Shown: positions 1-64,000 of the stretch, one piece after another | How positions within the stretch are numbered: the stretch's first letter is position 1 | Layout: each line of letters starts with the position of its first letter | Source: Microbaculum marinisediminis | Lineage (GTDB): Bacteria; Pseudomonadota; Alphaproteobacteria; Rhizobiales; Tepidamorphaceae | Assembly: GCF_025397915.1 (NCBI RefSeq) | Contig: NZ_JALIDZ010000008.1 | Coordinates: 1 to 64,000, forward strand | Length of the DNA stretch: 64,000 nucleotides | Reading direction: 5' to 3' | Notes under the pieces: generated by a model | What the model saw: the letters and a program-made list of their open reading frames with translations, nothing else | Databases searched by the model: none | What the model was told of the DNA's origin: nothing | Program-made: the position numbers and the translations under genes

Positions 1-223
1 CCGCGACGCCGTTTCCCCCCTGATACGCACGGCCGGGCGCCCATCTTGCACCTGTCGGCAGCGAACAGGACCGGTGCGATAGCAACACCGAGCAAAGACA
101 TCAGCAACGCTTGCGGGCGCGATGTCGCAATCGGGCAGCGCCGAGCGGTTTTCATTGACTTTTTCGCCGGAATACTGTTTCGCATGGTCGGCCGCAGTCG
201 CGGCGCAACGAGGATGTAAGGCG

Positions 224-298
224 ATGGCCCCGACGGTCGCCACCAAAGCGACGACCAAAACGGTCACCAAACCGGGCACCGGCACCACCGGCGCCTGA
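224..298 (+). CDS. possible threonine-rich leader peptide upstream of asd
   Basis: A 24-residue frame starting at ATG 224 ends at TGA 296-298, about 150 bases before asd. Nine of its 24 residues are Thr and three are Lys, which suits a leader peptide for an aspartate-family gene. The frame is also open back to ATG 122, giving a 58-residue version. A hairpin follows before the asd start. Ribosome-binding sequence is weak (AAGG, close to the ATG). The composition is seen; a regulatory role is inference, and the frame may not be translated. Confidence 0.3.
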   Translation: MAPTVATKATTKTVTKPGTGTTGA

Positions 299-317
299 CC
301 GTTCGCTCGTCCCCGGT

Positions 318-342
318 CCCTCTCCCCGGCGGGGCGAGAGGG
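318..342 (+). terminator. hairpin between leader frame and asd
   Basis: CCCTCTC at 318-324 pairs with GAGAGGG at 336-342, and after a one-base bulge CCC 325-327 pairs with GGG 332-334, closing on a four-base loop. There is no T-run after it. It could be an attenuator stem or a dispersed GC-rich palindrome; the sequence does not decide. Confidence 0.4.
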
Positions 343-448
343 CGGGCCCCGAGCCGGCAATGGCCGGTTTGAGGCGACCCGACCCGCGGGGAGAGACGGG
401 ACCAGCTTCAAGATCAGAACTGCTGGAAGGCTTCAGGAGACTTAACCG

Positions 449-1474
449 ATGGGTTATTCGGTCGCTGTCGTCGGTGCCACGGGCAATGTGGGCCGCGAAA
501 TGCTCAATATCCTCGCCGAGCGGGATTTCCCCGCCGACGAGGTCTATGCCGTCGCGTCGCGTCGTTCGCTCGGCACCGAGGTCTCGTTCGGCGACAAGAC
601 CCTGAAGTGCAAGGACCTCGAGCAGTTCGACTTCTCGGGCGTCGATTTCTGCCTGATGTCGGCCGGCGGTTCGGTCTCCAAGGAATGGTCGCCGAGGATC
701 GGCGCCAAGGGCTGTCTCGTCATCGACAATTCCTCGGCCTTCCGCTACGACGCGGACGTCCCGCTGATCGTGCCGGAAGTGAACGCCGACGCGGTTGCCG
801 GCTTCACCAAGCGCAACATCATCGCCAATCCGAACTGCTCGACCGCCCAGCTCGTCGTGGCGCTGAAGCCGCTGCACGACGTTGCCCGGATCAAACGCGT
901 CGTCGTCGCCACCTACCAGTCTGTTTCCGGCGCCGGCAAGGATGCGATGGACGAGCTGTGGACCCAGACCCGCGGCATCTTCGTCACCGACGCGCCCGAG
1001 CCAAAGAAGTTCACCAAGCAGATCGCCTTCAACGTCATTCCTCACATCGACGTCTTCATGGAAGACGGCCAGACCAAGGAGGAATGGAAGATGGTCGCCG
1101 AGACCAAGAAGATGATCGATCCGAAGATCAAGCTGACCGCGACCTGCGTGCGCGTGCCGGTCTTCGTCGGCCACTCCGAGGCCATCAACATCGAGTTCGA
1201 GAAGCCGATCACGCCGGAGGAAGCCCGCGAGATCCTGCGCACGGCGCCGGGCGTGCTCGTCGTCGACAAGCGCGAGGACGGCGGCTACGTCACGCCGGTC
1301 GAATGCGTCGGCGATTTCGCCACCTTCGTCTCCCGCATCCGCGAGGACGCGACGGTCGAGAACGGGCTGAACCTGTGGGTCGTCTCCGACAACCTGCGCA
1401 AGGGCGCCGCGCTGAACACCGTCCAGATCGCCGAGACCGTGATCAACCGCGGCCTTCTGAAGAAGGCGGCCTGA
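449..1474 (+). CDS. asd: aspartate-semialdehyde dehydrogenase
   Basis: This cytoplasmic enzyme reduces L-aspartyl-4-phosphate to aspartate semialdehyde with NADPH, the branch point to lysine, threonine, methionine and diaminopimelate. The 341-residue product has the usual family length. It opens with the dinucleotide-binding loop GATGNVG (residues 9-15) and carries the catalytic cysteine in NPNCST (Cys130), followed by the dimerisation domain. The start has GGAG nine bases ahead (aggagacttaaccg). It is separated from its left neighbours by a region that may hold a leader peptide, and it is convergent with the carbonic anhydrase gene. Confidence 0.96.
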   Translation: MGYSVAVVGATGNVGREMLNILAERDFPADEVYAVASRRSLGTEVSFGDKTLKCKDLEQFDFSGVDFCLMSAGGSVSKEWSPRIGAKGCLVIDNSSAFRYDADVPLIVPEVNADAVAGFTKRNIIANPNCSTAQLVVALKPLHDVARIKRVVVATYQSVSGAGKDAMDELWTQTRGIFVTDAPEPKKFTKQIAFNVIPHIDVFMEDGQTKEEWKMVAETKKMIDPKIKLTATCVRVPVFVGHSEAINIEFEKPITPEEAREILRTAPGVLVVDKREDGGYVTPVECVGDFATFVSRIREDATVENGLNLWVVSDNLRKGAALNTVQIAETVINRGLLKKAA

Positions 1475-1506
1475 GGCCCGAGGGACGGAACCGGTCCCTT
1501 TCGCAC

Positions 1507-1535
1507 GTCATGCCCGGACTTGATCCGGGCGTGAC
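1507..1535. repeat. dispersed-type palindrome between asd and carbonic anhydrase
   Basis: GTCATGCCCGGA at 1507-1518 pairs with TCCGGGCGTGAC at 1524-1535 through one G-T pair, leaving a CTTGA loop. The core GCCCGGA-CTTGA-TCCGGGC resembles a short palindrome scattered between genes in many Rhizobiales. It lies between two convergent genes, so it could also end transcription from both sides, although no T-run follows. Confidence 0.6.
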
Positions 1536-1613
1536 ATGCCACTTCGCCAAGATTGCCGGGGCAGACCCGGCCCCGGTCAGGATCGGCAATAACGTGTCGA
1601 CGAACGGCCGCGC

Positions 1614-2267
1614 CTACGCGTCTTCAGCCGGCGCAACCGCCTCGAAGCGTCCCGTCTCCGGATCGAGGATCCGCAATTCGCCGGTGGCGATGCCGAAATG
1701 GGCGCCATGCAGCGTGACCTCGCCGGCTTCGACCTTCTCGCGCACGAACGGGAACGTCGTCAGGTTCTTCAGCGAGCGGCGAACCACCACTTCCTCGACC
1801 GCGCGCTGCATGTCGGCATCGGCGAGGTCCTTGTCCGTCGCCTCGGCCTCCGACTGCGACCCGCTCAGGAGATCAATCCACGGACCGATGAAATCGCCGC
1901 GGATCTCCTCGAGCTGCCGGCCCTTGAGATAGGCCGCGATGCCCCCGCACAGCGAATGGCCGAGAACAACGATATCCGGCACCATCAGCTCGCGCACTGC
2001 GAATTCGATCGCCGCGCTGGTCGAGTGGTGCGCGTCGTCGGGCGCGTAGGGCGGCACGATGTTGGCGACGTTGCGGACGACGAACAGCTCGCCCGGCCGC
2101 GTGGAAAACACGGTCTCCGGAGCCGCGCGCGAGTCGCAACAGCCGATCACCATGGCGCGGGGCGCCTGCCCGAGCTTCGCGAGCTGGGCGAGCCGGCCGC
2201 GTTCCTCCGGCAGCCGTTCGCCGGCGTAACGCCGGTAGCCGTTAATCAGATCGGCTGGAAAGGGCAT
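1614..2267 (-). CDS. beta-class carbonic anhydrase
   Basis: The enzyme interconverts CO2 and bicarbonate in the cytoplasm. The 217-residue protein has the beta-class zinc site: CCDSR (Cys43, with the Asp45-Arg47 dyad) and GHSLCGG (His104, Cys107). Length is normal for a bacterial CynT/Can type. AGAGGT lies six bases before the ATG. It is transcribed toward asd and stands alone; the next gene upstream on the same strand ends about 45 bases away. The family is certain; whether its job is carboxylation support or pH control is not shown by the neighbours. Confidence 0.93.
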   Translation of the reverse strand: MPFPADLINGYRRYAGERLPEERGRLAQLAKLGQAPRAMVIGCCDSRAAPETVFSTRPGELFVVRNVANIVPPYAPDDAHHSTSAAIEFAVRELMVPDIVVLGHSLCGGIAAYLKGRQLEEIRGDFIGPWIDLLSGSQSEAEATDKDLADADMQRAVEEVVVRRSLKNLTTFPFVREKVEAGEVTLHGAHFGIATGELRILDPETGRFEAVAPAEDA

Positions 2268-2313
2268 TGTTGACCTCTTTTGTTGTGTTGCAGCGCAATA
2301 TCCCGCTACGGAT

Positions 2314-3249
2314 TTATGTCAGGGCGGCCAGTTTGGAAAGATCAACGTTGCCGCCGCACACCAGAACACCCACCCGTTCGCCGGGCGCCGGCTTGTAGGC
2401 TCCGGCCAGGAGCGCGGCCAGCGCAGCCGCGCCGCCGGGTTCCGCGGCAACCCTGAGGCGGTCCCACAAGCAACGCTGCGCCTGCGCGATGGCGCCGTCG
2501 GGCACCAGCGCCACGCCGTCGACATGGGCCCTGCAGATCTCGAAGTTCAACGCACCGACGCTGCGCGCGCCAAGCGAATCCGCGGCAAGGCCGGAAACCG
2601 AAACGTCGACCGGACGGCCGGCCTTGAGCGCCGCGTGCAGGGCGCAGGAGGTTTCGGGCTCGACGCCGACCACCTTGACCCGGCCGGCATACCAGGCGGC
2701 GATGCCGGAAATCAGACCGCCGCCGCCGACGGCGACCAGAACCGTGTCGAGATGTCCGTCCTGCTTCTGCCATTCGAGAGCGACGGTGCCCTGCCCGGCG
2801 ATGGTCTCCTCCGCGTCATAGGCGTGAATGCCGACCGCGCCGGTCTTCGCCATGAACGCCTCGCAGCGCTCCAGCGCGTCGGCATAGGCAGCCCCCTCGA
2901 CCACGACGTCGGCACCGAATCCCTTGATCCGCGCGATCTTCACCGGGCTCGAAATTTCCGGCACGAAGATATGGGCGGGAATGCCGAGCGCCTGCGCCGC
3001 ATAGGCGACCGCCGCGCCATGGTTGCCGCCCGACGCGGCCGCGACGCCCGCCGCCGGCACCTGCCGCGACAACAGGGTATTGAACGCGCCGCGCGCCTTG
3101 AACGATCCGGAATGCTGGGTGAGCTCGAGCTTCAGGCATACCGGATTGGACGTATCGAAGGCCGCCGCCTCCACCTCCATCACCGGAGTGCGGCGCACGC
3201 GGCCGACGATCCGCTCGTAGGCGGCCTCGATGTCTGCGGACCCGAGCAT
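2314..3249 (-). CDS. PLP-dependent threonine/serine dehydratase-like protein
   Basis: A fold-type II PLP enzyme, probably deaminating threonine or serine to the 2-oxoacid. It shows the PLP lysine in SGSFKARGAF, the substrate loop SGGNHGAA and the phosphate-binding VGGGGLISG. The 311-residue length means only the catalytic domain is present and no ACT regulatory domain, as in catabolic dehydratases and serine racemases. The start at 3249 is chosen because GGGAG sits nine bases upstream and the protein there begins MLGSADIEAAYERI; the open frame to 3420 adds an arginine-rich non-homologous tail. Serine racemase or threo-hydroxyaspartate ammonia-lyase are alternatives. Confidence 0.88.
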   Translation of the reverse strand: MLGSADIEAAYERIVGRVRRTPVMEVEAAAFDTSNPVCLKLELTQHSGSFKARGAFNTLLSRQVPAAGVAAASGGNHGAAVAYAAQALGIPAHIFVPEISSPVKIARIKGFGADVVVEGAAYADALERCEAFMAKTGAVGIHAYDAEETIAGQGTVALEWQKQDGHLDTVLVAVGGGGLISGIAAWYAGRVKVVGVEPETSCALHAALKAGRPVDVSVSGLAADSLGARSVGALNFEICRAHVDGVALVPDGAIAQAQRCLWDRLRVAAEPGGAAALAALLAGAYKPAPGERVGVLVCGGNVDLSKLAALT

Positions 3250-3307
3250 GACTTGAACTCCCGAGCCACCTCGTAACCGGGGAGCGCCGCCGACGCAACG
3301 TCTCGGT

Positions 3308-4048
3308 TTAGGCGCGGATCGCCATTTCGAGGCCGAACGCGTCCCGTGGCGGCACGTCCGGATAGCAGGCCGCCTGCCCGTCGAGGATGCGCCGGGCCGT
3401 CCACGCGGTCGCGCAGGCATCGAGGAAATCGTCGGCCGCCGCCGGCTTCGGCGGCCTGCGTCCGGTGTCCAGGAAATCGGTCGGGAAACCGGCCGCCCGC
3501 AGCAGGCCGCGCCGCTCCTCCAGCCCCTCCGGATTGACGCGGCTCTTGATCTTCTTCGGCCACGAAGCGGGCTTTCCGCCGTTCATGTGCAGGAAGCAGA
3601 CCTCCGGATGGGTCTCGAAGACGCGGTCCCGCTGCTGCGGCCGCTCCCGCAGCAGCAGATCGATTTCCCGGATCTTGGCGAACAGATGAAAGGCCTGCTT
3701 TGAGACGCGCCGCGGCGGTTCGGAGTTCGCCGCGGCAAGGGCGCAGGCCCTGCGATAGTCGGTCTCCATGACCGCCGCGCGCGCAGGGATCGAGAACACG
3801 CTCGACTGGCGGGGCCCAAGATGCCTGCGCACCGCGATTTCGCAGGCCCGCCCGGCCCCGACCAGCCTGTCCGGCAGCCCGATCGGCATGTCGACACCGA
3901 TGACGACGGGGTCCTCCGGCAGGTCTAGTACATCGGAAAAGCGCGGGCGCACCGCCACCCGCGGCCCGTCGGTGTCGCTGGTATCGAGAAGGACCGCGAT
4001 CCAGCCGCCAGGACAGCCGTCCACGCCGGCGACCCAGCGCGCCGTCAT
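3308..4048 (-). CDS. DUF429 domain protein
   Basis: A 246-residue protein of the DUF429 family, recognised by GVDGCPGGWIAVL at the start, IGVDMPIGLP near residue 70 and the HPEVCFLHMNGG stretch. The family has an RNase H-like fold with conserved acidic residues, suggesting nuclease or phosphohydrolase chemistry, but no reaction is firmly assigned. Its ATG overlaps the stop of the pyridoxal kinase gene by four bases (ATGA), so the two are translationally coupled. No membrane segment or signal peptide is visible. The coupling hints at a link to PLP or cofactor metabolism; that is inference. Confidence 0.85.
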   Translation of the reverse strand: MTARWVAGVDGCPGGWIAVLLDTSDTDGPRVAVRPRFSDVLDLPEDPVVIGVDMPIGLPDRLVGAGRACEIAVRRHLGPRQSSVFSIPARAAVMETDYRRACALAAANSEPPRRVSKQAFHLFAKIREIDLLLRERPQQRDRVFETHPEVCFLHMNGGKPASWPKKIKSRVNPEGLEERRGLLRAAGFPTDFLDTGRRPPKPAAADDFLDACATAWTARRILDGQAACYPDVPPRDAFGLEMAIRA

Positions 4049-4893
4049 AGCATCGTCACCTCGGCGGTCGTCTTCGGCGACGCGATCAGTTTTTGCGCGG
4101 CGACGACGGCAAGTTCGTCGCGGCCCGCCCTCGCGGTGATCGCAAGCACGTCGTGAACGATCGCGGAGGCCGTCGCCACGGCCGGCACGATATCCCCGCC
4201 GCCGATGGTCTCGCCGAGGATGAGCCCGGCGAGCAGATCGCCCGTACCGTGCACGTGAACGTCGACCGTCGGCGTTTCGACGCGCACGGCGATATCCTCG
4301 GTGATGACGATGTTCGCCGACCGACCGTCGCCACTCGCGGGCGCGGACGTGACGACGACGATGGGGACCGGAAGCTTGCGTGCCAGCTTCACGATCTCGG
4401 CCTCTTCGAGGCTCGGCGCCTTCCTGATCCGCTTCGGCGCCGTGAGGGCCACCAGTTCGGTGACGTTGGGCGTCGCGATATCGGCCATCGGCACCAGGTT
4501 CGCGCGAATTTCGTCGACGATCAGCGGATCGACATAGAGCTGGCCGTTGTCGCCGACGATCGGGTCGAGCAGCATCGGGATTCCCTCGCGATAGGCCCGC
4601 GCTTCGGCGACGAGGCCGGCGATGGCGACGGCCTGGGGCGCCAGCGCGACATAACCGGCGAGCACCCCGTCCACCGGATGGGGGCTCGGCGAGCCGAGGA
4701 TGTCTTGCCCCATCGCCAGGATATCGGGCATCTCCGCTCTGGAAACGTCCCGGGCATGACCGGGATGATGGGCGAGGATCACGGTCGGCAGCGCAACCAC
4801 GTCGATGCCGCGGCGCATCAGCGGAAAGCGGATCGCCGCGTTGCCGACATGTCCGCGGGCGACCCAGGAGGAAATGGACAGAAGCGTCGCCAT
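4045..4893 (-). CDS. pdxY: pyridoxal kinase (PdxY type)
   Basis: A ribokinase-fold kinase that phosphorylates pyridoxal to PLP in the salvage route. The 282 residues carry the N-terminal SISSWVARGHVGNAA motif where pyridoxal kinases bind substrate, the central LDPIVGDNG segment and the C-terminal anion hole VDVHVHGTGDLLAGL, with the catalytic Asp in GTGDLL. The length matches the family. It ends overlapping the DUF429 start and begins 13 bases after the FAD oxidoreductase stop, so the three minus-strand genes probably form one transcript. Assignment to PdxY rather than PdxK rests on general resemblance. Confidence 0.9.
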   Translation of the reverse strand: MATLLSISSWVARGHVGNAAIRFPLMRRGIDVVALPTVILAHHPGHARDVSRAEMPDILAMGQDILGSPSPHPVDGVLAGYVALAPQAVAIAGLVAEARAYREGIPMLLDPIVGDNGQLYVDPLIVDEIRANLVPMADIATPNVTELVALTAPKRIRKAPSLEEAEIVKLARKLPVPIVVVTSAPASGDGRSANIVITEDIAVRVETPTVDVHVHGTGDLLAGLILGETIGGGDIVPAVATASAIVHDVLAITARAGRDELAVVAAQKLIASPKTTAEVTML

Positions 4894-4906
4894 CGAAGTC
4901 CCGCGC

Positions 4907-6079
4907 TCAGATCACTGCGAGTTCGCGCACCGGCCGGCGCGCCGCGATACGATCATAGCCGAATATGGAGAGGTCCAGCGTGTCGTAGCGGCTGAGCACT
5001 ATAAGCTCGGCGACCGCCCGTCCAGCCGCCGGCGCCTGTTGCAGGCCATGGCCGGAGAAGCCGTTGGCGAAGATCAGGTTCGGCATGTCGGGATGCGGAC
5101 CGATGATCGCGTTCTGGTCGAGCGAATTGTAGTCGTAGTGTCCGGCCCAGGCGCGTTCCATCTTGATCGCCTCGAAGGCGGGCACGCGTTCGGCCAGGGC
5201 GGGCCAGATGATCTCCTCGAACAGAGGATAGTCGACCTCGAGATCGTCGGTCTCCGGATCCTCGGTCTCGGGCGGCGAGATGCCGGTGATGTAGACGTCG
5301 CCCTCCGGCCGCACCCAGACGCCGGAGATATCGACCATCAACGGCATCGCACCGACGGCGTCCCGGCATCGGAACACGAAGACCGATCGCTTGCGCGGGC
5401 CGACCGGAAGCGCCAGACCGGCAAGTCGCGCCACGTGCCCGGCCTGCGGCCCGGCGGCATTGACGAGCGTCCCGCAGGCGATGCGTCGTCCGTCGGCCAG
5501 GTGCACGGCCTCGATATGGCCGGTCGCGCTGTCGATCGCCGTGACCTTGCCCTCGATATAGTCCGCACCGGCCGCCCGTGCGCCGGACTTGAGGAGCTGC
5601 AGCAGCGCGTGGGCGTCGAACCAGCCCTCGCCCGACAGCCCCAGCGAACCCAGCGCAACGCCGTCCGTCGACAGCCACGGAAAGCGGCGCCCGAGCGCGT
5701 CCGGCTCCAGCAGCACGACATCCGCGCCCTCTGCCCGCTGCACCGCGTGATTGGCTTCCAGCACCGACCGGCCCGCACCGGACGCGAGCAGCAGATAGCC
5801 CGCCTCGCGAAAGGCAACGTCCGATTCGGCGCCGAAACGGCTCTCAAGCCCTGCTAGGAACGCAAGCCCGAAACGGGACATCCGGATGTTCTCGGGCGTC
5901 GAGAATTGCTGGCGGATGGAGGCCGCCGAAAGGGTCGTGGCGGCGCGCGAATAGGTCGGGTCGCGCTCGATCACGGCGACCGAGCCGGAAAATCCCAGCT
6001 CGCCCTTCAGGAACCAGGCAATGGCGCTGCCGACAACCGCGCCACCGATGATGACCACGTCATAGTTCGATCGCGTCAC
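4907..6079 (-). CDS. FAD-dependent amine/amino-acid oxidoreductase (DAO family)
   Basis: A 390-residue flavoenzyme of the D-amino-acid oxidase/sarcosine oxidase superfamily. It has an N-terminal Rossmann segment (VVIIGGAVVGSAIAWFL, residues 8-24), an acidic ribose contact after strand 2 (IERD) and the C-terminal FANGFSGHGLQQAPAAGRAVAEL segment that closes the FAD site. There is no signal peptide and no GcvT extension, unlike the paralogues at 56-61 kb. Substrate is unknown; glycine, proline or N-methyl amino acids are typical. It leads the minus-strand run with pdxY and DUF429 and is divergent from the CoA lyase gene. Confidence 0.87.
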   Translation of the reverse strand: MTRSNYDVVIIGGAVVGSAIAWFLKGELGFSGSVAVIERDPTYSRAATTLSAASIRQQFSTPENIRMSRFGLAFLAGLESRFGAESDVAFREAGYLLLASGAGRSVLEANHAVQRAEGADVVLLEPDALGRRFPWLSTDGVALGSLGLSGEGWFDAHALLQLLKSGARAAGADYIEGKVTAIDSATGHIEAVHLADGRRIACGTLVNAAGPQAGHVARLAGLALPVGPRKRSVFVFRCRDAVGAMPLMVDISGVWVRPEGDVYITGISPPETEDPETDDLEVDYPLFEEIIWPALAERVPAFEAIKMERAWAGHYDYNSLDQNAIIGPHPDMPNLIFANGFSGHGLQQAPAAGRAVAELIVLSRYDTLDLSIFGYDRIAARRPVRELAVI

Positions 6080-6237
6080 GTCTCGCCCCCCATGACACCG
6101 GCGGGAAAGGTGACACAGGCCGCCCGCGCGAGCCAGAGCCCTTTGTGTCCAGACAGGTTCCGTTTGCCGATAGGTTCCATTTGGACGGGAACGGCTCTAG
6201 TGTGCACCGCAAAATCGACCGTGACGGGGTAAAAGAC

Positions 6238-7122
6238 GTGACAAAGACCATCCGCCCGCGCCGCAGCGTGCTCTACATGCCCGGTTCCAACGAGCGCGCG
6301 CTTGAGAAGGCCCGGACCCTTCCCGCCGACGCGCTGATCCTCGATCTGGAGGACGCCGTGTCCCCGGACATGAAGGCGGCGGCCCGCGCCCAGGTCGCCG
6401 AAGCCGTCAAGTCCGGATCCTACGGGTCGCGCGAGCTGATCATCCGCATCAACGCCCTCGACACCGAATGGGGCCACGACGACCTGGAGGCCGCGATCGA
6501 GGCCGGGCCCGACGCGATCCTCGTGCCCAAGCCGAACCGCGCCGCCGATCTCGACGCCGTCGCCCGCAAGGTCGAGATGGCCGGCAAGTCGATTCCGCTG
6601 TGGGCGATGATGGAGACGCCGCTCGGCCTCCTGAACATCCAGGAGATCGCCGGCTGCGCCGCCCATTCGCACGCGCCGCTGACGGCCTTCGTCATGGGCA
6701 CCAACGACCTGGCCAAGGAAACGCGCGCCCGCTTCGTGCCCGGCCGCGCGCCGATGATGCCCTGGCTGGTGACCTCGATCCTCGCCGCCCGCGCCTACGG
6801 CCTCGACATCATCGACGGCGTCTACAACGACTTTCGCGATACCGACGGCTTCATGGCCGAATGCCAGCAGGCCCGCGATCTCGGCATGGACGGCAAGACC
6901 CTGATCCATCCCGCCCAGGTCGCCGGCGCCAACGAGGCCTTCGCGCCCTCCGAAGCGGAAGTTTCGCAGGCCCGCAAGATCATCGCGGCTTTCGAGTTGC
7001 CCGAGAACAAGGGCAAGGGCGCGATCTCGCTCGACGGCCGCATGGTCGAGCTCCTGCACGCCGAGATGGCCGGGCGCACCGTGGCGCTCAGCGACGCGAT
7101 CGAAGCCCGCGAAGGGGAGTGA
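6238..7122 (+). CDS. CitE-like CoA ester hydrolase/lyase, probably (3S)-malyl-CoA thioesterase
   Basis: A 294-residue HpcH/HpaI-type TIM-barrel protein. Motifs are RSVLYMPGSNERALEKA, the acidic DLEDAV, WAMMETPLG with the Mg-binding Glu, MGTNDLAKE and DGKTLIHPAQV. From memory these resemble Mcl2, the (3S)-malyl-CoA thioesterase of the ethylmalonyl-CoA pathway, more than Mcl1 lyase. The GTG at 6238 is chosen because homology begins right there and GGGG precedes it; the upstream ATG at 6145 would add an unrelated tail. It is followed five bases later by the mesaconyl-CoA hydratase gene, which supports a C4/C5-CoA role. Plain citrate-lyase-beta-like activity is the alternative. Confidence 0.85.
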   Translation: MTKTIRPRRSVLYMPGSNERALEKARTLPADALILDLEDAVSPDMKAAARAQVAEAVKSGSYGSRELIIRINALDTEWGHDDLEAAIEAGPDAILVPKPNRAADLDAVARKVEMAGKSIPLWAMMETPLGLLNIQEIAGCAAHSHAPLTAFVMGTNDLAKETRARFVPGRAPMMPWLVTSILAARAYGLDIIDGVYNDFRDTDGFMAECQQARDLGMDGKTLIHPAQVAGANEAFAPSEAEVSQARKIIAAFELPENKGKGAISLDGRMVELLHAEMAGRTVALSDAIEAREGE

Positions 7123-7126
7123 GGCC

Positions 7127-8179
7127 ATGACCAAGACCAACACCGGCCGCTTCTTCGAGGATTTCGTCGTCGGCGAGACGATCCACCACGCCACCCCGCG
7201 CACGGTGACCGCCGGCGACGTGGCGCTCTATACCGCACTCTACGGCTCGCGCTTCGCGGTCCAGTCGGCGGATGCCTTCGCCCGCGGCGTCGGCTATCCG
7301 CACGCCCCCGTCGACGACCTGCTGGTCTTCCACATCGTCTTCGGTAAGACCGTGCCCGACATCTCGCTCAACGCCGTGGCCAATCTCGGCTACGCCGGCT
7401 GCCGTTTCCTGCATGCGGTCTATCCCGGCGACACGCTGTCGGCGATCTCCGAGGTGATCGGCGTCAAGGAGAACTCGAACGGCAGGACCGGCGTCGTCTA
7501 CGTCCGTACGCAGGGCTTCAAGCAGGACGGCACCGAGGTGCTCGACTACATCCGCTGGGTGATGGTCCGCAAGCGCGACGAAGCCTCTCCGGCGCCGGAA
7601 GCGGTCGTGCCGGAAGTGCCCGCCGCCCTCGCCGCCGACACGCTCGGCGACGCCGCGCCCGTCATCAGCGGCACCTATTGGGACGACCGGCTGTCGGGAA
7701 GCCCGCACCGGTTCGCCGACTATCTGCCCGGCGAGCGCATCGACCATGTCGACGGCATGACCGTCGAGGAGGCCGAGCACCAGATCGCCACGCGGCTCTA
7801 TCAGAACACCGCCAAGGTGCATTTCAACCAGCACACCGAGGGCCAGGGCCGCTTCGGCCGGCGGCTCATCTACGGCGGCCACGTTATCAGTCTCGCCCGC
7901 GCGCTCTCCTTCAACGGCCTGGCCAACGCCTGGCATGTCGCCGCCATCAACGGCGGCCGGCACGTCGCGCCGCTCTTCGCCGGCGAGACGGTCTATGCGT
8001 GGTCGGAGGTGATCGATCGCGCCGAGCTTCCCGGCCGCGACGACATAGGCGCGCTGCGCCTGCGCACCATCGCCACCAAGGACCGCGCCTGCGCCGACTT
8101 CCCCCATGTCGACGCCGGGAACCGCTACGATCCGTCGGTGATCCTCGATCTCGACTACTGGGCGCTGATCCCGCGCTGA
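7127..8179 (+). CDS. mch: mesaconyl-CoA hydratase (MaoC double hot-dog)
   Basis: A 350-residue protein with two hot-dog folds, the size of mesaconyl-CoA hydratase (beta-methylmalyl-CoA dehydratase), which interconverts beta-methylmalyl-CoA and mesaconyl-CoA in the ethylmalonyl-CoA pathway. The N-terminal half shows GRFFEDFVVGETIHHATPRTV and PHAPVDDLLVFHIVFGKTV; the second half holds YQNTAKVHFNQH and GGHVISLARAL, the hydratase-type region. It starts five bases after the CoA-lyase-like gene and must be cotranscribed with it. Another itaconyl/citramalyl-type hydratase function cannot be excluded. Confidence 0.87.
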   Translation: MTKTNTGRFFEDFVVGETIHHATPRTVTAGDVALYTALYGSRFAVQSADAFARGVGYPHAPVDDLLVFHIVFGKTVPDISLNAVANLGYAGCRFLHAVYPGDTLSAISEVIGVKENSNGRTGVVYVRTQGFKQDGTEVLDYIRWVMVRKRDEASPAPEAVVPEVPAALAADTLGDAAPVISGTYWDDRLSGSPHRFADYLPGERIDHVDGMTVEEAEHQIATRLYQNTAKVHFNQHTEGQGRFGRRLIYGGHVISLARALSFNGLANAWHVAAINGGRHVAPLFAGETVYAWSEVIDRAELPGRDDIGALRLRTIATKDRACADFPHVDAGNRYDPSVILDLDYWALIPR

Positions 8180-8312
8180 CATCGCGACGGTCGGCGTAGC
8201 GCGCGACCCGGGATCGACAAGAAAACGACCGTGAACCGGGCCCGTCCGGCGGATCGGATCGTTATCCGCCCAGGATGGGCGGGCTCGACATGGCTTGCAT
8301 ACGTTAGGATGC

Positions 8313-8329
8313 GTTGCCAGCCGGGCAAC
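8313..8329. promoter_or_regulatory. inverted repeat upstream of sdhC
   Basis: GTTGCC (8313-8318) and GGCAAC (8324-8329) form a perfect six-base inverted repeat with five bases between. It sits about 80 bases ahead of sdhC in the only sizeable gap before the operon. It could be an operator for the succinate dehydrogenase genes; no regulator can be named. Confidence 0.3.
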
Positions 8330-8408
8330 TGGACGATAGAACGCAACGTGTAAAGGCAACAGCTGTCGGATTCGACGGCAAAGATGGCGGGAAGACCCGC
8401 AGAAAGCC

Positions 8409-8807
8409 ATGGCAAACGCGAAACTCTCGGCCGAGCGGCCACTATCTCCCCATCTCCAGATTTTCCGGCCCATCGTCACGATGGTCATGTCGATCCTGCA
8501 CCGGATCACCGGTGCCGCGCTCTATTTCGGCATGGCCCTGTTCGCATGGTGGCTGCTCGCGGCGGCCTACGGACCGCAGTACTTCAACTTCGTCAACGGT
8601 CTGTTCGGCTCGATCGTCGGCCAGATCGTCCTGTTCGGTTTCACCTGGGCGCTGATCCACCACATGCTCGGCGGCCTGCGCCACTTCGTCTGGGACCTCG
8701 GCCACGGTTTCTCGCTGAAGACCGCCAACGCCATGGCGTGGGCGACGATCATCGGCTCGGTATCGCTGACCATCCTGGTCTGGGTCGTCGGCTACGCGGT
8801 GAAGTGA
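8409..8807 (+). CDS. sdhC: succinate dehydrogenase cytochrome b556 subunit
   Basis: One of the two membrane anchors of complex II; it helps bind heme b and ubiquinone. The 132 residues contain the SPHLQIFRP family signature (residues 13-21), three hydrophobic segments near 23-52, 65-85 and 105-130, and the heme-ligand region [15 protein letters not shown] (His84/His85). First gene of sdhCD-A-(methyltransferase)-B. It starts after a 229-base gap holding a small inverted repeat. Confidence 0.96.
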
Positions 8808-8820
8808 GGAGATTCTAGCG

Positions 8821-9195
8821 ATGCGCACCCCTCTCGGCCGCGTTCGCGGCCTCGGCTCCGCCAAGGACGGCACCGAACATTTCTGGAAGCAGCGGCTGAC
8901 CGCGCTGGCCAACGTGCCGCTGACGGTCTTCTTCGTCCTGCTGGTCATCGTGCTCGCCGGCGACAAGTACAAGGTGGTCGCGGCCACCCTGTCCTCCCCG
9001 GTGATCGCCATCCTGCTCCTGCTCGCCGTCCTGTCGGTGGTGACGCACATGAAGCTCGGCATGCAGGTGATCATCGAGGACTACGTCCACGGCGAGACCA
9101 GCAAGCTGCTGCTGATCGTGGCCAATACCTTCTTCTGCGCGATCGTCGGCCTGTCCGCCGCGTTCGCTATACTCAAGCTCGCCTTCGGAGGCTGA
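8821..9195 (+). CDS. sdhD: succinate dehydrogenase hydrophobic membrane anchor subunit
   Basis: The second membrane anchor of complex II, 124 residues with the N-terminal [21 protein letters not shown] region typical of alphaproteobacterial SdhD. Three hydrophobic helices lie near 32-50, 58-76 and 97-120, and [20 protein letters not shown] holds the His and Asp-Tyr residues near heme and quinone. GAGGAGA precedes the ATG, and the stop is one base before sdhA. Confidence 0.95.
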
Positions 9196-9196
9196 C

Positions 9197-11038
9197 ATGG
9201 CAAAGAACGGTGAGACCGGCGGCAACGGCATGGCCGTGCCGAGCGTCAACGGCCGCGAATATCCCTTCATCGACCACACCTTCGACGTCGTGGTCGTCGG
9301 CGCCGGCGGGTCCGGTCTGCGCGCCGCGCTCGGCGCGGCGGAAGCCGGGCTGAAGACGGCCTGCGTCACCAAGGTGTTTCCGACCAGAAGCCACACGGTC
9401 GCGGCCCAGGGCGGCATCGCCGCCTCACTCGGCAATATGGGCGCGGACGACTGGCGCTGGCACATGTACGACACCGTCAAGGGCTCCGACTGGCTCGGCG
9501 ACCAGGACGCCATCGAATATCTGTGCCGCCACGCGCCGGCCGCCGTCTACGAGCTCGAGCACTACGGCCTGCCGTTCTCGCGCACCGAGGACGGCAAGAT
9601 CTACCAGCGCCCGTTCGGCGGCATGACCACCCATTTCGGCGAAGGCATCGCCCAGCGCACCTGCGCCGCGGCCGACCGCACCGGCCATGCCATGCTGCAC
9701 ACGCTGTACGGCCAGTCGCTGCGGCACGCCACCGAGTTCTTCATCGAATATTTCGCCATCGACCTGATCATGGAAGACGGCGCCTGCCGCGGCGTCGTGG
9801 CCCTGTGCCTCGATGACGGCACGCTGCACCGCTTCCGGGCCCATAAGACGATCCTGGCGACCGGCGGATACGGCCGCGCCTACTTCTCCTGCACCTCGGC
9901 GCACACCTGCACGGGTGATGGCGGCGGCATGGTGCTGCGCGCCGGCCTGCCGCTTCAGGACATGGAATTCGTCCAGTTCCACCCGACCGGCATCTACGGC
10001 GCCGGCTGCCTGATCACCGAGGGCTCGCGCGGCGAAGGCGGCTATCTGGTCAATTCGGAAGGCGAGCGCTTCATGGAGCGCTATGCCCCGCACGCCAAGG
10101 ACCTGGCCTCGCGCGACGTCGTCTCGCGCGCGATGACCATCGAGATCCGCGAAGGTCGCGGCGTCGGCAAGAGCAACGACCACATCTTCCTGCACCTCGA
10201 TCACCTCGATCCGAAGGTGCTGGCCGAGCGCCTGCCCGGCATCTCGGAATCCGCGCGCGTCTTCGCCGGCGTCGACGTCACCAAGGAACCGATCCCGGTG
10301 CTGCCGACCGTCCACTACAACATGGGCGGCATCCCGACGAACTATCACGGCGAGGTACTGACGAAGGACGGCGACAACCCGGACGCGGTGGTGCCCGGCC
10401 TGATGGCCATCGGCGAAGCGGCCTGCGTCTCCGTTCACGGCGCCAACCGCCTCGGCTCCAACTCGCTGATCGACCTTGTGGTGTTCGGCCGCGCCGCCGG
10501 CCTGCGCTGCGCCGAGACGATCACGCACGGCGAGAAGCATCCCGACCTGCCGAAGGACGCCGGCCAGAACTCTATCGAGCGGCTCGACCACTTCCGCTAC
10601 GCCGACGGCGGCACGCCGACGGCCGAGCTGCGCCTGAACATGCAGAAGGTCATGCAGACCAACTGCGCGGTGTTCCGCACCGGCGATATCCTCGCCGAGG
10701 GCAAGGATCTGATCCATCAGGTCTGGAAGGCGTCCGCCGACGTCAAGGTCACCGACCGCTCGCTGATCTGGAACACCGATCTCGTCGAAACGCTGGAGTT
10801 CGACAACCTGATCACCCAGGCCGTCGTCACCATGGACGGCGCGGCGAACCGGACCGAGAGCCGGGGCGCGCACGCCCGCGAGGACTATCCCGACCGTGAC
10901 GACAAGATCTGGATGAAGCACACGCTCGCGTGGGCCGATCAGGCGAACCACCAGGTCACGATCGACTATCGCCCGGTCCACTCCTACACGATGTCCAACG
11001 ACATCCAGTACATCGAGCCCAAGGCCCGGGTTTACTGA
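9197..11038 (+). CDS. sdhA: succinate dehydrogenase flavoprotein subunit
   Basis: Catalytic subunit oxidising succinate to fumarate on the inner face of the membrane. The 613 residues have the FAD-binding GAGGSG (35-40) and the covalent FAD histidine in [10 protein letters not shown] (His66). The substrate-site stretch [21 protein letters not shown] and the C-terminal ALGAAEAG-type helical domain are present. Length is normal. It starts one base after sdhD. The next gene is not sdhB but an FkbM methyltransferase 17 bases downstream, which is unusual. Confidence 0.97.
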
Positions 11039-11055
11039 GGCCGGGAACGCACGCG

Positions 11056-11922
11056 ATGGCGACCGCCATGACGCAAATCCTGCCGACCGGCCCTTCCGGG
11101 GCCGCGACCGGGTTCGGCTGCCGCCGGCCCGGCGTGGTCGCGCGGGCCCTGTGGCGCGTCGCCGATTCCCGGCGCCTGTCGCCGCGTCACCGTGCCCGTT
11201 TCCGTCTTCTGCTCGCCCGCCTCGCGCCGGGTCCTTTCGACATCGAGGCCGAGGCTATCCGCCTGCGCGCCTATCCCGCCGACAACCATTCCGACCGCGT
11301 CGCCATGGCGCGTGGCCGTCTGCCCGATCGGGACGAACGCGCCGCGATCGCGCCGTTCCTCGAGCGGGGCGGCACGCTCGTCGATGTCGGCGCCAATATC
11401 GGTCTCTACGCCCTGTGGGCGGCCAGGCGCCTCGGCCCCTCGGGCCGGGTGATCGCGATCGAGCCGCATCCCGGCACCGCCGACCGCCTGGCCTTCAACA
11501 TCGCCGCCAACGGGCTGGCCAACATCCGCATCGTCCGCGCCGCCGCGGGTGCCTCGGAAGGAACCGCGGCGCTGCACGCGAGCGCCGGCGGCAATGTCGG
11601 TCAGTCCTCACTGATCGAGGACGTCGCCTTCCGGCCCGAGGGCCGCTTCGACGTACCGGTCCGCCCGCTCCTCGATATCCTTTCCGACGCCGGCGTTTCC
11701 GCGATCGACGTCCTCAAGGTCGATATCGAGGGCTACGAGGACCGCGCGCTGGTGCCGTTCCTGCGCGTCGCGCCCGACACGCTTCTGCCCCGCGCCGTGC
11801 TGGTCGAGACGGATGTCTCGGAGCGCTGGGAAACCGATTGCCTTGCCGCGCTGGCCGCGCGCGGTTATGAGCCTTTGACGAAGACCGCGGCCAACACAGT
11901 CTTAATCCGAGAGCGGGTTTAG
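11056..11922 (+). CDS. FkbM family SAM-dependent methyltransferase inside the sdh operon
   Basis: A 288-residue protein with a Rossmann methyltransferase core: GTLVDVGANIGLYALWAA (SAM motif I), the acidic IAIEPHPG after strand 2, and VLKVDIEGYEDRAL, the FkbM hallmark with the DIEGxE motif. FkbM enzymes methylate hydroxyls, often on sugars or lipids. About 80 residues precede the core and match nothing I recognise. It begins 17 bases after sdhA and ends 42 bases before sdhB, on the same strand, so it should be cotranscribed with complex II. Its target is unknown; a complex II role is not implied by family. Base composition does not stand out. Confidence 0.88.
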   Translation: MATAMTQILPTGPSGAATGFGCRRPGVVARALWRVADSRRLSPRHRARFRLLLARLAPGPFDIEAEAIRLRAYPADNHSDRVAMARGRLPDRDERAAIAPFLERGGTLVDVGANIGLYALWAARRLGPSGRVIAIEPHPGTADRLAFNIAANGLANIRIVRAAAGASEGTAALHASAGGNVGQSSLIEDVAFRPEGRFDVPVRPLLDILSDAGVSAIDVLKVDIEGYEDRALVPFLRVAPDTLLPRAVLVETDVSERWETDCLAALAARGYEPLTKTAANTVLIRERV

Positions 11923-11964
11923 TCCCCGCCCGAGTGCACGCCGACAGGTCGTACAGGAGCCGAT

Positions 11965-12744
11965 ATGGTCCAGCTCACGCTTCCCAAGAACTCGCAGATC
12001 ACCGAGGGCAAGGTCTGGCCGAAGCCCGAGGGCGCCAAGCGCGTCCGCGAGCTGCGCATCTACCGCTGGAACCCGGACGACGGCCAGAACCCGCGCGTCG
12101 ACACCTACTATGTCGACCTCGACGACTGTGGCCCGATGGTTCTCGACGCCATTCTGTGGATCAAGAACAACGTCGATCCGACGCTGACGCTGCGCCGCTC
12201 CTGCCGCGAGGGCGTCTGCGGCTCCTGCGCCATGAACATCGACGGCATGAACACGCTGGCCTGCACCAAGGGCATGGACGAAGTGGACGGCGCGGTGAAG
12301 GTCTATCCGCTGCCGCACATGCCGGTGGTCAAGGACCTGGTGCCGGACCTCACCGAGTTCTACGCCCAGCACCGCTCGATCGAGCCGTGGCTGCAGACCA
12401 CCACGCCGCAGCCGGAGAAGGAATGGCGCCAGAGCCACGAGGACCGCGAGAAGCTCGACGGCCTCTACGAATGCATCCTGTGCGCCTGCTGCTCGACGTC
12501 GTGCCCGTCCTACTGGTGGAACGGCGACCGCTATCTCGGCCCCGCCGTGCTGCTTCAGGCGCAGCGCTGGATCGTCGACAGCCGCGACGAGGCAACCGGG
12601 GAACGTCTCGACAACCTCGAGGACCCGTTCCGCCTGTATCGCTGCCACACCATCATGAACTGCGCGCAGACCTGCCCGAAGCATCTCAACCCCGCCAAGG
12701 CGATCGCCGACATCAAGAAGAAGATGGTCGAACGGCGGATGTAG
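11965..12744 (+). CDS. sdhB: succinate dehydrogenase iron-sulfur subunit
   Basis: Carries electrons from SdhA to quinone. The 259 residues show the [2Fe-2S] site CREGVCGSC (Cys80, 85, 88) plus Cys100. The [4Fe-4S] ligands are Cys170, 173, 176 and Cys180, and the [3Fe-4S] cluster motif [17 protein letters not shown] follows. ACAGGAG precedes the start. It ends the operon; a run of hairpins follows. The sequence is ordinary and the assignment is secure. Confidence 0.97.
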
Positions 12745-12752
12745 GTCAGGGT

Positions 12753-12859
12753 CCGGACGCCGGCCCGGCGTCCGGCCGCAAACCCGGGACAGGCCACGTC
12801 CCGGGCCACCTTCCAATCCTGGATCACATCCAGGACATGAAGCTGTCTGTAAAATACAG
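12753..12859. terminator. cluster of four hairpins after sdhB
   Basis: Four perfect inverted repeats follow each other: CCGGACGCCG/CGGCGTCCGG (12753-12775), CCCGGGAC/GTCCCGGG (12783-12805), CCTGGAT/ATCCAGG (12818-12834) and CTGTA/TACAG (12847-12859). The region lies between convergent sdhB and the GST gene, so it can stop transcription from both sides. None has a clear T-run. Confidence 0.55.
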
Positions 12860-12967
12860 GCTCATCCCGATACAGAACCCGCGTGCCCCGGCCCCGATCC
12901 GAGGCCCATAGCGGCACCCGGGTCAGATCTCGCGATCGGCCACGTCATTCCGGCAGTCGGTTGGCGA

Positions 12968-13600
12968 CTACCCCGGGATCGGGTGCCCGGGCATCAGCTC
13001 GTAGGGGTGCTTCCAGTTCGGCAGCGCCTTCACCCGGTCCAGCCAGCGGGCGATGGCCGGGTAGCTCTCGGCGAAATTCACGCCGATCTCGTCCTCGAAG
13101 AACAGGTAGCCGCACAGCGACAGGTCGGCGATGGTCGCCCGGTTCAGGGCGACCCAGTCCCGGTCCGCGAGATGGGCGGCAAGCACCGAGAAGGCCGCCT
13201 TCATCCGGCCCCCGAGGAACTCCAGCACCTCCGCGTTCGGCTCCTTCACGAAGGTCTTCATGAACCGGTAGGTCGCGGTGTAACTGCTGAACTTGTGATT
13301 GTCGAACAGCAGCCAGCGCAGCACCTCGCGCCGCTCGTCGTCGTTTCGCCAGCCGTGCTTGCCCGTCTTCTCGGCGAGATAGTCGAGGATCACCCCGGAC
13401 TGCGACAGCGTCGTGTTGCCATGCACCAGCACCGGCACCTCGCCCATCACGTTGATGCGCCGGTACTCGGGCGTGCGCGTCTCGCCGTTGAAGAAATCGA
13501 CGAAGCGCGAGCCCCAGTCGCAGCCCGTCGTCTCCAGCATCAACGCTGCCTTGTAGGCGTTTCCGGACTGGGCGAAGCAGTAGAGATGATACTCGGCCAT
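12968..13600 (-). CDS. glutathione S-transferase family protein
   Basis: A 210-residue cytoplasmic GST-fold protein. The thioredoxin-like N-terminal domain (1-80) opens HLYCFAQSGNAYKAALML, with the GSH-binding VMGEVPVLVHGNTTLSQSGVILDYLAEKTG containing the cis-Pro and Ser-Gly motif. The helical C-terminal domain follows with the DWVALNRATIADLSLCGYLF N-capping motif. The substrate is unknown. It is convergent with sdhB and followed upstream by an unrelated lipoprotein gene. Confidence 0.9.
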   Translation of the reverse strand: MAEYHLYCFAQSGNAYKAALMLETTGCDWGSRFVDFFNGETRTPEYRRINVMGEVPVLVHGNTTLSQSGVILDYLAEKTGKHGWRNDDERREVLRWLLFDNHKFSSYTATYRFMKTFVKEPNAEVLEFLGGRMKAAFSVLAAHLADRDWVALNRATIADLSLCGYLFFEDEIGVNFAESYPAIARWLDRVKALPNWKHPYELMPGHPIPG

Positions 13601-13625
13601 TCGGGCGTCCGCGTTGGGGTCGTTG

Positions 13626-14165
13626 TTACCGGCTCATCGAAACGGCGCCGCCGAGATCGAGGCGCCCGTTGTACTGAGTGGCGCCTGCCTTGGCGAGGCG
13701 GGCGACCGGATTGCCCTCGTTGTCCTTCAGGACGACCAGGTTGCCCTCGATGTTCCAGGCGCCGACGCTGGTGAGTTCCGGCGACGAACAGCCGCGCGTC
13801 GAGGCGCGATAGCCGCCGGTCCAGCCGGTCAGCGTCACGAACAGCTGGCAGGAATCGCCGGGCCCGGCCAGCGCCCACTGGCCCAGCACGCTTTCCTTGG
13901 TCGGCGTTTCCTGCGCCGGCGGCAGCGCGGCCATTTGCTGCGTGTCCTGCATCGCGCCGTCCGCCTGCGAATCGAAGGGCGGCGGTGGCGGCGCCTCGGG
14001 GGTCTGGGTGTTCATGGCGCTCGGATCGGCCAGCGGCTGGTTCACGACCGAGCCTGCCGGCGCCGGCGGCAACGGGCGAACGCGCTGCGAATTGCTGCTG
14101 CACGCCGCCAGCGCCGGAAGCGCAAGGAGCAGAACGCCCAGTTTTGGGGTCAATCGTATCGACAT
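13626..14165 (-). CDS. AprI/Inh-type (Omp19-like) lipoprotein, copy 1
   Basis: A 179-residue exported protein. The N-terminal signal has a lipobox LPALAACS, so Cys22 should be lipidated. A proline-rich linker rich in P and Q follows (about 30-95), then an eight-strand barrel of the AprI/Inh protease-inhibitor family: GQWALAGPGDSCQLFVTLTG, a second Cys in RGCSSPEL, and GAWNIEGNLVVLKDNEGN. The two cysteines probably form the family disulfide. Brucella Omp19 is the best-known relative, an outer-membrane lipoprotein that inhibits proteases. A second member is encoded upstream on the same strand. Confidence 0.85.
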   Translation of the reverse strand: MSIRLTPKLGVLLLALPALAACSSNSQRVRPLPPAPAGSVVNQPLADPSAMNTQTPEAPPPPPFDSQADGAMQDTQQMAALPPAQETPTKESVLGQWALAGPGDSCQLFVTLTGWTGGYRASTRGCSSPELTSVGAWNIEGNLVVLKDNEGNPVARLAKAGATQYNGRLDLGGAVSMSR

Positions 14166-14338
14166 ATTTGTTTCCCGCCGCAGGTCCCTGAGGCGAGACC
14201 CTACAAGCCGTGGCGGGTATCGACAAGTCTGCCGATACGCTCACCGCTCGCACCGGTATCGTCACGCGGCCTTCCGCCCCGGTCCATGCCCCGGTCGGTG
14301 CACCGAACGGAGGCGACGCGACGAATACCGGTCAAACA

Positions 14339-14971
14339 TCAGCGCCACATGCTGATCGGCTGACCGTTGGCCAGGATACGCCCGTCCAGCCGGCCCGGCC
14401 CGGTTTGCCGCAGATTGGCCTGCGGTTTGCCTGCCATGTCCAGGAGCACGACCTCGCGCCCCCTGACCTGCCACTTGCCGATCCGGAAGAGTTCGGTCGT
14501 GTAGCAGCCCTGCGTCCACGCCCGATAGGCGCCGAAGCTCTCGTCGGGCTTCAGGTCGATCGAGCAATTGCGATAGTTGTCGCCGTCGGTCATCTGCCAG
14601 GCGCCCACGTATCCCGGTGCCCCGGCCGCCGACACGCTCCCATTGGCACCCGACCCGCCATAGCCGGACGCCATCGCCCCGCCGGCAAGCAACGCCGCGC
14701 TGGCGATCATCGCGTTCGGATCCACAGACACGCTGGCCGACCGCCCCTTGGTCTTCGTCACCTTCGTGCGGCCGTCTGCGCTGGTCCAGGATTTCGACTT
14801 GGATTTCGAGTAGACCGTGGCATTGGGATTGCCGCCCGGCTTGCCCACGACGCTCGTCGGCGTGCCGTACGCTGTCATTCCCGTCGGACGGACATGGTTC
14901 GAGCTGCTCTGGCAGGCCGCCAGCAGGCTCGCCACGCCGCCGATCAGGATGAATTGAAGTCCACGGTTCAT
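14339..14971 (-). CDS. AprI/Inh-type (Omp19-like) lipoprotein, copy 2
   Basis: A 210-residue relative of the gene downstream. Signal peptide MNRGLQFILIGGVASLLAACQ ends in the lipobox LAAC. A Ser/Lys-rich stretch (about 55-80) and a Gly/Ala-rich stretch precede the AprI/Inh domain: GAWQMTDGDNYRNCSIDLKP, QGCYTTELFRIGKWQVRGREVVLL and the terminal ISMWR, close to the SMSR end of copy 1. The start at 14971 is chosen because GGAGG stands right before it. The pair looks like a tandem duplication with divergent linkers. Inhibitor activity is known for the family, not shown here. Confidence 0.83.
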   Translation of the reverse strand: MNRGLQFILIGGVASLLAACQSSSNHVRPTGMTAYGTPTSVVGKPGGNPNATVYSKSKSKSWTSADGRTKVTKTKGRSASVSVDPNAMIASAALLAGGAMASGYGGSGANGSVSAAGAPGYVGAWQMTDGDNYRNCSIDLKPDESFGAYRAWTQGCYTTELFRIGKWQVRGREVVLLDMAGKPQANLRQTGPGRLDGRILANGQPISMWR

Positions 14972-15295
14972 TGTTGCCTCCACATATTTGAATTCCGGTC
15001 GCACCGAATTTCCGCTGCGACACCGCTGCCGATAGCCCTCCGCCTCTAAATTTCCGTTAGTCGGACGCCTCGCTTTCGACCGTCACGCCCCTTTTTGCGG
15101 CGCGAACGCCCGCGGCGCTGCCGGTTCCCCGGCCGGGCAAGTGCCGCGGTTTTCCCTTGATTTTCGCTGGCGCGAAACGAGCCATTCACCAAACCGCATC
15201 ATTTTTGAGCAGAAACGGAGGCTGCCCTTGAAAAGCCATGCTGCGGTGCACAATTTCCCATCGAAACACGGATCACCATCCTTCAGGAGGCGGAC
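14972..15295. other. divergent intergenic region, no gene seen
   Basis: This gap separates a minus-strand lipoprotein gene from the plus-strand GNAT gene. A fair sigma-70-like site for the GNAT gene is TTGAAA (15228-15233) followed by ACAATT (15250-15255) with 16 bases between. No conserved RNA or frame is apparent. Confidence 0.35.
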
Positions 15296-15865
15296 ATGCC
15301 GCACATCGGTTTGAAGGAGGGCGTCATCCGGAGGGTAAGCGGCACGGAGCGGCAGGATTTCCGTGACCATCTTCTGCGGCTCTCACCGAAGAGCCGACGC
15401 AGCCGGTTTACCGGCAGCGTGTCCGACCTGTTCATCGAACAGCATGTCGATCGCCTCTTTTCCTCGGAGGCGATCGTCTACGGCTGGGTCGTCGACGGCG
15501 TCATCCGCGCCGGCGCCGAACTGCACCCCGTCGGCGGCCCGCTCCGGGCAACCGCCGAGGCCGCCTTCAGCGTCGAGGAAGGCTGGCAGGATACCGGCGT
15601 CGGCACCGCCCTGCTCGGACGCGTCCTGCGCGCCGCGCGGAACCGGGGCCTGAGCCGTCTGATCATGACCTGCCTGCCGGAAAACGCCCGCATGCAGCGG
15701 GTCGCGCGCAAGCACGGCGCACGCCTGCAATGGCAGGAGGGCGACGTGCACGGCCTGATCAATCCGCCGGTGCCCACGCCGATATCGTTGTGGCGCGAGG
15801 CGATGGAAGAAGGCGAAGGCTTCATGAACGCGCTGTTCCGCCCGCCGAAGGTCGCGGCGGAATAG
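15296..15865 (+). CDS. GNAT family N-acetyltransferase
   Basis: A 189-residue single-domain acetyltransferase. The acetyl-CoA loop falls in WQDTGVGTALLGRVLRAARNRGL, the Q/RxxGxG/A motif variant DTGVGTAL, and the C-terminal KHGARLQW beta strand follows. CAGGAGG sits just before the ATG. The acceptor is unknown; protein or small-molecule amines are equally possible. It stands alone, divergent from the lipoproteins and convergent with the PAP2 gene. Confidence 0.85.
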   Translation: MPHIGLKEGVIRRVSGTERQDFRDHLLRLSPKSRRSRFTGSVSDLFIEQHVDRLFSSEAIVYGWVVDGVIRAGAELHPVGGPLRATAEAAFSVEEGWQDTGVGTALLGRVLRAARNRGLSRLIMTCLPENARMQRVARKHGARLQWQEGDVHGLINPPVPTPISLWREAMEEGEGFMNALFRPPKVAAE

Positions 15866-15908
15866 CCAGACCGGCACGCGGCCGGCCGTACCCGGCCCTG
15901 CGTCCGCG

Positions 15909-16802
15909 CTAGCCGCCCGTCCCATCCGGCCGCCGACGCAACAGCTCGGCGGCCGCGATCCCCGCCAGCAGCCAGAAGCCGCCGACGATCAGACCCGCGG
16001 CGATGTCGCTCGGGTAGTGCACCGACAGGTAGACGCGGCTGAAGGCGATCGCCGCGATCAGCACCCCGGTCCAGTAGGTGACGTCGTAGCGGCGCCGGTA
16101 GACCGGCAGGTCGCGGGCGATCACATAGGCTACGATGCCGTAGACCGCCATCGCCCCCGTGGCATGGCCGGACGGAAAGGACGGCGACCAGGCGGTCACC
16201 TCCAGCAGGAACGCCGGCCGCGGCCGGTCGATCAGGAACTTCCCGGTCCATGTCGTCACCTGTGATCCGGCGATGGCGATCCACACAGCCGGGATGCCCC
16301 AGGTCGGACCGCGCGCCCACAGGAAGCCGGTCGCCACGATCGCCACGGCGGCAAGCGTCGCCGTGTCGCCCAGTTTCGTCAGCCCGGTGAACAGCTTGAC
16401 CAGATACGGATTACGCAGCGGCGCGACCAACGCGACGACCCAGTCGTCGAACGCATCGATGCCCTCGGATTCCAGCACCGCCTCGACGAGACCGAAGAAC
16501 ACGACCGCCAGATAAACCCCTGCCACCGCGATCAGCGTGAGCGGAAGCCCGCGGAAATGCCGCGGATCGAAGCGCCCGGCGAGCGCCGGATAGAGCCGCG
16601 GGAAACGGCCGCCAAGCCATTCGTGGATCGGGCGCCCGCGCGCCACCACGTAGGCTTCGCCCAGACGGGGCCGCAGCCGGCGCAGCATCGCCGGCCCTCG
16701 GGACAGGAGCCACCAGCCGAACGCGTAAAGGGCGAGCGCCGCCAGCGCGCCGGAGGCGACGAAGACCAACGCCCCGGTATTGGACAGGGGTTCCAGGGTC
16801 AT
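15909..16802 (-). CDS. PAP2-family membrane phosphatase
   Basis: A 297-residue integral membrane protein of the lipid phosphatase/undecaprenyl-diphosphatase family. The three active-site motifs are KFLIDRPRP, PSGHATG and SRVYLSVHYPSD, with Lys/Arg, His in SGH and the final Arg and His. It has about six hydrophobic segments, one at residues 10-30 followed by a basic loop, then a cluster from 80 on. The substrate would be a lipid phosphate such as undecaprenyl pyrophosphate or phosphatidate. Its C-terminus is rich in arginine. No operon partners. Confidence 0.88.
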   Translation of the reverse strand: MTLEPLSNTGALVFVASGALAALALYAFGWWLLSRGPAMLRRLRPRLGEAYVVARGRPIHEWLGGRFPRLYPALAGRFDPRHFRGLPLTLIAVAGVYLAVVFFGLVEAVLESEGIDAFDDWVVALVAPLRNPYLVKLFTGLTKLGDTATLAAVAIVATGFLWARGPTWGIPAVWIAIAGSQVTTWTGKFLIDRPRPAFLLEVTAWSPSFPSGHATGAMAVYGIVAYVIARDLPVYRRRYDVTYWTGVLIAAIAFSRVYLSVHYPSDIAAGLIVGGFWLLAGIAAAELLRRRPDGTGG

Positions 16803-17504
16803 GCGGATTGTTCAGGGATGGAATCGATACGGGTCACGCGCCGATACGACCATCGAATCGCGATCGCGGCAAGGTTTTCCCGTTTGCCAAGCGCACACGT
16901 GACTGGCGACTTGTCAAACAGTGAACCGGCAACTTAAATGGCACTTGGTTGATATCTTAACGATTCGGTCATGCTCGATCCGCAGGAACCGCCACCCTGC
17001 CCACGCCTGCTAAAGAATACGCGTCCCGGTCATAGGATCGACGCGACGATCGACGTGACCCCAATGCATCGCCTGACCGATCTCACAGGCGCCAGGATAG
17101 CCGATCGGGCCTGTTCGACCGTGGCCATGGTCGAGGCCCTCGAACCCCCGGATCGATGCCAGCGTCACGCGCCTCCGGCTGGCCGGATGTTCCGCTCTCG
17201 TGGGTCGGGAAATCCTGACTGGCGCATTCATGCTGAACGCTGTGAAAAGGCCTTGCCAAATCTACCCGGCGAACCATTTTCCAGCGTACGCTGACAGTTT
17301 GCCAGATGCCCGATATCGTGTTGGGGGATCGGGTATCAAGGGATCGTGGGTCGGCCAGTATTAGGTCGGCCCACATCCCGACCGGGCGCGGCGAACAGCC
17401 CGGCACTTGAATTCGCGCCCGGACCGGCTATCCATCCACTCGCAACGTCCCTCCCTTTCCTGATGGCGCGGCCCGGCGCCCGCCCCGCACACGTCCGACA
17501 GCCC
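16803..17504. other. long intergenic region between PAP2 and MaoC genes
   Basis: No convincing gene is seen in about 700 bases. A promoter-like pair TTGTCA (16911-16916) and TTAAAT (16934-16939), 17 bases apart, points to the right, but no gene begins near it; an untranslated RNA is possible. A GC hairpin with G-T pairs lies around 17347-17375 (GTGGGTCGGCC against GGTCGGCCCAC). Frames here lack recognisable domains. Confidence 0.4.
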
Positions 17505-17966
17505 ATGCCAAATTCGCCCGATCTGTATCTTGAGGATATCCGTCCCGGATTGCGCTTCGATACGCGCTCCGAGACGATTACCGAAGCCGATATCATCGAT
17601 TTCGCCGAACGCTTCGATCCGCAGTACTTCCATGTCGATCCCGAAGCGGCGAAAGGATCCGCGTTCGGCGGCCTGGTCGCCTCCGGCCTGCATACGCTGA
17701 GCGTGACGATGCGGCTGTTCTTCGATCTCAAGCTCTGGCCGAACGGGATCATCGGCTCGCCCGGCATGAACGAGGTGCGCTGGACGCGCCCCGTCAAGCC
17801 CGGCGACACGCTGACCTCGTCACTGGAAGTCGTCGCGGTCAAGCCATCGCGGTCGAAGCCCGACCGCGGCGTCGTCACCACCAGCCACGAGACGGTGAAC
17901 CAGAACGGCGAGACGGTATTCACCGCCCTCTGCCTGCACATGGTGCGGCGGCGCTCCCCCGCCTGA
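17505..17966 (+). CDS. MaoC family dehydratase
   Basis: A 153-residue single hot-dog protein of the R-specific enoyl-CoA hydratase/MaoC group. The catalytic region is FDPQYFHVDPEAAKGSAFGGLVASGLHT, with the Asp and His of the hydratase motif, and MNEVRWTRPVKPGDTLT follows. The start at 17505 begins MPNSPDLYLEDIRPG, where homology usually starts; ATG 17463 is an in-frame alternative. It converges on the carnitine dehydrogenase gene with an eight-base gap. Substrate unknown; a 3-hydroxyacyl-CoA is expected. Confidence 0.83.
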   Translation: MPNSPDLYLEDIRPGLRFDTRSETITEADIIDFAERFDPQYFHVDPEAAKGSAFGGLVASGLHTLSVTMRLFFDLKLWPNGIIGSPGMNEVRWTRPVKPGDTLTSSLEVVAVKPSRSKPDRGVVTTSHETVNQNGETVFTALCLHMVRRRSPA

Positions 17967-17974
17967 TCGGCCGG

Positions 17975-19453
17975 TCAAGCGCCGACGAAGCGCCCGGCAC
18001 CGGCGGGTTTCGGCAGGAATTTCTGCGCCGCGGCGATGGCATTAAGGCCGTCCAGCACCCTATCGTCGGCCGACGTTGGCCGGCGGGACCCCGCGTCGAC
18101 ATGGATCAGCATCTGCTCTGCCGTCGCCACCGGCGTGTCGTCGTCGCGCTTGTAGAGCGTGTGGAAGACCTGCAGCCGCGTCGCCTCCACGCCGAGCACC
18201 TGCGTCGTCACGTAGAGCGGCTCGCCCAGGGCGGCGTCGCCGATGGTCACGACATGGCTCTCGGCCGTGCGGTACCCTTTCCCCCTATGACTGTCGGCAA
18301 CATCGACGCCGACATGGCGCAACAGCGCGTCTGACGCGGCCCCGAACACCTGGAGACAACGGCCCTCGGTCATGTGGCCGCTATGGTCGGTCCAGTCGCT
18401 CTCGACCCGGCAGTCGTGCAGATGCAGCGGCATCGACGGATCGATGCCTCCTTCGCGCGCCGCGGCCTGCGCCCTGTCCCGCAGCAGGTCCCCGTGGCGG
18501 TCCACGGTCGCCCCGGCCCCGTAGCCCTGTGTCCTGAGCGCCGAGAGCACCGAGACAAGGCAGTTGTCGCGCAGCCGTTCCAGCTCGCGGATCGACATGC
18601 TCCCGGCCTGATCGTCGGACTGGCCGGCAATTCGGTCGACGAAGGCGTCGGTCAGCTCCGGCACGTCGGTCAGTTTCGTCCACGGCCATTTCAGCGCCGG
18701 GCCGAACTGCGCCATGAAGTGGCGCATGCCCGCCTCGCCGCCGGCGATCCGGTAGGTCAGGAAGGTCCCCATGAACGACCAGCGGAGTCCCGGCCCGAAG
18801 CGGATCGCCTCGTCGACTTCCTCCGTCGTGGCGATGCCGTCATGGACGAGCCAAAGCGCCTCGCGCCACAGTGCCTCCATCAGCCGGTCGGCGACGAAGC
18901 CGTCGATCTCCTGCTTCAGCATCAGGGGATGCATGCCGATCGATCGGTAGAACGCAGCCGCCTTCCGCTTTGCGTCCTCTGATGTCAGCGCCCCGCCGCA
19001 GACCTCGACCAGCGGCATCAGGTAGACCGGATTGAACGGATGGCCGACGACCAGCCGGTCCGCCCCGGCCATGTCTTTCTGCATGTCGCTCGGCAGGAGA
19101 CCCGAGGTCGACGAACCGAAGATGACGTCGTCCCCCGCCGCCCGGCTCGCCGCCGCGAGCACCGCCTGCTTGAGATCCAGGCGCTCCGGCAGGCTCTCCT
19201 GCACGAAATCCGCGGCCTCGACGGCGGGCTCGACAGAGGAGACGAGGCGCAGCCTCCCTTCCTGCGCGCCGGCGTCGGGGAACAGCCGGCGATAGGCGCG
19301 CCTGGCGTTGCCGAGCACCGCTTCCATCTTGCGGCCGATCTCGGGATCGGGGTCGAAAAGATCGACGTCGAGCCCGTTGAGCAGGCAGCGCGCCGCCCAG
19401 CCCGCGCCGATCACACCGCCGCCGATGAGGCCGACCCTGCGGATGTCAGTCAT
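17975..19453 (-). CDS. carnitine 3-dehydrogenase fused to thioesterase
   Basis: A two-domain 492-residue protein. Residues 1-320 are a 3-hydroxyacyl-CoA-dehydrogenase-type NAD enzyme: VGLIGGGVIGAGWAA at the start, FGSSTSGLLPSDMQ, and VGHPFNPVYLMPLVEV with the catalytic His. Residues about 345-470 are a hot-dog thioesterase (DWTDHSGHMTEGRCLQVF). This architecture is known for carnitine dehydrogenases in which the second domain hydrolyses betainyl-CoA to glycine betaine. The BKACE gene upstream fits the middle step. The start at 19453 is set by MTDIRRVGLIGG; the upstream extension has no homology. Confidence 0.9.
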   Translation of the reverse strand: MTDIRRVGLIGGGVIGAGWAARCLLNGLDVDLFDPDPEIGRKMEAVLGNARRAYRRLFPDAGAQEGRLRLVSSVEPAVEAADFVQESLPERLDLKQAVLAAASRAAGDDVIFGSSTSGLLPSDMQKDMAGADRLVVGHPFNPVYLMPLVEVCGGALTSEDAKRKAAAFYRSIGMHPLMLKQEIDGFVADRLMEALWREALWLVHDGIATTEEVDEAIRFGPGLRWSFMGTFLTYRIAGGEAGMRHFMAQFGPALKWPWTKLTDVPELTDAFVDRIAGQSDDQAGSMSIRELERLRDNCLVSVLSALRTQGYGAGATVDRHGDLLRDRAQAAAREGGIDPSMPLHLHDCRVESDWTDHSGHMTEGRCLQVFGAASDALLRHVGVDVADSHRGKGYRTAESHVVTIGDAALGEPLYVTTQVLGVEATRLQVFHTLYKRDDDTPVATAEQMLIHVDAGSRRPTSADDRVLDGLNAIAAAQKFLPKPAGAGRFVGA

Positions 19454-19557
19454 TGCACCGGCTCCCTGGGAACAATGCGGTCTCGCGGATATCGCAGGAC
19501 GGCAGGTCGCTTTCGTCATCGGCCTTCATCCGGCGGGACTTGGGCGCTTTCTCGACG

Positions 19558-20454
19558 TCACCACCGCTTCTGCAGATTGAGCCTGCCGCGCACCTCGTCG
19601 GGACCGAGCACACGGGCGTTCATCGCCTCGAGGATGGTCACCGCGCGCTCGACCAGCATGGCATTGGTCGCAAGCTGCCCGCGCGACAGATAGAGATTGT
19701 CCTCCAGCCCGACCCGAACGTTGCCGCCGGCAAGGGCGGCCATCGCCACAGTGGGCAGCTGCATGCGGCCGATCGAGAAGGCCGAGAACACGGCGCCCCT
19801 GGGCAGTTGGCGGGCAAGCGCCAGCAAGGTGTCGGGATCGTCCGGCGCGCCGTAGGGAATGCCCATGCAAAGCTGGATCATAGCCGGATCGTCGATCAGG
19901 CCCTCCTCGATCAGCTCCTTGACCATGACCATGTGGCCGAAGTCGAAGACCTCCAGTTCCGGTTTCACGCCGGCCGCCTGGATGCGCTTGGCCATGGCCC
20001 GCAGCATGTCGGGCGTGTTGGTCATCACGTAGTCGCCGCCGGCGGCGAAGTTCATCGAGCCGCAGTCCAGCGTGCAGATTTCCGGCAGCAGCGCCTCGAC
20101 ATGGACAAGGCGCTCCGTCGCACCGGCCATGTCGGTGCCCCGCTCGTCGACGGGCAGCGGCCTTTCCGTGCCGCCAAGCACCAGATCGCCGCCCATCCCC
20201 GCGGTCAGGTTGAGCACGACATCGACGCCGGACGAACGCACCCGATCGACCACCTCCGCGTACAGTTTGGGATCGCGCGCGCCCCTGCCGGTCTCCGGAT
20301 CGCGGACATGGATATGGGCGATGGCCGCTCCGGCCCTCGCCGCCTCGATCGCCGAATGGGCGATCTGCTCCGGCGTCACCGGCACGTGCTCGCTCCTGCC
20401 CGCCGTGTCGCCCGCGCCCGTCACCGCGCAGGTGATGAATACGTCGGTATTCAT
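19558..20454 (-). CDS. BKACE beta-keto acid cleavage enzyme (DUF849), probably for dehydrocarnitine
   Basis: A 298-residue TIM-barrel, zinc-dependent enzyme that transfers the acetyl end of a beta-keto acid to a CoA ester. Seen are FITCAVTGAGDT at the start, the metal pair AHIHVRDPETG, LDCGSMNF, ELEVFDFGHM and VGLEDNLYLSRGQLATN. Next to carnitine dehydrogenase it should convert 3-dehydrocarnitine plus acetyl-CoA to betainyl-CoA and acetoacetate, a reaction established for this family. GGGAGGA lies just before ATG 20454, which fixes the start. It ends about 100 bases before the dehydrogenase gene. Confidence 0.9.
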   Translation of the reverse strand: MNTDVFITCAVTGAGDTAGRSEHVPVTPEQIAHSAIEAARAGAAIAHIHVRDPETGRGARDPKLYAEVVDRVRSSGVDVVLNLTAGMGGDLVLGGTERPLPVDERGTDMAGATERLVHVEALLPEICTLDCGSMNFAAGGDYVMTNTPDMLRAMAKRIQAAGVKPELEVFDFGHMVMVKELIEEGLIDDPAMIQLCMGIPYGAPDDPDTLLALARQLPRGAVFSAFSIGRMQLPTVAMAALAGGNVRVGLEDNLYLSRGQLATNAMLVERAVTILEAMNARVLGPDEVRGRLNLQKRW

Positions 20455-20706
20455 GGCTCCTCCCGTCGGTCCGCCGAAACGGTGCCGATCCGCTTCGGCC
20501 TTTTTCCGGAGGATACGACGGCAGCGCCCCGTGAAACCACGCGTCACGACAAAAACGATATCACTTACGACGGAAAGACGGCTGAGCCCTTGTCACCCGT
20601 GACATCGGGCGCCCCGCGCGATCGGTCATGCGGCCGCCCCTGGCGCGGCGGAGCCCGCTTCACGCTCGCTACGGGTACGGTCTGCGCGCGGACGGCCTGG
20701 AAACCG

Positions 20707-21141
20707 TCAGTTTTCCGGCCCTCGCCCGAGGTAACGCGGCAGGTCGTCCTGGATCTTGAGCCATGTCACTTCGTCCTCGACCCAGACATGGCTCGCCGGC
20801 GGCACCTGATCGGGCTGATCAAGGAGACCGATATTGACGTCGACGACCTTCGGCTCCTTCTGCGCCCTGTATTCGAACTGGGCACCACAATTCGAACAGA
20901 ACCGGCGCTCGCCCCATTCGCTGGACCGATAGACGCTCGGCTCGCCGACCACATACCTGAAACCGTCGATCGGGACCGTCGCCCAGGCGAGCATCACCGC
21001 CCCCGTGGTCAGCCGGCACAGGCCGCAGTGGCAATAGCCGGCATCGATCGGCGGCACCGTGATCTCGTAGCGGATACGCCCGCACGCGCATCCGCCCGTC
21101 AGCGGCAGTTCCAGGTACTTGATCCTGCGTGGCTCACCCAT
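20707..21141 (-). CDS. GFA family zinc protein
   Basis: A 144-residue protein of the glutathione-dependent formaldehyde-activating/centromere protein V family. The zinc cysteines are in GGCACGRIRYE, HCGLCR and FCSNCGAQF, in the usual order. Family members bind two zinc ions; few have a proven reaction. The chosen start MGEPRRIKYLELPLTGGC has GGGAA before it. Formaldehyde would be released by the demethylating enzymes elsewhere in the window, but a link is only suggestive. It lies downstream of the permease remnant on the same strand. Confidence 0.85.
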   Translation of the reverse strand: MGEPRRIKYLELPLTGGCACGRIRYEITVPPIDAGYCHCGLCRLTTGAVMLAWATVPIDGFRYVVGEPSVYRSSEWGERRFCSNCGAQFEYRAQKEPKVVDVNIGLLDQPDQVPPASHVWVEDEVTWLKIQDDLPRYLGRGPEN

Positions 21142-21375
21142 TTCCCAGCAAATGCCTTCTCGTTTTCGGCAAGCCGCCGCGCCTGCACGCGATTCGTCAC
21201 GATCGTCCCGGCGACACCAGCGCCCGTGACGAAGACAATCGTCGACAACACGCTGATGTCCGGGGTGATTCCGGGCTTGGCCTTCGAGAGGATCACCATC
21301 GGCAGGGTACTCGCGCCGGATCAGCTTGTGAAGGTTGCGGTAGCGAGATCTTCGCGCGACACGGCAATGGGCAGG
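21106..21375 (-). pseudogene. remnant of a PotC-type ABC permease C-terminus
   Basis: Reading leftward, the frame gives LPIAVSREDLATATFTS, then a TGA stop (21324-21326), then SGASTLPMVILSKAKPGITP and a hydrophobic segment ending TNRVQARR. This matches the end of spermidine/putrescine-type permeases (the S-DD-TFTSGPGASTLP and RxGxTPxI motifs), with the stop where Gly is expected. Nothing of the N-terminal part is recognisable upstream, and no partner ATPase or binding protein lies beside it. It overlaps the first codons of the GFA gene. The match is by recognition of motifs, not by alignment. Confidence 0.6.
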
Positions 21376-21575
21376 CGCCGGTGATCGCCGCGCGTTTCGT
21401 CGCGACGCCCCGATAGGCCGCGCATTAGGTAAGCAGAACTGACAGTAATCCCTCCATTTCCCGAAATCATTGAAACGAAATTCTGCTCGTCGCGTGAAAC
21501 GATCGAAAAGCACGAACGTTAGTTTGGCAGCATCGGAGGAAAAAAGCCCCGCAAATGGGGTTGCAGGAGAGGACC
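21142..21575. other. gap holding the permease remnant
   Basis: Apart from the PotC-like remnant (21106-21375) no gene is visible. The stretch 21430-21575 is poorer in G+C than its surroundings and probably holds the promoter of the small secreted protein gene at 21576. Confidence 0.4.
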
Positions 21576-21980
21576 ATGTTGACCACCCATTCGATGATCT
21601 TTCTGTCGGCCGTCGCCGCAACCGGGATCGTCATCCTGACCCAGCCCTCGCACAGCGAGCAGACGGTCGGCGTGGAACATGTCAAACTTCAGGACCGCCA
21701 CCCGTCCTTCAATGTCGGCGATGCCCTGCGTGGCGCGCTCGGCGCCGAACGCGCCGGCGAGACGGTGCCCGCGCCGGAATCGACCCCGAAGGCCGATCAG
21801 CTCAACGTCGTTATCAGGAGCTGCGATAGCTACACCTGGCCGAAGATCCCGACCGCCTGCCTGACCGTCGCGACCAACGACACGTCCGGCACGGGGCCGC
21901 GTGCGGTCACGGTCGAGGACCGCCCGGCCGAACGTGTATCGATCGTTACCCCGGCCGTGACGATTGTCGCCCAACGCTGA
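21576..21980 (+). CDS. small exported protein of unknown function
   Basis: A 134-residue protein I do not recognise. Residues 7-22 (MIFLSAVAATGIVILT) form a hydrophobic export signal or anchor; the rest is soluble, with two cysteines in RSCDSYTWPKIPTACLTVA that may bridge in the periplasm. The start has AGGAGAGG directly upstream. The L,D-transpeptidase gene follows 55 bases later on the same strand, so a cell-envelope role is plausible but not shown. Confidence 0.75.
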   Translation: MLTTHSMIFLSAVAATGIVILTQPSHSEQTVGVEHVKLQDRHPSFNVGDALRGALGAERAGETVPAPESTPKADQLNVVIRSCDSYTWPKIPTACLTVATNDTSGTGPRAVTVEDRPAERVSIVTPAVTIVAQR

Positions 21981-22035
21981 ACGCGATCTCAACGCCTGTC
22001 GGTTACACAGGAAAAAGAGTTTGAGGGAGGTAACA

Positions 22036-22623
22036 ATGAAACGGATCGCTCTTGCCATTGCGGTCGCCGCAGCCGCGCTCGCGGCCGGCACTCCGGCGAA
22101 TGCCAACGCCAATGTTCAATTCGACCCGTTGACGATGCGGGTGATGAAGCCGGCCCGTGTCGCCACGACCGCACAGCAAGTCAAGCGGATCCCCCGCGAG
22201 ATCGTCCGCTACGCCGGTCCCTACGCCCCGGGCACCATCGTCGTCGATACCAATGAGCGCCGGCTCTACTATGTGATGGATGGCGGACAGGCCATCCGCT
22301 ACGGGATCGGCGTCGCTCGTCCCGGCTTCGAGTGGTCCGGTGCGCACAAGATCTCGATGAAGCGCGAATGGCCGGGCTGGACGCCGCCGGAAGAGATGAA
22401 GAAACGGCAGCCGGGCCTGCCCGACTACATGCCCGGCGGCATCGACAATCCGCTGGGCGCGCGCGCCCTGTATATCGGCTCGACCATCTATCGCATTCAC
22501 GGCTCGAACCAGCCGGCCTCGATCGGCCAGGCCATGTCGTCGGGCTGCATCCGTATGCTCAACGAGGACGTCGTCGACCTCTACGAACGCGTCAGGATCG
22601 GCGCCCAGGTCGTCGTCCTCTGA
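22036..22623 (+). CDS. L,D-transpeptidase (YkuD domain)
   Basis: A 195-residue exported enzyme that forms or attaches 3-3 cross-links in peptidoglycan, or links proteins to it. A signal peptide ends at AGTPANA (residues 16-22). The catalytic domain has IVVDTNERRLYYV at its start and the active site HGSNQ...SSGCIRM with Cys171, as in ErfK/YbiS/YcfS proteins. GGGAGG precedes ATG 22036. No LysM or peptidoglycan-binding domain is attached. Many such paralogues exist in Hyphomicrobiales, where 3-3 links and outer-membrane tethers are abundant. Confidence 0.92.
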   Translation: MKRIALAIAVAAAALAAGTPANANANVQFDPLTMRVMKPARVATTAQQVKRIPREIVRYAGPYAPGTIVVDTNERRLYYVMDGGQAIRYGIGVARPGFEWSGAHKISMKREWPGWTPPEEMKKRQPGLPDYMPGGIDNPLGARALYIGSTIYRIHGSNQPASIGQAMSSGCIRMLNEDVVDLYERVRIGAQVVVL

Positions 22624-22636
22624 AACGATCCACCTG

Positions 22637-22703
22637 AACAAGCTGTCCCCGCGGCTTGTTGATCGATCACCGGCGGCCGGTCCTGACCTCCCGGCCGCCG
22701 GTG
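22637..22703. terminator. double hairpin between convergent genes
   Basis: AACAAGC (22637-22643) pairs with GCTTGTT (22654-22660), then a 13-base perfect stem CACCGGCGGCCGG (22668-22680) pairs with CCGGCCGCCGGTG (22691-22703). Both loops are ten bases. Position between the L,D-transpeptidase and the response regulator fits a bidirectional terminator. Confidence 0.65.
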
Positions 22704-22720
22704 GCGTTCTTGAGCGACGC

Positions 22721-23464
22721 TTAGTCCAGCGCGCTTCTCGCCCGCTTTCCCGCCGGCACGAACATGTAGCCGAGGCCGCGCACGGTCTTGAGCACTTCCG
22801 GCTTGCTCGGGTCGGTTTCGATCTTCCGCCGAAGCCGCATGATGCGGATGTCGATCGACCGGTCGAAGGCCTCCATGTCCCGGTTGTGCGCCATGTCGAG
22901 CAGCTGGTCGCGCGACAGCACCCTGTTCGGGCACTCGGCGAAGGACTTCAGCAGATCGAACTCCATCGACGTCATCGGCACGTCTTCGCCCTCGCGGGTA
23001 TAGAGCCGCTTGGAATCGAGATTGAGGATGCAGCGTCCCATGACGACCTCGTGCCCCATCGTGGCCGGCGGCTCGTCGTCGCGCGCCTCGCCGCTTGCCA
23101 GCCGCCTGAGCAGGCTGCGGATGCGGGCCAGCAGCTCGCGCGGGTCGAAGGGCTTGGTCAGATAGTCGTCGGCGCCGAGCTCGAGGCCGACCACCCGGTC
23201 GACCATCTCGCCGCTGCCGGTCAGCATGATGATGCCGACCGGGCCGCGATCGCGGAGATAGCGGGTAAGGGTAAATCCGTCCTCACCGGGCATCTTCAGG
23301 TCGAGCACAACGACATGAACGGGCCTTTCGGCCAGAACCGCCTTCATCGCCGCACCGTTCTCGGCCGTGGACACGAGGAACTCGTTGGTCAGGAGGTAGT
23401 CTCGGACCATCTCCCGCACGTCCGGATCGTCGTCGACGACCAATATATGAGGATTGTCAGTCAC
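22721..23464 (-). CDS. OmpR/PhoB-type response regulator
   Basis: A 247-residue two-component regulator. The receiver domain (1-120) has the acidic cluster VVDDDPD, the phosphorylated Asp55 in VLDLKMPG, Thr in MLTGSG and Lys in LTKPFDP. The winged-helix DNA-binding domain (about 145-240) shows TSMEFDLLKSFAECPNRVLSRDQLL and RRKIETDPSKPEVLKTVRGLGYMF. No kinase gene adjoins it, so its partner is unknown. It is convergent with the L,D-transpeptidase; an inverted repeat lies about 30 bases upstream. Confidence 0.93.
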   Translation of the reverse strand: MTDNPHILVVDDDPDVREMVRDYLLTNEFLVSTAENGAAMKAVLAERPVHVVVLDLKMPGEDGFTLTRYLRDRGPVGIIMLTGSGEMVDRVVGLELGADDYLTKPFDPRELLARIRSLLRRLASGEARDDEPPATMGHEVVMGRCILNLDSKRLYTREGEDVPMTSMEFDLLKSFAECPNRVLSRDQLLDMAHNRDMEAFDRSIDIRIMRLRRKIETDPSKPEVLKTVRGLGYMFVPAGKRARSALD

Positions 23465-23492
23465 GAAATCACGCAGACGCCATTCGGTTCCA

Positions 23493-23519
23493 GCGCACCG
23501 ATACTAGCGGACGGTGCGC
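23493..23519. promoter_or_regulatory. inverted repeat upstream of the response regulator
   Basis: GCGCACCG (23493-23500) and CGGTGCGC (23512-23519) are perfect inverted copies 11 bases apart. They lie between the end of aroQ and the start of the response regulator, both on the minus strand. The site may be a terminator for aroQ or an operator for the regulator. Confidence 0.35.
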
Positions 23520-23601
23520 GGAGGTGCATCAGCTTTCGTACCGGAAAGGCGGCACGGCAGGGCGGCCCCGGGAGAGCCCCCCGCGAGCGCGCCGCTGCCG
23601 A

Positions 23602-24042
23602 CTATTTCGCGGTCAGCCCGTCGAGAGCGTCCAGCGCCAGCATGTACCCGGCGGGGCCAAGGCCGCAGATCACGCCCTTCGCGGCGGTCGAGATCAGCGA
23701 TTTCTGCCGGAATGCCTCACGCTGGTGGATATTGCTGAGGTGCACCTCGAGCACGGGATAGCCGCACGCCAGAATGGCGTCGAGCAGCGCGACGGAGGTG
23801 GTCGTGTAGCCGGCGGGGTTGATCATCCCGCCGACGACCGTGCCGCGGCCCTCCTGTATCCAGGTCACCAGCTCGCCCTCGTGGTTCGACTGGCGGAAAT
23901 CGATCTCGAGGCCGAGGGCGGCGCCGCGCTCGCGCAGCCGCGCCTCGATATCGCCGAGCGTATCGTATCCGTAGATGTCCGGCTCCCGGGTTCCCAGGAG
24001 ATTGAGGTTCGGCCCGTTGAGGACGAGGATCTTGCGGGTCAT
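23602..24042 (-). CDS. aroQ: type II 3-dehydroquinate dehydratase
   Basis: Third step of the shikimate pathway, dehydrating 3-dehydroquinate. The 146 residues match the small dodecameric type II enzyme: [18 protein letters not shown] with the catalytic Tyr, [23 protein letters not shown] and [14 protein letters not shown] with the catalytic His. The start at 24042 ([14 protein letters not shown]) fits family N-termini. In alphaproteobacteria it often precedes accB-accC, but here an OmpR-type regulator follows instead. Confidence 0.96.
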
Positions 24043-24361
24043 GAGGCGCTTGCGGTCCCTGAATGCGATGGTTTCGAATCTTCCGGCGAGCATGCCATCC
24101 CGCGCGGTTCATCGCCAGTTCAGCGTCATCCGCGTCGCCCGCACCGATCGGGCGGCCGCCGCGCCGACACCATGCCGTCGCCAAAATACTGGGATTGCCC
24201 CGAACATCGTCTATAATCGCGCTAACCAGCTATTTTGGGGATCTGATCGGGCATCGTTTCGACGCCGAGAGCTGGGACGAGTTTCCGGATGACAGAAGAC
24301 GTTTGCCGGTCAGCGCGGCAAGGCGACGGCATCATCGTGACGGCATGATCCACGGTATCCT
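24043..24361. other. divergent promoter region, aroQ and hybrid kinase
   Basis: Less G+C-rich than the flanks. It contains a perfect TATAAT (24212-24217) reading toward the kinase, inside an inverted repeat CCAAAATA (24181-24188) and TATTTTGG (24231-24238). The -35 is not clear. An operator around the -10 would suit a repressor; none is identified. Confidence 0.45.
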
Positions 24362-24364
24362 GTG

Positions 24365-26062
24365 ATGAACGACGACGATCTTGTCATTGTTCTCGGCGAC
24401 GAAGCCGAGCCGGGCACACCGGATCCGGGAGAACCCTGGAAGATCGTCGTCGTCGACGACGATCCCGCCGTTCATGACGGCACGCGCTTCGCCCTGCACG
24501 GCTACAGCCTGCAGAATCGCGGCCTGGAGATCCTTTCGGCCTATTCCGCCGAAGAAGGCCGGCGCCTGATCGCCGAGCACCCGGACACGGCCGTGGTGCT
24601 GCTTGATGTCGTCATGGAGACGGACACGGCCGGGCTGGAGCTGGTCGGACAAATCCGCTCCGAGCTGAACAACGAGACCGTCCGTATCATCCTGCGGACC
24701 GGCCAGCCGGGACAGGCGCCGGAACGGCGCGTCATCGTCGACTTCGACATCAACGACTACAAGGCGAAGACCGAGCTAACCGCCGACAAGCTTTTCACCA
24801 CCCTGACCGCGGCGCTGCGCTCCTACGAGCAGCTTCGCCGCATGGACGAGACCCTGCGGGGCCTCGAGGTCATCATCGACGCCGCCTCGACCCTGTTCGA
24901 CGCCCACTCCATCGAGCGATTGACGGAAGCGGTGCTCGAGAAGCTCGCCCGACTGGTCGCAGGCGCGTGCAGCGGTGTCGCCGTTCTCGGCAGCGGCAAG
25001 GCCGGCTGGCAGGACATGGCGGTGATCGCCGCGTGCGGATCCTATGAGTCTGCCGACCGGCCGGCATCCGCCGCCGACCTGAGCGACGACGCGCGCGCCC
25101 TTATCGACGCCGCGGTCGACGAAGACGGCATCGTGTTCGGCGAGTCGGATTTTGCGGCGTGCTTTCGTTTCCGGACGAACCGCGAGGTCGCATTCCTGCT
25201 CGAGACCGGCGGGGGACTGTCGGAAACCGATCGGGCGCTGATCGAGGTCTTTTGCAGCCGGCTGGCGGTCGCGTTCGATAACGTCGTCCTCTACGAAGAA
25301 CTGCAGGAAGCGAACACCCGGCTGGAGGAGCGCGTCGCCCAGCGCACCGAGGAACTCAACCGCGCCAACGCCTTCAAGAAGGAGGTCCTCGGGATCGTGG
25401 CGCACGACCTGAAGAATCCCCTTAGCGTCATCCTCGGTCGCGCCGACATGCTGCGCCAGCAGGTGACGCGCGATCCCCTGCCCGCCGACAGCATCCGCAA
25501 GCAGGTCGACCAGATCACCCTGTCCGCGCAACGGATGACGTCGATGATCGAGGGGCTGATCAGGGAGGCGATGAACGACGCGCTCGACATCACGATCCGC
25601 CGCCATCCGCTCGATCTCGTCCGTCTCGTCCACGCGGTCGCCGAGAACAATCGGCCGCTGGCCGAGCGCAAATCGCAGGATGTCGCGGTGGCGGCGCCGA
25701 TGTCGCTGCCGATCCGGGCCGATTACGACCGGTTGCGCGAGGCGATCGAAAATCTGGTGTCGAACGCCATCAAGTACACGCCCGCTGGCGGCCGTATCCG
25801 GATTTCCGCTGACCAGAACGGCAGCCTCGCGACGATCTGCGTCTCCGATACCGGCCCCGGCCTGTCGGAAGAAGACAGGACCCGCCTGTTCGGCCGCTTC
25901 CAGCGCCTGTCGGCGCAGCCCACAGGCGGCGAAAGCTCGACCGGCCTGGGCCTGTCGATCGTCAAGCGGATCGTCGAGCTGCACGGCGGCGCCATCTCCG
26001 CCGAGCCGACGCTGGCCGACAGTGGCACCACCTTCCGGATCGAGCTGCCACTCTCGCAATGA
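24365..26062 (+). CDS. REC-DUF3369-histidine kinase
   Basis: A 565-residue soluble sensor with inverted domain order. Residues 27-150 are a receiver (VVVDDDPAVHD, phospho-Asp near 81 in VLLDVVMET). A DUF3369 region follows (about 170-305) with a GAF-like look, and a short coiled coil (ANTRLEERVAQRTEELN). A HisKA domain with IVAHDLKNP (His about 347) and a HATPase domain (ENLVSNAIKYTP, DTGPGLS, STGLGLSIV) end the protein. There is no membrane segment. GTG 24362 is an alternative start. It probably takes phosphate or signals from another kinase; no partner gene is adjacent. Confidence 0.9.
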   Translation: MNDDDLVIVLGDEAEPGTPDPGEPWKIVVVDDDPAVHDGTRFALHGYSLQNRGLEILSAYSAEEGRRLIAEHPDTAVVLLDVVMETDTAGLELVGQIRSELNNETVRIILRTGQPGQAPERRVIVDFDINDYKAKTELTADKLFTTLTAALRSYEQLRRMDETLRGLEVIIDAASTLFDAHSIERLTEAVLEKLARLVAGACSGVAVLGSGKAGWQDMAVIAACGSYESADRPASAADLSDDARALIDAAVDEDGIVFGESDFAACFRFRTNREVAFLLETGGGLSETDRALIEVFCSRLAVAFDNVVLYEELQEANTRLEERVAQRTEELNRANAFKKEVLGIVAHDLKNPLSVILGRADMLRQQVTRDPLPADSIRKQVDQITLSAQRMTSMIEGLIREAMNDALDITIRRHPLDLVRLVHAVAENNRPLAERKSQDVAVAAPMSLPIRADYDRLREAIENLVSNAIKYTPAGGRIRISADQNGSLATICVSDTGPGLSEEDRTRLFGRFQRLSAQPTGGESSTGLGLSIVKRIVELHGGAISAEPTLADSGTTFRIELPLSQ

Positions 26063-26084
26063 ACGGGTTTGGAAGCGACCGGGC

Positions 26085-27317
<1,233 letters not shown>

Positions 27318-27384
27318 TTAATGGACAGACAGGCGTATCGCTTTGTACTTTTCGGTCACCTAACTCCCTTGAGGGGACAGCGCC

Positions 27385-28287
27385 ATGCATATCGATCCGG
27401 CGAGCGGACCGGTTTCCCGCTTCGCGCTCTACGGCGAGACGCCGGGCGCCGACGACCCCGAGTTCATCCATATCGAGGACATCCAGGTCCGCTCGAGCCT
27501 GTACGACTGGCGGATCGCGCCGCACCTGCACCGGCGTATGTTCCAGATCGTCCACGTGATCGACGGCCCGGCCAGCGTGCAGATCGAGGATCGGCTGGAG
27601 GAGGCAGAAGGCCCCTGCGCGATCTGTATTCCCGGCAACGTGGTGCACGGCTTCGGCTTCTCGCCCCGCACCCTCGGGTTCGTCGTCACCGTCTCGGAAA
27701 CCCTGTTGCTCGATACCGGCCACCGCGACGCCCACGACCTGTTCGATCCGCTGCTCGCCGAGGCACGGGTCATCTCCTTTCGCCAGGACGAAGCGCGTGC
27801 CGGGCTGGTCAGGACGCTGCTCGAACAGATGGCGCACGAGTTCCAGGCCCGGGAACTCGGCCGCAACGCCATGTTCGAATGGCTGTTCCATGCCCTTCTG
27901 ATGGCGATCCGCCGGCAGATCGCGACCGAACGCGAGAGCGCCGAGACGAAGGGAGAGGACCGCGAGACCTTTTCCGAGGCCTGCCGGCTGATCGAGGATC
28001 ACTACCGCGAGCACATGACGGTTTCCGCCTATGCCACGCGCCTCGGCATGAGCCAGCCGCGCCTCAACCGGCTATGCCAGCGGTTCGCCGGCAAGACCTT
28101 TCTGGATCTCCTGCACGACCGGCTGGCGCTCGAGGCCCAGCGGCATCTGATCTACACGTCCGCGACGATCGAGATGGTCGCCTACGAGCTCGGCTTCGCC
28201 GATCCGGCCTATTTCTGCCGGTTCTTCAAGCGGCGCACCGGAAGGACGCCGAGCGAGTTCCGGCGCGAGCGGAACGGCGGCCGCTAG
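27385..28287 (+). CDS. pobR: AraC-family regulator, PobR type
   Basis: A 300-residue activator. The N-terminal cupin (about 40-110, HRRMFQIVHVIDGPASVQI and PGNVVHGFGF) should bind 4-hydroxybenzoate. The C-terminal double helix-turn-helix (about 200-295) has YATRLGMSQPRLNRLCQRF and the AraC signature MVAYELGFADPAYFCRFFKRRTGRTPSEFR. It is divergent from pobA, so it most likely activates that gene. The AraC type of PobR is known in Azotobacter and rhizobia, unlike the IclR-type PobR of Acinetobacter. Confidence 0.88.
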   Translation: MHIDPASGPVSRFALYGETPGADDPEFIHIEDIQVRSSLYDWRIAPHLHRRMFQIVHVIDGPASVQIEDRLEEAEGPCAICIPGNVVHGFGFSPRTLGFVVTVSETLLLDTGHRDAHDLFDPLLAEARVISFRQDEARAGLVRTLLEQMAHEFQARELGRNAMFEWLFHALLMAIRRQIATERESAETKGEDRETFSEACRLIEDHYREHMTVSAYATRLGMSQPRLNRLCQRFAGKTFLDLLHDRLALEAQRHLIYTSATIEMVAYELGFADPAYFCRFFKRRTGRTPSEFRRERNGGR

Positions 28288-28416
28288 GCCCGCGCATGCG
28301 ACAGTCGCTTGACCTCGCCCCCCGCCCGCGGAGATAAGCGAGGCGGTATCCTTCAAGGTCATCGTCCGCCGGCTTCAAGAGCGGACGGTCCCACAAACGA
28401 GAACGGGAATTGAGAC

Positions 28417-29604
28417 ATGACGGTGCGCACCGGCCGCGACGTACTGGGAATTCCGGGCCCGACGACGATACCCGACGAGGTACTGAGCGCCATGCACCGT
28501 CCGGCGATCCAGATCTACACCGGAGAACTCGTCGAATACACCGACAGCATCCTCCGGGACCTGAAGGGCATCTTCCGCACCGAAGGCCGCGCCTACATCT
28601 ACGCGTCCAACGGCCACGGCGCCTGGGAAGCCGCGCTGACCAACGTCCTGTCGCGCGGAGACCGCGTCCTGGTTCTCGAGAGCGGCCGCTTCGCCCACAA
28701 CTGGGGCGAGATGGCCCGGATGCTGGGCGTCGAGATCGAGACGCTTGAGGGCACCTGGCGCCATGCCGTCGACCCCGCCGCCGTGGAAGAGCGGTTGAGA
28801 GCCGACACCGAGGGCCGCATCAAGGCGATCCTCGTCGTCCAGATCGACACAGCCTCGGGCGTCGTCAACGACATCCCGGCGATCCGTGCCGCGATCGACG
28901 CGGCCGGCCATGACGCGCTGTTCCTGGTCGACACCATCGCCTCGCTCGCCTGCATGCCCTTCGAGATGGACGCCTGGAAGATCGACGTCACCGTGTCCGC
29001 CGCCCAGAAGGGCCTGATGACGCCGCCCGGCCTCGGCTTCGTCGCCGCCAACGACAAGGCGCTCGCCGCCCACAAGACCGCCGACCTGCGCACGCTCTAC
29101 TGGGACTGGACGGCGCGCGAGGGCGAGCTGCACTACCAGAAATACTGCGGCACGCCGCCCGAGCACCTGCTGTTCGGCCAGCGCGCCGCGCTCGACATCC
29201 TGCTCGGGGAAGGGTTGGAAAACGCCTGGAACCGCCACCGGCTGCTGGCGGGCGCCACCCACCGCGCCGTCGAGACCTGGGCGGAAGGCGGCGCGATCGA
29301 GTTCAACATCCTCGATCCGCAGTCGCGATCGGCGTCGATCACCGCGGTTCTGGTCGGCGGCGGTTTCGACGTCGCGGCAATCCAGGCCTACTGCCTGGAC
29401 AAGTGCAACGTCACCGTCGGCGGCGGCATCGGCGATCTGAAGGGCAAGGCGCTGCGCATCGCCCATATGGGATATGCCAACGCGCCGATGGTTCTCGGCA
29501 TGCTCGCCTCGATCGACATGGCGCTGAAGGCCCTGAAGATCCCGCACGGTCCCGGCGCGATTCAGGCCGCCGTCGACTATCTGGGCGAGAACGTCCCCGC
29601 TTGA
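28417..29604 (+). CDS. class V PLP aminotransferase (serine/alanine-glyoxylate type)
   Basis: A 395-residue fold-type I PLP enzyme similar to serine-glyoxylate aminotransferase and (S)-ureidoglycine-glyoxylate aminotransferase. It starts with IPGPTTIPDEVLSAM, has YIYASNGHGAWEAAL, the PLP-binding Asp in FLVDTIAS, and the Schiff-base lysine K198 in SAAQKGLMTPPGL. Serine-glyoxylate activity would fit a serine-cycle or glycine-producing organism. ACGGGAATTG is a weak ribosome site. Its stop codon falls in the first copy of a 14-base tandem repeat. Confidence 0.88.
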   Translation: MTVRTGRDVLGIPGPTTIPDEVLSAMHRPAIQIYTGELVEYTDSILRDLKGIFRTEGRAYIYASNGHGAWEAALTNVLSRGDRVLVLESGRFAHNWGEMARMLGVEIETLEGTWRHAVDPAAVEERLRADTEGRIKAILVVQIDTASGVVNDIPAIRAAIDAAGHDALFLVDTIASLACMPFEMDAWKIDVTVSAAQKGLMTPPGLGFVAANDKALAAHKTADLRTLYWDWTAREGELHYQKYCGTPPEHLLFGQRAALDILLGEGLENAWNRHRLLAGATHRAVETWAEGGAIEFNILDPQSRSASITAVLVGGGFDVAAIQAYCLDKCNVTVGGGIGDLKGKALRIAHMGYANAPMVLGMLASIDMALKALKIPHGPGAIQAAVDYLGENVPA

Positions 29605-29657
29605 TGTGGCCAGCTTGATGCGGCCGGCTTGACCTGGCCGGCTCGATGGCGGCTTGA
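29600..29657. repeat. 14-base tandem repeat at a gene end
   Basis: Three near-perfect copies CTTGATGTGGCCAG, CTTGATGCGGCCGG and CTTGACCTGGCCGG run from 29600 to 29641, with a decayed fourth (CTCGATGGCGG) and a partial CTTGA after it. The first copy supplies the aminotransferase stop TGA. Each unit repeats TGA, so the gene end is not changed by copy number. Confidence 0.7.
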
Positions 29658-30075
29658 AAGAGTGCCGCCGGGCAGGTGTCGGAGGAGGAGAAGGAAGTCC
29701 GGCACCCGTCCCGGCGGCTGGCTACGTTTCCCTTACACCCGGACATCCGGCCCACAAGGCCCAGATCCCCCGACCACGGGCCCGGCCGGCCTGTGAACGG
29801 CTATCCGTCTGACAAGAGCTCCGTATCCCTGGCTCTCCGCTGACGCCGCCCGCCGAGGCGCGCGGCAGTCCACGCTTTGAGAACCGTTGATTTTTTGCTG
29901 GCTGCCCGGCCGGCTGGCCGTTTGCTTGCGCGACGTCTGCCTCAAGCGGTCGCTCGCGGGTGGCGACGCCGTCGGCAGTTGTCTTCTACGATAATATGAA
30001 TATAAAAGTCAAGTTTATAAACGGACGCATCGAGGCGACCGGAACACCAATCGTAGCAAGGGATCGAATTGGCAA
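29605..30075. other. intergenic region before hemP
   Basis: After the tandem repeat, about 330 bases carry no recognisable gene. The last 80 bases are notably A+T-rich and contain the promoter and iron-rhodo-box for hemP. Short frames here are arginine- and proline-rich and look non-coding. Confidence 0.5.
29979..30011 (+). promoter_or_regulatory. hemP promoter with iron-rhodo-box (RirA-type site)
   Basis: TTGTCT (29979-29984) and TATAAA (30001-30006) make a promoter with 16 bases between. TGA (29997-29999) and TCA (30009-30011) are nine bases apart, the TGA-N9-TCA form of the iron-rhodo-box bound by RirA in rhizobia. The box covers the -10, so repression in iron-replete cells is expected. 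The RirA link is inferred from consensus. Confidence 0.6.
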
Positions 30076-30258
30076 ATGCACACCGGCAGGCGTTCGCCTT
30101 CCCCCACCGCCGCCCCGGCGGACACCGCGTCCCAGCCCGAGGACTCCGTCGAGTCCAGCGACCTGTTCAAGGGACGGCGTGAACTGATTATCCGCCACAA
30201 TCAGGAGCGCTACGTGCTGCGCATCACCCGCCAGGGCAAACTGATCCTGAACAAGTAG
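30076..30258 (+). CDS. hemP: hemin uptake protein HemP
   Basis: A 60-residue protein whose second half has the HemP signature: GRRELIIRHNQERYVLRITR followed by QGKLILNK. In alphaproteobacteria HemP/HmuP is needed to express the hemin receptor and is regulated by iron. The first 25 residues are Ser/Pro/Ala-rich and variable. The ribosome site is weak (AGGG 13 bases upstream). No hmu transport genes adjoin it, so it is an orphan copy controlled by its own promoter and iron-rhodo-box. Confidence 0.85.
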   Translation: MHTGRRSPSPTAAPADTASQPEDSVESSDLFKGRRELIIRHNQERYVLRITRQGKLILNK

Positions 30259-30259
30259 C

Positions 30260-30297
30260 CCCGGATACGCGCGCGCGCTCTTGCGGCGCGCCCCGGG
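30260..30297 (+). terminator. GC hairpin after hemP
   Basis: CCCGG (30260-30264) and CCGGG (30293-30297) flank an inner GCGCGC/GCGCGC pair, giving an imperfect stem between hemP and the ABC-F gene. It may separate the iron-controlled hemP transcript from the next gene. No T-run is present. Confidence 0.35.
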
Positions 30298-30318
30298 AGC
30301 GGCTACGTCCCCGGGACA

Positions 30319-32139
<1,821 letters not shown>

Positions 32140-32295
32140 CCCATCGCGGTCGCGCCGGCCGCGATCCTGCAAGACAGGCGTGACGGAGCACCGGTCTTTC
32201 TGTAAGGGAGATATTTTCCCGGCGCTTGCAGACCGCTCGCGCCGGCCTTCACCGGAACCGTCCCGAAGAGCCCCCGAACAGCCCCCGAACAGCCG

Positions 32296-33552
32296 ATGCC
32301 CTCCGACGATCCGATAGCCGACAGGGACATCGCCGAGCACCGGATGGGAAGTGCCTTCCGGCACCGCGGGTACGCGCTCTACTGGGCGGCCCGCTTCGTC
32401 TCCATGTTCGCGATCCAGATCGTCTCGGTCTCGATCGGCTGGCAGATCTACGACATGACCCGGGATCCGTTCGATCTCGGCCTCGTCGGACTGGTTCAGT
32501 TCCTGCCCGCCCTGCTGCTCGTGCTTGTGACTGGCGCCGTCTCGGATCGCTACAATCGCCGCCTGATCATGGCCGTCTGCCTTTTGGCCGAAGGCGCCTG
32601 CGCCGCCGCTCTGCTCGGCCTGACCGTCGCCGGCCCGTCGGCGGTGTGGCCGATCTTCGTCGTGCTGACCTTTTTCGGCATCGCGCGCGCCTTCGTCGGG
32701 CCGGCGGCCCAGTCGCTGGTCGCCAATCTGGTGCCGCCGGAGGATCTGAACAATGCGATCGCCTGGAACACCTCGTCCTGGCAGATCGGAACGATCGTCG
32801 GACCGGTCGCGGGCGGCCTGCTCTACGGGATCTCGGCCGGCACGGCGCTGGCCACCGCCCTGACGCTGTTCTCGCTGGGCGCCGTCCTCATGCTGTTCGT
32901 GCCGCGGCCCGTGCAGAAGACCGTGCCCCAGAAATCGAACTGGGAGACGCTGTTGGCCGGGTTCCGCTATGTCTGGCGCGAGAAGGTCGTGCTCGGGGCC
33001 ATCTCGCTCGACCTGTTTGCCGTGCTGCTCGGCGGCGCCGTGGCGCTCTTGCCCGTCTATGCCCGCGACATCCTCGATGTCGGCCCCTGGGGCCTTGGCC
33101 TCTTGCGCGCCGGGCCCGGCATCGGCGCGGTGGCGGTCGCGCTCTATCTCGCGAAGCGGCCGATCCGCGACCATGCCGGCCTGGCCATGTTCGTGTTCGT
33201 TGCCGCATTCGGCTTCTTCACGGTCGTCTTCGGCCTGTCGACGATCGTCTGGCTTTCGGTCGCCGCGCTGATGCTGATGGGCGCCGCCGACATGATCAGC
33301 GTCTATATCCGCGAAACGCTTCTGCAGCTTTGGACGCCCGATTCCGTGCGCGGGCGCGTCAACGCCGTCAACCTCGTCTTCATCGGCGCCTCCAACGAGC
33401 TCGGCGAATTCCGGGCCGGGATCTCCGCCGCGCTGATCGGAACGGTGCCCGCGGTCGTCGTCGGCGGCATGGGCACGATGGCCGTCGCCGGAATCTGGGC
33501 CTATTTGTTCCCGGCGCTGCGCCGGGCGCGCCACCTCACCGGCCGGGTCTGA
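32296..33552 (+). CDS. MFS transporter (EntS-like exporter)
   Basis: A 418-residue twelve-helix carrier. It shows FRGYALYWAARFVSMFAIQIVSVSIGWQIY in helix 1 and SDRYNRRLIMAVCLL, the MFS loop 2-3 signature. The middle has an extended basic loop (RPVQKTVPQKSN) and helices continue to the end. It belongs to the exporter group around enterobactin exporter EntS; a siderophore or drug could be carried. It stands alone, 156 bases after uup and 80 before the histidine kinase. Confidence 0.85.
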   Translation: MPSDDPIADRDIAEHRMGSAFRHRGYALYWAARFVSMFAIQIVSVSIGWQIYDMTRDPFDLGLVGLVQFLPALLLVLVTGAVSDRYNRRLIMAVCLLAEGACAAALLGLTVAGPSAVWPIFVVLTFFGIARAFVGPAAQSLVANLVPPEDLNNAIAWNTSSWQIGTIVGPVAGGLLYGISAGTALATALTLFSLGAVLMLFVPRPVQKTVPQKSNWETLLAGFRYVWREKVVLGAISLDLFAVLLGGAVALLPVYARDILDVGPWGLGLLRAGPGIGAVAVALYLAKRPIRDHAGLAMFVFVAAFGFFTVVFGLSTIVWLSVAALMLMGAADMISVYIRETLLQLWTPDSVRGRVNAVNLVFIGASNELGEFRAGISAALIGTVPAVVVGGMGTMAVAGIWAYLFPALRRARHLTGRV

Positions 33553-33632
33553 CACGGGTCGGAAACAATAAATCCCGAACCGAAACCTTGGAATCCGTGG
33601 TGATTTGGCCCGACCCAAGGTAAAAAGCCCGC

Positions 33633-35984
33633 ATGCGCATCACCTACCGGGTGTTCCTTGTCGGCGGAATTCCAATCGCCATAGCAGCGGCAATCGCCGC
33701 GGTTGCCTGGATTCTGCTCAACGAGGCCGAACGCGCCCGCAGCGGCGCGGTGCTTGCCGGCGCGACCTACCGCAACCTGCTCGTCGCCATGACCGCACGC
33801 GACGAATATGTGAACGCGACGCCCTCGAACCGGGGCGTGAACGCCGAGCGCTTCGCCACGTTCGCCTCCGATGCGCGAGCCAACCTGGAAGACCTGGCGC
33901 AGGTCGCCCGGGCGCCCGCCCTGCGGGAAGCGACGACGGCCTCCGGCGACGCGCTATCCCACTATGTCGGCAGCATGAACGAGTTCATGCGCGCGACGAT
34001 CCAGAACGACCGGCTCGTCGAGGAGATGGGCGGACGGGCGCGCTTGCTGATTTCGCTGACCGACGAGGCCCGCGAGCGCCAGCGCACATCCAACGCCGAG
34101 ATCATCCAGACCCTGCACGATCGCGACGCCGCCTACCGGCGCATCCGCGAACTCGTCAACGCGGCAGAGGAGTTGCGCAACGCCATCGACGCGGCCGAAC
34201 TGCACTCCGCCATGTTCGTCCTGGCCGATCCCGGCGACATCGACAAGAACATGTTGCAGCTCGGTTTCGACATCGGCCGGCTGCGCAACGCCACGACCCG
34301 TCTGTCCGCCTCGCTCGCCAGCGCGGATTCCTCCGCGATGGTGGAGCTACAGTCGCTCGCCACGGCCTACGAGGAAGCGATCGCCGCGCTTCTGGAAGGA
34401 GACCGGAAGCCGGTCATCTCGGATGAGCGGTCGCTGGCCGACGACAGCAAGGCGCTCGCCGACTGGTCTGACCGGCTGCTCAAGGTCCAGACGACGGAGC
34501 AACGGGCGCTCTACGAGGAGATCGCCCAGCTCGTCGCCTATTCGGTGGAGGCCAACGAGACCGAGCGCGCCACCCAGAATATCGCCATCGAGATCCTCAA
34601 GCTCGGCCAGCGCACCGCGGCCGCTCTCGTCGAACGCGATCCCGAGGCTACCGCGACGATTCTCGCCGAAAGCGCCACGCTGCCGCAGACAGTCGCCGCG
34701 CTGCCGATCTCGCCGCTGATCCAGTCCGAGATGATCGACGCGATCGACCAATGGCGCGAAGGGCTCGGCACCGCGACCGAGGTGCTGCGCCAGCAGAACG
34801 AGCGGATCGCCGACATGGACCGGTCCGCCGTGACGATGATCGAGGGCGCCCGCGCCCTCAACGACCTGTTCACCGCCGACGCCGAGAAGATCGGCAACAC
34901 CATCCGGAACATCTTGGTGTTCGGCGCGGCCGCCGGCCTGCTCTTCGGCGCCGCCACGGCCTATTTCGTCGCCCGCTCGATCACCAGGCCCCTACTCCGG
35001 CTGCAGCAGGGCATGGTCCATCTCGCCGCCGACCCGATGGCCGGGCCCGTCGCCGATGCCGAACGCGCCGACGAACTCGGCGAAATGGCCCGCTCGGCCA
35101 ATTTCTTCGTCGCCGAGATCGGCAAGCGAGAACTGGACCTGCGCCGCGCCAAGGAACGGGCCGACCTGGCGTTGTCGGAATTGCAACGCACCCAGGCCGA
35201 GCTGATCCAGGCCGAGAAGCTCGCCTCGCTCGGCCAGCTCGTCGCCGGCGTCGCCCACGAGATCAACACGCCCGTCGGCATCGCTTTGACCACCGGCACG
35301 CAGATCGGCGAGGAGGTCAAGCGCTTCTCCGAAATCGCCGAATCCGGACAGATCAGGCGGTCGCAACTGCACAATTTCGTCGATCGCATGAAGGAGGGGG
35401 CGGGCCTCCTGTTCGCGAACCTGAACCGCGCGGCCGAACTCGTGCACAGTTTCAAGCAGGTGGCCGCCGACCAGGCCAGCGGGGAACGGCGACAGTTCGA
35501 TATGCGCACATGGCTCGACGAGTTGATGACCAGCCTCGGCCCGGTGCTGCGCAAGTCGCGACACAAGGTGACGTTCTCGTGCCGGGACGGGCTCGTACTC
35601 GATACCTATCCCGGCACCCTCGGCCAGGTGCTGACCAACCTGATCATGAATGCCCTCACGCATGCCTACGACGACGAGCAGGCGGGAGAGATATCGATCA
35701 CCGTGAGCGAGCCGTCCGAGAACGAGGTGCGGATCGCCTTCGCCGACGACGGAAAGGGCATCGGCGCGGACGATGTCGGCAAGGTCTTCGATCCGTTCTT
35801 CACGACCGGCCGCCGATACGGCAGCACCGGGCTCGGACTTCACATCGTCTACAATCTCGTGACCGGCACCCTGCAGGGCAAGATCGACGTCGAGAGCACC
35901 CCGGGCAAGGGCACGACGTTCATCGTCGAGATACCGGCCTCCGTCGCCGATTCCGTCCCTGATCGCGTCGCGACCGTGGCCTGA
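33633..35984 (+). CDS. membrane histidine kinase with large periplasmic helical domain
   Basis: A 783-residue sensor. TM1 covers about 8-28 and TM2 about 425-447, enclosing nearly 400 periplasmic residues predicted mostly helical with TorS/HBM-like spacing (ELRNAIDAAELHSAMFVLADPGDIDKN and later helices). A HAMP segment (ARSITRPLLRLQQGM), coiled coil, HisKA with VAGVAHEINTP (His542) and an HATPase domain (NLIMNALTHAYDD, DDGKGIG, STGLGLHIV) follow. There is no receiver or output domain. The next gene, 11 bases on, encodes a peptide-binding protein, so ligand sensing through it is plausible. Confidence 0.9.
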   Translation: MRITYRVFLVGGIPIAIAAAIAAVAWILLNEAERARSGAVLAGATYRNLLVAMTARDEYVNATPSNRGVNAERFATFASDARANLEDLAQVARAPALREATTASGDALSHYVGSMNEFMRATIQNDRLVEEMGGRARLLISLTDEARERQRTSNAEIIQTLHDRDAAYRRIRELVNAAEELRNAIDAAELHSAMFVLADPGDIDKNMLQLGFDIGRLRNATTRLSASLASADSSAMVELQSLATAYEEAIAALLEGDRKPVISDERSLADDSKALADWSDRLLKVQTTEQRALYEEIAQLVAYSVEANETERATQNIAIEILKLGQRTAAALVERDPEATATILAESATLPQTVAALPISPLIQSEMIDAIDQWREGLGTATEVLRQQNERIADMDRSAVTMIEGARALNDLFTADAEKIGNTIRNILVFGAAAGLLFGAATAYFVARSITRPLLRLQQGMVHLAADPMAGPVADAERADELGEMARSANFFVAEIGKRELDLRRAKERADLALSELQRTQAELIQAEKLASLGQLVAGVAHEINTPVGIALTTGTQIGEEVKRFSEIAESGQIRRSQLHNFVDRMKEGAGLLFANLNRAAELVHSFKQVAADQASGERRQFDMRTWLDELMTSLGPVLRKSRHKVTFSCRDGLVLDTYPGTLGQVLTNLIMNALTHAYDDEQAGEISITVSEPSENEVRIAFADDGKGIGADDVGKVFDPFFTTGRRYGSTGLGLHIVYNLVTGTLQGKIDVESTPGKGTTFIVEIPASVADSVPDRVATVA

Positions 35985-35995
35985 AGGAGGAAGAC

Positions 35996-37585
35996 ATGAG
36001 GGTTTCGATCCAGATCGCCGCCATGGCCTTTGTCCTGGCGGCGGCACCGGCCGGCGCCAAGACGCTGGTGTTCTGCTCGGAGGGCAATCCGGAGGCGCTC
36101 AATCCGCAGATCGTCACCACGACGACGGGCCTCAACGCGGCGCGGCCGATGTTCAACCAGCTGGTCGAGTTCGTGCCGGGCTCCACCCGGATCCGGCCGG
36201 CCCTGGCCGAATCCTGGCAGATCTCGCCCGACGGAACCGAATACGTCTTCCACCTGCGCCCCGGGGTGAAGTTCCATTCCAGCGAGGACTTCACTCCGAC
36301 GCGCGACATGAACGCCGAAGACGTTCTGTTTTCCCTGCACCGGCAATGGAAGGAGGATCATCCGTTCCACAACGTGTCCGCGGCCGAGTACGCCTATTTC
36401 AAGGACATGGGGATGCCGGAGCTGCTGAAGTCGATCGACAAGGTCGACGACATGACGGTGCGCATCCAGCTGACGCGACCGGAATCCCCGTTCCTCGCCG
36501 ACATGGCGATGCCCTTCAACTCGATCCTGTCGGCCGAGTACGCCGACAAGCTGCTTGCCGCCGGCACGCCCGAGCTGCTGGACCGGCAACCGGTCGGCAC
36601 CGGCCCGTTTTCCTTCGCCGGATACCAGCGCGACATCGCGGTCCGTTACAGAGTGTTTCCCGACTATTGGGAGGGCGCCCAGCCGATCAACACGCTGGTC
36701 TTCTCCATTACGCCGAACCCGGCGGTACGCCTCACCAAGCTGAAGGCCGGAGAGTGCCATGTCATGGCCTTCCCGAATCCGACCGATACCCAGCGCATCG
36801 CCGACGATCCGAACCTGAAGCTACTGAAGCAGGAAGGCTTCAACATCGGCTATCTGGCGCTGAACACCCAGAAGCCGCCTTTCGACGATGTGCGCGTCCG
36901 CCGCGCCATCAACATGGCCATCGACAAGCAGGCGATCATCGACGGCGCCTATGCCGGGGCCGGCGTGGTCGCGAAGAACCCGGTGCCGCCGACCCTGTGG
37001 TCCTACGCAGACGATATCGAGGATTATCCCTACGACCCCGCGGCCGCCCAGAGATTGCTCGCCGAAGCCGGCTACCCGAACGGCTTCGAGACCGACCTCT
37101 GGTACATGCCGGTGAGCCGCCCCTACAGCCCCGACGCCAAGCGGATCGCCGAGATGATCCAGGCGGACCTCACCAGGATCGGGGTGCGCGCCGAACTCGT
37201 CACCAAGGAATGGGGCGCCTACCGCACCAGCCTGCAGGACGGCGAGCATTCCATGGCGCTCTACGGCTGGACCGGAGACAATGGCGATCCGGACAACTTC
37301 CTGCATGTCCTGTTGGGCTGCACCGCCGCGCGCATAGGCGGCAACAACGTCGCACGCTGGTGCGACGACGAATACGACGCCCTCGTCACCCGGGCCAAGC
37401 TCAGCTACGACCAGGAAGTCCGAGAGAAGCTCTACGGCCAGGCGCAGCAGATCTTCAAGCGGGAGGCGCCCTGGGTGCCGCTCGCTCACTCGGTGGTCTT
37501 CATGGCCGCGCGCAAGGAGGTCGACGGTTTCAAGATGGATCCGCTCGGCCGCCATCCCTTCGATCACGTCGACCTCAAGTACTGA
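35996..37585 (+). CDS. SBP family 5 peptide/solute-binding protein, orphan
   Basis: A 529-residue periplasmic protein of the DppA/OppA family. The signal peptide is MRVSIQIAAMAFVLAAAPAGA. The mature part begins KTLVFCSEGNPEALNPQI and carries the family signature region ATTGLNAARPMFNQLVEF and the later RPALAESWQISPDGTEYVFHLR. GAAGGAGG lies before the ATG. No permease or ATPase gene follows: the next gene is an SDR. It therefore serves as a shared component or as a sensor partner of the kinase 11 bases upstream. Ligand unknown; dipeptides and heme are known for the family. Confidence 0.9.
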   Translation: MRVSIQIAAMAFVLAAAPAGAKTLVFCSEGNPEALNPQIVTTTTGLNAARPMFNQLVEFVPGSTRIRPALAESWQISPDGTEYVFHLRPGVKFHSSEDFTPTRDMNAEDVLFSLHRQWKEDHPFHNVSAAEYAYFKDMGMPELLKSIDKVDDMTVRIQLTRPESPFLADMAMPFNSILSAEYADKLLAAGTPELLDRQPVGTGPFSFAGYQRDIAVRYRVFPDYWEGAQPINTLVFSITPNPAVRLTKLKAGECHVMAFPNPTDTQRIADDPNLKLLKQEGFNIGYLALNTQKPPFDDVRVRRAINMAIDKQAIIDGAYAGAGVVAKNPVPPTLWSYADDIEDYPYDPAAAQRLLAEAGYPNGFETDLWYMPVSRPYSPDAKRIAEMIQADLTRIGVRAELVTKEWGAYRTSLQDGEHSMALYGWTGDNGDPDNFLHVLLGCTAARIGGNNVARWCDDEYDALVTRAKLSYDQEVREKLYGQAQQIFKREAPWVPLAHSVVFMAARKEVDGFKMDPLGRHPFDHVDLKY

Positions 37586-37746
37586 GGAGACGCCGAACCG
37601 CCGCCCCCCTTGAACGCCGCCCCGGGACCGCCGGCCCCTGAACACCGTCTACAGAGTTCCGCTGGAATAGCGCCGCACGGCTGTATACGTTGCGCCGCAA
37701 ACGAGTCGCACGCCGCGTCGTGCCTCTACCGGGAGGAAAGAACGAA

Positions 37747-38499
37747 ATGGTCGAGAAAGTTGCTTTGGTGACCGGGGCAGGAACGGGCGTCGGCAAGGCG
37801 GCCGCTCTGGCGCTCGCCGCTGCCGGATTCGCGGTGGTGCTCGCCGGACGGCGCAAGGAGCCGCTCGAGACGGTCGCTTCGGAAATCGCCGACGCCGGAG
37901 GAAAGGCCCTTGCCGTGCCGGCCGACGTCACCGACGCCGACTCGGTCGCCGCCCTGTTCAAGGCCGCGAAGGACACCTACGGGCGTCTCGACGTTCTGTT
38001 CAACAATGCCGGCATGAGCGCGCCGCCGGTCCTGCTCGAGGACCTGACGGTCGACCAGTGGAAACAGGTCGTCGACGTCAACCTCACCGGCATGTTCCTG
38101 TGCGTCCGAGAGGCCTTCCGGCTGATGAAGGACCAGTCGCCGCGCGGCGGCCGCATCATCAACAACGGCTCGATCTCCGCGCACGCACCGCGGCCCAACT
38201 CCGCGCCCTACACGTCGACCAAGCATGCCGTGACGGGCCTCACCAAGTCGGCGGCCCTCGACGGGCGGAAGTACGATATCGCCGTCGGCCAGATAGACAT
38301 CGGCAATGCCGCCACGCCGATGACAGCGCGGTTTTCCGAAGGCGTGCCGCAGGCAAACGGCGATACCATGCCCGAGCCGACCATGGATTCCAGCCATATC
38401 GCCGACGCGATCGTCTACATGGCCGGGCTACCGCTCGACGCCAACGTCCAGACCATCACGGTGATGGCCACCAAGATGCCTTTCGTCGGCCGCGGCTAG
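37747..38499 (+). CDS. SDR family oxidoreductase
   Basis: A 250-residue classical short-chain dehydrogenase. It has the NAD(P) loop [13 protein letters not shown] (residues 9-21), NNAGMSAPP, and the catalytic YTSTKHA (YxxxK) preceded by a Ser in [15 protein letters not shown] precedes ATG 37747, which decides the start over an upstream in-frame ATG at 37690. The C-terminal part ([22 protein letters not shown]) is typical. Substrate cannot be told. It lies between an orphan binding protein and a DMT exporter. Confidence 0.9.
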
Positions 38500-38539
38500 G
38501 GACGGGCAACGGTCCTTCCAATCCTCAATGGTTTGAATC

Positions 38540-39436
38540 ATGTTCGGCGAATGGCTCTGGGCGGTCTTCACGGTGACCGCCGCCGGTGCGCAGACGATGC
38601 GCAACGCCATGCAGAAGGAGCTCACCGCAACGCTCGGCACGGTCGGCGCAACGCATGTGCGCTTTCTGTTCGGCCTGCCGTTCGCCGTCGTGTTTCTGAT
38701 CGCGGTCGTTGCCGTCACCGGCGAAGCCCCGCCGCTGCCGGGCGCGAGCGCCCTGGCCTGGACCGCCGTGGGCGCCGGCATGCAGTTCGGTGCTACCGCG
38801 CTGATGCTGGCGGCGATGGACCTGCGCTCCTTCGTCGTCGCCATCGCCTACACCAAGACCGAACCCGTTCTGGTTCTGCTTTTCTCGGTCGTGTTCCTGT
38901 CCGAGCTGCCGACCGGCACGGTCGTGCTCGCCGTCGTGATCGCCACTGCGGGCGTCCTGCTGATGTCCTGGCCGACCGGGACGGCGAACCGCGACGGCAT
39001 CGCCCGCGCGAGCGCGCTCGGCGTCGGCTCGGGCGCGATGTTCGCCCTGTCGGCGGTCGCCTATCGCGGCGGCATCCAGGCCAGCACCGCCGATAGCTTC
39101 ATCATTGCCGCCTCCAGCACCCTCGTGGTGGCGCTCGCCCTGCAGACGGCGACGGTCACCGCACTGCTCCTGCTGCGGCGGCCGCAGACGCTGCGCTCGA
39201 TCCTGCGGATGTGGCGGCCGTCCATGACTGCCGGGTTCCTCGGCGCGCTCGCCTCCCAGTTCTGGTTTCTCGCCTTCGCGATCCAGCATGCCGCGCCGGT
39301 GCGCACCCTCGGCCTGATCGAGATCCTGTTCGCCCAGATCGTGTCGCGGCGCCTGTTCCGCCAACAGACGTCGCGCATCGAGGCCGTCGGCATCGGCCTG
39401 CTCGTGCTCGGCGTCATCATGATCCTGTACGGGTGA
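38540..39436 (+). CDS. DMT (EamA) family transporter
   Basis: A 298-residue ten-helix membrane protein with two EamA halves. The first ends near LLMSWPTG (about 150) and the second begins ASALGVGSGAMFALSAVAYRGG. Such proteins usually export amino acids, nucleobases or sugars. It begins 40 bases after the SDR gene on the same strand. No regulatory site is visible. The substrate is unknown. Confidence 0.85.
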   Translation: MFGEWLWAVFTVTAAGAQTMRNAMQKELTATLGTVGATHVRFLFGLPFAVVFLIAVVAVTGEAPPLPGASALAWTAVGAGMQFGATALMLAAMDLRSFVVAIAYTKTEPVLVLLFSVVFLSELPTGTVVLAVVIATAGVLLMSWPTGTANRDGIARASALGVGSGAMFALSAVAYRGGIQASTADSFIIAASSTLVVALALQTATVTALLLLRRPQTLRSILRMWRPSMTAGFLGALASQFWFLAFAIQHAAPVRTLGLIEILFAQIVSRRLFRQQTSRIEAVGIGLLVLGVIMILYG

Positions 39437-39575
39437 CGCCGCAGCCGCCCGGCGCAGTCCATGCGTCCGGCGGCGACATCTCGGTCGGCCTCCACGACGC
39501 CCAGGCGCACGAAGGGGCACCGGATTTGCCCGGTTTTTCAACTTTCCGACAATACGGATTTTCTAGCCGTCGAAA

Positions 39576-39604
39576 TTGACCGCATAGATCAGGGGACATA
39601 GTTT
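39576..39604 (+). promoter_or_regulatory. promoter of the branched-chain type ABC operon
   Basis: TTGACC (39576-39581) and TAGTTT (39599-39604) with 17 bases between precede the binding-protein gene by about 45 bases. Surrounding DNA is locally A+T-rich. A good ribosome site (GAGGGAGAG) sits before the ATG at 39649. Confidence 0.45.
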
Positions 39605-39648
39605 GATACCAAAATTACAATAGGCAATCGCCATCGAGGGAGAGAACC

Positions 39649-40824
39649 ATGTGGAAGGCCAATGCAGTCGTCCTGGTACTCGCAGCCGGTCTTGCCGGCT
39701 TCGGCACCGCCCAGGCGCAGGAGACCGTCAAGATCGGCGTGATCCTGCCCCTGACCGGCCCCTTCGCCGATACCGGCATACAGGTCGATAACGGCATCAA
39801 GCTGTACATGAAGGAAAACGGAGACACCGTCGCCGGCAAGACGGTCGAGATCATCACCAAGGACGTCGGCGGCATCGCCCCGGACGTCGCCAAGCGTCTG
39901 GCCACGGAACTGGTCGTCCGCGACAAGGTCGACATCCTCGCCGGTTTCGCGCTGACGCCGAACGCGCTGGCCGTCGGGCCGATCTCCGAGGAAGCCAAGA
40001 AGTTCATGGTCGTGATGAACGCCGCGACCTCGATCATCACTACCAAGTCGCCCTACATGGCCCGCGTCTCGATGACCACGCCGATGGTCAACGAGGTTCT
40101 CGGCAAATGGGCCTACGACAACGGCGTCCAGGAAGCCTATACGATCAACGCCGACTACGGGCCGGGCAACGACGCCCAGTCCGCGTTCCAGCGGGCCTTC
40201 GAGGCCGCCGGCGGCAAGATCGTCGGCGCCGACAAGACCCCGGTCGCCAACCCGGACTTCTCGGCGTTCGTCCAGCGCGCCAAGGACGCCAATCCGCAGG
40301 GCATCTGGGTCTTCATCCCGGGCGGCGCCCAGCCCGCCGCCCTCGGCAAGGCCCTCGCCGAGCGCGGCCTGACGCCCCAGAACACCACGATCATGGGTCA
40401 GGGCGAGCTCACCTTCGAGGCGGCGCTCGAGTCGATGGGCGACAGCGCCGTCGGCATCATCACCGGCTTCCATTACGACTACAATCACAAGTCGGACATG
40501 AACGCCGCCTTCGTGAAGGCGTACAACGCGATGTTCGGCCGCAACCCGGACATCTATTCGGTCGGCGGCTATGACGGCATGCACCTCATCTACGCGGCGC
40601 TGGAGAAGACCGACGGCAGCACCGACGGCGAGGCGCTGATCGACGCCGCCAAGGGCATGGCCTGGGAAAGCCCGCGCGGCCCGATGTCGATCGACCCCGA
40701 GACCCGGGACGTGATCGAGAACATCTATATCCGCCGCGTCGAGAAGGGCCCGAACGGCAAGTTGATCAACGTCGAGTTCGACAAGGTCGAGAACGTCAAG
40801 GACCCGGTGAAGGCGCGCATGTAG
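39649..40824 (+). CDS. branched-chain amino-acid type ABC substrate-binding protein
   Basis: A 391-residue periplasmic protein of the LivK/Peripla_BP_6 type. Signal peptide MWKANAVVLVLAAGLAGFGTAQA is followed by QETVKIGVILPLTGPFADTG, the LivJ-like start. Later motifs include SIDPETRDVIENIYIRRVEKG. It heads five genes in the order SBP, two permeases and two ATPases, with tight spacing after the second. LivK relatives carry many ligands, including aromatic acids and short amides, so leucine is only one choice. Confidence 0.9.
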   Translation: MWKANAVVLVLAAGLAGFGTAQAQETVKIGVILPLTGPFADTGIQVDNGIKLYMKENGDTVAGKTVEIITKDVGGIAPDVAKRLATELVVRDKVDILAGFALTPNALAVGPISEEAKKFMVVMNAATSIITTKSPYMARVSMTTPMVNEVLGKWAYDNGVQEAYTINADYGPGNDAQSAFQRAFEAAGGKIVGADKTPVANPDFSAFVQRAKDANPQGIWVFIPGGAQPAALGKALAERGLTPQNTTIMGQGELTFEAALESMGDSAVGIITGFHYDYNHKSDMNAAFVKAYNAMFGRNPDIYSVGGYDGMHLIYAALEKTDGSTDGEALIDAAKGMAWESPRGPMSIDPETRDVIENIYIRRVEKGPNGKLINVEFDKVENVKDPVKARM

Positions 40825-40911
40825 TCCCGCCGGGGCCGCACAGAACGGGCGACCGGGCCTCTGGTCCGGTCGCCGCATCCCTGAAACGACGCGAAAAACA
40901 GGCAGCGGGGC

Positions 40912-41778
40912 ATGGGCGCGCAGATCCTGGGCGTTCTTTTCGACGGGTTCGCCTACGGAATGCTTCTTTTTCTGCTGTCCGTCGGCCTGTCGGTGACGCT
41001 GGGGCTGATGAACTTCATCAACCTCGCGCATGGCGCCTTCGCCATGATCGGCGGCTACGTCGCCGTCACCCTGATGAATTATCTCGGCTGGCCGTTCCTT
41101 GCCTCCCTGCCGATGGCCTTCCTCGCCGCCGCCATCGTCAGCGTGGCGCTCGAGCGCACCCTGTTCCGCCGGCTCTACACGTCCGATCCGCTGCAACAGG
41201 TGCTGTTCACGATCGGCCTCGTCTTCGTCATTTCCGCGATCGCCGCCTACCTGTTCACCACCGAAGTCCAGCCGGTGCGGGTGCCGGACTATCTGCGCGG
41301 GTCGATCGAGGCGATCGACTACACGTTCGGCGTCTACCGCATCTTCCTGATCGCCGTGGCCCTCGTCATCACCGCGCTGCTGGTCATCGGCCTCGAATAC
41401 ACCCGCTTCGGCGCCATGGTGCGCGCCGCCGTCGACAACCAGCGCATGGCCAGCGGACTGGGCATCGACGTCGAGACCGTGTTCGCCATCACCTTTGCGC
41501 TCGGCAGCGGCCTCGCCGGTCTCGGCGGCGCGTTGTCGATCGAGATCGTCGGCCTCGATCCCTCCTTCGCCTTCCACTACCTCGTCTACATGCTGATCGT
41601 GGTCGCCGTCGGCGGCCTCGGCTCGATCCGCGGCTCCTTCGTCGCCGCCACGCTTCTCGGCATCGGCGATGTCGCAGGCAAGTACTATGTTCCCGAGATC
41701 GGCGCCTTCCTGATCTACGGACTGATGATCGGCATCCTGTTCTTCGTGCCGCTCGGTCTGTTCGGCAAGCGGGCGTGA
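40912..41778 (+). CDS. LivH-type ABC permease
   Basis: A 288-residue inner-membrane permease. It shows LLFLLSVGLSVTLGLMNFINLAHGAFAMIGGYV (LivH start) and VETVFAITFALGSGLAGLGGAL, the EAA-like loop. Its stop overlaps the GTG start of the next permease (GTGA). Part of the five-gene liv-type operon. Confidence 0.93.
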   Translation: MGAQILGVLFDGFAYGMLLFLLSVGLSVTLGLMNFINLAHGAFAMIGGYVAVTLMNYLGWPFLASLPMAFLAAAIVSVALERTLFRRLYTSDPLQQVLFTIGLVFVISAIAAYLFTTEVQPVRVPDYLRGSIEAIDYTFGVYRIFLIAVALVITALLVIGLEYTRFGAMVRAAVDNQRMASGLGIDVETVFAITFALGSGLAGLGGALSIEIVGLDPSFAFHYLVYMLIVVAVGGLGSIRGSFVAATLLGIGDVAGKYYVPEIGAFLIYGLMIGILFFVPLGLFGKRA

Positions 41779-42815
41779 CGATGACCGAGACGCCGGCAAA
41801 GACCGAAGCGGCGACGGCCCCGGCGTTCAGCGCGGGCGCCGGCGTCGATCCGCGCGCCTTCCTTGCGGGACAGGCCCGCTGGAGCGTCTTCGAGGTCCTG
41901 TTCTGGCTTGCCGCGATCCTGCCGTTCTTCCTGCTGCCGACCTATCTGAGCCTGGCCAGCCAGATCGCCATCACCGCGCTGTTCGCCCTCTCTCTCGACC
42001 TGATCCTGGGCTATGCCGGCATCATTTCGCTCGGCCACGCCGTGTATTTCGGCGTCGGCGCCTATACCGCCGGGATCATCTCGAAATACGGCTGGGGCGA
42101 GCCGATCAGCGGCCTTGTCATCTCGGCCTTCGCGGCGGCCATCGTCGGATACCTGACCAGCTTCCTGATCGTGCGCGTGCAGCACCTGGCGCTGCTGATG
42201 ATCACGCTCGGCCTCGGCTTCATCGCCGTGGAGCTGGCCAACAGCGCCGCCTGGCTGACCGGCGGTGCCGACGGCCTTCTCGGCGTCGACACCTGGCCGA
42301 TCTTCGGCGTGTGGGACTTCGATCTGTGGGGCCGGACCGCCTATGTCTATGCGCTGGTCGTGCTGTTCATCCTGTTCGTCGTGTCGCGCCGCCTCGTGCA
42401 TTCGCCCTTCGGCCTGTCCCTGCGCGGCATCCGCGAGAACGCGGTGCGCATGCCGGCGATCGGCGCGCCGAACCAGCGCCGCCTGCAGAAGGTCTACGTC
42501 ATCTCCGCGGCGATCGCCGGTGTCGCCGGCGCGCTGCTCACCCAGACCACCGAATTCGCTTCGCTCGAGGTGCTCGGCTTCCAGCGCTCCGCCGACCTCG
42601 CCGTCATGCTGATCCTCGGCGGCACCGGTCGCCTGTATGGCGCGATCGTCGGCGCGGCCATCTTCATGATCGCCCGCGACCAGCTCGCCGACATGAACCC
42701 GCAGTACTGGTATTTCTGGATCGGCCTCCTGCTGATGGCCGTCGTGCTGTTCCTGCCCGACGGCATCGTCGGCGGCCTCGCCCGGCTGGTGCCCGCGCGC
42801 TGGAGGAAACCGTGA
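41775..42815 (+). CDS. LivM-type ABC permease
   Basis: A 346-residue second permease, with SLDLILGYAGIISLGHAVYFGVGAY and IAGVAGALLTQTTEFASLEVL, the LivM signature. It begins with GTG at 41775, overlapping the previous gene, or ATG at 41781. It ends overlapping the GTG start of the ATPase gene. The N-terminal 35 residues are hydrophilic, a common LivM variant. Confidence 0.92.
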   Translation: MTMTETPAKTEAATAPAFSAGAGVDPRAFLAGQARWSVFEVLFWLAAILPFFLLPTYLSLASQIAITALFALSLDLILGYAGIISLGHAVYFGVGAYTAGIISKYGWGEPISGLVISAFAAAIVGYLTSFLIVRVQHLALLMITLGLGFIAVELANSAAWLTGGADGLLGVDTWPIFGVWDFDLWGRTAYVYALVVLFILFVVSRRLVHSPFGLSLRGIRENAVRMPAIGAPNQRRLQKVYVISAAIAGVAGALLTQTTEFASLEVLGFQRSADLAVMLILGGTGRLYGAIVGAAIFMIARDQLADMNPQYWYFWIGLLLMAVVLFLPDGIVGGLARLVPARWRKP

Positions 42816-43582
42816 CCGCGCCGGCACTGGCCACCCGCGGCCTCGACAAGCAGTTTGGTTCGCTGCGGGTCGCCCAGTCGATCGACATCATCCTGCCGCA
42901 GGGCGCGCGCCACGCGCTGATCGGGCCAAACGGCGCCGGCAAGACGACCCTGATCAACATGATCACCGGCATGCTGCGCCCCGATTCCGGCCGCATCCTG
43001 CTGGGTGGCGAGGACATCACCGCGCTCAAGCCGGATGCACGAGTCAAGAAGGGCCTGGCCCGCACATTCCAGATCAACACCCTGTTCCCGCATCTGACCG
43101 CGCTGGAATCGGTCACGCTGGCCGTCTGCGAACGCCGCGGCGAAGCCGGCAATTGGTGGCGGCCGCTGCCCAACCATGCCGATGCGGTCGACGAGGCCTA
43201 CACGATCCTCGCCGCGATGCAGCTCGGCCCGGTGTGCCTCAGGCCGACGCACGCGCTCGCCTACGGCCAGCAGCGGCTGCTGGAAATCGCGCTGGCGCTG
43301 GCGACGAGACCGAAGGTTCTCTTGCTCGACGAACCCGCCGCAGGCGTGCCGAGCGGCGAGAGCGCCGCCCTGTTCGAGGCGATCGCCGGCCTGCCGGACG
43401 ACATCACCGTGCTGTTCATCGAGCACGACATGAACATCGTGTTCCGCTTCGCCACGCGCATCATCGTGCTGGTCGGCGGCGCGACCCTGGTGGAGGGCAC
43501 GCCGCAGGAGATTTCCTCCGACTCGCGGGTCCGCGAGGTCTATCTCGGCAGCACGCAGCCGCACGGAGCCCGACATGGCTGA
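42812..43582 (+). CDS. LivG-type ABC ATPase
   Basis: A 256-residue ATPase. It has Walker A GPNGAGKTT, the LivG loop GLARTFQINTLFPHLTALE, a signature region ALAYGQQRLLEIALAL (LSGGQ variant) and Walker B VLLLDEPAAGV with FIEHDM. The GTG start at 42812 overlaps the previous stop; a longer open frame upstream is only the shadow of livM. Its stop lies inside the start of the next ATPase gene. Confidence 0.93.
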   Translation: MTAPALATRGLDKQFGSLRVAQSIDIILPQGARHALIGPNGAGKTTLINMITGMLRPDSGRILLGGEDITALKPDARVKKGLARTFQINTLFPHLTALESVTLAVCERRGEAGNWWRPLPNHADAVDEAYTILAAMQLGPVCLRPTHALAYGQQRLLEIALALATRPKVLLLDEPAAGVPSGESAALFEAIAGLPDDITVLFIEHDMNIVFRFATRIIVLVGGATLVEGTPQEISSDSRVREVYLGSTQPHGARHG

Positions 43583-44291
43583 ACCGCTGCTCGCACTGTC
43601 CGATGTCCGCGCGGGCTATGGCGAGTCCATCGTGCTCGACGGCGTTTCCTTCGAGGTACCCGAGACCGGCAGCCTCGCCGTTCTGGGCCGCAACGGCGTC
43701 GGCAAGTCGACGCTGCTGCTGACCATCATGGGCTACACCACCGTGGAGCGCGGCGCGATCCGCTGGCGCGGCCTGGACGTCACGCGAAGGGCCCCGTTCC
43801 GCCGGGCGCGCGCCGGCATCGGCTGGGTGCCGCAGGAGCGCGACATCTTCGCGACGCTGTCGGTGGAGGAGAACCTGACGGTCGCGGCCCGGCCCGGACA
43901 CTGGGATCTCGCCGCCGTCTACGGCCTGTTTCCGCGCCTGGCCGAGCGACGCCAGAACATGGGCAACCAGCTCTCCGGCGGCGAGCAGCAGATGCTGACC
44001 ATCGCCCGCACGCTGATGACCAATCCGGCCATCCTGCTTCTCGACGAGCCGCTGGAGGGCCTCGCCCCCGTCGTCGTCGAGGAACTGTCGTCGGCCATCG
44101 AACGGATGAGCGCGGCGCAGAAGACCGCGCTCATCCTGGTCGAGCAGCATGCCGAGATCGCGCTGTCGCTTACCGAACAGGCGCTCGTCATCGAGCGCGG
44201 CGCCATCGCCCATCGCGGCCCCTCCAGGGCGCTGCTTGACGATAGCGCCGTCCTCGACCGTTATATCGGCCTGAAACTCGCCGAGGCGTGA
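43575..44291 (+). CDS. LivF-type ABC ATPase
   Basis: A 238-residue ATPase, the second of the pair. Walker A GRNGVGKST, LivF-type IGWVPQERDIFATLSVEENL, signature LSGGEQQMLTIAR, Walker B LLLDEPLEGLAP and the QHAEIALSL loop are all present. It ends the operon and is convergent with the IclR gene, 27 bases away. All five parts of the transporter are intact. Confidence 0.94.
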   Translation: MAEPLLALSDVRAGYGESIVLDGVSFEVPETGSLAVLGRNGVGKSTLLLTIMGYTTVERGAIRWRGLDVTRRAPFRRARAGIGWVPQERDIFATLSVEENLTVAARPGHWDLAAVYGLFPRLAERRQNMGNQLSGGEQQMLTIARTLMTNPAILLLDEPLEGLAPVVVEELSSAIERMSAAQKTALILVEQHAEIALSLTEQALVIERGAIAHRGPSRALLDDSAVLDRYIGLKLAEA

Positions 44292-44318
44292 CGCGCTGCC
44301 CGCGTCGGTTGCGCCGGC

Positions 44319-45116
44319 TCAGGCGGTCTCGCCGTTGACGGGGGTCGGGCCGGCCGGTCCGCCAAGCCGCGCTTGCAGGCTGTCCGCCTCCGCCTTCAGC
44401 CGCGAAACGATCCAGGCGATCCGGTCTGAGTCCATGCGCTCGCGGATCGCGGCGACGCTGATCGAGGCGACCACACGACCGCCCAGATCGAACACCGGCA
44501 CGCCGACCGCGCACATGGCCGTGACGATGCGGCCCTCGTTGAAGGAATAGCCCCGGCGGCGCGTCTCCTCCACCAGCGCGGCGAGCTCCGCCGGACCGAA
44601 GCGCGGATAGCCGCCAAGCCGCGGCGCGTTGCTGGCGATCACCTCGGCCACCTCCTCCTGCGGCAGGAACGCGAGCAGCGCGAGGCTGCCGGCCCCGACC
44701 CCGAGCGGACGCCGGTCGCCGGCGTCGAGCGTCAGCGTCTTGATCGGAAACGCGCCGACCTCACGCTCCAGGCACAGCGCGTCGAGCCCTTCGCGCACCG
44801 ACAGGAACACCGTGTCCTCGGTCTCCCGCGCGAGCCGCAACAGCGACGGCCGCGCCAGGTCGCCAATATTGAAGCGCGTCGCCTGCCGGACCAGCCGGAC
44901 GAGCGCGTAGCCGATCAGATAGCGCCGCGTCTCGGGCGACTGATAGACAAACCCGGCGTCCGACAGCGCCGACAGCAGGCGGTGCGTCGTCGCCTTGCCC
45001 AGGCCCGACGCGCGGGCGATGTCGGACAGGCGCCAGCCGGCGGTCGGCTCGCCCGCGAGGAGCTTGAGGATATCGGCCGCGCGCTGGACAGACTGGACGG
45101 TTCGGTCGCCGCTCAC
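44319..45116 (-). CDS. IclR family transcriptional regulator
   Basis: A 265-residue regulator. The winged-helix N-terminus (about 5-65) has VQSVQRAADILKLLAGEPTAGWRLSDIARASGLGKATTHRLL; the C-terminal effector domain (about 85-250) has GYSFNEGRIVTAMCAVGVPVFD, typical of IclR ligand binding. It is the last gene of the nine-gene minus-strand unit and lies nine bases after the SHGG gene. The palindrome at 54193-54209 in front of the unit has the form used by this family. Confidence 0.9.
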   Translation of the reverse strand: MSGDRTVQSVQRAADILKLLAGEPTAGWRLSDIARASGLGKATTHRLLSALSDAGFVYQSPETRRYLIGYALVRLVRQATRFNIGDLARPSLLRLARETEDTVFLSVREGLDALCLEREVGAFPIKTLTLDAGDRRPLGVGAGSLALLAFLPQEEVAEVIASNAPRLGGYPRFGPAELAALVEETRRRGYSFNEGRIVTAMCAVGVPVFDLGGRVVASISVAAIRERMDSDRIAWIVSRLKAEADSLQARLGGPAGPTPVNGETA

Positions 45117-45125
45117 GTCACCGCC

Positions 45126-45959
45126 TCATCCTGCCACCCAGACAAGCAAAATATCGCGCGCCGGCGCGCCGACCCGCGCGCCCATCGCCGCCGCCGTGCG
45201 GTTCACCGCCGAGATGACCCCGTCCTCGAATGTCGAGCGCGCCTCGCCGATCCGGGCTGAGGCGGCGGCCACGGTGAAGGCGGCGATGCCGCGCGTATCC
45301 AGCGCCGGCAGGCGGGCGATGCCAGCGTCCTCGATACCGATCCCGGCGTCGTTGTAGACGGCGGCGAAGCCGTCGACCCGCAGCGCCATCGCCGGATTGC
45401 CGCCGACGAGGCCGCCGTGCGAGCCGGTCACGACGATCTGGCCGACGTCCTCCGGGCCCACCATCGCCGCGGAATCGACGAGCGCGATCCGGCGCGGCCC
45501 GGGCTGGTCGACATAGGCGCGCCCTTCGCCCAGCGGTTCGGGCGTCACGACGACGCTCGGCGCGGCGCGCAGCTTGACCGCCGCATCGCGCGTCGTATCG
45601 CCGGCCCGCACGCCGAGGCGCGCGGCAGCCGGGTTGGCGCGGCTGATCGTTCCCCGCGCGAGCATGTCGCCGGTATCGCCGATCCGGCAACTCAGATGCG
45701 ACACCGCCGCCGCGGCGATGCCGAGAGCGCCGAGATAGGGCAGCGCGCCGATGCCGGCCTCGTCCTTGCCGATGCCGGCATCGCACAGGATCACAGCGCG
45801 GACGCCGCCCGCCGCCGCCAGATAGCCAGGATAGCGCCCGCCGTGCGAGCCCGACACGACGACACCGCCCGCGGCCTCGGCCGGGAGCTTGGTGATCGTA
45901 TCGGCGACGACGACCCCGTGGGGTAGGTCGTGCCCCCGGGTGTCTGAACGAACCGTCAT
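45126..45959 (-). CDS. unrecognised protein with internal duplication and two SHGG motifs
   Basis: A 277-residue protein that I cannot place in a family. Two repeats are visible: SHGG 38-41, DAGIG 60-64 and RIGD 92-95 in the first; SHGG 180-183, DAGIG 204-208 and RIGE 236-239 in the second. The 32-residue DAGIG-to-RIG spacing is identical in both. Each then has a G-I-S...N..AA..G pattern. This suggests a two-fold symmetric enzyme with a Ser-His site per half. No signal or membrane segment. It lies nine bases after the aminotransferase and nine before the regulator, so it belongs to the same pathway. Confidence 0.8.
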   Translation of the reverse strand: MTVRSDTRGHDLPHGVVVADTITKLPAEAAGGVVVSGSHGGRYPGYLAAAGGVRAVILCDAGIGKDEAGIGALPYLGALGIAAAAVSHLSCRIGDTGDMLARGTISRANPAAARLGVRAGDTTRDAAVKLRAAPSVVVTPEPLGEGRAYVDQPGPRRIALVDSAAMVGPEDVGQIVVTGSHGGLVGGNPAMALRVDGFAAVYNDAGIGIEDAGIARLPALDTRGIAAFTVAAASARIGEARSTFEDGVISAVNRTAAAMGARVGAPARDILLVWVAG

Positions 45960-45968
45960 TCCCGGCTC

Positions 45969-47195
45969 CTAGGACGTCTGCTGTACGTTGCCGCGGCGCT
46001 CCGGTACCCCGGTATGCTCGAAACAGATCCGTGCCAGTTCCGCGACGCCCTCCCGGATCATGTGCTCGGCCGGCAGGGCGAAACACAGCCGCATGTAGCT
46101 CTTGGCGGCGTCCGGATCGCAGGCCCATTCCGGCCCCGGATTGAAGGCGACGCCCTGATCCAGCGCCGACTGGGCGAAGGTCCTGACGTCGACATGGTCG
46201 GGCAGCTTCAGCCACAGGAAGATCCCGCCCTTCGGCACGAACAGTTCCGCCGACGTGCCGAATTCCCGCTCCAGCGACTCCACCATCACGTCCAGCTTGC
46301 GGCGCAGCGCGGCCTTCAGGCTCGCCACGTGCTGATCGAACGTCGCACCGAAATATTCGGCGATGACCATCTGCTCGATCGCCGGAGACCCGGCATCGGT
46401 CTTGCGGGCGAGCACGCGCGACAGCACGTCCCAGCCGCCAACGACGTAGCCGACCCGGAGCGCGGGCGCCAGCGACTTGGAGAACGAGCCGATATGGACG
46501 ACGCGCGAGGGATCGAGCGCGTAGAGCGCCGGCGGCTGGCCCTCCTCCCAGGCGAGATCGGTGTAGCACTCGTCCTCGATGATCGGCACGCCGTACTCGG
46601 CGGACAGCGCCAGCAGCTGCCGGCGTCGCGCGAGCGGCATTACCGATCCGGTCGGGTTCTGCACCGTCGGTATGGTGTAGATGAACTTCGGCGTCACGCC
46701 GCGCCCGGCGAGGTCCTTCAGGATGGTCTCGAGCGCGTCCATGCGGATGCCGTCCGAATCGAGCGGCGCGCCGATCACCTCGACGCCGAGGCGCTGGAGC
46801 TTGCCGATCGCCCCGCCATAGGTGAAGTCCTCCAAGATCGCGGTGTCGCCGGCGTCCAGGAAGGTCGCGTTGACCAGATCCATGCCCTGCAGCGAGCCGG
46901 AGGTGAGGACCACGTCATCCGCGGTGCAGCTGATGCCGCGCGTCGCGCCGAGCTTGCGGGCGACGAAGTCGCGCAGCGGCCGATACCCCTGCGGGCCGTC
47001 GCCGAGGTGATACATGGCCAGCCGCGCCCCGTTCTCGCGAATGGCCCTGGCGGCCGCCTCGGCAAGCGCCTCGGTGGGGACCTGGGCGGGATCGTTGTGG
47101 CCGTAGACGAAATTGTATTTCGGCAGGCCGGTGAATCGCGCCGCCGGCTCCGGGCCGTTCGCGCTGAACGCGTCCTTGTACCTGAACTCGGTCAT
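45969..47195 (-). CDS. class I/II PLP aminotransferase
   Basis: A 408-residue aminotransferase of the 2-aminoadipate/MocR type without the GntR helix-turn-helix. It has YHLGDGPQGYRPLRDFVARKL, LTSGSLQGMDLV, IYTIPTVQNPTG, the Asp in EDECYTDLAW and the PLP lysine in SFSKSLAPALRVGY. It would turn an amino acid into the matching 2-oxoacid. Its place between a TPP enzyme and the SHGG gene suggests the oxoacid is the next enzyme's substrate. Confidence 0.9.
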   Translation of the reverse strand: MTEFRYKDAFSANGPEPAARFTGLPKYNFVYGHNDPAQVPTEALAEAAARAIRENGARLAMYHLGDGPQGYRPLRDFVARKLGATRGISCTADDVVLTSGSLQGMDLVNATFLDAGDTAILEDFTYGGAIGKLQRLGVEVIGAPLDSDGIRMDALETILKDLAGRGVTPKFIYTIPTVQNPTGSVMPLARRRQLLALSAEYGVPIIEDECYTDLAWEEGQPPALYALDPSRVVHIGSFSKSLAPALRVGYVVGGWDVLSRVLARKTDAGSPAIEQMVIAEYFGATFDQHVASLKAALRRKLDVMVESLEREFGTSAELFVPKGGIFLWLKLPDHVDVRTFAQSALDQGVAFNPGPEWACDPDAAKSYMRLCFALPAEHMIREGVAELARICFEHTGVPERRGNVQQTS

Positions 47196-47279
47196 GGCCG
47201 TACTCCCCCTCTACCGGCCGGGCGGTCTGCGCCGCCTCGACCTCGCTGCATGTCAGATCTTGCGCGGCGCGCCGTGTCG

Positions 47280-49010
47280 TCAGGCGACCCGGTCGCCCTT
47301 CTTCACCTGCACCGTGCGGTTGTCGACGCCCGGCAGCATGTGCGCGGGATCGCGGGTAACGACGATGTCGATCAACGTCGGCCCGCTCGCACCCGAAATG
47401 CCCTGCCGCAGCGCACCGGCGATGTCGGCCGGGTCCTCGACGCGGATGCCGGTGCAGCCGAGCGACTCAGCGACGCGGGCATAGTTGACCTCGGCGAGGT
47501 CGCTCGACTGGTAGCTGCCCGCGCCATACATCAGGTGCTGCAGCGCCTTCACGTAGCCGGACGCCGCGTTGTTGACGACGATGACGGTGAGCGGCAGCTT
47601 GAGCCGGCGCGCCGTTTCCAGCTCTCCCATCACCATATTGAAGCCGCCGTCACCGGTCAGCCCCACGACGGGACGGCCGGGCGCGGCGAGCGCACAGCCC
47701 ATGGCACCGGGCAGGCCGTAGCCGATCGAGGCAAAGCCGCGATCGGGCACGAAGCCGCGACCGGCCTGCTTGGTATCGTAGAGCAGCCCGCCCCAATGCG
47801 CGGCGAATCCGCCATCGGCGACGAGAATGCCGTCTGCCGGCATCGCCGCGTTCAGCTCGTTCAGCAGCCGCGCCATGTTGATCGGCCGTTCGTCGGAGGT
47901 CAGGCGCGCCTCGACCGACCCGCGCCACTCGGCCATCTTCGTCGCGACCTCGTCGGCATATCCCTGCTGGCGCGCGCGGATCGCATCCGCCTCGCCGGCA
48001 AGTTCCAGGGCCAGGTCGCGCAGGCCCTCGCGGGCGTCACCCCACAGCCTGAGCGTCGGCTGGAAGGTACGGCCGAATTCCTCGGCCACGTTATCGAGAT
48101 GGATCACGGTCTTGCCGGCGGCCGGCACGGTGTACCGCTTGGTCGCGATCTCGCCCAGCTTGCAACCGACGACCAGCAGGCAGTCGGAGGCATCGATCAG
48201 CGCATTGGCGATGCGGTCGTATCGCCCGAAGAGGCCGGCATTGAGCGGGTCGGAACAGGCGATCGCGCCCTTGCCGGTCATGGTGTGGGCGACCGGAAGG
48301 TTGATCGCGTGCGCCAGCGCTTCCGCCGCCGCCGTGGCGCCGCTGATATGGACGCCGCCGCCGCACAGCATCAGCGGCCGTTTGGCGCCGGCGAGCATCG
48401 CCGAGGCGCGCGTAAGGTCTTCCGAGGCGGGACGGCAGCGCAGCGACGGGGCCATCGATATCCCGGGGTCGACCGCGAACTCCGCGTCGTCGAAGGGGTG
48501 GGTGCCGTGGCAGACATCCTCGGGCACGTCCACGACGACGGGGCCGGGCCGCCCGGACGTCGCGACCTGGAACGCGCGGCGGACGAGCTCGGGGATGCGC
48601 TCGACCATCTCGATGCGGATCAGTTCCTTGCAGGCCGGGCGCAGGATCTCGATCTGCCGGGTCTCCTGCGTCATGTTCTTCCAGGCGTGCATGCGGTGGG
48701 TGTCGCCGACGAAGACGACGAGCGGCGAGCCGGCGTTGAGCGCCTCGACGAGACCGGTGACGAGGTTGGTGGCGCCGGGCCCCAGCGTGGCGTCGCAGAC
48801 GCCGACGCGGCCGGAAACCTTGGCATAGGCGTCGGCGATGAACACCGCGCAACGCTCGTCGTTGATCAGGTTGTGATCGAGCCCGATCCGCCGCGCCGCG
48901 TCGTAGAAGGGCAGGAGCTGGAAGCCGCCCATGCCGAACATCGGCCCGGTGCCGCAGGCCTTCAGCATGCGGGCCATCGCCTCGCCGCCGGTCATCTCGT
49001 TGGAACTCAC
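47280..49010 (-). CDS. TPP-dependent acetolactate-synthase-like enzyme
   Basis: A 576-residue TPP enzyme. The N-terminal pyrimidine domain has the cofactor Glu in NDERCAVFIADAYAKVSG, the middle domain follows, and the C-terminal TPP domain holds GDGGFNMVMGELETARRLKL with VVNN. Related enzymes include acetolactate synthase, sulfoacetaldehyde acetyltransferase, oxalyl-CoA decarboxylase and benzoylformate decarboxylase; the substrate residues do not let me choose. It starts with GTG (AGGAGA seven bases before). In this operon it may decarboxylate or ligate the oxoacid made by the aminotransferase. Confidence 0.88.
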   Translation of the reverse strand: MSSNEMTGGEAMARMLKACGTGPMFGMGGFQLLPFYDAARRIGLDHNLINDERCAVFIADAYAKVSGRVGVCDATLGPGATNLVTGLVEALNAGSPLVVFVGDTHRMHAWKNMTQETRQIEILRPACKELIRIEMVERIPELVRRAFQVATSGRPGPVVVDVPEDVCHGTHPFDDAEFAVDPGISMAPSLRCRPASEDLTRASAMLAGAKRPLMLCGGGVHISGATAAAEALAHAINLPVAHTMTGKGAIACSDPLNAGLFGRYDRIANALIDASDCLLVVGCKLGEIATKRYTVPAAGKTVIHLDNVAEEFGRTFQPTLRLWGDAREGLRDLALELAGEADAIRARQQGYADEVATKMAEWRGSVEARLTSDERPINMARLLNELNAAMPADGILVADGGFAAHWGGLLYDTKQAGRGFVPDRGFASIGYGLPGAMGCALAAPGRPVVGLTGDGGFNMVMGELETARRLKLPLTVIVVNNAASGYVKALQHLMYGAGSYQSSDLAEVNYARVAESLGCTGIRVEDPADIAGALRQGISGASGPTLIDIVVTRDPAHMLPGVDNRTVQVKKGDRVA

Positions 49011-49040
49011 CGCACTTCTCCTACGCGTATTGAAGGCATG

Positions 49041-50339
49041 TCACACCCGGTAGCCCAGCATCTTGGGCAGCCACAGGGCGATTTCCGGAAACAGGATGAC
49101 GAGCAGCATCGCGGTGCCCATCGTCAGCATGAGCCAGAGGATCCAAGGCACCGTCGCCTCGATCGGCACCCGCGCGATGCGCGCGGTGACCATCAGGTTG
49201 ACGGCGACCGGCGGCGTGAACTGGCCGATGGCGATGTTCATGGCCATCAGCACGCCGAACCAGGTGAGGTTCCACTGGAAGGCGATCGCGATCGGCACCA
49301 GCAGCGGCAGCGTGATCAGGTAGATCGACACGCCATCGAGGATCATGCCGGCGACCAGCAGTACCGCCATCACCAGGATCAGCACCACCAGGCCGGAGTC
49401 GCTCACCGCCAGGATCGATTGCGCCGCGTGGTCGAAGGCGCCCAGCGTCGAGCCTGCCCAGGCGAACAGGCCGGCCAGCGAGATGATGACCATGATCACC
49501 GCCGAGGTCTCGGCGCTGTCGGCGAGCACCGACCAGACATCGCGCCAGCCCATCTTGCGATAGATCAGGACGCCGACGAGGAAGCCGTAGGCGACCGCCA
49601 CTGCGGCGGCTTCCGTCGGCGTGAACAGGCCCGAGCGCAGGCCGCCGAGGATGATCACCGGCGCGAGCAGGCCGGGAACCGCCTGCCACAGGCTTTTCCA
49701 GAACTCGGGCCGTTCCGCGAGCTCTTGCGCGCCGAAATCGTGCCGCCGGCTCAGGATCAGCGTCGGCAGGATCACCGCGGCGCCCGCCAACACGCCCGGG
49801 ACGAGCCCGGCGGCGAACAGCGCCCGCAGATCCATGCCCGGCACCAGGATCGAATAGACGATCAGCGCGATCGACGGCGGGATCAGGATCGCGGTCGAAG
49901 CCGAGGCGGCGATGACGCTGGCCGAGAATTCGCGCGGATAGCCGGCCTTCATCATCGACGGGATCATGATGGTGGCGACGGCGGCGGCATCGGCCGGGCC
50001 GGACCCCGACATCCCCCCCATGATCATGCACACGAGCGTGGCGACGACCGCGAGCCCGCCGCGGCGCGGACCGACGATCGCCTGGGCGAAGGTAACGAGC
50101 CGGCCGGCGACGCCGGAGCGCTCGAACACCATGCCGGTCAGAATGAACAGCGGGATCGCGATCAGCGGATATTTCGCGATCGAGGTGTAGGTATTGGTGC
50201 CGATCATCGCCACCGTCTGCAGATCGAGGCCGACGGCGACGGCCGCCGCGCCCGCGAGCCCCAGCGCCACGGCGATCGGCGTGCCGATGGCGAGGAGAAG
50301 GACGAAGACCCCGATCAGGATGAAATTCGCCGCGATCAT
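49041..50339 (-). CDS. TRAP transporter large permease DctM
   Basis: A 432-residue membrane protein of the DctM family with about 12 helices. It shows PLFILTGMVFERSGVAGRLVTFAQAIVG, GGMSGSGPADAAAVATIMIPSMMKAGY (the conserved pore region) and the end MNIAIGQFTPPVAVNLMVT. Its start overlaps the small permease stop by four bases. With the small permease and the binding protein it forms a full TRAP importer, which uses a sodium or proton gradient. Confidence 0.95.
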   Translation of the reverse strand: MIAANFILIGVFVLLLAIGTPIAVALGLAGAAAVAVGLDLQTVAMIGTNTYTSIAKYPLIAIPLFILTGMVFERSGVAGRLVTFAQAIVGPRRGGLAVVATLVCMIMGGMSGSGPADAAAVATIMIPSMMKAGYPREFSASVIAASASTAILIPPSIALIVYSILVPGMDLRALFAAGLVPGVLAGAAVILPTLILSRRHDFGAQELAERPEFWKSLWQAVPGLLAPVIILGGLRSGLFTPTEAAAVAVAYGFLVGVLIYRKMGWRDVWSVLADSAETSAVIMVIISLAGLFAWAGSTLGAFDHAAQSILAVSDSGLVVLILVMAVLLVAGMILDGVSIYLITLPLLVPIAIAFQWNLTWFGVLMAMNIAIGQFTPPVAVNLMVTARIARVPIEATVPWILWLMLTMGTAMLLVILFPEIALWLPKMLGYRV

Positions 50340-50848
50340 GACGCCGTGCCCCTGAGCGTGGCGATCAGCCGGCCGAGGATCCTGAGCAGGATCACGATGC
50401 CCAGGATCGGCAGCCAGATCGTGTAGATCCAGGTCGGATAGCCGAGCCCCGGCGAAGTCTCGCCGTAGCGGAACTCGTCCCAGCTGAGCTCACCCGAGTA
50501 CCAGACCACCAGGGCGAACATGAGGAACGAGGCAAGCGCGGCGATCACCTCGCAGGCGAGCCGGCCGCGCGGCGACAGCCTGTCGGCGAGAAAGGTGATG
50601 CGGATGTTCTCGTTCGTGGCGAAGGCGAGCGAGGCGCCGACGAAGGTCATGAACACCAGCAGGAAGACGGAAAATTCCTCGGTGAAGGCGAAGGAGACGT
50701 CGGTGGCGTAGCGCACCACCACGTTGGCGAAGCTGATCAGGCAGATCAGCCCCATGGCGACGGCGCCCGCCGCGCGCTCGAGCGAGATAGGCACCCGCGC
50801 GTGGTTCGCGCTGGGCTTCTCGGGGAGGTCTGCGCCGGTGTCTGACAC
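50336..50848 (-). CDS. TRAP transporter small permease DctQ
   Basis: A 170-residue four-helix protein. The DctQ pattern is seen in TEEFSVFLLVFMTFVGASLAFATNENIRITFL. Its stop overlaps the DctM start (ATGA). The N-terminal 25 residues are hydrophilic. It lies between the binding protein and the large permease, as usual in TRAP operons. Confidence 0.92.
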   Translation of the reverse strand: MSDTGADLPEKPSANHARVPISLERAAGAVAMGLICLISFANVVVRYATDVSFAFTEEFSVFLLVFMTFVGASLAFATNENIRITFLADRLSPRGRLACEVIAALASFLMFALVVWYSGELSWDEFRYGETSPGLGYPTWIYTIWLPILGIVILLRILGRLIATLRGTAS

Positions 50849-50911
50849 GGGTCCGCGCCTTGTTCGACAGGAAAGGAGGCGGGCGCTGGCGCGCCCGCTT
50901 CCGTCGTCCGA

Positions 50912-51925
50912 TCAGCGGTTGGCGATCGACTCTTCGGCCATTTCGACGATTTCCGGGCCGATCTTTTCCTTCCAGTCGGCGTAGACGCCCCGGGTCGCGT
51001 CGACGAAGGCCTGGCGCTCTTCCGGCGTCAGCTCGATCACCTCGACGCCGAGCGCGCGGACTTCCTCGATGGCGGAATTGTCGCCACCGGTCAGGCCCTT
51101 GCGCGCGACCTCGATGCCGACCGCGCCGGCATCCAGCGCCGCCTGGCGGACGATGGCCTGGTCCTCGGGCGAGAACGAATTCCAGACGTCCTGATTGACC
51201 GCGAAGATCAGCGGATCGGCGACGTAGTGCCACAGCGTCAGGTTCGTCTGTCCGATCTCATGCATCTTGGCGATGGTGAAGACCGACAGCGGGTTCTCCT
51301 GTCCGTCGACGGCACCCGTCGTCAGAGCCGGCTTGGCGTCGGCCCAGCTCATCTGGGTCGGGTTGGCGCCGAGCGCGGTGAAGGTGTCGTTGAACAGCGG
51401 CGAACCGACGACGCGCATCTTCAGGCCCTTGAGGTCGTCAGGCGTGCGGATCGGATGCTTGGAGTTCGACACCTCGCGATAGCCATTCTCCGCCCAGCCG
51501 AGCGGCTCGACGCCGTTCTCGCGCAGGATCGCGAACAGCTTCTCGCCGACGGGACCCTGGGTCAGCACGTCGATCGACTCGTAGTCGGGCATCAGGAACG
51601 GCAGCGAGAAGAGATTCAGTTCCTTGATCTGCGGCGACCAGTTGATCGTCGAGCCCACGGCCATGTCGATGATGCCGCGACGCATCGCGGTGAATTCCTT
51701 GGTCTGGTCACCGGACACGAGCTGGGCACCCGGATAGACCTTCATCTTGATGCGGCCGTCGGTGCGCTCGCCGACGAGCTCGGCCCATTTCTCCGCCGCG
51801 ATACCCCACGGGAACGGCGCCGGCACGACGGTCGAGATCTTGTACTCTTCCTTGTACTCGGCAGCTGCCGGCATCGCCGTCAGGGCGGCCAGGCCGGCAA
51901 GCAGAGCGACTTTCAAGATACGCAT
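50912..51925 (-). CDS. TRAP transporter substrate-binding protein DctP
   Basis: A 337-residue periplasmic protein. Signal peptide MRILKVALLAGLAALTAMPAAA is followed by the DctP fold: ELVGERTDGRIKMKVYPGAQL, DMAVGSTINWSPQIKELNLFSLPFLMPDYE, and LKGLKMRVVGSPLFND with the Arg that usually binds the carboxylate. The start at 51925 has GAAGGGAGA at good distance; an ATG six bases upstream is possible. The ligand should be an organic acid. Spacing to the E1 beta gene is 28 bases. Confidence 0.92.
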   Translation of the reverse strand: MRILKVALLAGLAALTAMPAAAEYKEEYKISTVVPAPFPWGIAAEKWAELVGERTDGRIKMKVYPGAQLVSGDQTKEFTAMRRGIIDMAVGSTINWSPQIKELNLFSLPFLMPDYESIDVLTQGPVGEKLFAILRENGVEPLGWAENGYREVSNSKHPIRTPDDLKGLKMRVVGSPLFNDTFTALGANPTQMSWADAKPALTTGAVDGQENPLSVFTIAKMHEIGQTNLTLWHYVADPLIFAVNQDVWNSFSPEDQAIVRQAALDAGAVGIEVARKGLTGGDNSAIEEVRALGVEVIELTPEERQAFVDATRGVYADWKEKIGPEIVEMAEESIANR

Positions 51926-51953
51926 GAGCATTCTCCCTTCCTTGGTACGTTTT

Positions 51954-52937
51954 TTACCTGTTGATACGGGTCACGAGATCGCGCGCGGCAGCCGCGACGG
52001 CGTCCGCGGTGACCCGCACCTCGTCCTCGAGCGGCGGGGCATAGCTGATCGGGATGCGCGGCGCGCCGAGCCGCCGCACCGGCGCCTTCAGGACGCCGTG
52101 CAGAGCCTCGGCAACGGTGGCCGCGACCTCCGCGCCGAATCCGGCGACCGAGACCGACTCCTGGACGACCAGGAGCCGACCCGTCGTCTCCACGCTTTTC
52201 AGCACCGCGGCCTTGTCCCAGGGCCATAATGTGCGCAGATCGATGACGTCGGCCTCGACGCCCTCGCCCGACAGCGTTTTCGCGGCCTCCTCGGCCGTAT
52301 GCACCGCCGCCGACCACGAAACGATCGTGACGTCCCTGCCTTCGCGAACCGTGCGTGCCTTGCCGAAGTCGACCACGACGTCGCCGTCCGGCACCTCGCC
52401 CTCGAGAGGCCACAGGTTCTTGTGTTCCATGAACACGACCGGATCGTCGCAGCGGATCGCGGCTTTCAACAGCCCCTTGGCGTCGGCCGGCGTCGACGGC
52501 ACCGCGACGACGAGGCCGGGAATATGGGCATACCAGGCCTCCAGCGACTGCGAATGCTGCGCCGCGGACGAGCGCCACATGCCGATGGGCTCGCGCACCA
52601 CGATCGGCACACGCGTCTGGCCGCCGAACATGTAGCGCGCCTTGGCGGCCTGGTTTACGAGTTCGTCGACGGCACACAGGGCGAAGTCGGAGAACCGCAT
52701 CTCGACGATCGGCCGCGTGCCCGTCATCGCCGCGCCGACGGCGGCGCCCAGGATGCAGGATTCCGAAATCGGCGCGTCCGAGATCCGGTCAGAACCGAAC
52801 TCGTCGGCCAGGCCCGTGTACTGGCCGAACACGCCGCCCCGGCCGAGGTCCTCGCCGACCGCCCAGACGAGCGGATCCCGGCGCATTTCCTCCGCGACCG
52901 CCTGGCGGCCGGCTTCGATGTAGCTGACACGGGCCAT
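51954..52937 (-). CDS. 2-oxoacid/acetoin dehydrogenase E1 beta subunit
   Basis: A 327-residue E1 beta of the pyruvate/acetoin dehydrogenase type. Seen are VGEDLGRGGVFGQYTGL, IVEMRFSDFALCAVDELVNQAAKARYMFGGQ and EHKNLWPLEGEVPDGD. It overlaps the E1 alpha stop by one base. Genes for the E2 acyltransferase and E3 dehydrogenase are not in the window, which leaves the complex incomplete here. The start at 52937 (MARVSYIEAG) is certain from the family alignment in memory; the longer open frame upstream is E1 alpha's shadow. Confidence 0.92.
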   Translation of the reverse strand: MARVSYIEAGRQAVAEEMRRDPLVWAVGEDLGRGGVFGQYTGLADEFGSDRISDAPISESCILGAAVGAAMTGTRPIVEMRFSDFALCAVDELVNQAAKARYMFGGQTRVPIVVREPIGMWRSSAAQHSQSLEAWYAHIPGLVVAVPSTPADAKGLLKAAIRCDDPVVFMEHKNLWPLEGEVPDGDVVVDFGKARTVREGRDVTIVSWSAAVHTAEEAAKTLSGEGVEADVIDLRTLWPWDKAAVLKSVETTGRLLVVQESVSVAGFGAEVAATVAEALHGVLKAPVRRLGAPRIPISYAPPLEDEVRVTADAVAAAARDLVTRINR

Positions 52938-53944
52938 CAGAACGCCTCCTCGCGCGGATCGCCGATATCCTGGACGTCGGCGAAAGCGAGGGCGGTTTCG
53001 GGCCACTCGGTTGCCTTTGCGGTTTCGTAGGCCTGCGTCATCTCCGCTTCCGCCGCCCGGTGCATCGCGTCGAGTTCGTCCGGCGCGACCCCGGCGCGGA
53101 CAAGCGCATTGCGGACAGTCTCGATCGGATCGTTGAGCCAGCGTTCCTGCACTTCCTCCTCGGCCCGGTAGGGCGCGGGATCCGCGCTGGTGTGGCCGGT
53201 AAGGCGGTAGGTGTTCGCCAGAAGGAACCGCGGCGTGCCCCGGCGTGCCTCCTCGATCAGCGAACGCGCGATCTCGTCGACCGCCACGACGTCGTTGCCA
53301 TCGACGATCTCGGCCTTGATGCCGATCGATTCCGCCCGCGCCGCAGGGCCCCCGCCGGCGGTCATCGCATGGGTGCGCGTCGTTGCCGCGAAGCCGTTGT
53401 CCTCGCAAACAAACACGATCGGCAGCTTGAACACGCCGGCCCAGTTCAGCCCCTCAAGGAAGGGGCCGCGATTGATCGCGCCGTCGCCGAAGAAACAGAC
53501 GACGACCTTGTCCTCGCCCTTCAGCTTGATCGCGTGCGCCGCACCGGCGGCGATGTTGATATTGGCGGCGACGACGCCGTTGGCGCCCAGCATGCCGACC
53601 GAGAAATCGGCGATATGCATCGAACCGCCCTTGCCGCCGCTGGTGCCGCCGGCCCGACCGAACAGCTCGCGCATCATGGCGAGCGCATCGGCGCCCTTGG
53701 CCATGGTGTGGCCATGACCGCGATGGGTCGACAGGATGATGTCGTCGCGCTTCAGGTTTCCGCAGACGCCGACGGCGACCGCTTCCTGTCCGATGGAGGG
53801 ATGAATGGCGCCCAGGACCAGTTTCTCGGTCGACGCCGTGATCGCAGCGCGCTCGAACTCACGGATCCGGCACATCTCGCCGAACTGCGCCTTCAGGCGC
53901 TCGATGTTCAGATTGGAGGCACGTGTGGATTGGCCAGCCGGCAC
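52937..53944 (-). CDS. 2-oxoacid/acetoin dehydrogenase E1 alpha subunit
   Basis: A 335-residue E1 alpha. It has IREFERAAITASTEKLVLGAIHPSIGQEAVAVGV, RGHGHTMAKG, and the TPP motif GDGAINRGPFLEGLNWA followed by VCEDNGFA. The GTG at 53944 is chosen because GGGAG stands nine bases before it; ATG 53980 would add twelve arginine-rich residues with little ribosome site. First gene of the nine-gene unit. Which oxoacid it decarboxylates is unknown. Confidence 0.88.
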   Translation of the reverse strand: MPAGQSTRASNLNIERLKAQFGEMCRIREFERAAITASTEKLVLGAIHPSIGQEAVAVGVCGNLKRDDIILSTHRGHGHTMAKGADALAMMRELFGRAGGTSGGKGGSMHIADFSVGMLGANGVVAANINIAAGAAHAIKLKGEDKVVVCFFGDGAINRGPFLEGLNWAGVFKLPIVFVCEDNGFAATTRTHAMTAGGGPAARAESIGIKAEIVDGNDVVAVDEIARSLIEEARRGTPRFLLANTYRLTGHTSADPAPYRAEEEVQERWLNDPIETVRNALVRAGVAPDELDAMHRAAEAEMTQAYETAKATEWPETALAFADVQDIGDPREEAF

Positions 53945-53980
53945 CCTTGGAGTCTCCCTGTCCCTGCCACGCCAACGCAT

Positions 53981-54552
53981 CCGAACCGCGTAGCGTGAAT
54001 TACTGTCGATCGCCTCCGATCAATGTCCGCGTCCGGTCTCGAACGCGACGCACATCTCGCCAGGCGAACGGTTGTTTTTGGATCGTATTTTCAGCTGAAG
54101 TCCACGAAGAGCGATTTTCTTCGCGTTTTCCCGCCAGTGTCCGTTGTCCTCCAATCCGTCTCGTATTCGTTTTCATGTCGAGCTCGGAATTTGTTCCGTA
54201 TCGCGGAACTTATTTAAAATAAAATGGAACATTCTTGCGGTCAAGCAGTCGTTGCACTCCCCTTCGGATCGAGAGGCCCGACATCATATCCGGGCGCGCA
54301 GTATTGAAGCGCCGCGGGATCACCGCGCCCTTTGCGCGAGCTTCGATAACTCGGCCGCCCCTCGAATTCTCCGCAATTGTTACGGTGAACGCATCCAGCT
54401 CTGCAGTAGCGTGCACCCCACCGGACTTTGCGCCCTGGCCAGAGCAGACGGCAGTGGGCCAAAGCGCCGGGGCTTGACCTTGACAGGGACCCATGACCGC
54501 CCATCAGTACTTCTGCAGAAGCGAAAACCGGATCGCGAAGACTGGAAGACAG
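53981..54552. other. divergent control region, E1 operon and citryl-lyase gene
   Basis: About 570 bases with lower G+C than elsewhere and no convincing gene. It contains the GTTCCG-N5-CGGAAC palindrome and a TTGTTC/TAAAAT promoter reading right. Short frames reading both ways have no recognisable domains. Confidence 0.5.
54193..54209. promoter_or_regulatory. candidate IclR-type operator
   Basis: GTTCCG (54193-54198) and CGGAAC (54204-54209) are perfect inverted copies around TATCG, a form resembling sites of IclR regulators. A right-facing promoter overlaps it: TTGTTC (54191-54196) and TAAAAT (54215-54220), 18 bases apart. It lies about 250 bases from the E1 alpha start on the other side. 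A further GGAAC half-site follows at about 54226. Confidence 0.5.
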
Positions 54553-55365
54553 ATGCGAATAGGCAAGCAAGACAAAGCCTTTACGGCGATCGCCACCTCG
54601 GATGAACACGCGATCACCGTTCGCGGGAACGATCTGTGCAACGATCTGATCGGCAAGATCGATTTCACCGACTATTTCTGGCTGCTGGTCACCGGCAAGC
54701 GTCCCGACGACAAACAGCGCCTCGTGACAAACGCCTGTCTCGTCGCGATCGCCGAACATGGTTTGGTTCCCAGCGTCCAGGCCGCGCGCATGACTCTTGC
54801 GGCCGCGCCCGAAGCCTGGCAGGGCGCCATGTCCGCCGGCCTGCTCGGCATGGGATCGGTCGTCGCCGGCAGCTCCGAGGCGGCGGGGCGCTATCTCGCC
54901 GATATCCTGGAGAAAAGCCGCGGCAGCGGTCGCGATATCGAAGATGTCTGCCGCGAGACGTTGCTGGAGCTGAAGGCGGCACGTCGGAAAGTCCCCGGGC
55001 TCGGTCATCCGCAGCACAGCGCCGGCGACCCGCGCGCCAACGCGCTGCTCACGCTCGCCGACGACAACGGCGTCTCCGGCGACCATGTCCGCACGCTGCG
55101 CCTCCTCGGGGAGCTCGCGCCCGCGATCATGGATCGTCCGTTGCCGATAAACGTCTCCGGCGCGATCCCCGCACTGATGCTGGACGCCGGCTGGCCGCTG
55201 GAGGCGCTCAAGGGCGTGCCGCTGCTTGCCCGGGCCGCCGGCCTTGTCGCGCATCTCTACGAGGAATCCCAACGCTCCATCGGCTTCATCATGTCCCATG
55301 AGGCCGACAAGGCGATCGGCTACGACGGAGCGAAATCCGACGCCCCGGGGAAGTCGGGGTCTTGA
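54553..55365 (+). CDS. citryl-CoA lyase/citrate-synthase-like protein
   Basis: A 270-residue short member of the citrate synthase family. The signature VPGLGHPQHSAGDPR matches the G-x-GH...DPR motif of citrate synthase and citryl-CoA lyase, and the helical pattern before and after it fits. Full citrate synthases are about 430 residues, so this resembles the cleavage-only Ccl proteins. Start at 54553 (MRIGKQDKAFTAIATSD) has GGAAG seven bases upstream. It is divergent from the E1 operon and convergent with the phosphotransferase. It could split or form a citryl-type CoA ester. Confidence 0.78.
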   Translation: MRIGKQDKAFTAIATSDEHAITVRGNDLCNDLIGKIDFTDYFWLLVTGKRPDDKQRLVTNACLVAIAEHGLVPSVQAARMTLAAAPEAWQGAMSAGLLGMGSVVAGSSEAAGRYLADILEKSRGSGRDIEDVCRETLLELKAARRKVPGLGHPQHSAGDPRANALLTLADDNGVSGDHVRTLRLLGELAPAIMDRPLPINVSGAIPALMLDAGWPLEALKGVPLLARAAGLVAHLYEESQRSIGFIMSHEADKAIGYDGAKSDAPGKSGS

Positions 55366-55453
55366 GATCGGCCGAGGCGCCGCGCGAAATCGTCGTCCTC
55401 CGCGGCCGGCACGTCCGTACCGACATCGTAATCGAGAGGTTCTGTGTGCCGGA

Positions 55454-56377
55454 TCAGCCTTTGCGCACGGCTTCGACATGGCGGGCGAAATCCGGCGTCG
55501 CCATCAGCGCCTTGCAGCGCTCGAACCGGTTGATGGAATAGGCCCAGAAATCCTCGACCGGGTTTTTGTTGGCGTGCTGGATCAAGCCCCACAGCGTCCA
55601 GAGCAAGTCGCACATCGCCTTGTAGATGACCATGCGGCCGCGATCGACCTGCGTCGCCGGACCGTCGAAATAGGCTTCGATCAGCCGGCGGTCCATGTCG
55701 GCGTCAAAGCCGCCTTCGACCGAAAGGTCGCCCAGATCCCACATCGGGTCGTTCATGCCGGAATATTCCCAGTCGACGATCCACATCGTGTCGCCGGTAT
55801 CGAGGAAATTCTCGCACAGCGGATCGCAGTGGCACGGGGCCAGCGGCAGCGGATGCGCCGACAAGGCCTGGCGGACCGTCTCGGCGTCCGCCACGACGTC
55901 GTGATAGCCGTCCGGCACTGCGGCACCGAGTCGTTTCAGGTGGCCGAGATACTCGTCGATCATCGAGAACAGCTCGAAGCGGAAGTCGAACCGGCCCGCG
56001 TTGTCGTGCAGTTTCCGGAACGCCCTGCCGGCCCGCTCGACGGCGCCCGGCGTCGTCGCGAACAGGTCGGCGCTCATGGTTGTCGAGCGATCGACATACT
56101 GGGTGACCATGACACCATCGGCGCCGAAGTGAACCACCCCCGGCGACACCCCGGCGGCAGCCGCAGCTATCGCGTTGGTTTCCTCCACCTTGCGGTCGAT
56201 ATACTCGGAGGTTCCCTCGCCGGGCAGGCGCAGGCAGTAGCGTTCGCCGTCGAGATCCACCTGGAACACCAGATTGGTGAGCCCGCCGAGCCGCGTGAGC
56301 GAGGCCGCCGCGACGTCTTTCCCGGCAAAGGCGGGAATGCCGGAAAGCGCCGTCCGGACCGCGTCGGTTTCGCTCAT
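55454..56377 (-). CDS. choline-kinase-like phosphotransferase, copy 1
   Basis: A 307-residue protein of the choline/aminoglycoside kinase fold. The catalytic loop is HCDPLCEN (HxDxxxxN) and the metal-binding segment IVDWEYSGMNDPMWDLGDL matches choline kinases. The nucleotide region TRLGGLTNLVFQVDLDGERYCLRLPG is intact, so it looks active. It is the last gene of the right-hand minus-strand operon, 16 bases after an FAD-GcvT gene. The substrate is unknown; choline, ethanolamine or an N-methylated alcohol are the best guesses. Confidence 0.85.
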   Translation of the reverse strand: MSETDAVRTALSGIPAFAGKDVAAASLTRLGGLTNLVFQVDLDGERYCLRLPGEGTSEYIDRKVEETNAIAAAAAGVSPGVVHFGADGVMVTQYVDRSTTMSADLFATTPGAVERAGRAFRKLHDNAGRFDFRFELFSMIDEYLGHLKRLGAAVPDGYHDVVADAETVRQALSAHPLPLAPCHCDPLCENFLDTGDTMWIVDWEYSGMNDPMWDLGDLSVEGGFDADMDRRLIEAYFDGPATQVDRGRMVIYKAMCDLLWTLWGLIQHANKNPVEDFWAYSINRFERCKALMATPDFARHVEAVRKG

Positions 56378-56393
56378 GGTGCCCCCTTTTCTG

Positions 56394-58808
56394 CTAGCTC
56401 TTCAGTCGTTCCGATTTCGGATCATGCAGCGTGCGCGGACCGCGGGTCGCGGGATAGCTCCTGCCGTAGGCCTCGACGACGAAGTCGGTCGCCCGGGCCA
56501 GCGCGGCCGGCACGTAGGCGAAGGCGATGGTCCTGCCGACCGTGTAGCCGTAGCCGGCGCTCGTCGTGGTGCCGACGACCGCGCCCTCGCAAAGAACCGC
56601 CTCGCCGCCTATCAGCGGCGCATAGCCGTCGACGGTGAGCGTCACGAGCCGCCGCGACGGGCCGTCCGCCTTGATCCGCGCCAGCGCCTCGCGGCCGATG
56701 AAATCGCCCTTGTCGAGCGCGACGCAGAAGCCGAGCCCCGCCTCGTAGGGGTTGGTGTCCGGCGTCACCTCGGCCGACCAGTAGACATAGCCTTTCTCCA
56801 GCCTGAGCGACTCGATCGCCCGGTATCCGACATCGGCGATGCCGTGCTTTTCGCCAGCGTTGCGAAGGGTTTGGTAGACATGCGGCGCCTGTTCGGACGG
56901 AACATGCAGCTCCCAGCCGAGTTCGCCGACATAGCCGATGCGGGCCGCACGGACGCGGCCGAGGCCGATCTCGATGTCGCGCACGGCGAGATACGGGAAG
57001 GCCTCGTTCGATACGTCGTCGTCCGTGGTCTCCTGCAACACGCACCGCGCCTTCGGGCCGACGAGGTTGATGACGGCGTAGGCCGAGGTCACGTCGCGAA
57101 GCTGCACCGCACCGTCGCCGGGCAGATGGCGTGCGATCCAGCCGGAATCCCGCACGCCGAACTGGCTGCCGGTGACGATATAGAAGCGCTCCGCGTCCAG
57201 GCGCATGATCGTGAGGTCGGCTTCGACGCCGGCTCGGTCGTTGCAAAGTTGGGTATAGACGCAGGTACCGTCGGCTCTATCGAGGTCGTTGGCGGCGATG
57301 CGCTGCAGTGCGGCGAAGGCGCCGGAACCGGTCACCTCGAACTTGGAGAACGACGTCTGGTCGATCAGCGCGACACCCTCGCGCACGGCGGCATGCTCGC
57401 GGCCGACCGCCTCGAACCAGCCCGGCTTGTGCTCGAAGCTCGGGGTCTCGGACGCGGCCACCGCGCTGGTATCGAACCACAGCGGCCGCTCCCACCCGGC
57501 CTTGGAGCCGTGCACCGCCTTGTTCGCCGTCAGGAGATGGTGGATCGGGCTCAGGCGTCCGCCGCGCGCCGAGTGCAGTTCCGCGCCCGGCCAGTGGATC
57601 GCATAGTAATCGCCATAGGCTTCGCTCGACCGCTGCGCCAGATACCGCCGGTTGGCCTGATGCGGCGAGAACCGGCGCACGTCGAAGGGCCACAGGTCCA
57701 TGCCCGGATCGCCGTGCAGGATCCAGTTGGCCATCGCCTCGCCCGCCCCGCCGGACGCGGCGATGCCGGCGGTGAAGCCGCAGGCGACGTAGAAATTGTC
57801 GCGCTCGGGCGCGAGGCCCATGACCGGCTCACCGTCGGCCGACACCGGGATCGGCCCGTTGATGACGGTCTGGATGCCGATCTCGTTCAGGATCGGCAGC
57901 CGCTCGGCGGCGGGCAGCATGAACAGCTCCAGCCGGTCGAGGGCCTCGGGAAACAGTTCGCGGCCGAAGTCGAACGGCACGCCCTGCGGCCAGCACGCCG
58001 GCGCCCCCTGCTCCCAGCCGCCGATGGCGAACGCCTTCACGTCCGGCTTCAGGTAGAAGATGCGGTCGGGGTCGCGGAACGTCGGCGTCTCTGCGGTGAC
58101 GTCGATCTTCTTCTCGGTGACGACGTACTGATGCTCGACCGCGCCGGCGGCCAGCGCGACGCCGGCCATCTCGCCGATCCTCTTGGCCCAGATGCCGGCC
58201 GCGTTGACGACGATCTCGCAGGCGATGGTTCCGTGGTCGGTGACGACGCCGGTGATGCGCCGCCCCTCCCGCTCGAAGCCGGTGACCAGAACGCCTTCGC
58301 GGATCCTCACGCCGCCGGCCCGCGCCACCTTCGCGTAGGCCTGCGTCAGCGCATAGGGGTCGATATAGCCGTCGCTGGGGATCCAGGCGGCACCGACCAC
58401 GCCGTCGCCCGTCATCCAGGGAAAGCGCTCCATCGCCTCGCGCGGCGCGATCTCGTGGGCCTCGAAGCCGAAGCCCTTGGCCTGGGTCAGCGAGCGCCGG
58501 ATCTCGGCGAGCCGTTCGTCGCTCGCGGCGATGCGCAGCGAGCCGGCCTTCTTCCAGTCGATGGCCTGGCCGGATTCGGCTTCCAGCCGGTCGTAGACCG
58601 CGACCGAGTTCTGCATCAGCCGCGTCAGGTTCTTCTTCGACCGCAGCTGGCCGACGAGCCCAGCCGCGTGCCATGTCGACCCGTGGGTGAGCTGCGCCTT
58701 TTCCAGCAGTACCACGTCGCGCTCGCCGGCGCGGGCCAGATGATAGGCGATGGCGCAGCCGATCGCGCCGCCGCCGATGATGACGATGCGGGCCTGGGTA
58801 TCGCTCAT
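56394..58808 (-). CDS. FAD-GcvT demethylase (dimethylglycine/sarcosine dehydrogenase type), copy 1
   Basis: An 804-residue two-part enzyme. The N-terminal oxidase part has IVIIGGGAIGCAIAYHL (FAD, 8-24) and HGSTWHAAG with His47, the histidine that holds FAD covalently in dimethylglycine and sarcosine dehydrogenases. Residues from about 430 form a GcvT-like folate-binding domain, with SLRLEKGYVYWSAEVTPDTN near the end. Such enzymes oxidise N-methyl groups and pass the carbon to tetrahydrofolate. It follows a paralogue with one base between. Natural substrate unknown. Confidence 0.88.
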   Translation of the reverse strand: MSDTQARIVIIGGGAIGCAIAYHLARAGERDVVLLEKAQLTHGSTWHAAGLVGQLRSKKNLTRLMQNSVAVYDRLEAESGQAIDWKKAGSLRIAASDERLAEIRRSLTQAKGFGFEAHEIAPREAMERFPWMTGDGVVGAAWIPSDGYIDPYALTQAYAKVARAGGVRIREGVLVTGFEREGRRITGVVTDHGTIACEIVVNAAGIWAKRIGEMAGVALAAGAVEHQYVVTEKKIDVTAETPTFRDPDRIFYLKPDVKAFAIGGWEQGAPACWPQGVPFDFGRELFPEALDRLELFMLPAAERLPILNEIGIQTVINGPIPVSADGEPVMGLAPERDNFYVACGFTAGIAASGGAGEAMANWILHGDPGMDLWPFDVRRFSPHQANRRYLAQRSSEAYGDYYAIHWPGAELHSARGGRLSPIHHLLTANKAVHGSKAGWERPLWFDTSAVAASETPSFEHKPGWFEAVGREHAAVREGVALIDQTSFSKFEVTGSGAFAALQRIAANDLDRADGTCVYTQLCNDRAGVEADLTIMRLDAERFYIVTGSQFGVRDSGWIARHLPGDGAVQLRDVTSAYAVINLVGPKARCVLQETTDDDVSNEAFPYLAVRDIEIGLGRVRAARIGYVGELGWELHVPSEQAPHVYQTLRNAGEKHGIADVGYRAIESLRLEKGYVYWSAEVTPDTNPYEAGLGFCVALDKGDFIGREALARIKADGPSRRLVTLTVDGYAPLIGGEAVLCEGAVVGTTTSAGYGYTVGRTIAFAYVPAALARATDFVVEAYGRSYPATRGPRTLHDPKSERLKS

Positions 58809-58809
58809 C

Positions 58810-61257
58810 TCACGCCTTCACCCGGCTCATGGCCGGATCGTAGAGCGGCTGCAGGAACAGCCTGGCGGGAACGCGCTCGGTCGCGACCTCCAGCTCGTAG
58901 GCGCCCGACGCCACATAGGCCTCGTCGACGCCGTCGGGGTTGCGGACATAGCCGTACCCGATCGACTGGCCGACCGTGTAGCCGTAGCCGCCGCTGGTCA
59001 GCCAGCCGACGCGCTCGCCGTCGCGATAGATGGTCTCGCGGCCGAGCAGCACGATGGCGGGATCGACCGTGAAACCGGCAAGCAGCTTCTTCAGCGGCGC
59101 CCGACCCTGCGCGTCGAGCGCCTCGCGGCCGAGGAACGGCTGGTTGGACTTCAGCTTCACCGCCCAGCCGAGCCCGGCTTCCAGCGGCGTGTGGTCCGGG
59201 CCGATGTCGGAGCCCCAGGCGCGGTAGCCCTTCTCCAGGCGCAGCGACTCGATGGCGCGATACCCGGCCGGGCGCACGCCCAGGTCGCCGCCCCGGTCCA
59301 TCAGCGCCTCGTAGACATTGACGACATACTCGGTGGGAACATGCAGTTCCCAGCCGAGCTCGCCGACATAGGTGACGCGCAGCGCCATCACCGGCGCCCC
59401 GGCGATGCCGATCTCGCGCACCGTGCCGAAGGGGAAACCGTCATTGGAGAGATCGTCGCGCGTCAGCCGCGACAGCAGCGTGCGCGCATTCGGCCCCATG
59501 ACCGACAGCACGCCGTAGCCCGAGCTGACGTCGACGACCTGGACGTTGAGGCCCGCGGGAATGTTGCGGCGGATCCAGTCGAGATCGTGGGTCGCGAACC
59601 CGGTGCCGGTGACGATGTAGTAGCGGTCGGGGCTGAGGCGGGCGACGGTCAGGTCGCATTCGATCCCGCCGCGCGGGTTGAGCATCTGGGTATAGACGAG
59701 CCTGCCCGGCGCCCGCGCGACGTTGCCGGCGCAGATCCAGGTGAGCGCGGCCTCCGCGTCCGGGCCGACGACCAGGAACTTGGCGAACGAGGACTGGTCG
59801 AAGACGGTCACGGCCTCGCGCGTCGCCGCGTGCTCGCGCCCGACCGCCTCGAACCAGTTCGGCCGGCCGAAGCTGTAGACGTCCTTCGGCGCTTCGCCCG
59901 CGGACGGATCGGCGAACCAATTCGGCCGCTCCCAGCCGAGCTTCTCGCCAAAGCAGGCGCCGGCGGCCTTGAGCCGGTCGTAGAGCGCGGAGCGGCGGCA
60001 GGGCCGGCCGCTGTCGTGCTCCTCGCCCGGCCAGGCGATGGTGTAGTGCTTGCCGTAGAGCTCGAGCGTGCGCGTGCGCACCCAGTCGGCATCGAAATGC
60101 GGGCGACCGAAGCGGCGGATGTCGACCGGCCACAGGTCGAACGGCGGCTCGCCCGCGACGATCCATTCGGCGAGCGCCATGCCGGCGCCGCCGCCGGCGG
60201 CGATGCCGAAGGCGTTGAATCCGGCGCCGACGAAGAAGCCATGCTGTTCCGGCGCCTCGCCGAGAATGAAGTTGCCGTCCGGCGTGAAGCTCTCCGGACC
60301 GTTCAGGAGTTCCTTGACACCGGCATTGGCCAGCGCCGGCACGCGGCCGAGCGCCAGTTCCATGATGTCGGAGAAGTGGTCCCAGTCGGAATTGAGCAGG
60401 GTGAACTCGAAGCCATCGGGAATGCCGTCGTTCGCCCAGGGGATCGGGTTCGGCTCGTAGCCGCCCATGACGAGACCGCCGACCTCCTCCTTGTAGTAGG
60501 TCAGGCGGTCGGGATCGCGCAACGTCGGCAGGTTCGCGGCAACGCCATCGATCGCCTCGGTGATCAGATATTGGTGCTGGACCGAGACGAGCGGCACGTT
60601 GACGCCGGCGAGCCGGCCGATGTCCCGCGCCCACTGCCCGGCGCAGTTGACGACGACCTCGCATTTCACCGTCCCGCGCGGCGTCTCGACACCCCTGATG
60701 CGCCCGTCCTCGATCAGGATGCCGGTGACCGGCGTATCCTCGAAGACCGTCACGCCCGACATGCGCGCGCCCCTGGCCAGCGCCTGGGTGATGTCGGACG
60801 GGCTCGCCTGGCCGTCGGTCGGCAGGTAGGCGGCGCCGACGAGATCGCCGATATCCATCAGCGGCCAGAGATCCTGCGCCTCCTTCGGCGTCAGCAGGTG
60901 CATTTCGAGACCGAAGGAATGGGCCGTCGTCGCCTGGCGGCGCACTTCCGTCCAGCGGTCGGCGTTGCAGGCGAGCCGCAGCCCCCCGTTCATCTTCCAG
61001 CCGGTGGCCAGTCCCGTTTCCTCCTCGAGGCGGTCGTAGAGGGCGACGGAATTGCCCAGGAGCTGGGTGATGTTGGCGCTGGTGCGCAGCTGGCCGACGA
61101 GCCCGGCCGCGTGCCAGGTCGAGCCCGAGGTGAGCTTGGCACGCTCCAGCACGATCGTATCGGTCCAGCCGAGCTTGCCGAGATGATAGGCGGTGGAGCA
61201 TCCCACGATGCCCCCGCCGATGACGACGGCTCTTGCTTCTGTCGGCAGGTCAGCCAT
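58810..61257 (-). CDS. FAD-GcvT demethylase (dimethylglycine/sarcosine dehydrogenase type), copy 2
   Basis: An 815-residue paralogue of copy 1, aligned along its length. It has VVIGGGIVGCSTAYHLGKLG, SGSTWHAAGLVGQLR with His49, FIGG-type FAD contacts and a C-terminal GcvT part with SLRLEKGYRAWGSDIGPDHTPLEAGLGWAVKL. Together the two copies could act on successive substrates, for example dimethylglycine then sarcosine. It begins 101 bases after a second kinase-like gene. There is no ribosome-site doubt at the start (MADLPTEARAV). Confidence 0.88.
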   Translation of the reverse strand: MADLPTEARAVVIGGGIVGCSTAYHLGKLGWTDTIVLERAKLTSGSTWHAAGLVGQLRTSANITQLLGNSVALYDRLEEETGLATGWKMNGGLRLACNADRWTEVRRQATTAHSFGLEMHLLTPKEAQDLWPLMDIGDLVGAAYLPTDGQASPSDITQALARGARMSGVTVFEDTPVTGILIEDGRIRGVETPRGTVKCEVVVNCAGQWARDIGRLAGVNVPLVSVQHQYLITEAIDGVAANLPTLRDPDRLTYYKEEVGGLVMGGYEPNPIPWANDGIPDGFEFTLLNSDWDHFSDIMELALGRVPALANAGVKELLNGPESFTPDGNFILGEAPEQHGFFVGAGFNAFGIAAGGGAGMALAEWIVAGEPPFDLWPVDIRRFGRPHFDADWVRTRTLELYGKHYTIAWPGEEHDSGRPCRRSALYDRLKAAGACFGEKLGWERPNWFADPSAGEAPKDVYSFGRPNWFEAVGREHAATREAVTVFDQSSFAKFLVVGPDAEAALTWICAGNVARAPGRLVYTQMLNPRGGIECDLTVARLSPDRYYIVTGTGFATHDLDWIRRNIPAGLNVQVVDVSSGYGVLSVMGPNARTLLSRLTRDDLSNDGFPFGTVREIGIAGAPVMALRVTYVGELGWELHVPTEYVVNVYEALMDRGGDLGVRPAGYRAIESLRLEKGYRAWGSDIGPDHTPLEAGLGWAVKLKSNQPFLGREALDAQGRAPLKKLLAGFTVDPAIVLLGRETIYRDGERVGWLTSGGYGYTVGQSIGYGYVRNPDGVDEAYVASGAYELEVATERVPARLFLQPLYDPAMSRVKA

Positions 61258-61358
61258 TGACGCGGTTCCTCAGTCGTAGCGTGGCATCCGGCACGCGGGC
61301 CGTATCGGGATTCAGGCGGTGGTCGCGGCGAGGATCGTGGCTCAGCGGCATCGCGTCC

Positions 61359-62234
61359 TCACATCTCGTTCAAGGTCGCCAGCGCCGCATCCAGGCGCTG
61401 CATGTTTTCGGCCGTATAGGCGGCGTAGTCGAAGGCGAGTTCGGAATGGATCTCCGAGACCATGCTCCACATGGTCTCGCGCAAAAGCGACGCGCACTTC
61501 ATCGCCGTGTAGCGGCGGCGCAGGTCGTCGGTCACGGTGCGGTCGAAATAGGCTTCCAGCAGCCAGTCTTCCTGGGCCGGCGTCAGGCCGTTGTTGGATG
61601 CAAGCCCGCCGAGATCGAACAGCGGCGAGTTGAACCCGGCATAATCCCAGTCGATCAGCCAGATGCGGCTGCCGTCGTCGATGAAGTTCGCCGGCAGCAG
61701 GTCGTTGTGGCCGAAGACGATATCGATCGGCCCGACGGCCTTTTCGAGGGTGGCGGCGGTGTCGAGCAGACCGGGCAGCCTGTCGATATGGGCGCTGCCG
61801 CCGTCACGCAGGGTGCCGGCATAGTCGCGCACCACGTGGAACACCCAGAACATCAGAACCGGGCCGCGCACATGGTTCGGCATGTCGCGGTGGCACCTGA
61901 GGAGGACCCGCAGGATTCGCTCCAGGTTCTCTTGTTTGCGTACGTCGTCTTCGGCGTAGGTCTTGCCGTCGATGTAGCGGATCACCAGCGCCCCGCGCTC
62001 GTGATGCACCACCTCGGGCGATACCCCGGTCTCGGCCGCCGCGCGGGAGGCGGCGAGCTCGTTGAAGCGCATCACCTGGTGCACCGGGATGTCGTCGCCG
62101 ATGCGCACGACGTATTTCTCTTCCCCGTCCGCGACGACGAAGTTGGTGTTGGTGATGCCGCCGCCGAGCGGGACCGGATCCACGGGTCCGGACCACAGGG
62201 ACAGCGAGGCGGCTTTGGTGCGGGCGTCCGTCAT
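61359..62234 (-). CDS. choline-kinase-like phosphotransferase, copy 2
   Basis: A 291-residue protein with the strongest choline kinase features in the window: GHNDLLPANFIDDGSRIWLI and LIDWDYAGFNSPLFDLGGLASNN. The first is the Brenner catalytic loop with Asp and Asn; the second holds the metal Asp. PLGGGITNTNFVV is the nucleotide loop. The start at 62234 is MTDARTKAASLSL. It is eight bases after the permease gene. It is only distantly like copy 1, so the two are not recent duplicates. It could phosphorylate a quaternary-amine alcohol. Confidence 0.87.
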   Translation of the reverse strand: MTDARTKAASLSLWSGPVDPVPLGGGITNTNFVVADGEEKYVVRIGDDIPVHQVMRFNELAASRAAAETGVSPEVVHHERGALVIRYIDGKTYAEDDVRKQENLERILRVLLRCHRDMPNHVRGPVLMFWVFHVVRDYAGTLRDGGSAHIDRLPGLLDTAATLEKAVGPIDIVFGHNDLLPANFIDDGSRIWLIDWDYAGFNSPLFDLGGLASNNGLTPAQEDWLLEAYFDRTVTDDLRRRYTAMKCASLLRETMWSMVSEIHSELAFDYAAYTAENMQRLDAALATLNEM

Positions 62235-62242
62235 CGTCGTCC

Positions 62243-64000
62243 TCACGCCAGTCCGAGCCGGTGCCGGGTGCGCCGGGCGCCGGCGGAAACCAGCCGGTCG
62301 GCGACGATGGCGATGAAGGCGACGGCAAGCCCCGCGACGATGCCGCGGCCGGTATCGGCCTTGGTCAGCGCGATATAGACCTCCTGGCCGAGGTCGCGGG
62401 TGCCGACGAGCGCGGTGATGACCACCATCGAGATCGCCAGCATGATCGTCTGGTTGATGCCGAGCATGATCTCCGGCAGGGCCAGCGGCAACTTGATCTT
62501 GGAGAGAAGCTGGCGCCGGGTGCAGCCGGACACGACGCCGGCCTCGACCAGCTGCGGGTCGATCTGGCGGATGCCGTGCGCGGTATAGCGGATCGCCGGC
62601 GCGAGCGCGTAGAGAATGACGGCGATCATCGCGGAGAAGTCGCCGACCCGGAACAGCATGACCACGGGGATCAGGTAGACGAAGCTCGGCAGCGTCTGCA
62701 GGGTGTCGACCAGTCCGCCGAGGATACGGCCCGCGCGCTCGTTCTCGGCGGCGACGATACCCAGCGGGATGCCGATCAGCGAGGCGATGACGACCGAGAT
62801 GCCGCACAGATAGACCGTGATCATCGCCTTTTCCCACTGGCCGGTGACGACGATGAACATGGCGAGCGCCACGGCGGCGAGCGCCAGACGCCAGCCGCCG
62901 AGCTGCCAGCCGGCGATCCCGACGAGGCCGACCGTCCAGATCCACGGCAGCTCGGTGAGGAAGCGCTTCACCGGCACGAGGAAATTGACCAGCATCACGG
63001 TCTTCACCGCCTCGAGCTGGTCGTAGAAATTGACGTTGATGTATTTGACGAGGCCTTCCCAGAAGGAGCCCGTCGAGATCTCCATCGCCTCGGGATAGCT
63101 CTGGGCCGGCGGGAAGACGAGGCCGACCAGCGCGGTGCCGAGGATCACCACGATCACGGTCGTCGTCCACGGATGCCGCCTCACATGGCCGGCCGGCAGG
63201 CCGCCGTGGGCCGGCGGCGGCCGGTTGGCGAAGGCCTGGCTCAGCCTGTCGAGCGCGATCGCCAGGACGACGATGGCGACGCCGGCCTCGATGCCGCCGC
63301 CGATATCGAGCCGCCGCAGCGAGGTCAGCACGTCGTAGCCCAGGCCGCCGGCGCCGATCATCGAGGCGATGATCACCATGTTGAGGGAGAGCATGATCAC
63401 CTGGTTGACCCCGACCATCAGGCCGTCGCGGGCCGAAGGCACCAGCACCTTCCAGGTCATCTGGCGGCGCGTGCAGCCCGCCATGCGGCCGAAGTCGCGG
63501 ATCTCCTCGGGCACGCCGCGCAGCGACAGCATGGTGACGCGCACCATCGGCGGCATCGCGTAGACGATCGTGGCGATCATCGCGGCGACGGGGCCGAAGC
63601 CGAACAGGAACAGGATCGGCACCAGATAGGCGAAGACCGGCACGGTCTGCATGATGTCGAGCACCGGCGACAGGGCCCGCTCGACCCAGGCCGACCGGTA
63701 GCCGGCGATGCCCAGCAGCAGACCGCCGGCGACGCCGAACGGCACCGCGATGACGATCGAGGACAGCGTCACCATGGCGCTGTCCCACTGGCCGAAGACG
63801 GCGAGATAGAGGAAGCAGGCGCCGACGAAGGCGGCGAGCTTCCAGCCGCGCGCGTAATGCCCCATCGCCACGACGACGGCGATCACCGCGATCCACGACA
63901 GGGCCGGCAGCACCTGCACCGCGTCGGAGCCCTGCCCGCGCAGGAAGCCGGTGGACAGCAGGCTCGTGGCGATCGTCAGCGGGATGTCGAGCAGCCAGGA
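62243..64000 (-). CDS. ProW-type glycine betaine/proline ABC permease, partial
   Basis: The frame runs without stop from 62243 to the window edge, so at least 585 residues are present and the N-terminus lies outside. Two similar halves are seen. Each has MDTLQTLP- or MQTVPVFAYLVPI-like helices with TLSSIVIAVPFGVAGGLLLG and AVVIASLIGIPLGIVAA. Each ends in a GCTRRQ loop and a VNQVIMLSLNMVIIASMIGAG or INQTIMLAISMVVITALVGT helix. Such double permeases carry betaine or choline. The ATPase and binding-protein genes are probably just beyond the right edge. Confidence 0.87.
   Translation of the reverse strand, partial: SWLLDIPLTIATSLLSTGFLRGQGSDAVQVLPALSWIAVIAVVVAMGHYARGWKLAAFVGACFLYLAVFGQWDSAMVTLSSIVIAVPFGVAGGLLLGIAGYRSAWVERALSPVLDIMQTVPVFAYLVPILFLFGFGPVAAMIATIVYAMPPMVRVTMLSLRGVPEEIRDFGRMAGCTRRQMTWKVLVPSARDGLMVGVNQVIMLSLNMVIIASMIGAGGLGYDVLTSLRRLDIGGGIEAGVAIVVLAIALDRLSQAFANRPPPAHGGLPAGHVRRHPWTTTVIVVILGTALVGLVFPPAQSYPEAMEISTGSFWEGLVKYINVNFYDQLEAVKTVMLVNFLVPVKRFLTELPWIWTVGLVGIAGWQLGGWRLALAAVALAMFIVVTGQWEKAMITVYLCGISVVIASLIGIPLGIVAAENERAGRILGGLVDTLQTLPSFVYLIPVVMLFRVGDFSAMIAVILYALAPAIRYTAHGIRQIDPQLVEAGVVSGCTRRQLLSKIKLPLALPEIMLGINQTIMLAISMVVITALVGTRDLGQEVYIALTKADTGRGIVAGLAVAFIAIVADRLVSAGARRTRHRLGLA

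Follow-up and report, generated by a model that had tools for sequence, protein, structure and literature searches.

A two-unit protein with a DUF1805-like predicted fold and its association with ThDP enzymes in Alphaproteobacteria

The closest described family to the protein considered here is DUF1805 (PF08827, COG3377), which according to its Pfam description has an N-terminal tetramerisation region. Its solved member, TA1206 from Thermoplasma acidophilum (PDB 1QW2), is a single unit of 102 residues. A table in PMC9425974 lists 1QW2 as DUF1805/COG3377, with no function given in that table beyond a link to Trm11, and the literature that we searched gave no function for DUF1805. The window, a stretch of 64,000 nucleotides from a contig of Microbaculum marinisediminis (NZ_JALIDZ010000008.1), carries on its minus strand an open reading frame (45126-45959) that runs from ATG to stop and encodes a two-repeat, DUF1805-like protein of 277 aa, identified from its translation and its relatives. 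The fold of 1QW2 is shared with both of the models predicted for this protein, but the build differs, the 277-aa protein having two units and 1QW2 one.

Two further systems invite comparison, for function alone: acetolactate decarboxylase by context, for its handling of acetolactate, and the Asp/Glu-type racemases for their pseudo-symmetric two-unit build. The Pfam families of both are absent from a scan of the protein at E values up to 10.

Repeats, conserved loops and predicted fold

The internal duplication of the 277-aa protein is real. Aligned under BLOSUM62, its halves score 185, compared with a mean of 39.9 (SD 7.3) and a maximum of 74 for 1,000 shuffles of one half, which bears out the original prediction of two halves sharing SHGG, DAGIG, and RIG motifs. 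The alignment places repeat 1 at residues 10-133 (45561-45932) and repeat 2 at residues 155-277 (45129-45497), both on the minus strand like the motifs within them, and the cut for repeat 1 was reused in later half-based analyses. SHGG occupies residues 38-41 (45837-45848) and 180-183 (45411-45422), DAGIG residues 60-64 (45768-45782) and 204-208 (45336-45350), and RIG residues 92-94 (45678-45686) and 236-238 (45246-45254). The spacing from DAGIG to RIG is 32 in each half, as had been claimed, while that from SHGG to DAGIG is unequal (22 vs 24).

The SHGG loops, noted from the start in each half, proved to have a nearly invariant Ser and His among 67 full-length relatives, with S38 kept in 67, H39 in 61, S180 in 65, and H181 in 66. 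The other motifs are similarly retained (D60 in 61, D204 in all 67, R92 in 60, and R236 in 61 of these relatives), so that S38, H39, D60, R92, S106, and N109 of the N-half and S180, H181, D204, R236, S250, and N253 of the C-half are each about 90% or more conserved. Most of 8 single-unit relatives have the polar motif residues too, and in the predicted model of the whole protein the conserved motifs sit at or just after strands.

The near-invariance of Ser and His in both halves would suit a hydrolase that used them as a catalytic pair, as would matches to UPF0227, which we take to be an alpha/beta-hydrolase-like family, in 2 of 75 family members (best E 0.0062) and 2 of 66 halves (best E 0.0017). 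The two residues are, however, adjacent on one loop, after a strand and before glycines, an arrangement that suggests anion binding at the start of a helix rather than a nucleophile with its base. The Pfam scan of the window's protein at E values up to 10 also contains no hydrolase family, and the best hydrolase-type fold among the structural matches listed, a zinc aminopeptidase, reaches a Z score of 5.2 vs 8.3 for 1QW2. We regard a Ser-His hydrolase as highly improbable, and the hydrolase originally suggested for this gene has little support.

DUF1805 emerges by two routes. In the Pfam scan, which at E values up to 10 returned DUF1805 and IMS alone, the DUF1805 match (E 1.4e-5) scores 25.6 bits, under the curated cut-off of 29.5, and lies mostly within the final 35 of the profile's 64 positions. 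The same profile is matched by 10 of the 11 members of a first alignment at E <= 0.1 and by 46 of the 75 members of a larger one at E <= 0.01, and by just 16 of 66 single halves. Searched at E <= 0.001, PF08827 had no match in any of 21 genomes, that of M. marinisediminis included; among 14 control genomes it was matched in Bacillus subtilis and Methanosarcina acetivorans.

The second route is structural. With the predicted whole-protein model (mean pLDDT 83.9, pTM 0.75), the top match is 1QW2 (Z 8.3, rmsd 2.9, 93 residues aligned), the next reaching Z 5.2. A fold search of one half, proposed in the original prediction, again puts 1QW2 first for the separately modelled C-half (pLDDT 88.3, pTM 0.86), with Z 7.8, rmsd 2.2, and 73 residues aligned against 4.7 for the next match. 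Both comparisons use predicted models, and a Z score near 8 is moderate; Foldseek does not rate the similarity to 1QW2 as significant (E 0.82 for the whole model and 0.49 for the C-half), nor did it return any match to either model at E <= 0.001, and 1QW2 was not recovered in PDB sequence searches with the protein or with profiles.

Since profile matches and structural match point to one and the same family, we describe the 277-aa protein, on sequence profiles and predicted models, as a tandem of DUF1805-like units; "DUF1805-like" is preferred to membership because the curated score is missed and the build differs. Earlier reading of the sequence had recognised no family. Profile searches found none with a known reaction, which leaves that part standing, but DUF1805 is a recurrent weak match and 1QW2 the top structural one.

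A qualification concerns IMS (PF00817), the other Pfam match, which the 277-aa protein hits with 18 bits (cut-off 23.2) over profile positions 31-65 of 148, and which 33 of the 75 members match at E <= 0.01 (best 6.6e-9). The likeness to Y-family DNA polymerases is confined to some 29 residues towards the end of the unit, which are similar to the polymerases' G-A-V-A-T-A-N-Y-E-A-R-K-x-G-V-K-A-G-M segment. The segment that matches DUF1805 also matches these polymerases, so the sequence evidence for the family partly rests on a short common motif. The polymerase-like stretch (residues about 102-139) could reflect either an ancient fragment common to both or convergence.

A profile search of the PDB led us to reject the Y-family polymerases as relatives except for this 29-residue segment, along with RecA fusion chains (E 2e-4, the sum of repeated matches of about 5.7 bits each) and DepH (E 0.02, a short stretch); a PDB sequence search with the 277-aa protein itself gave no match. 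Its sole NCBIfam match, mycothiol synthase at E 0.21, is attributed to chance, and an NCBIfam scan of three single-unit relatives returned nothing.

Distribution and duplication history

The gene is present once in its own genome. Counting that genome each time, the family occurs in 15 of 150 relatives (3 of the 15 with only untrusted matches near E 1e-4), in 47 of 385 Alphaproteobacteria genomes (the match spanning about one unit in 5 of the 47), and in 6 of 398 genomes of the phylum, where the two matches from beyond the class span roughly one unit. On genome contigs, ten relatives are 45-83% identical to the window's protein. Relatives also occur in 13 plasmid records, haloarchaea and Rhodococcus among them; 12 of these are annotated "hypothetical protein," and one record is without annotation. 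In sum, the gene is genuine and fairly widespread, and it encodes an undescribed protein of two units whose predicted fold is DUF1805-like.

Some relatives consist of a single unit of about 130 aa. In a tree built from 67 N-halves, 67 C-halves, and 8 single units, the classes separate with 3 label changes, vs a mean of 52.8 when labels are shuffled. Of the C-halves, 62 form the main C group and five are placed elsewhere, as is one single unit; the other 7 single units cluster together, adjoining the N-halves. Although based on few alignment columns, the tree fits one old duplication.

The halves differ at two positions. In the alignment of N-halves, C-halves, and single units (A3), H88 and D98 are frequent in N-halves (0.59 and 0.86) and in single units (0.88 and 0.75), and the corresponding sites of the C-half usually carry Ala and Ser (0.59 and 0.90). 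With other residues mostly present there, the two putative pockets of the protein may not be equivalent.

Gene neighbourhoods and co-occurrence with ThDP enzymes

The 277-aa gene lies on the minus strand within a run of genes that bears out the catabolic context originally proposed for it. Nine bases downstream is an IclR-type regulator (44319-45116; Pfam IclR_C and HTH_IclR), and 9 bases upstream a class I/II aminotransferase (45969-47195; Pfam Aminotran_1_2), followed by an acetolactate-synthase-like ThDP enzyme (47280-49010; Pfam TPP_enzyme N, M, and C), a TRAP transporter comprising the large permease DctM (49041-50339) and the small permease DctQ (50336-50848), both from a domain scan, and the solute-binding protein DctP (50912-51931; close to PDB 4P8B), and the beta (51954-52937) and alpha (52937-53980) subunits of a pyruvate-dehydrogenase-like E1, assigned from their nearest models; all are encoded on the same strand.

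The flanking DNA contains further genes. On one side, a branched-chain-amino-acid-type ABC operon on the plus strand (39649-44291, its ends scanned) runs towards the IclR gene. On the other, the region 54493-63919 adjoins the module and begins with a citrate-synthase-like gene on the plus strand (54493-55365), beside which are a choline-kinase-like gene (55454-56377), two flavoproteins (56394-58808 and 58810-61257) that combine DAO and GCV_T and are of dimethylglycine/sarcosine type, and a permease (62243-63919) containing two BPD_transp_1 stretches.

Neighbours were counted across 75 loci, made up of the window, 10 contigs, 7 of the 13 plasmid records, and 57 genome regions. Left out were four weak matches with E values around 1e-4 (L023-L026), a second fragment each in G501 and G515, the other 6 plasmid matches, the phylum-only G689, G739, and G846, and, as duplicates, G001, G279, and G424, judged by their length to be the same contigs as L002, L008, and L007, as well as shorter copies of the same places. 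The ThDP enzyme cluster is present at 30 of the 75 loci (median identity 64%, minimum 57%), E1 beta at 30, and E1 alpha at 21, with at least one of the three at 41; these counts depend on the loci having been gathered by similarity to the 277-aa protein, and neighbours without relatives are under-counted because mechanical gene calls favour ORFs with relatives.

Other neighbours recur less often. An IclR relative lies beside the gene at 12 loci, a DctP sharing 64% identity or more with the one in the window at 9, an SDR at least 52% identical to that of L064 at 8, and the aminotransferase at 3, plus one 33% match. The tight placement between aminotransferase and regulator first noticed in the window is thus exact at 9 bases on each side, but the aminotransferase is not a recurrent partner, and its link to the family is local and incidental. 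A search for other operons, also proposed at the outset, did find them, with the ThDP enzyme and the E1 pair as partners instead of the aminotransferase.

Co-occurrence was examined in the 385 Alphaproteobacteria genomes, the organism's own included, taking ThDP orthologues at E <= 1e-120 and E1 beta at 400 bits or more, a limit chosen after seeing a gap between 402 and 330 bits. By these measures 34 of the 36 genomes with the ThDP orthologue also carry the 277-aa family, as do 36 of the 37 with E1 beta, and all three occur together in 34 genomes from 18 families. The exceptions are G202 and G235, which have the ThDP enzyme without the family and also lack E1 beta at this limit, and G459, which has E1 beta without the family. 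The hypergeometric probability of the co-occurrence is below 1e-34 when related genomes are treated as independent. Linkage within 15 kb is seen for the ThDP enzyme in 27 and for E1 beta in 26 of the 34 three-part genomes, and for neither in 3. In the reverse direction, 11 of the 47 genomes with the family have neither the ThDP enzyme nor E1 beta, and the window's ThDP protein had no match in plasmids at E <= 1e-150.

The 277-aa family is coupled to ThDP enzymes and is usually found with both in related bacteria. This co-occurrence with two thiamine-dependent enzymes points to a common small-acid breakdown pathway, and the literature that we searched gave no description of the three-part set.

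Such coupling could also arise if the protein were no enzyme, and instead a small-molecule-binding accessory or regulator of the ThDP and E1 enzymes, acting as ligand sensor, activator, or assembly factor. Several observations would suit an accessory. What the family accompanies is a pair of distinct ThDP enzymes, and no fixed transporter or dehydrogenase; L107-L109, three additional loci, each encode another ThDP-domain oxidoreductase, all from a single cluster (domains scanned in L107); and each unit is predicted to be small and alpha/beta in fold, its loops rich in glycine. Against this, the loop Ser, His, Asp, Arg, and Asn seem to be kept more strongly than simple binding would need, and some relatives' loci have no detected ThDP enzyme. 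We consider such an accessory role doubtful.

Beyond the ThDP modules, operon contexts are very mixed. Family loci adjoin SDR, CoA-dependent, GMC, hydantoinase-type, indolepyruvate-oxidoreductase-like, and RuBisCO-like genes, and at some module loci the DctP is of another type, 27-36% identical to the window's. On two haloarchaeal plasmids (L029 and L033), the family gene is flanked by a VOC gene on one side and a RuBisCO-like gene on the other, the latter with a four-carbon acid sugar kinase after it, and a TRAP system is upstream; from this context the family may be used in an acid-sugar pathway there. The single-unit genes L117 and L118 lie near an HpcH-type aldolase and an NAD(P)HX-repair-type gene (domains scanned in L117), and in L118 a second, partial unit lies about 375 bases downstream, ahead of the aldolase gene.

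This mixture limits any claim of one pathway role for the family and lends itself to a role in repair, in which the protein would clear a catabolic side product, such as a damaged or wrong-isomer 2-oxo or 2-hydroxy acid, and would follow many pathways while being the main step of none. The repair-type gene near L117 and L118 and a RidA-family gene annotated nearby in L027 agree with this, but the family's close pairing with a single group of ThDP orthologues suggests a specific rather than a general pathway, and we judge a repair function improbable.

Putative role in a ThDP-dependent pathway

The reading that we prefer, with a probability of roughly 40%, is that the protein is an enzyme acting on a 2-hydroxy or 2-oxo acid of a ThDP pathway. 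In this proposal two fused DUF1805-like units would form what is in effect a covalent dimer, and in each unit the loops D-S/T, S-H-G-G, D-A-G, A-R-I-G, and I-S-x-x-N, which follow beta-strands in the model, would line a small-anion pocket. From the motif positions in the predicted model we infer an anion-binding pocket; catalysis and the substrate class are likewise putative.

Clues to the substrate come from the neighbouring proteins. Models of acetolactate-synthase type come closest to the ThDP enzyme, which stays under the curated cut-off of each among the 25 models listed; the solved structures most similar to it are BbmA and acetolactate synthases. For both E1 subunits the closest models are those of pyruvate dehydrogenase, with E1 beta passing one subfamily cut-off (335 bits vs 321) and E1 alpha none. 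The window's DctP matches PDB 4P8B with 440 bits (next best 170), a Ralstonia eutropha protein that was reportedly solved with 2-acetolactate as ligand. A review (PMC5812351) names 2-acetolactate among the TRAP ligands that Vetting et al. (2015) identified.

In the window's branch, the 277-aa protein would thus belong to one pathway with the acetolactate-synthase-like ThDP enzyme and the pyruvate-dehydrogenase-like E1 alpha/beta, fed by the TRAP transporter, and its substrate would be a 2-hydroxy-3-oxo or 2-oxo acid made or consumed by the ThDP enzyme, perhaps 2-acetolactate or an analogue. For the family as a whole, mixed operons and varied DctP types fit a general 2-oxo/2-hydroxy acid reaction or clean-up better than one substrate. 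As a guess at reaction class, an isomerase/epimerase or a lyase/decarboxylase seems likelier than a hydrolase. The original suggestion of a new enzyme with pseudo-two-fold symmetry is compatible with these data as a putative assignment.

A more ambitious and quite tentative version is that the fused DUF1805 pair represents a new catalytic type, catalysing a so far undescribed step in a ThDP-dependent pathway, itself uncharted, that handles acids like 2-acetolactate. Such a pathway would comprise TRAP uptake, an SDR or aminotransferase, the acetolactate-synthase-like enzyme, and E1 alpha/beta. If true, this would be the first function for the DUF1805 fold, whose representative 1QW2 was solved in 2004. 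The tie of the tandem form to a ThDP orthologue group and an E1 pair offers concrete candidates for its partners and substrates.
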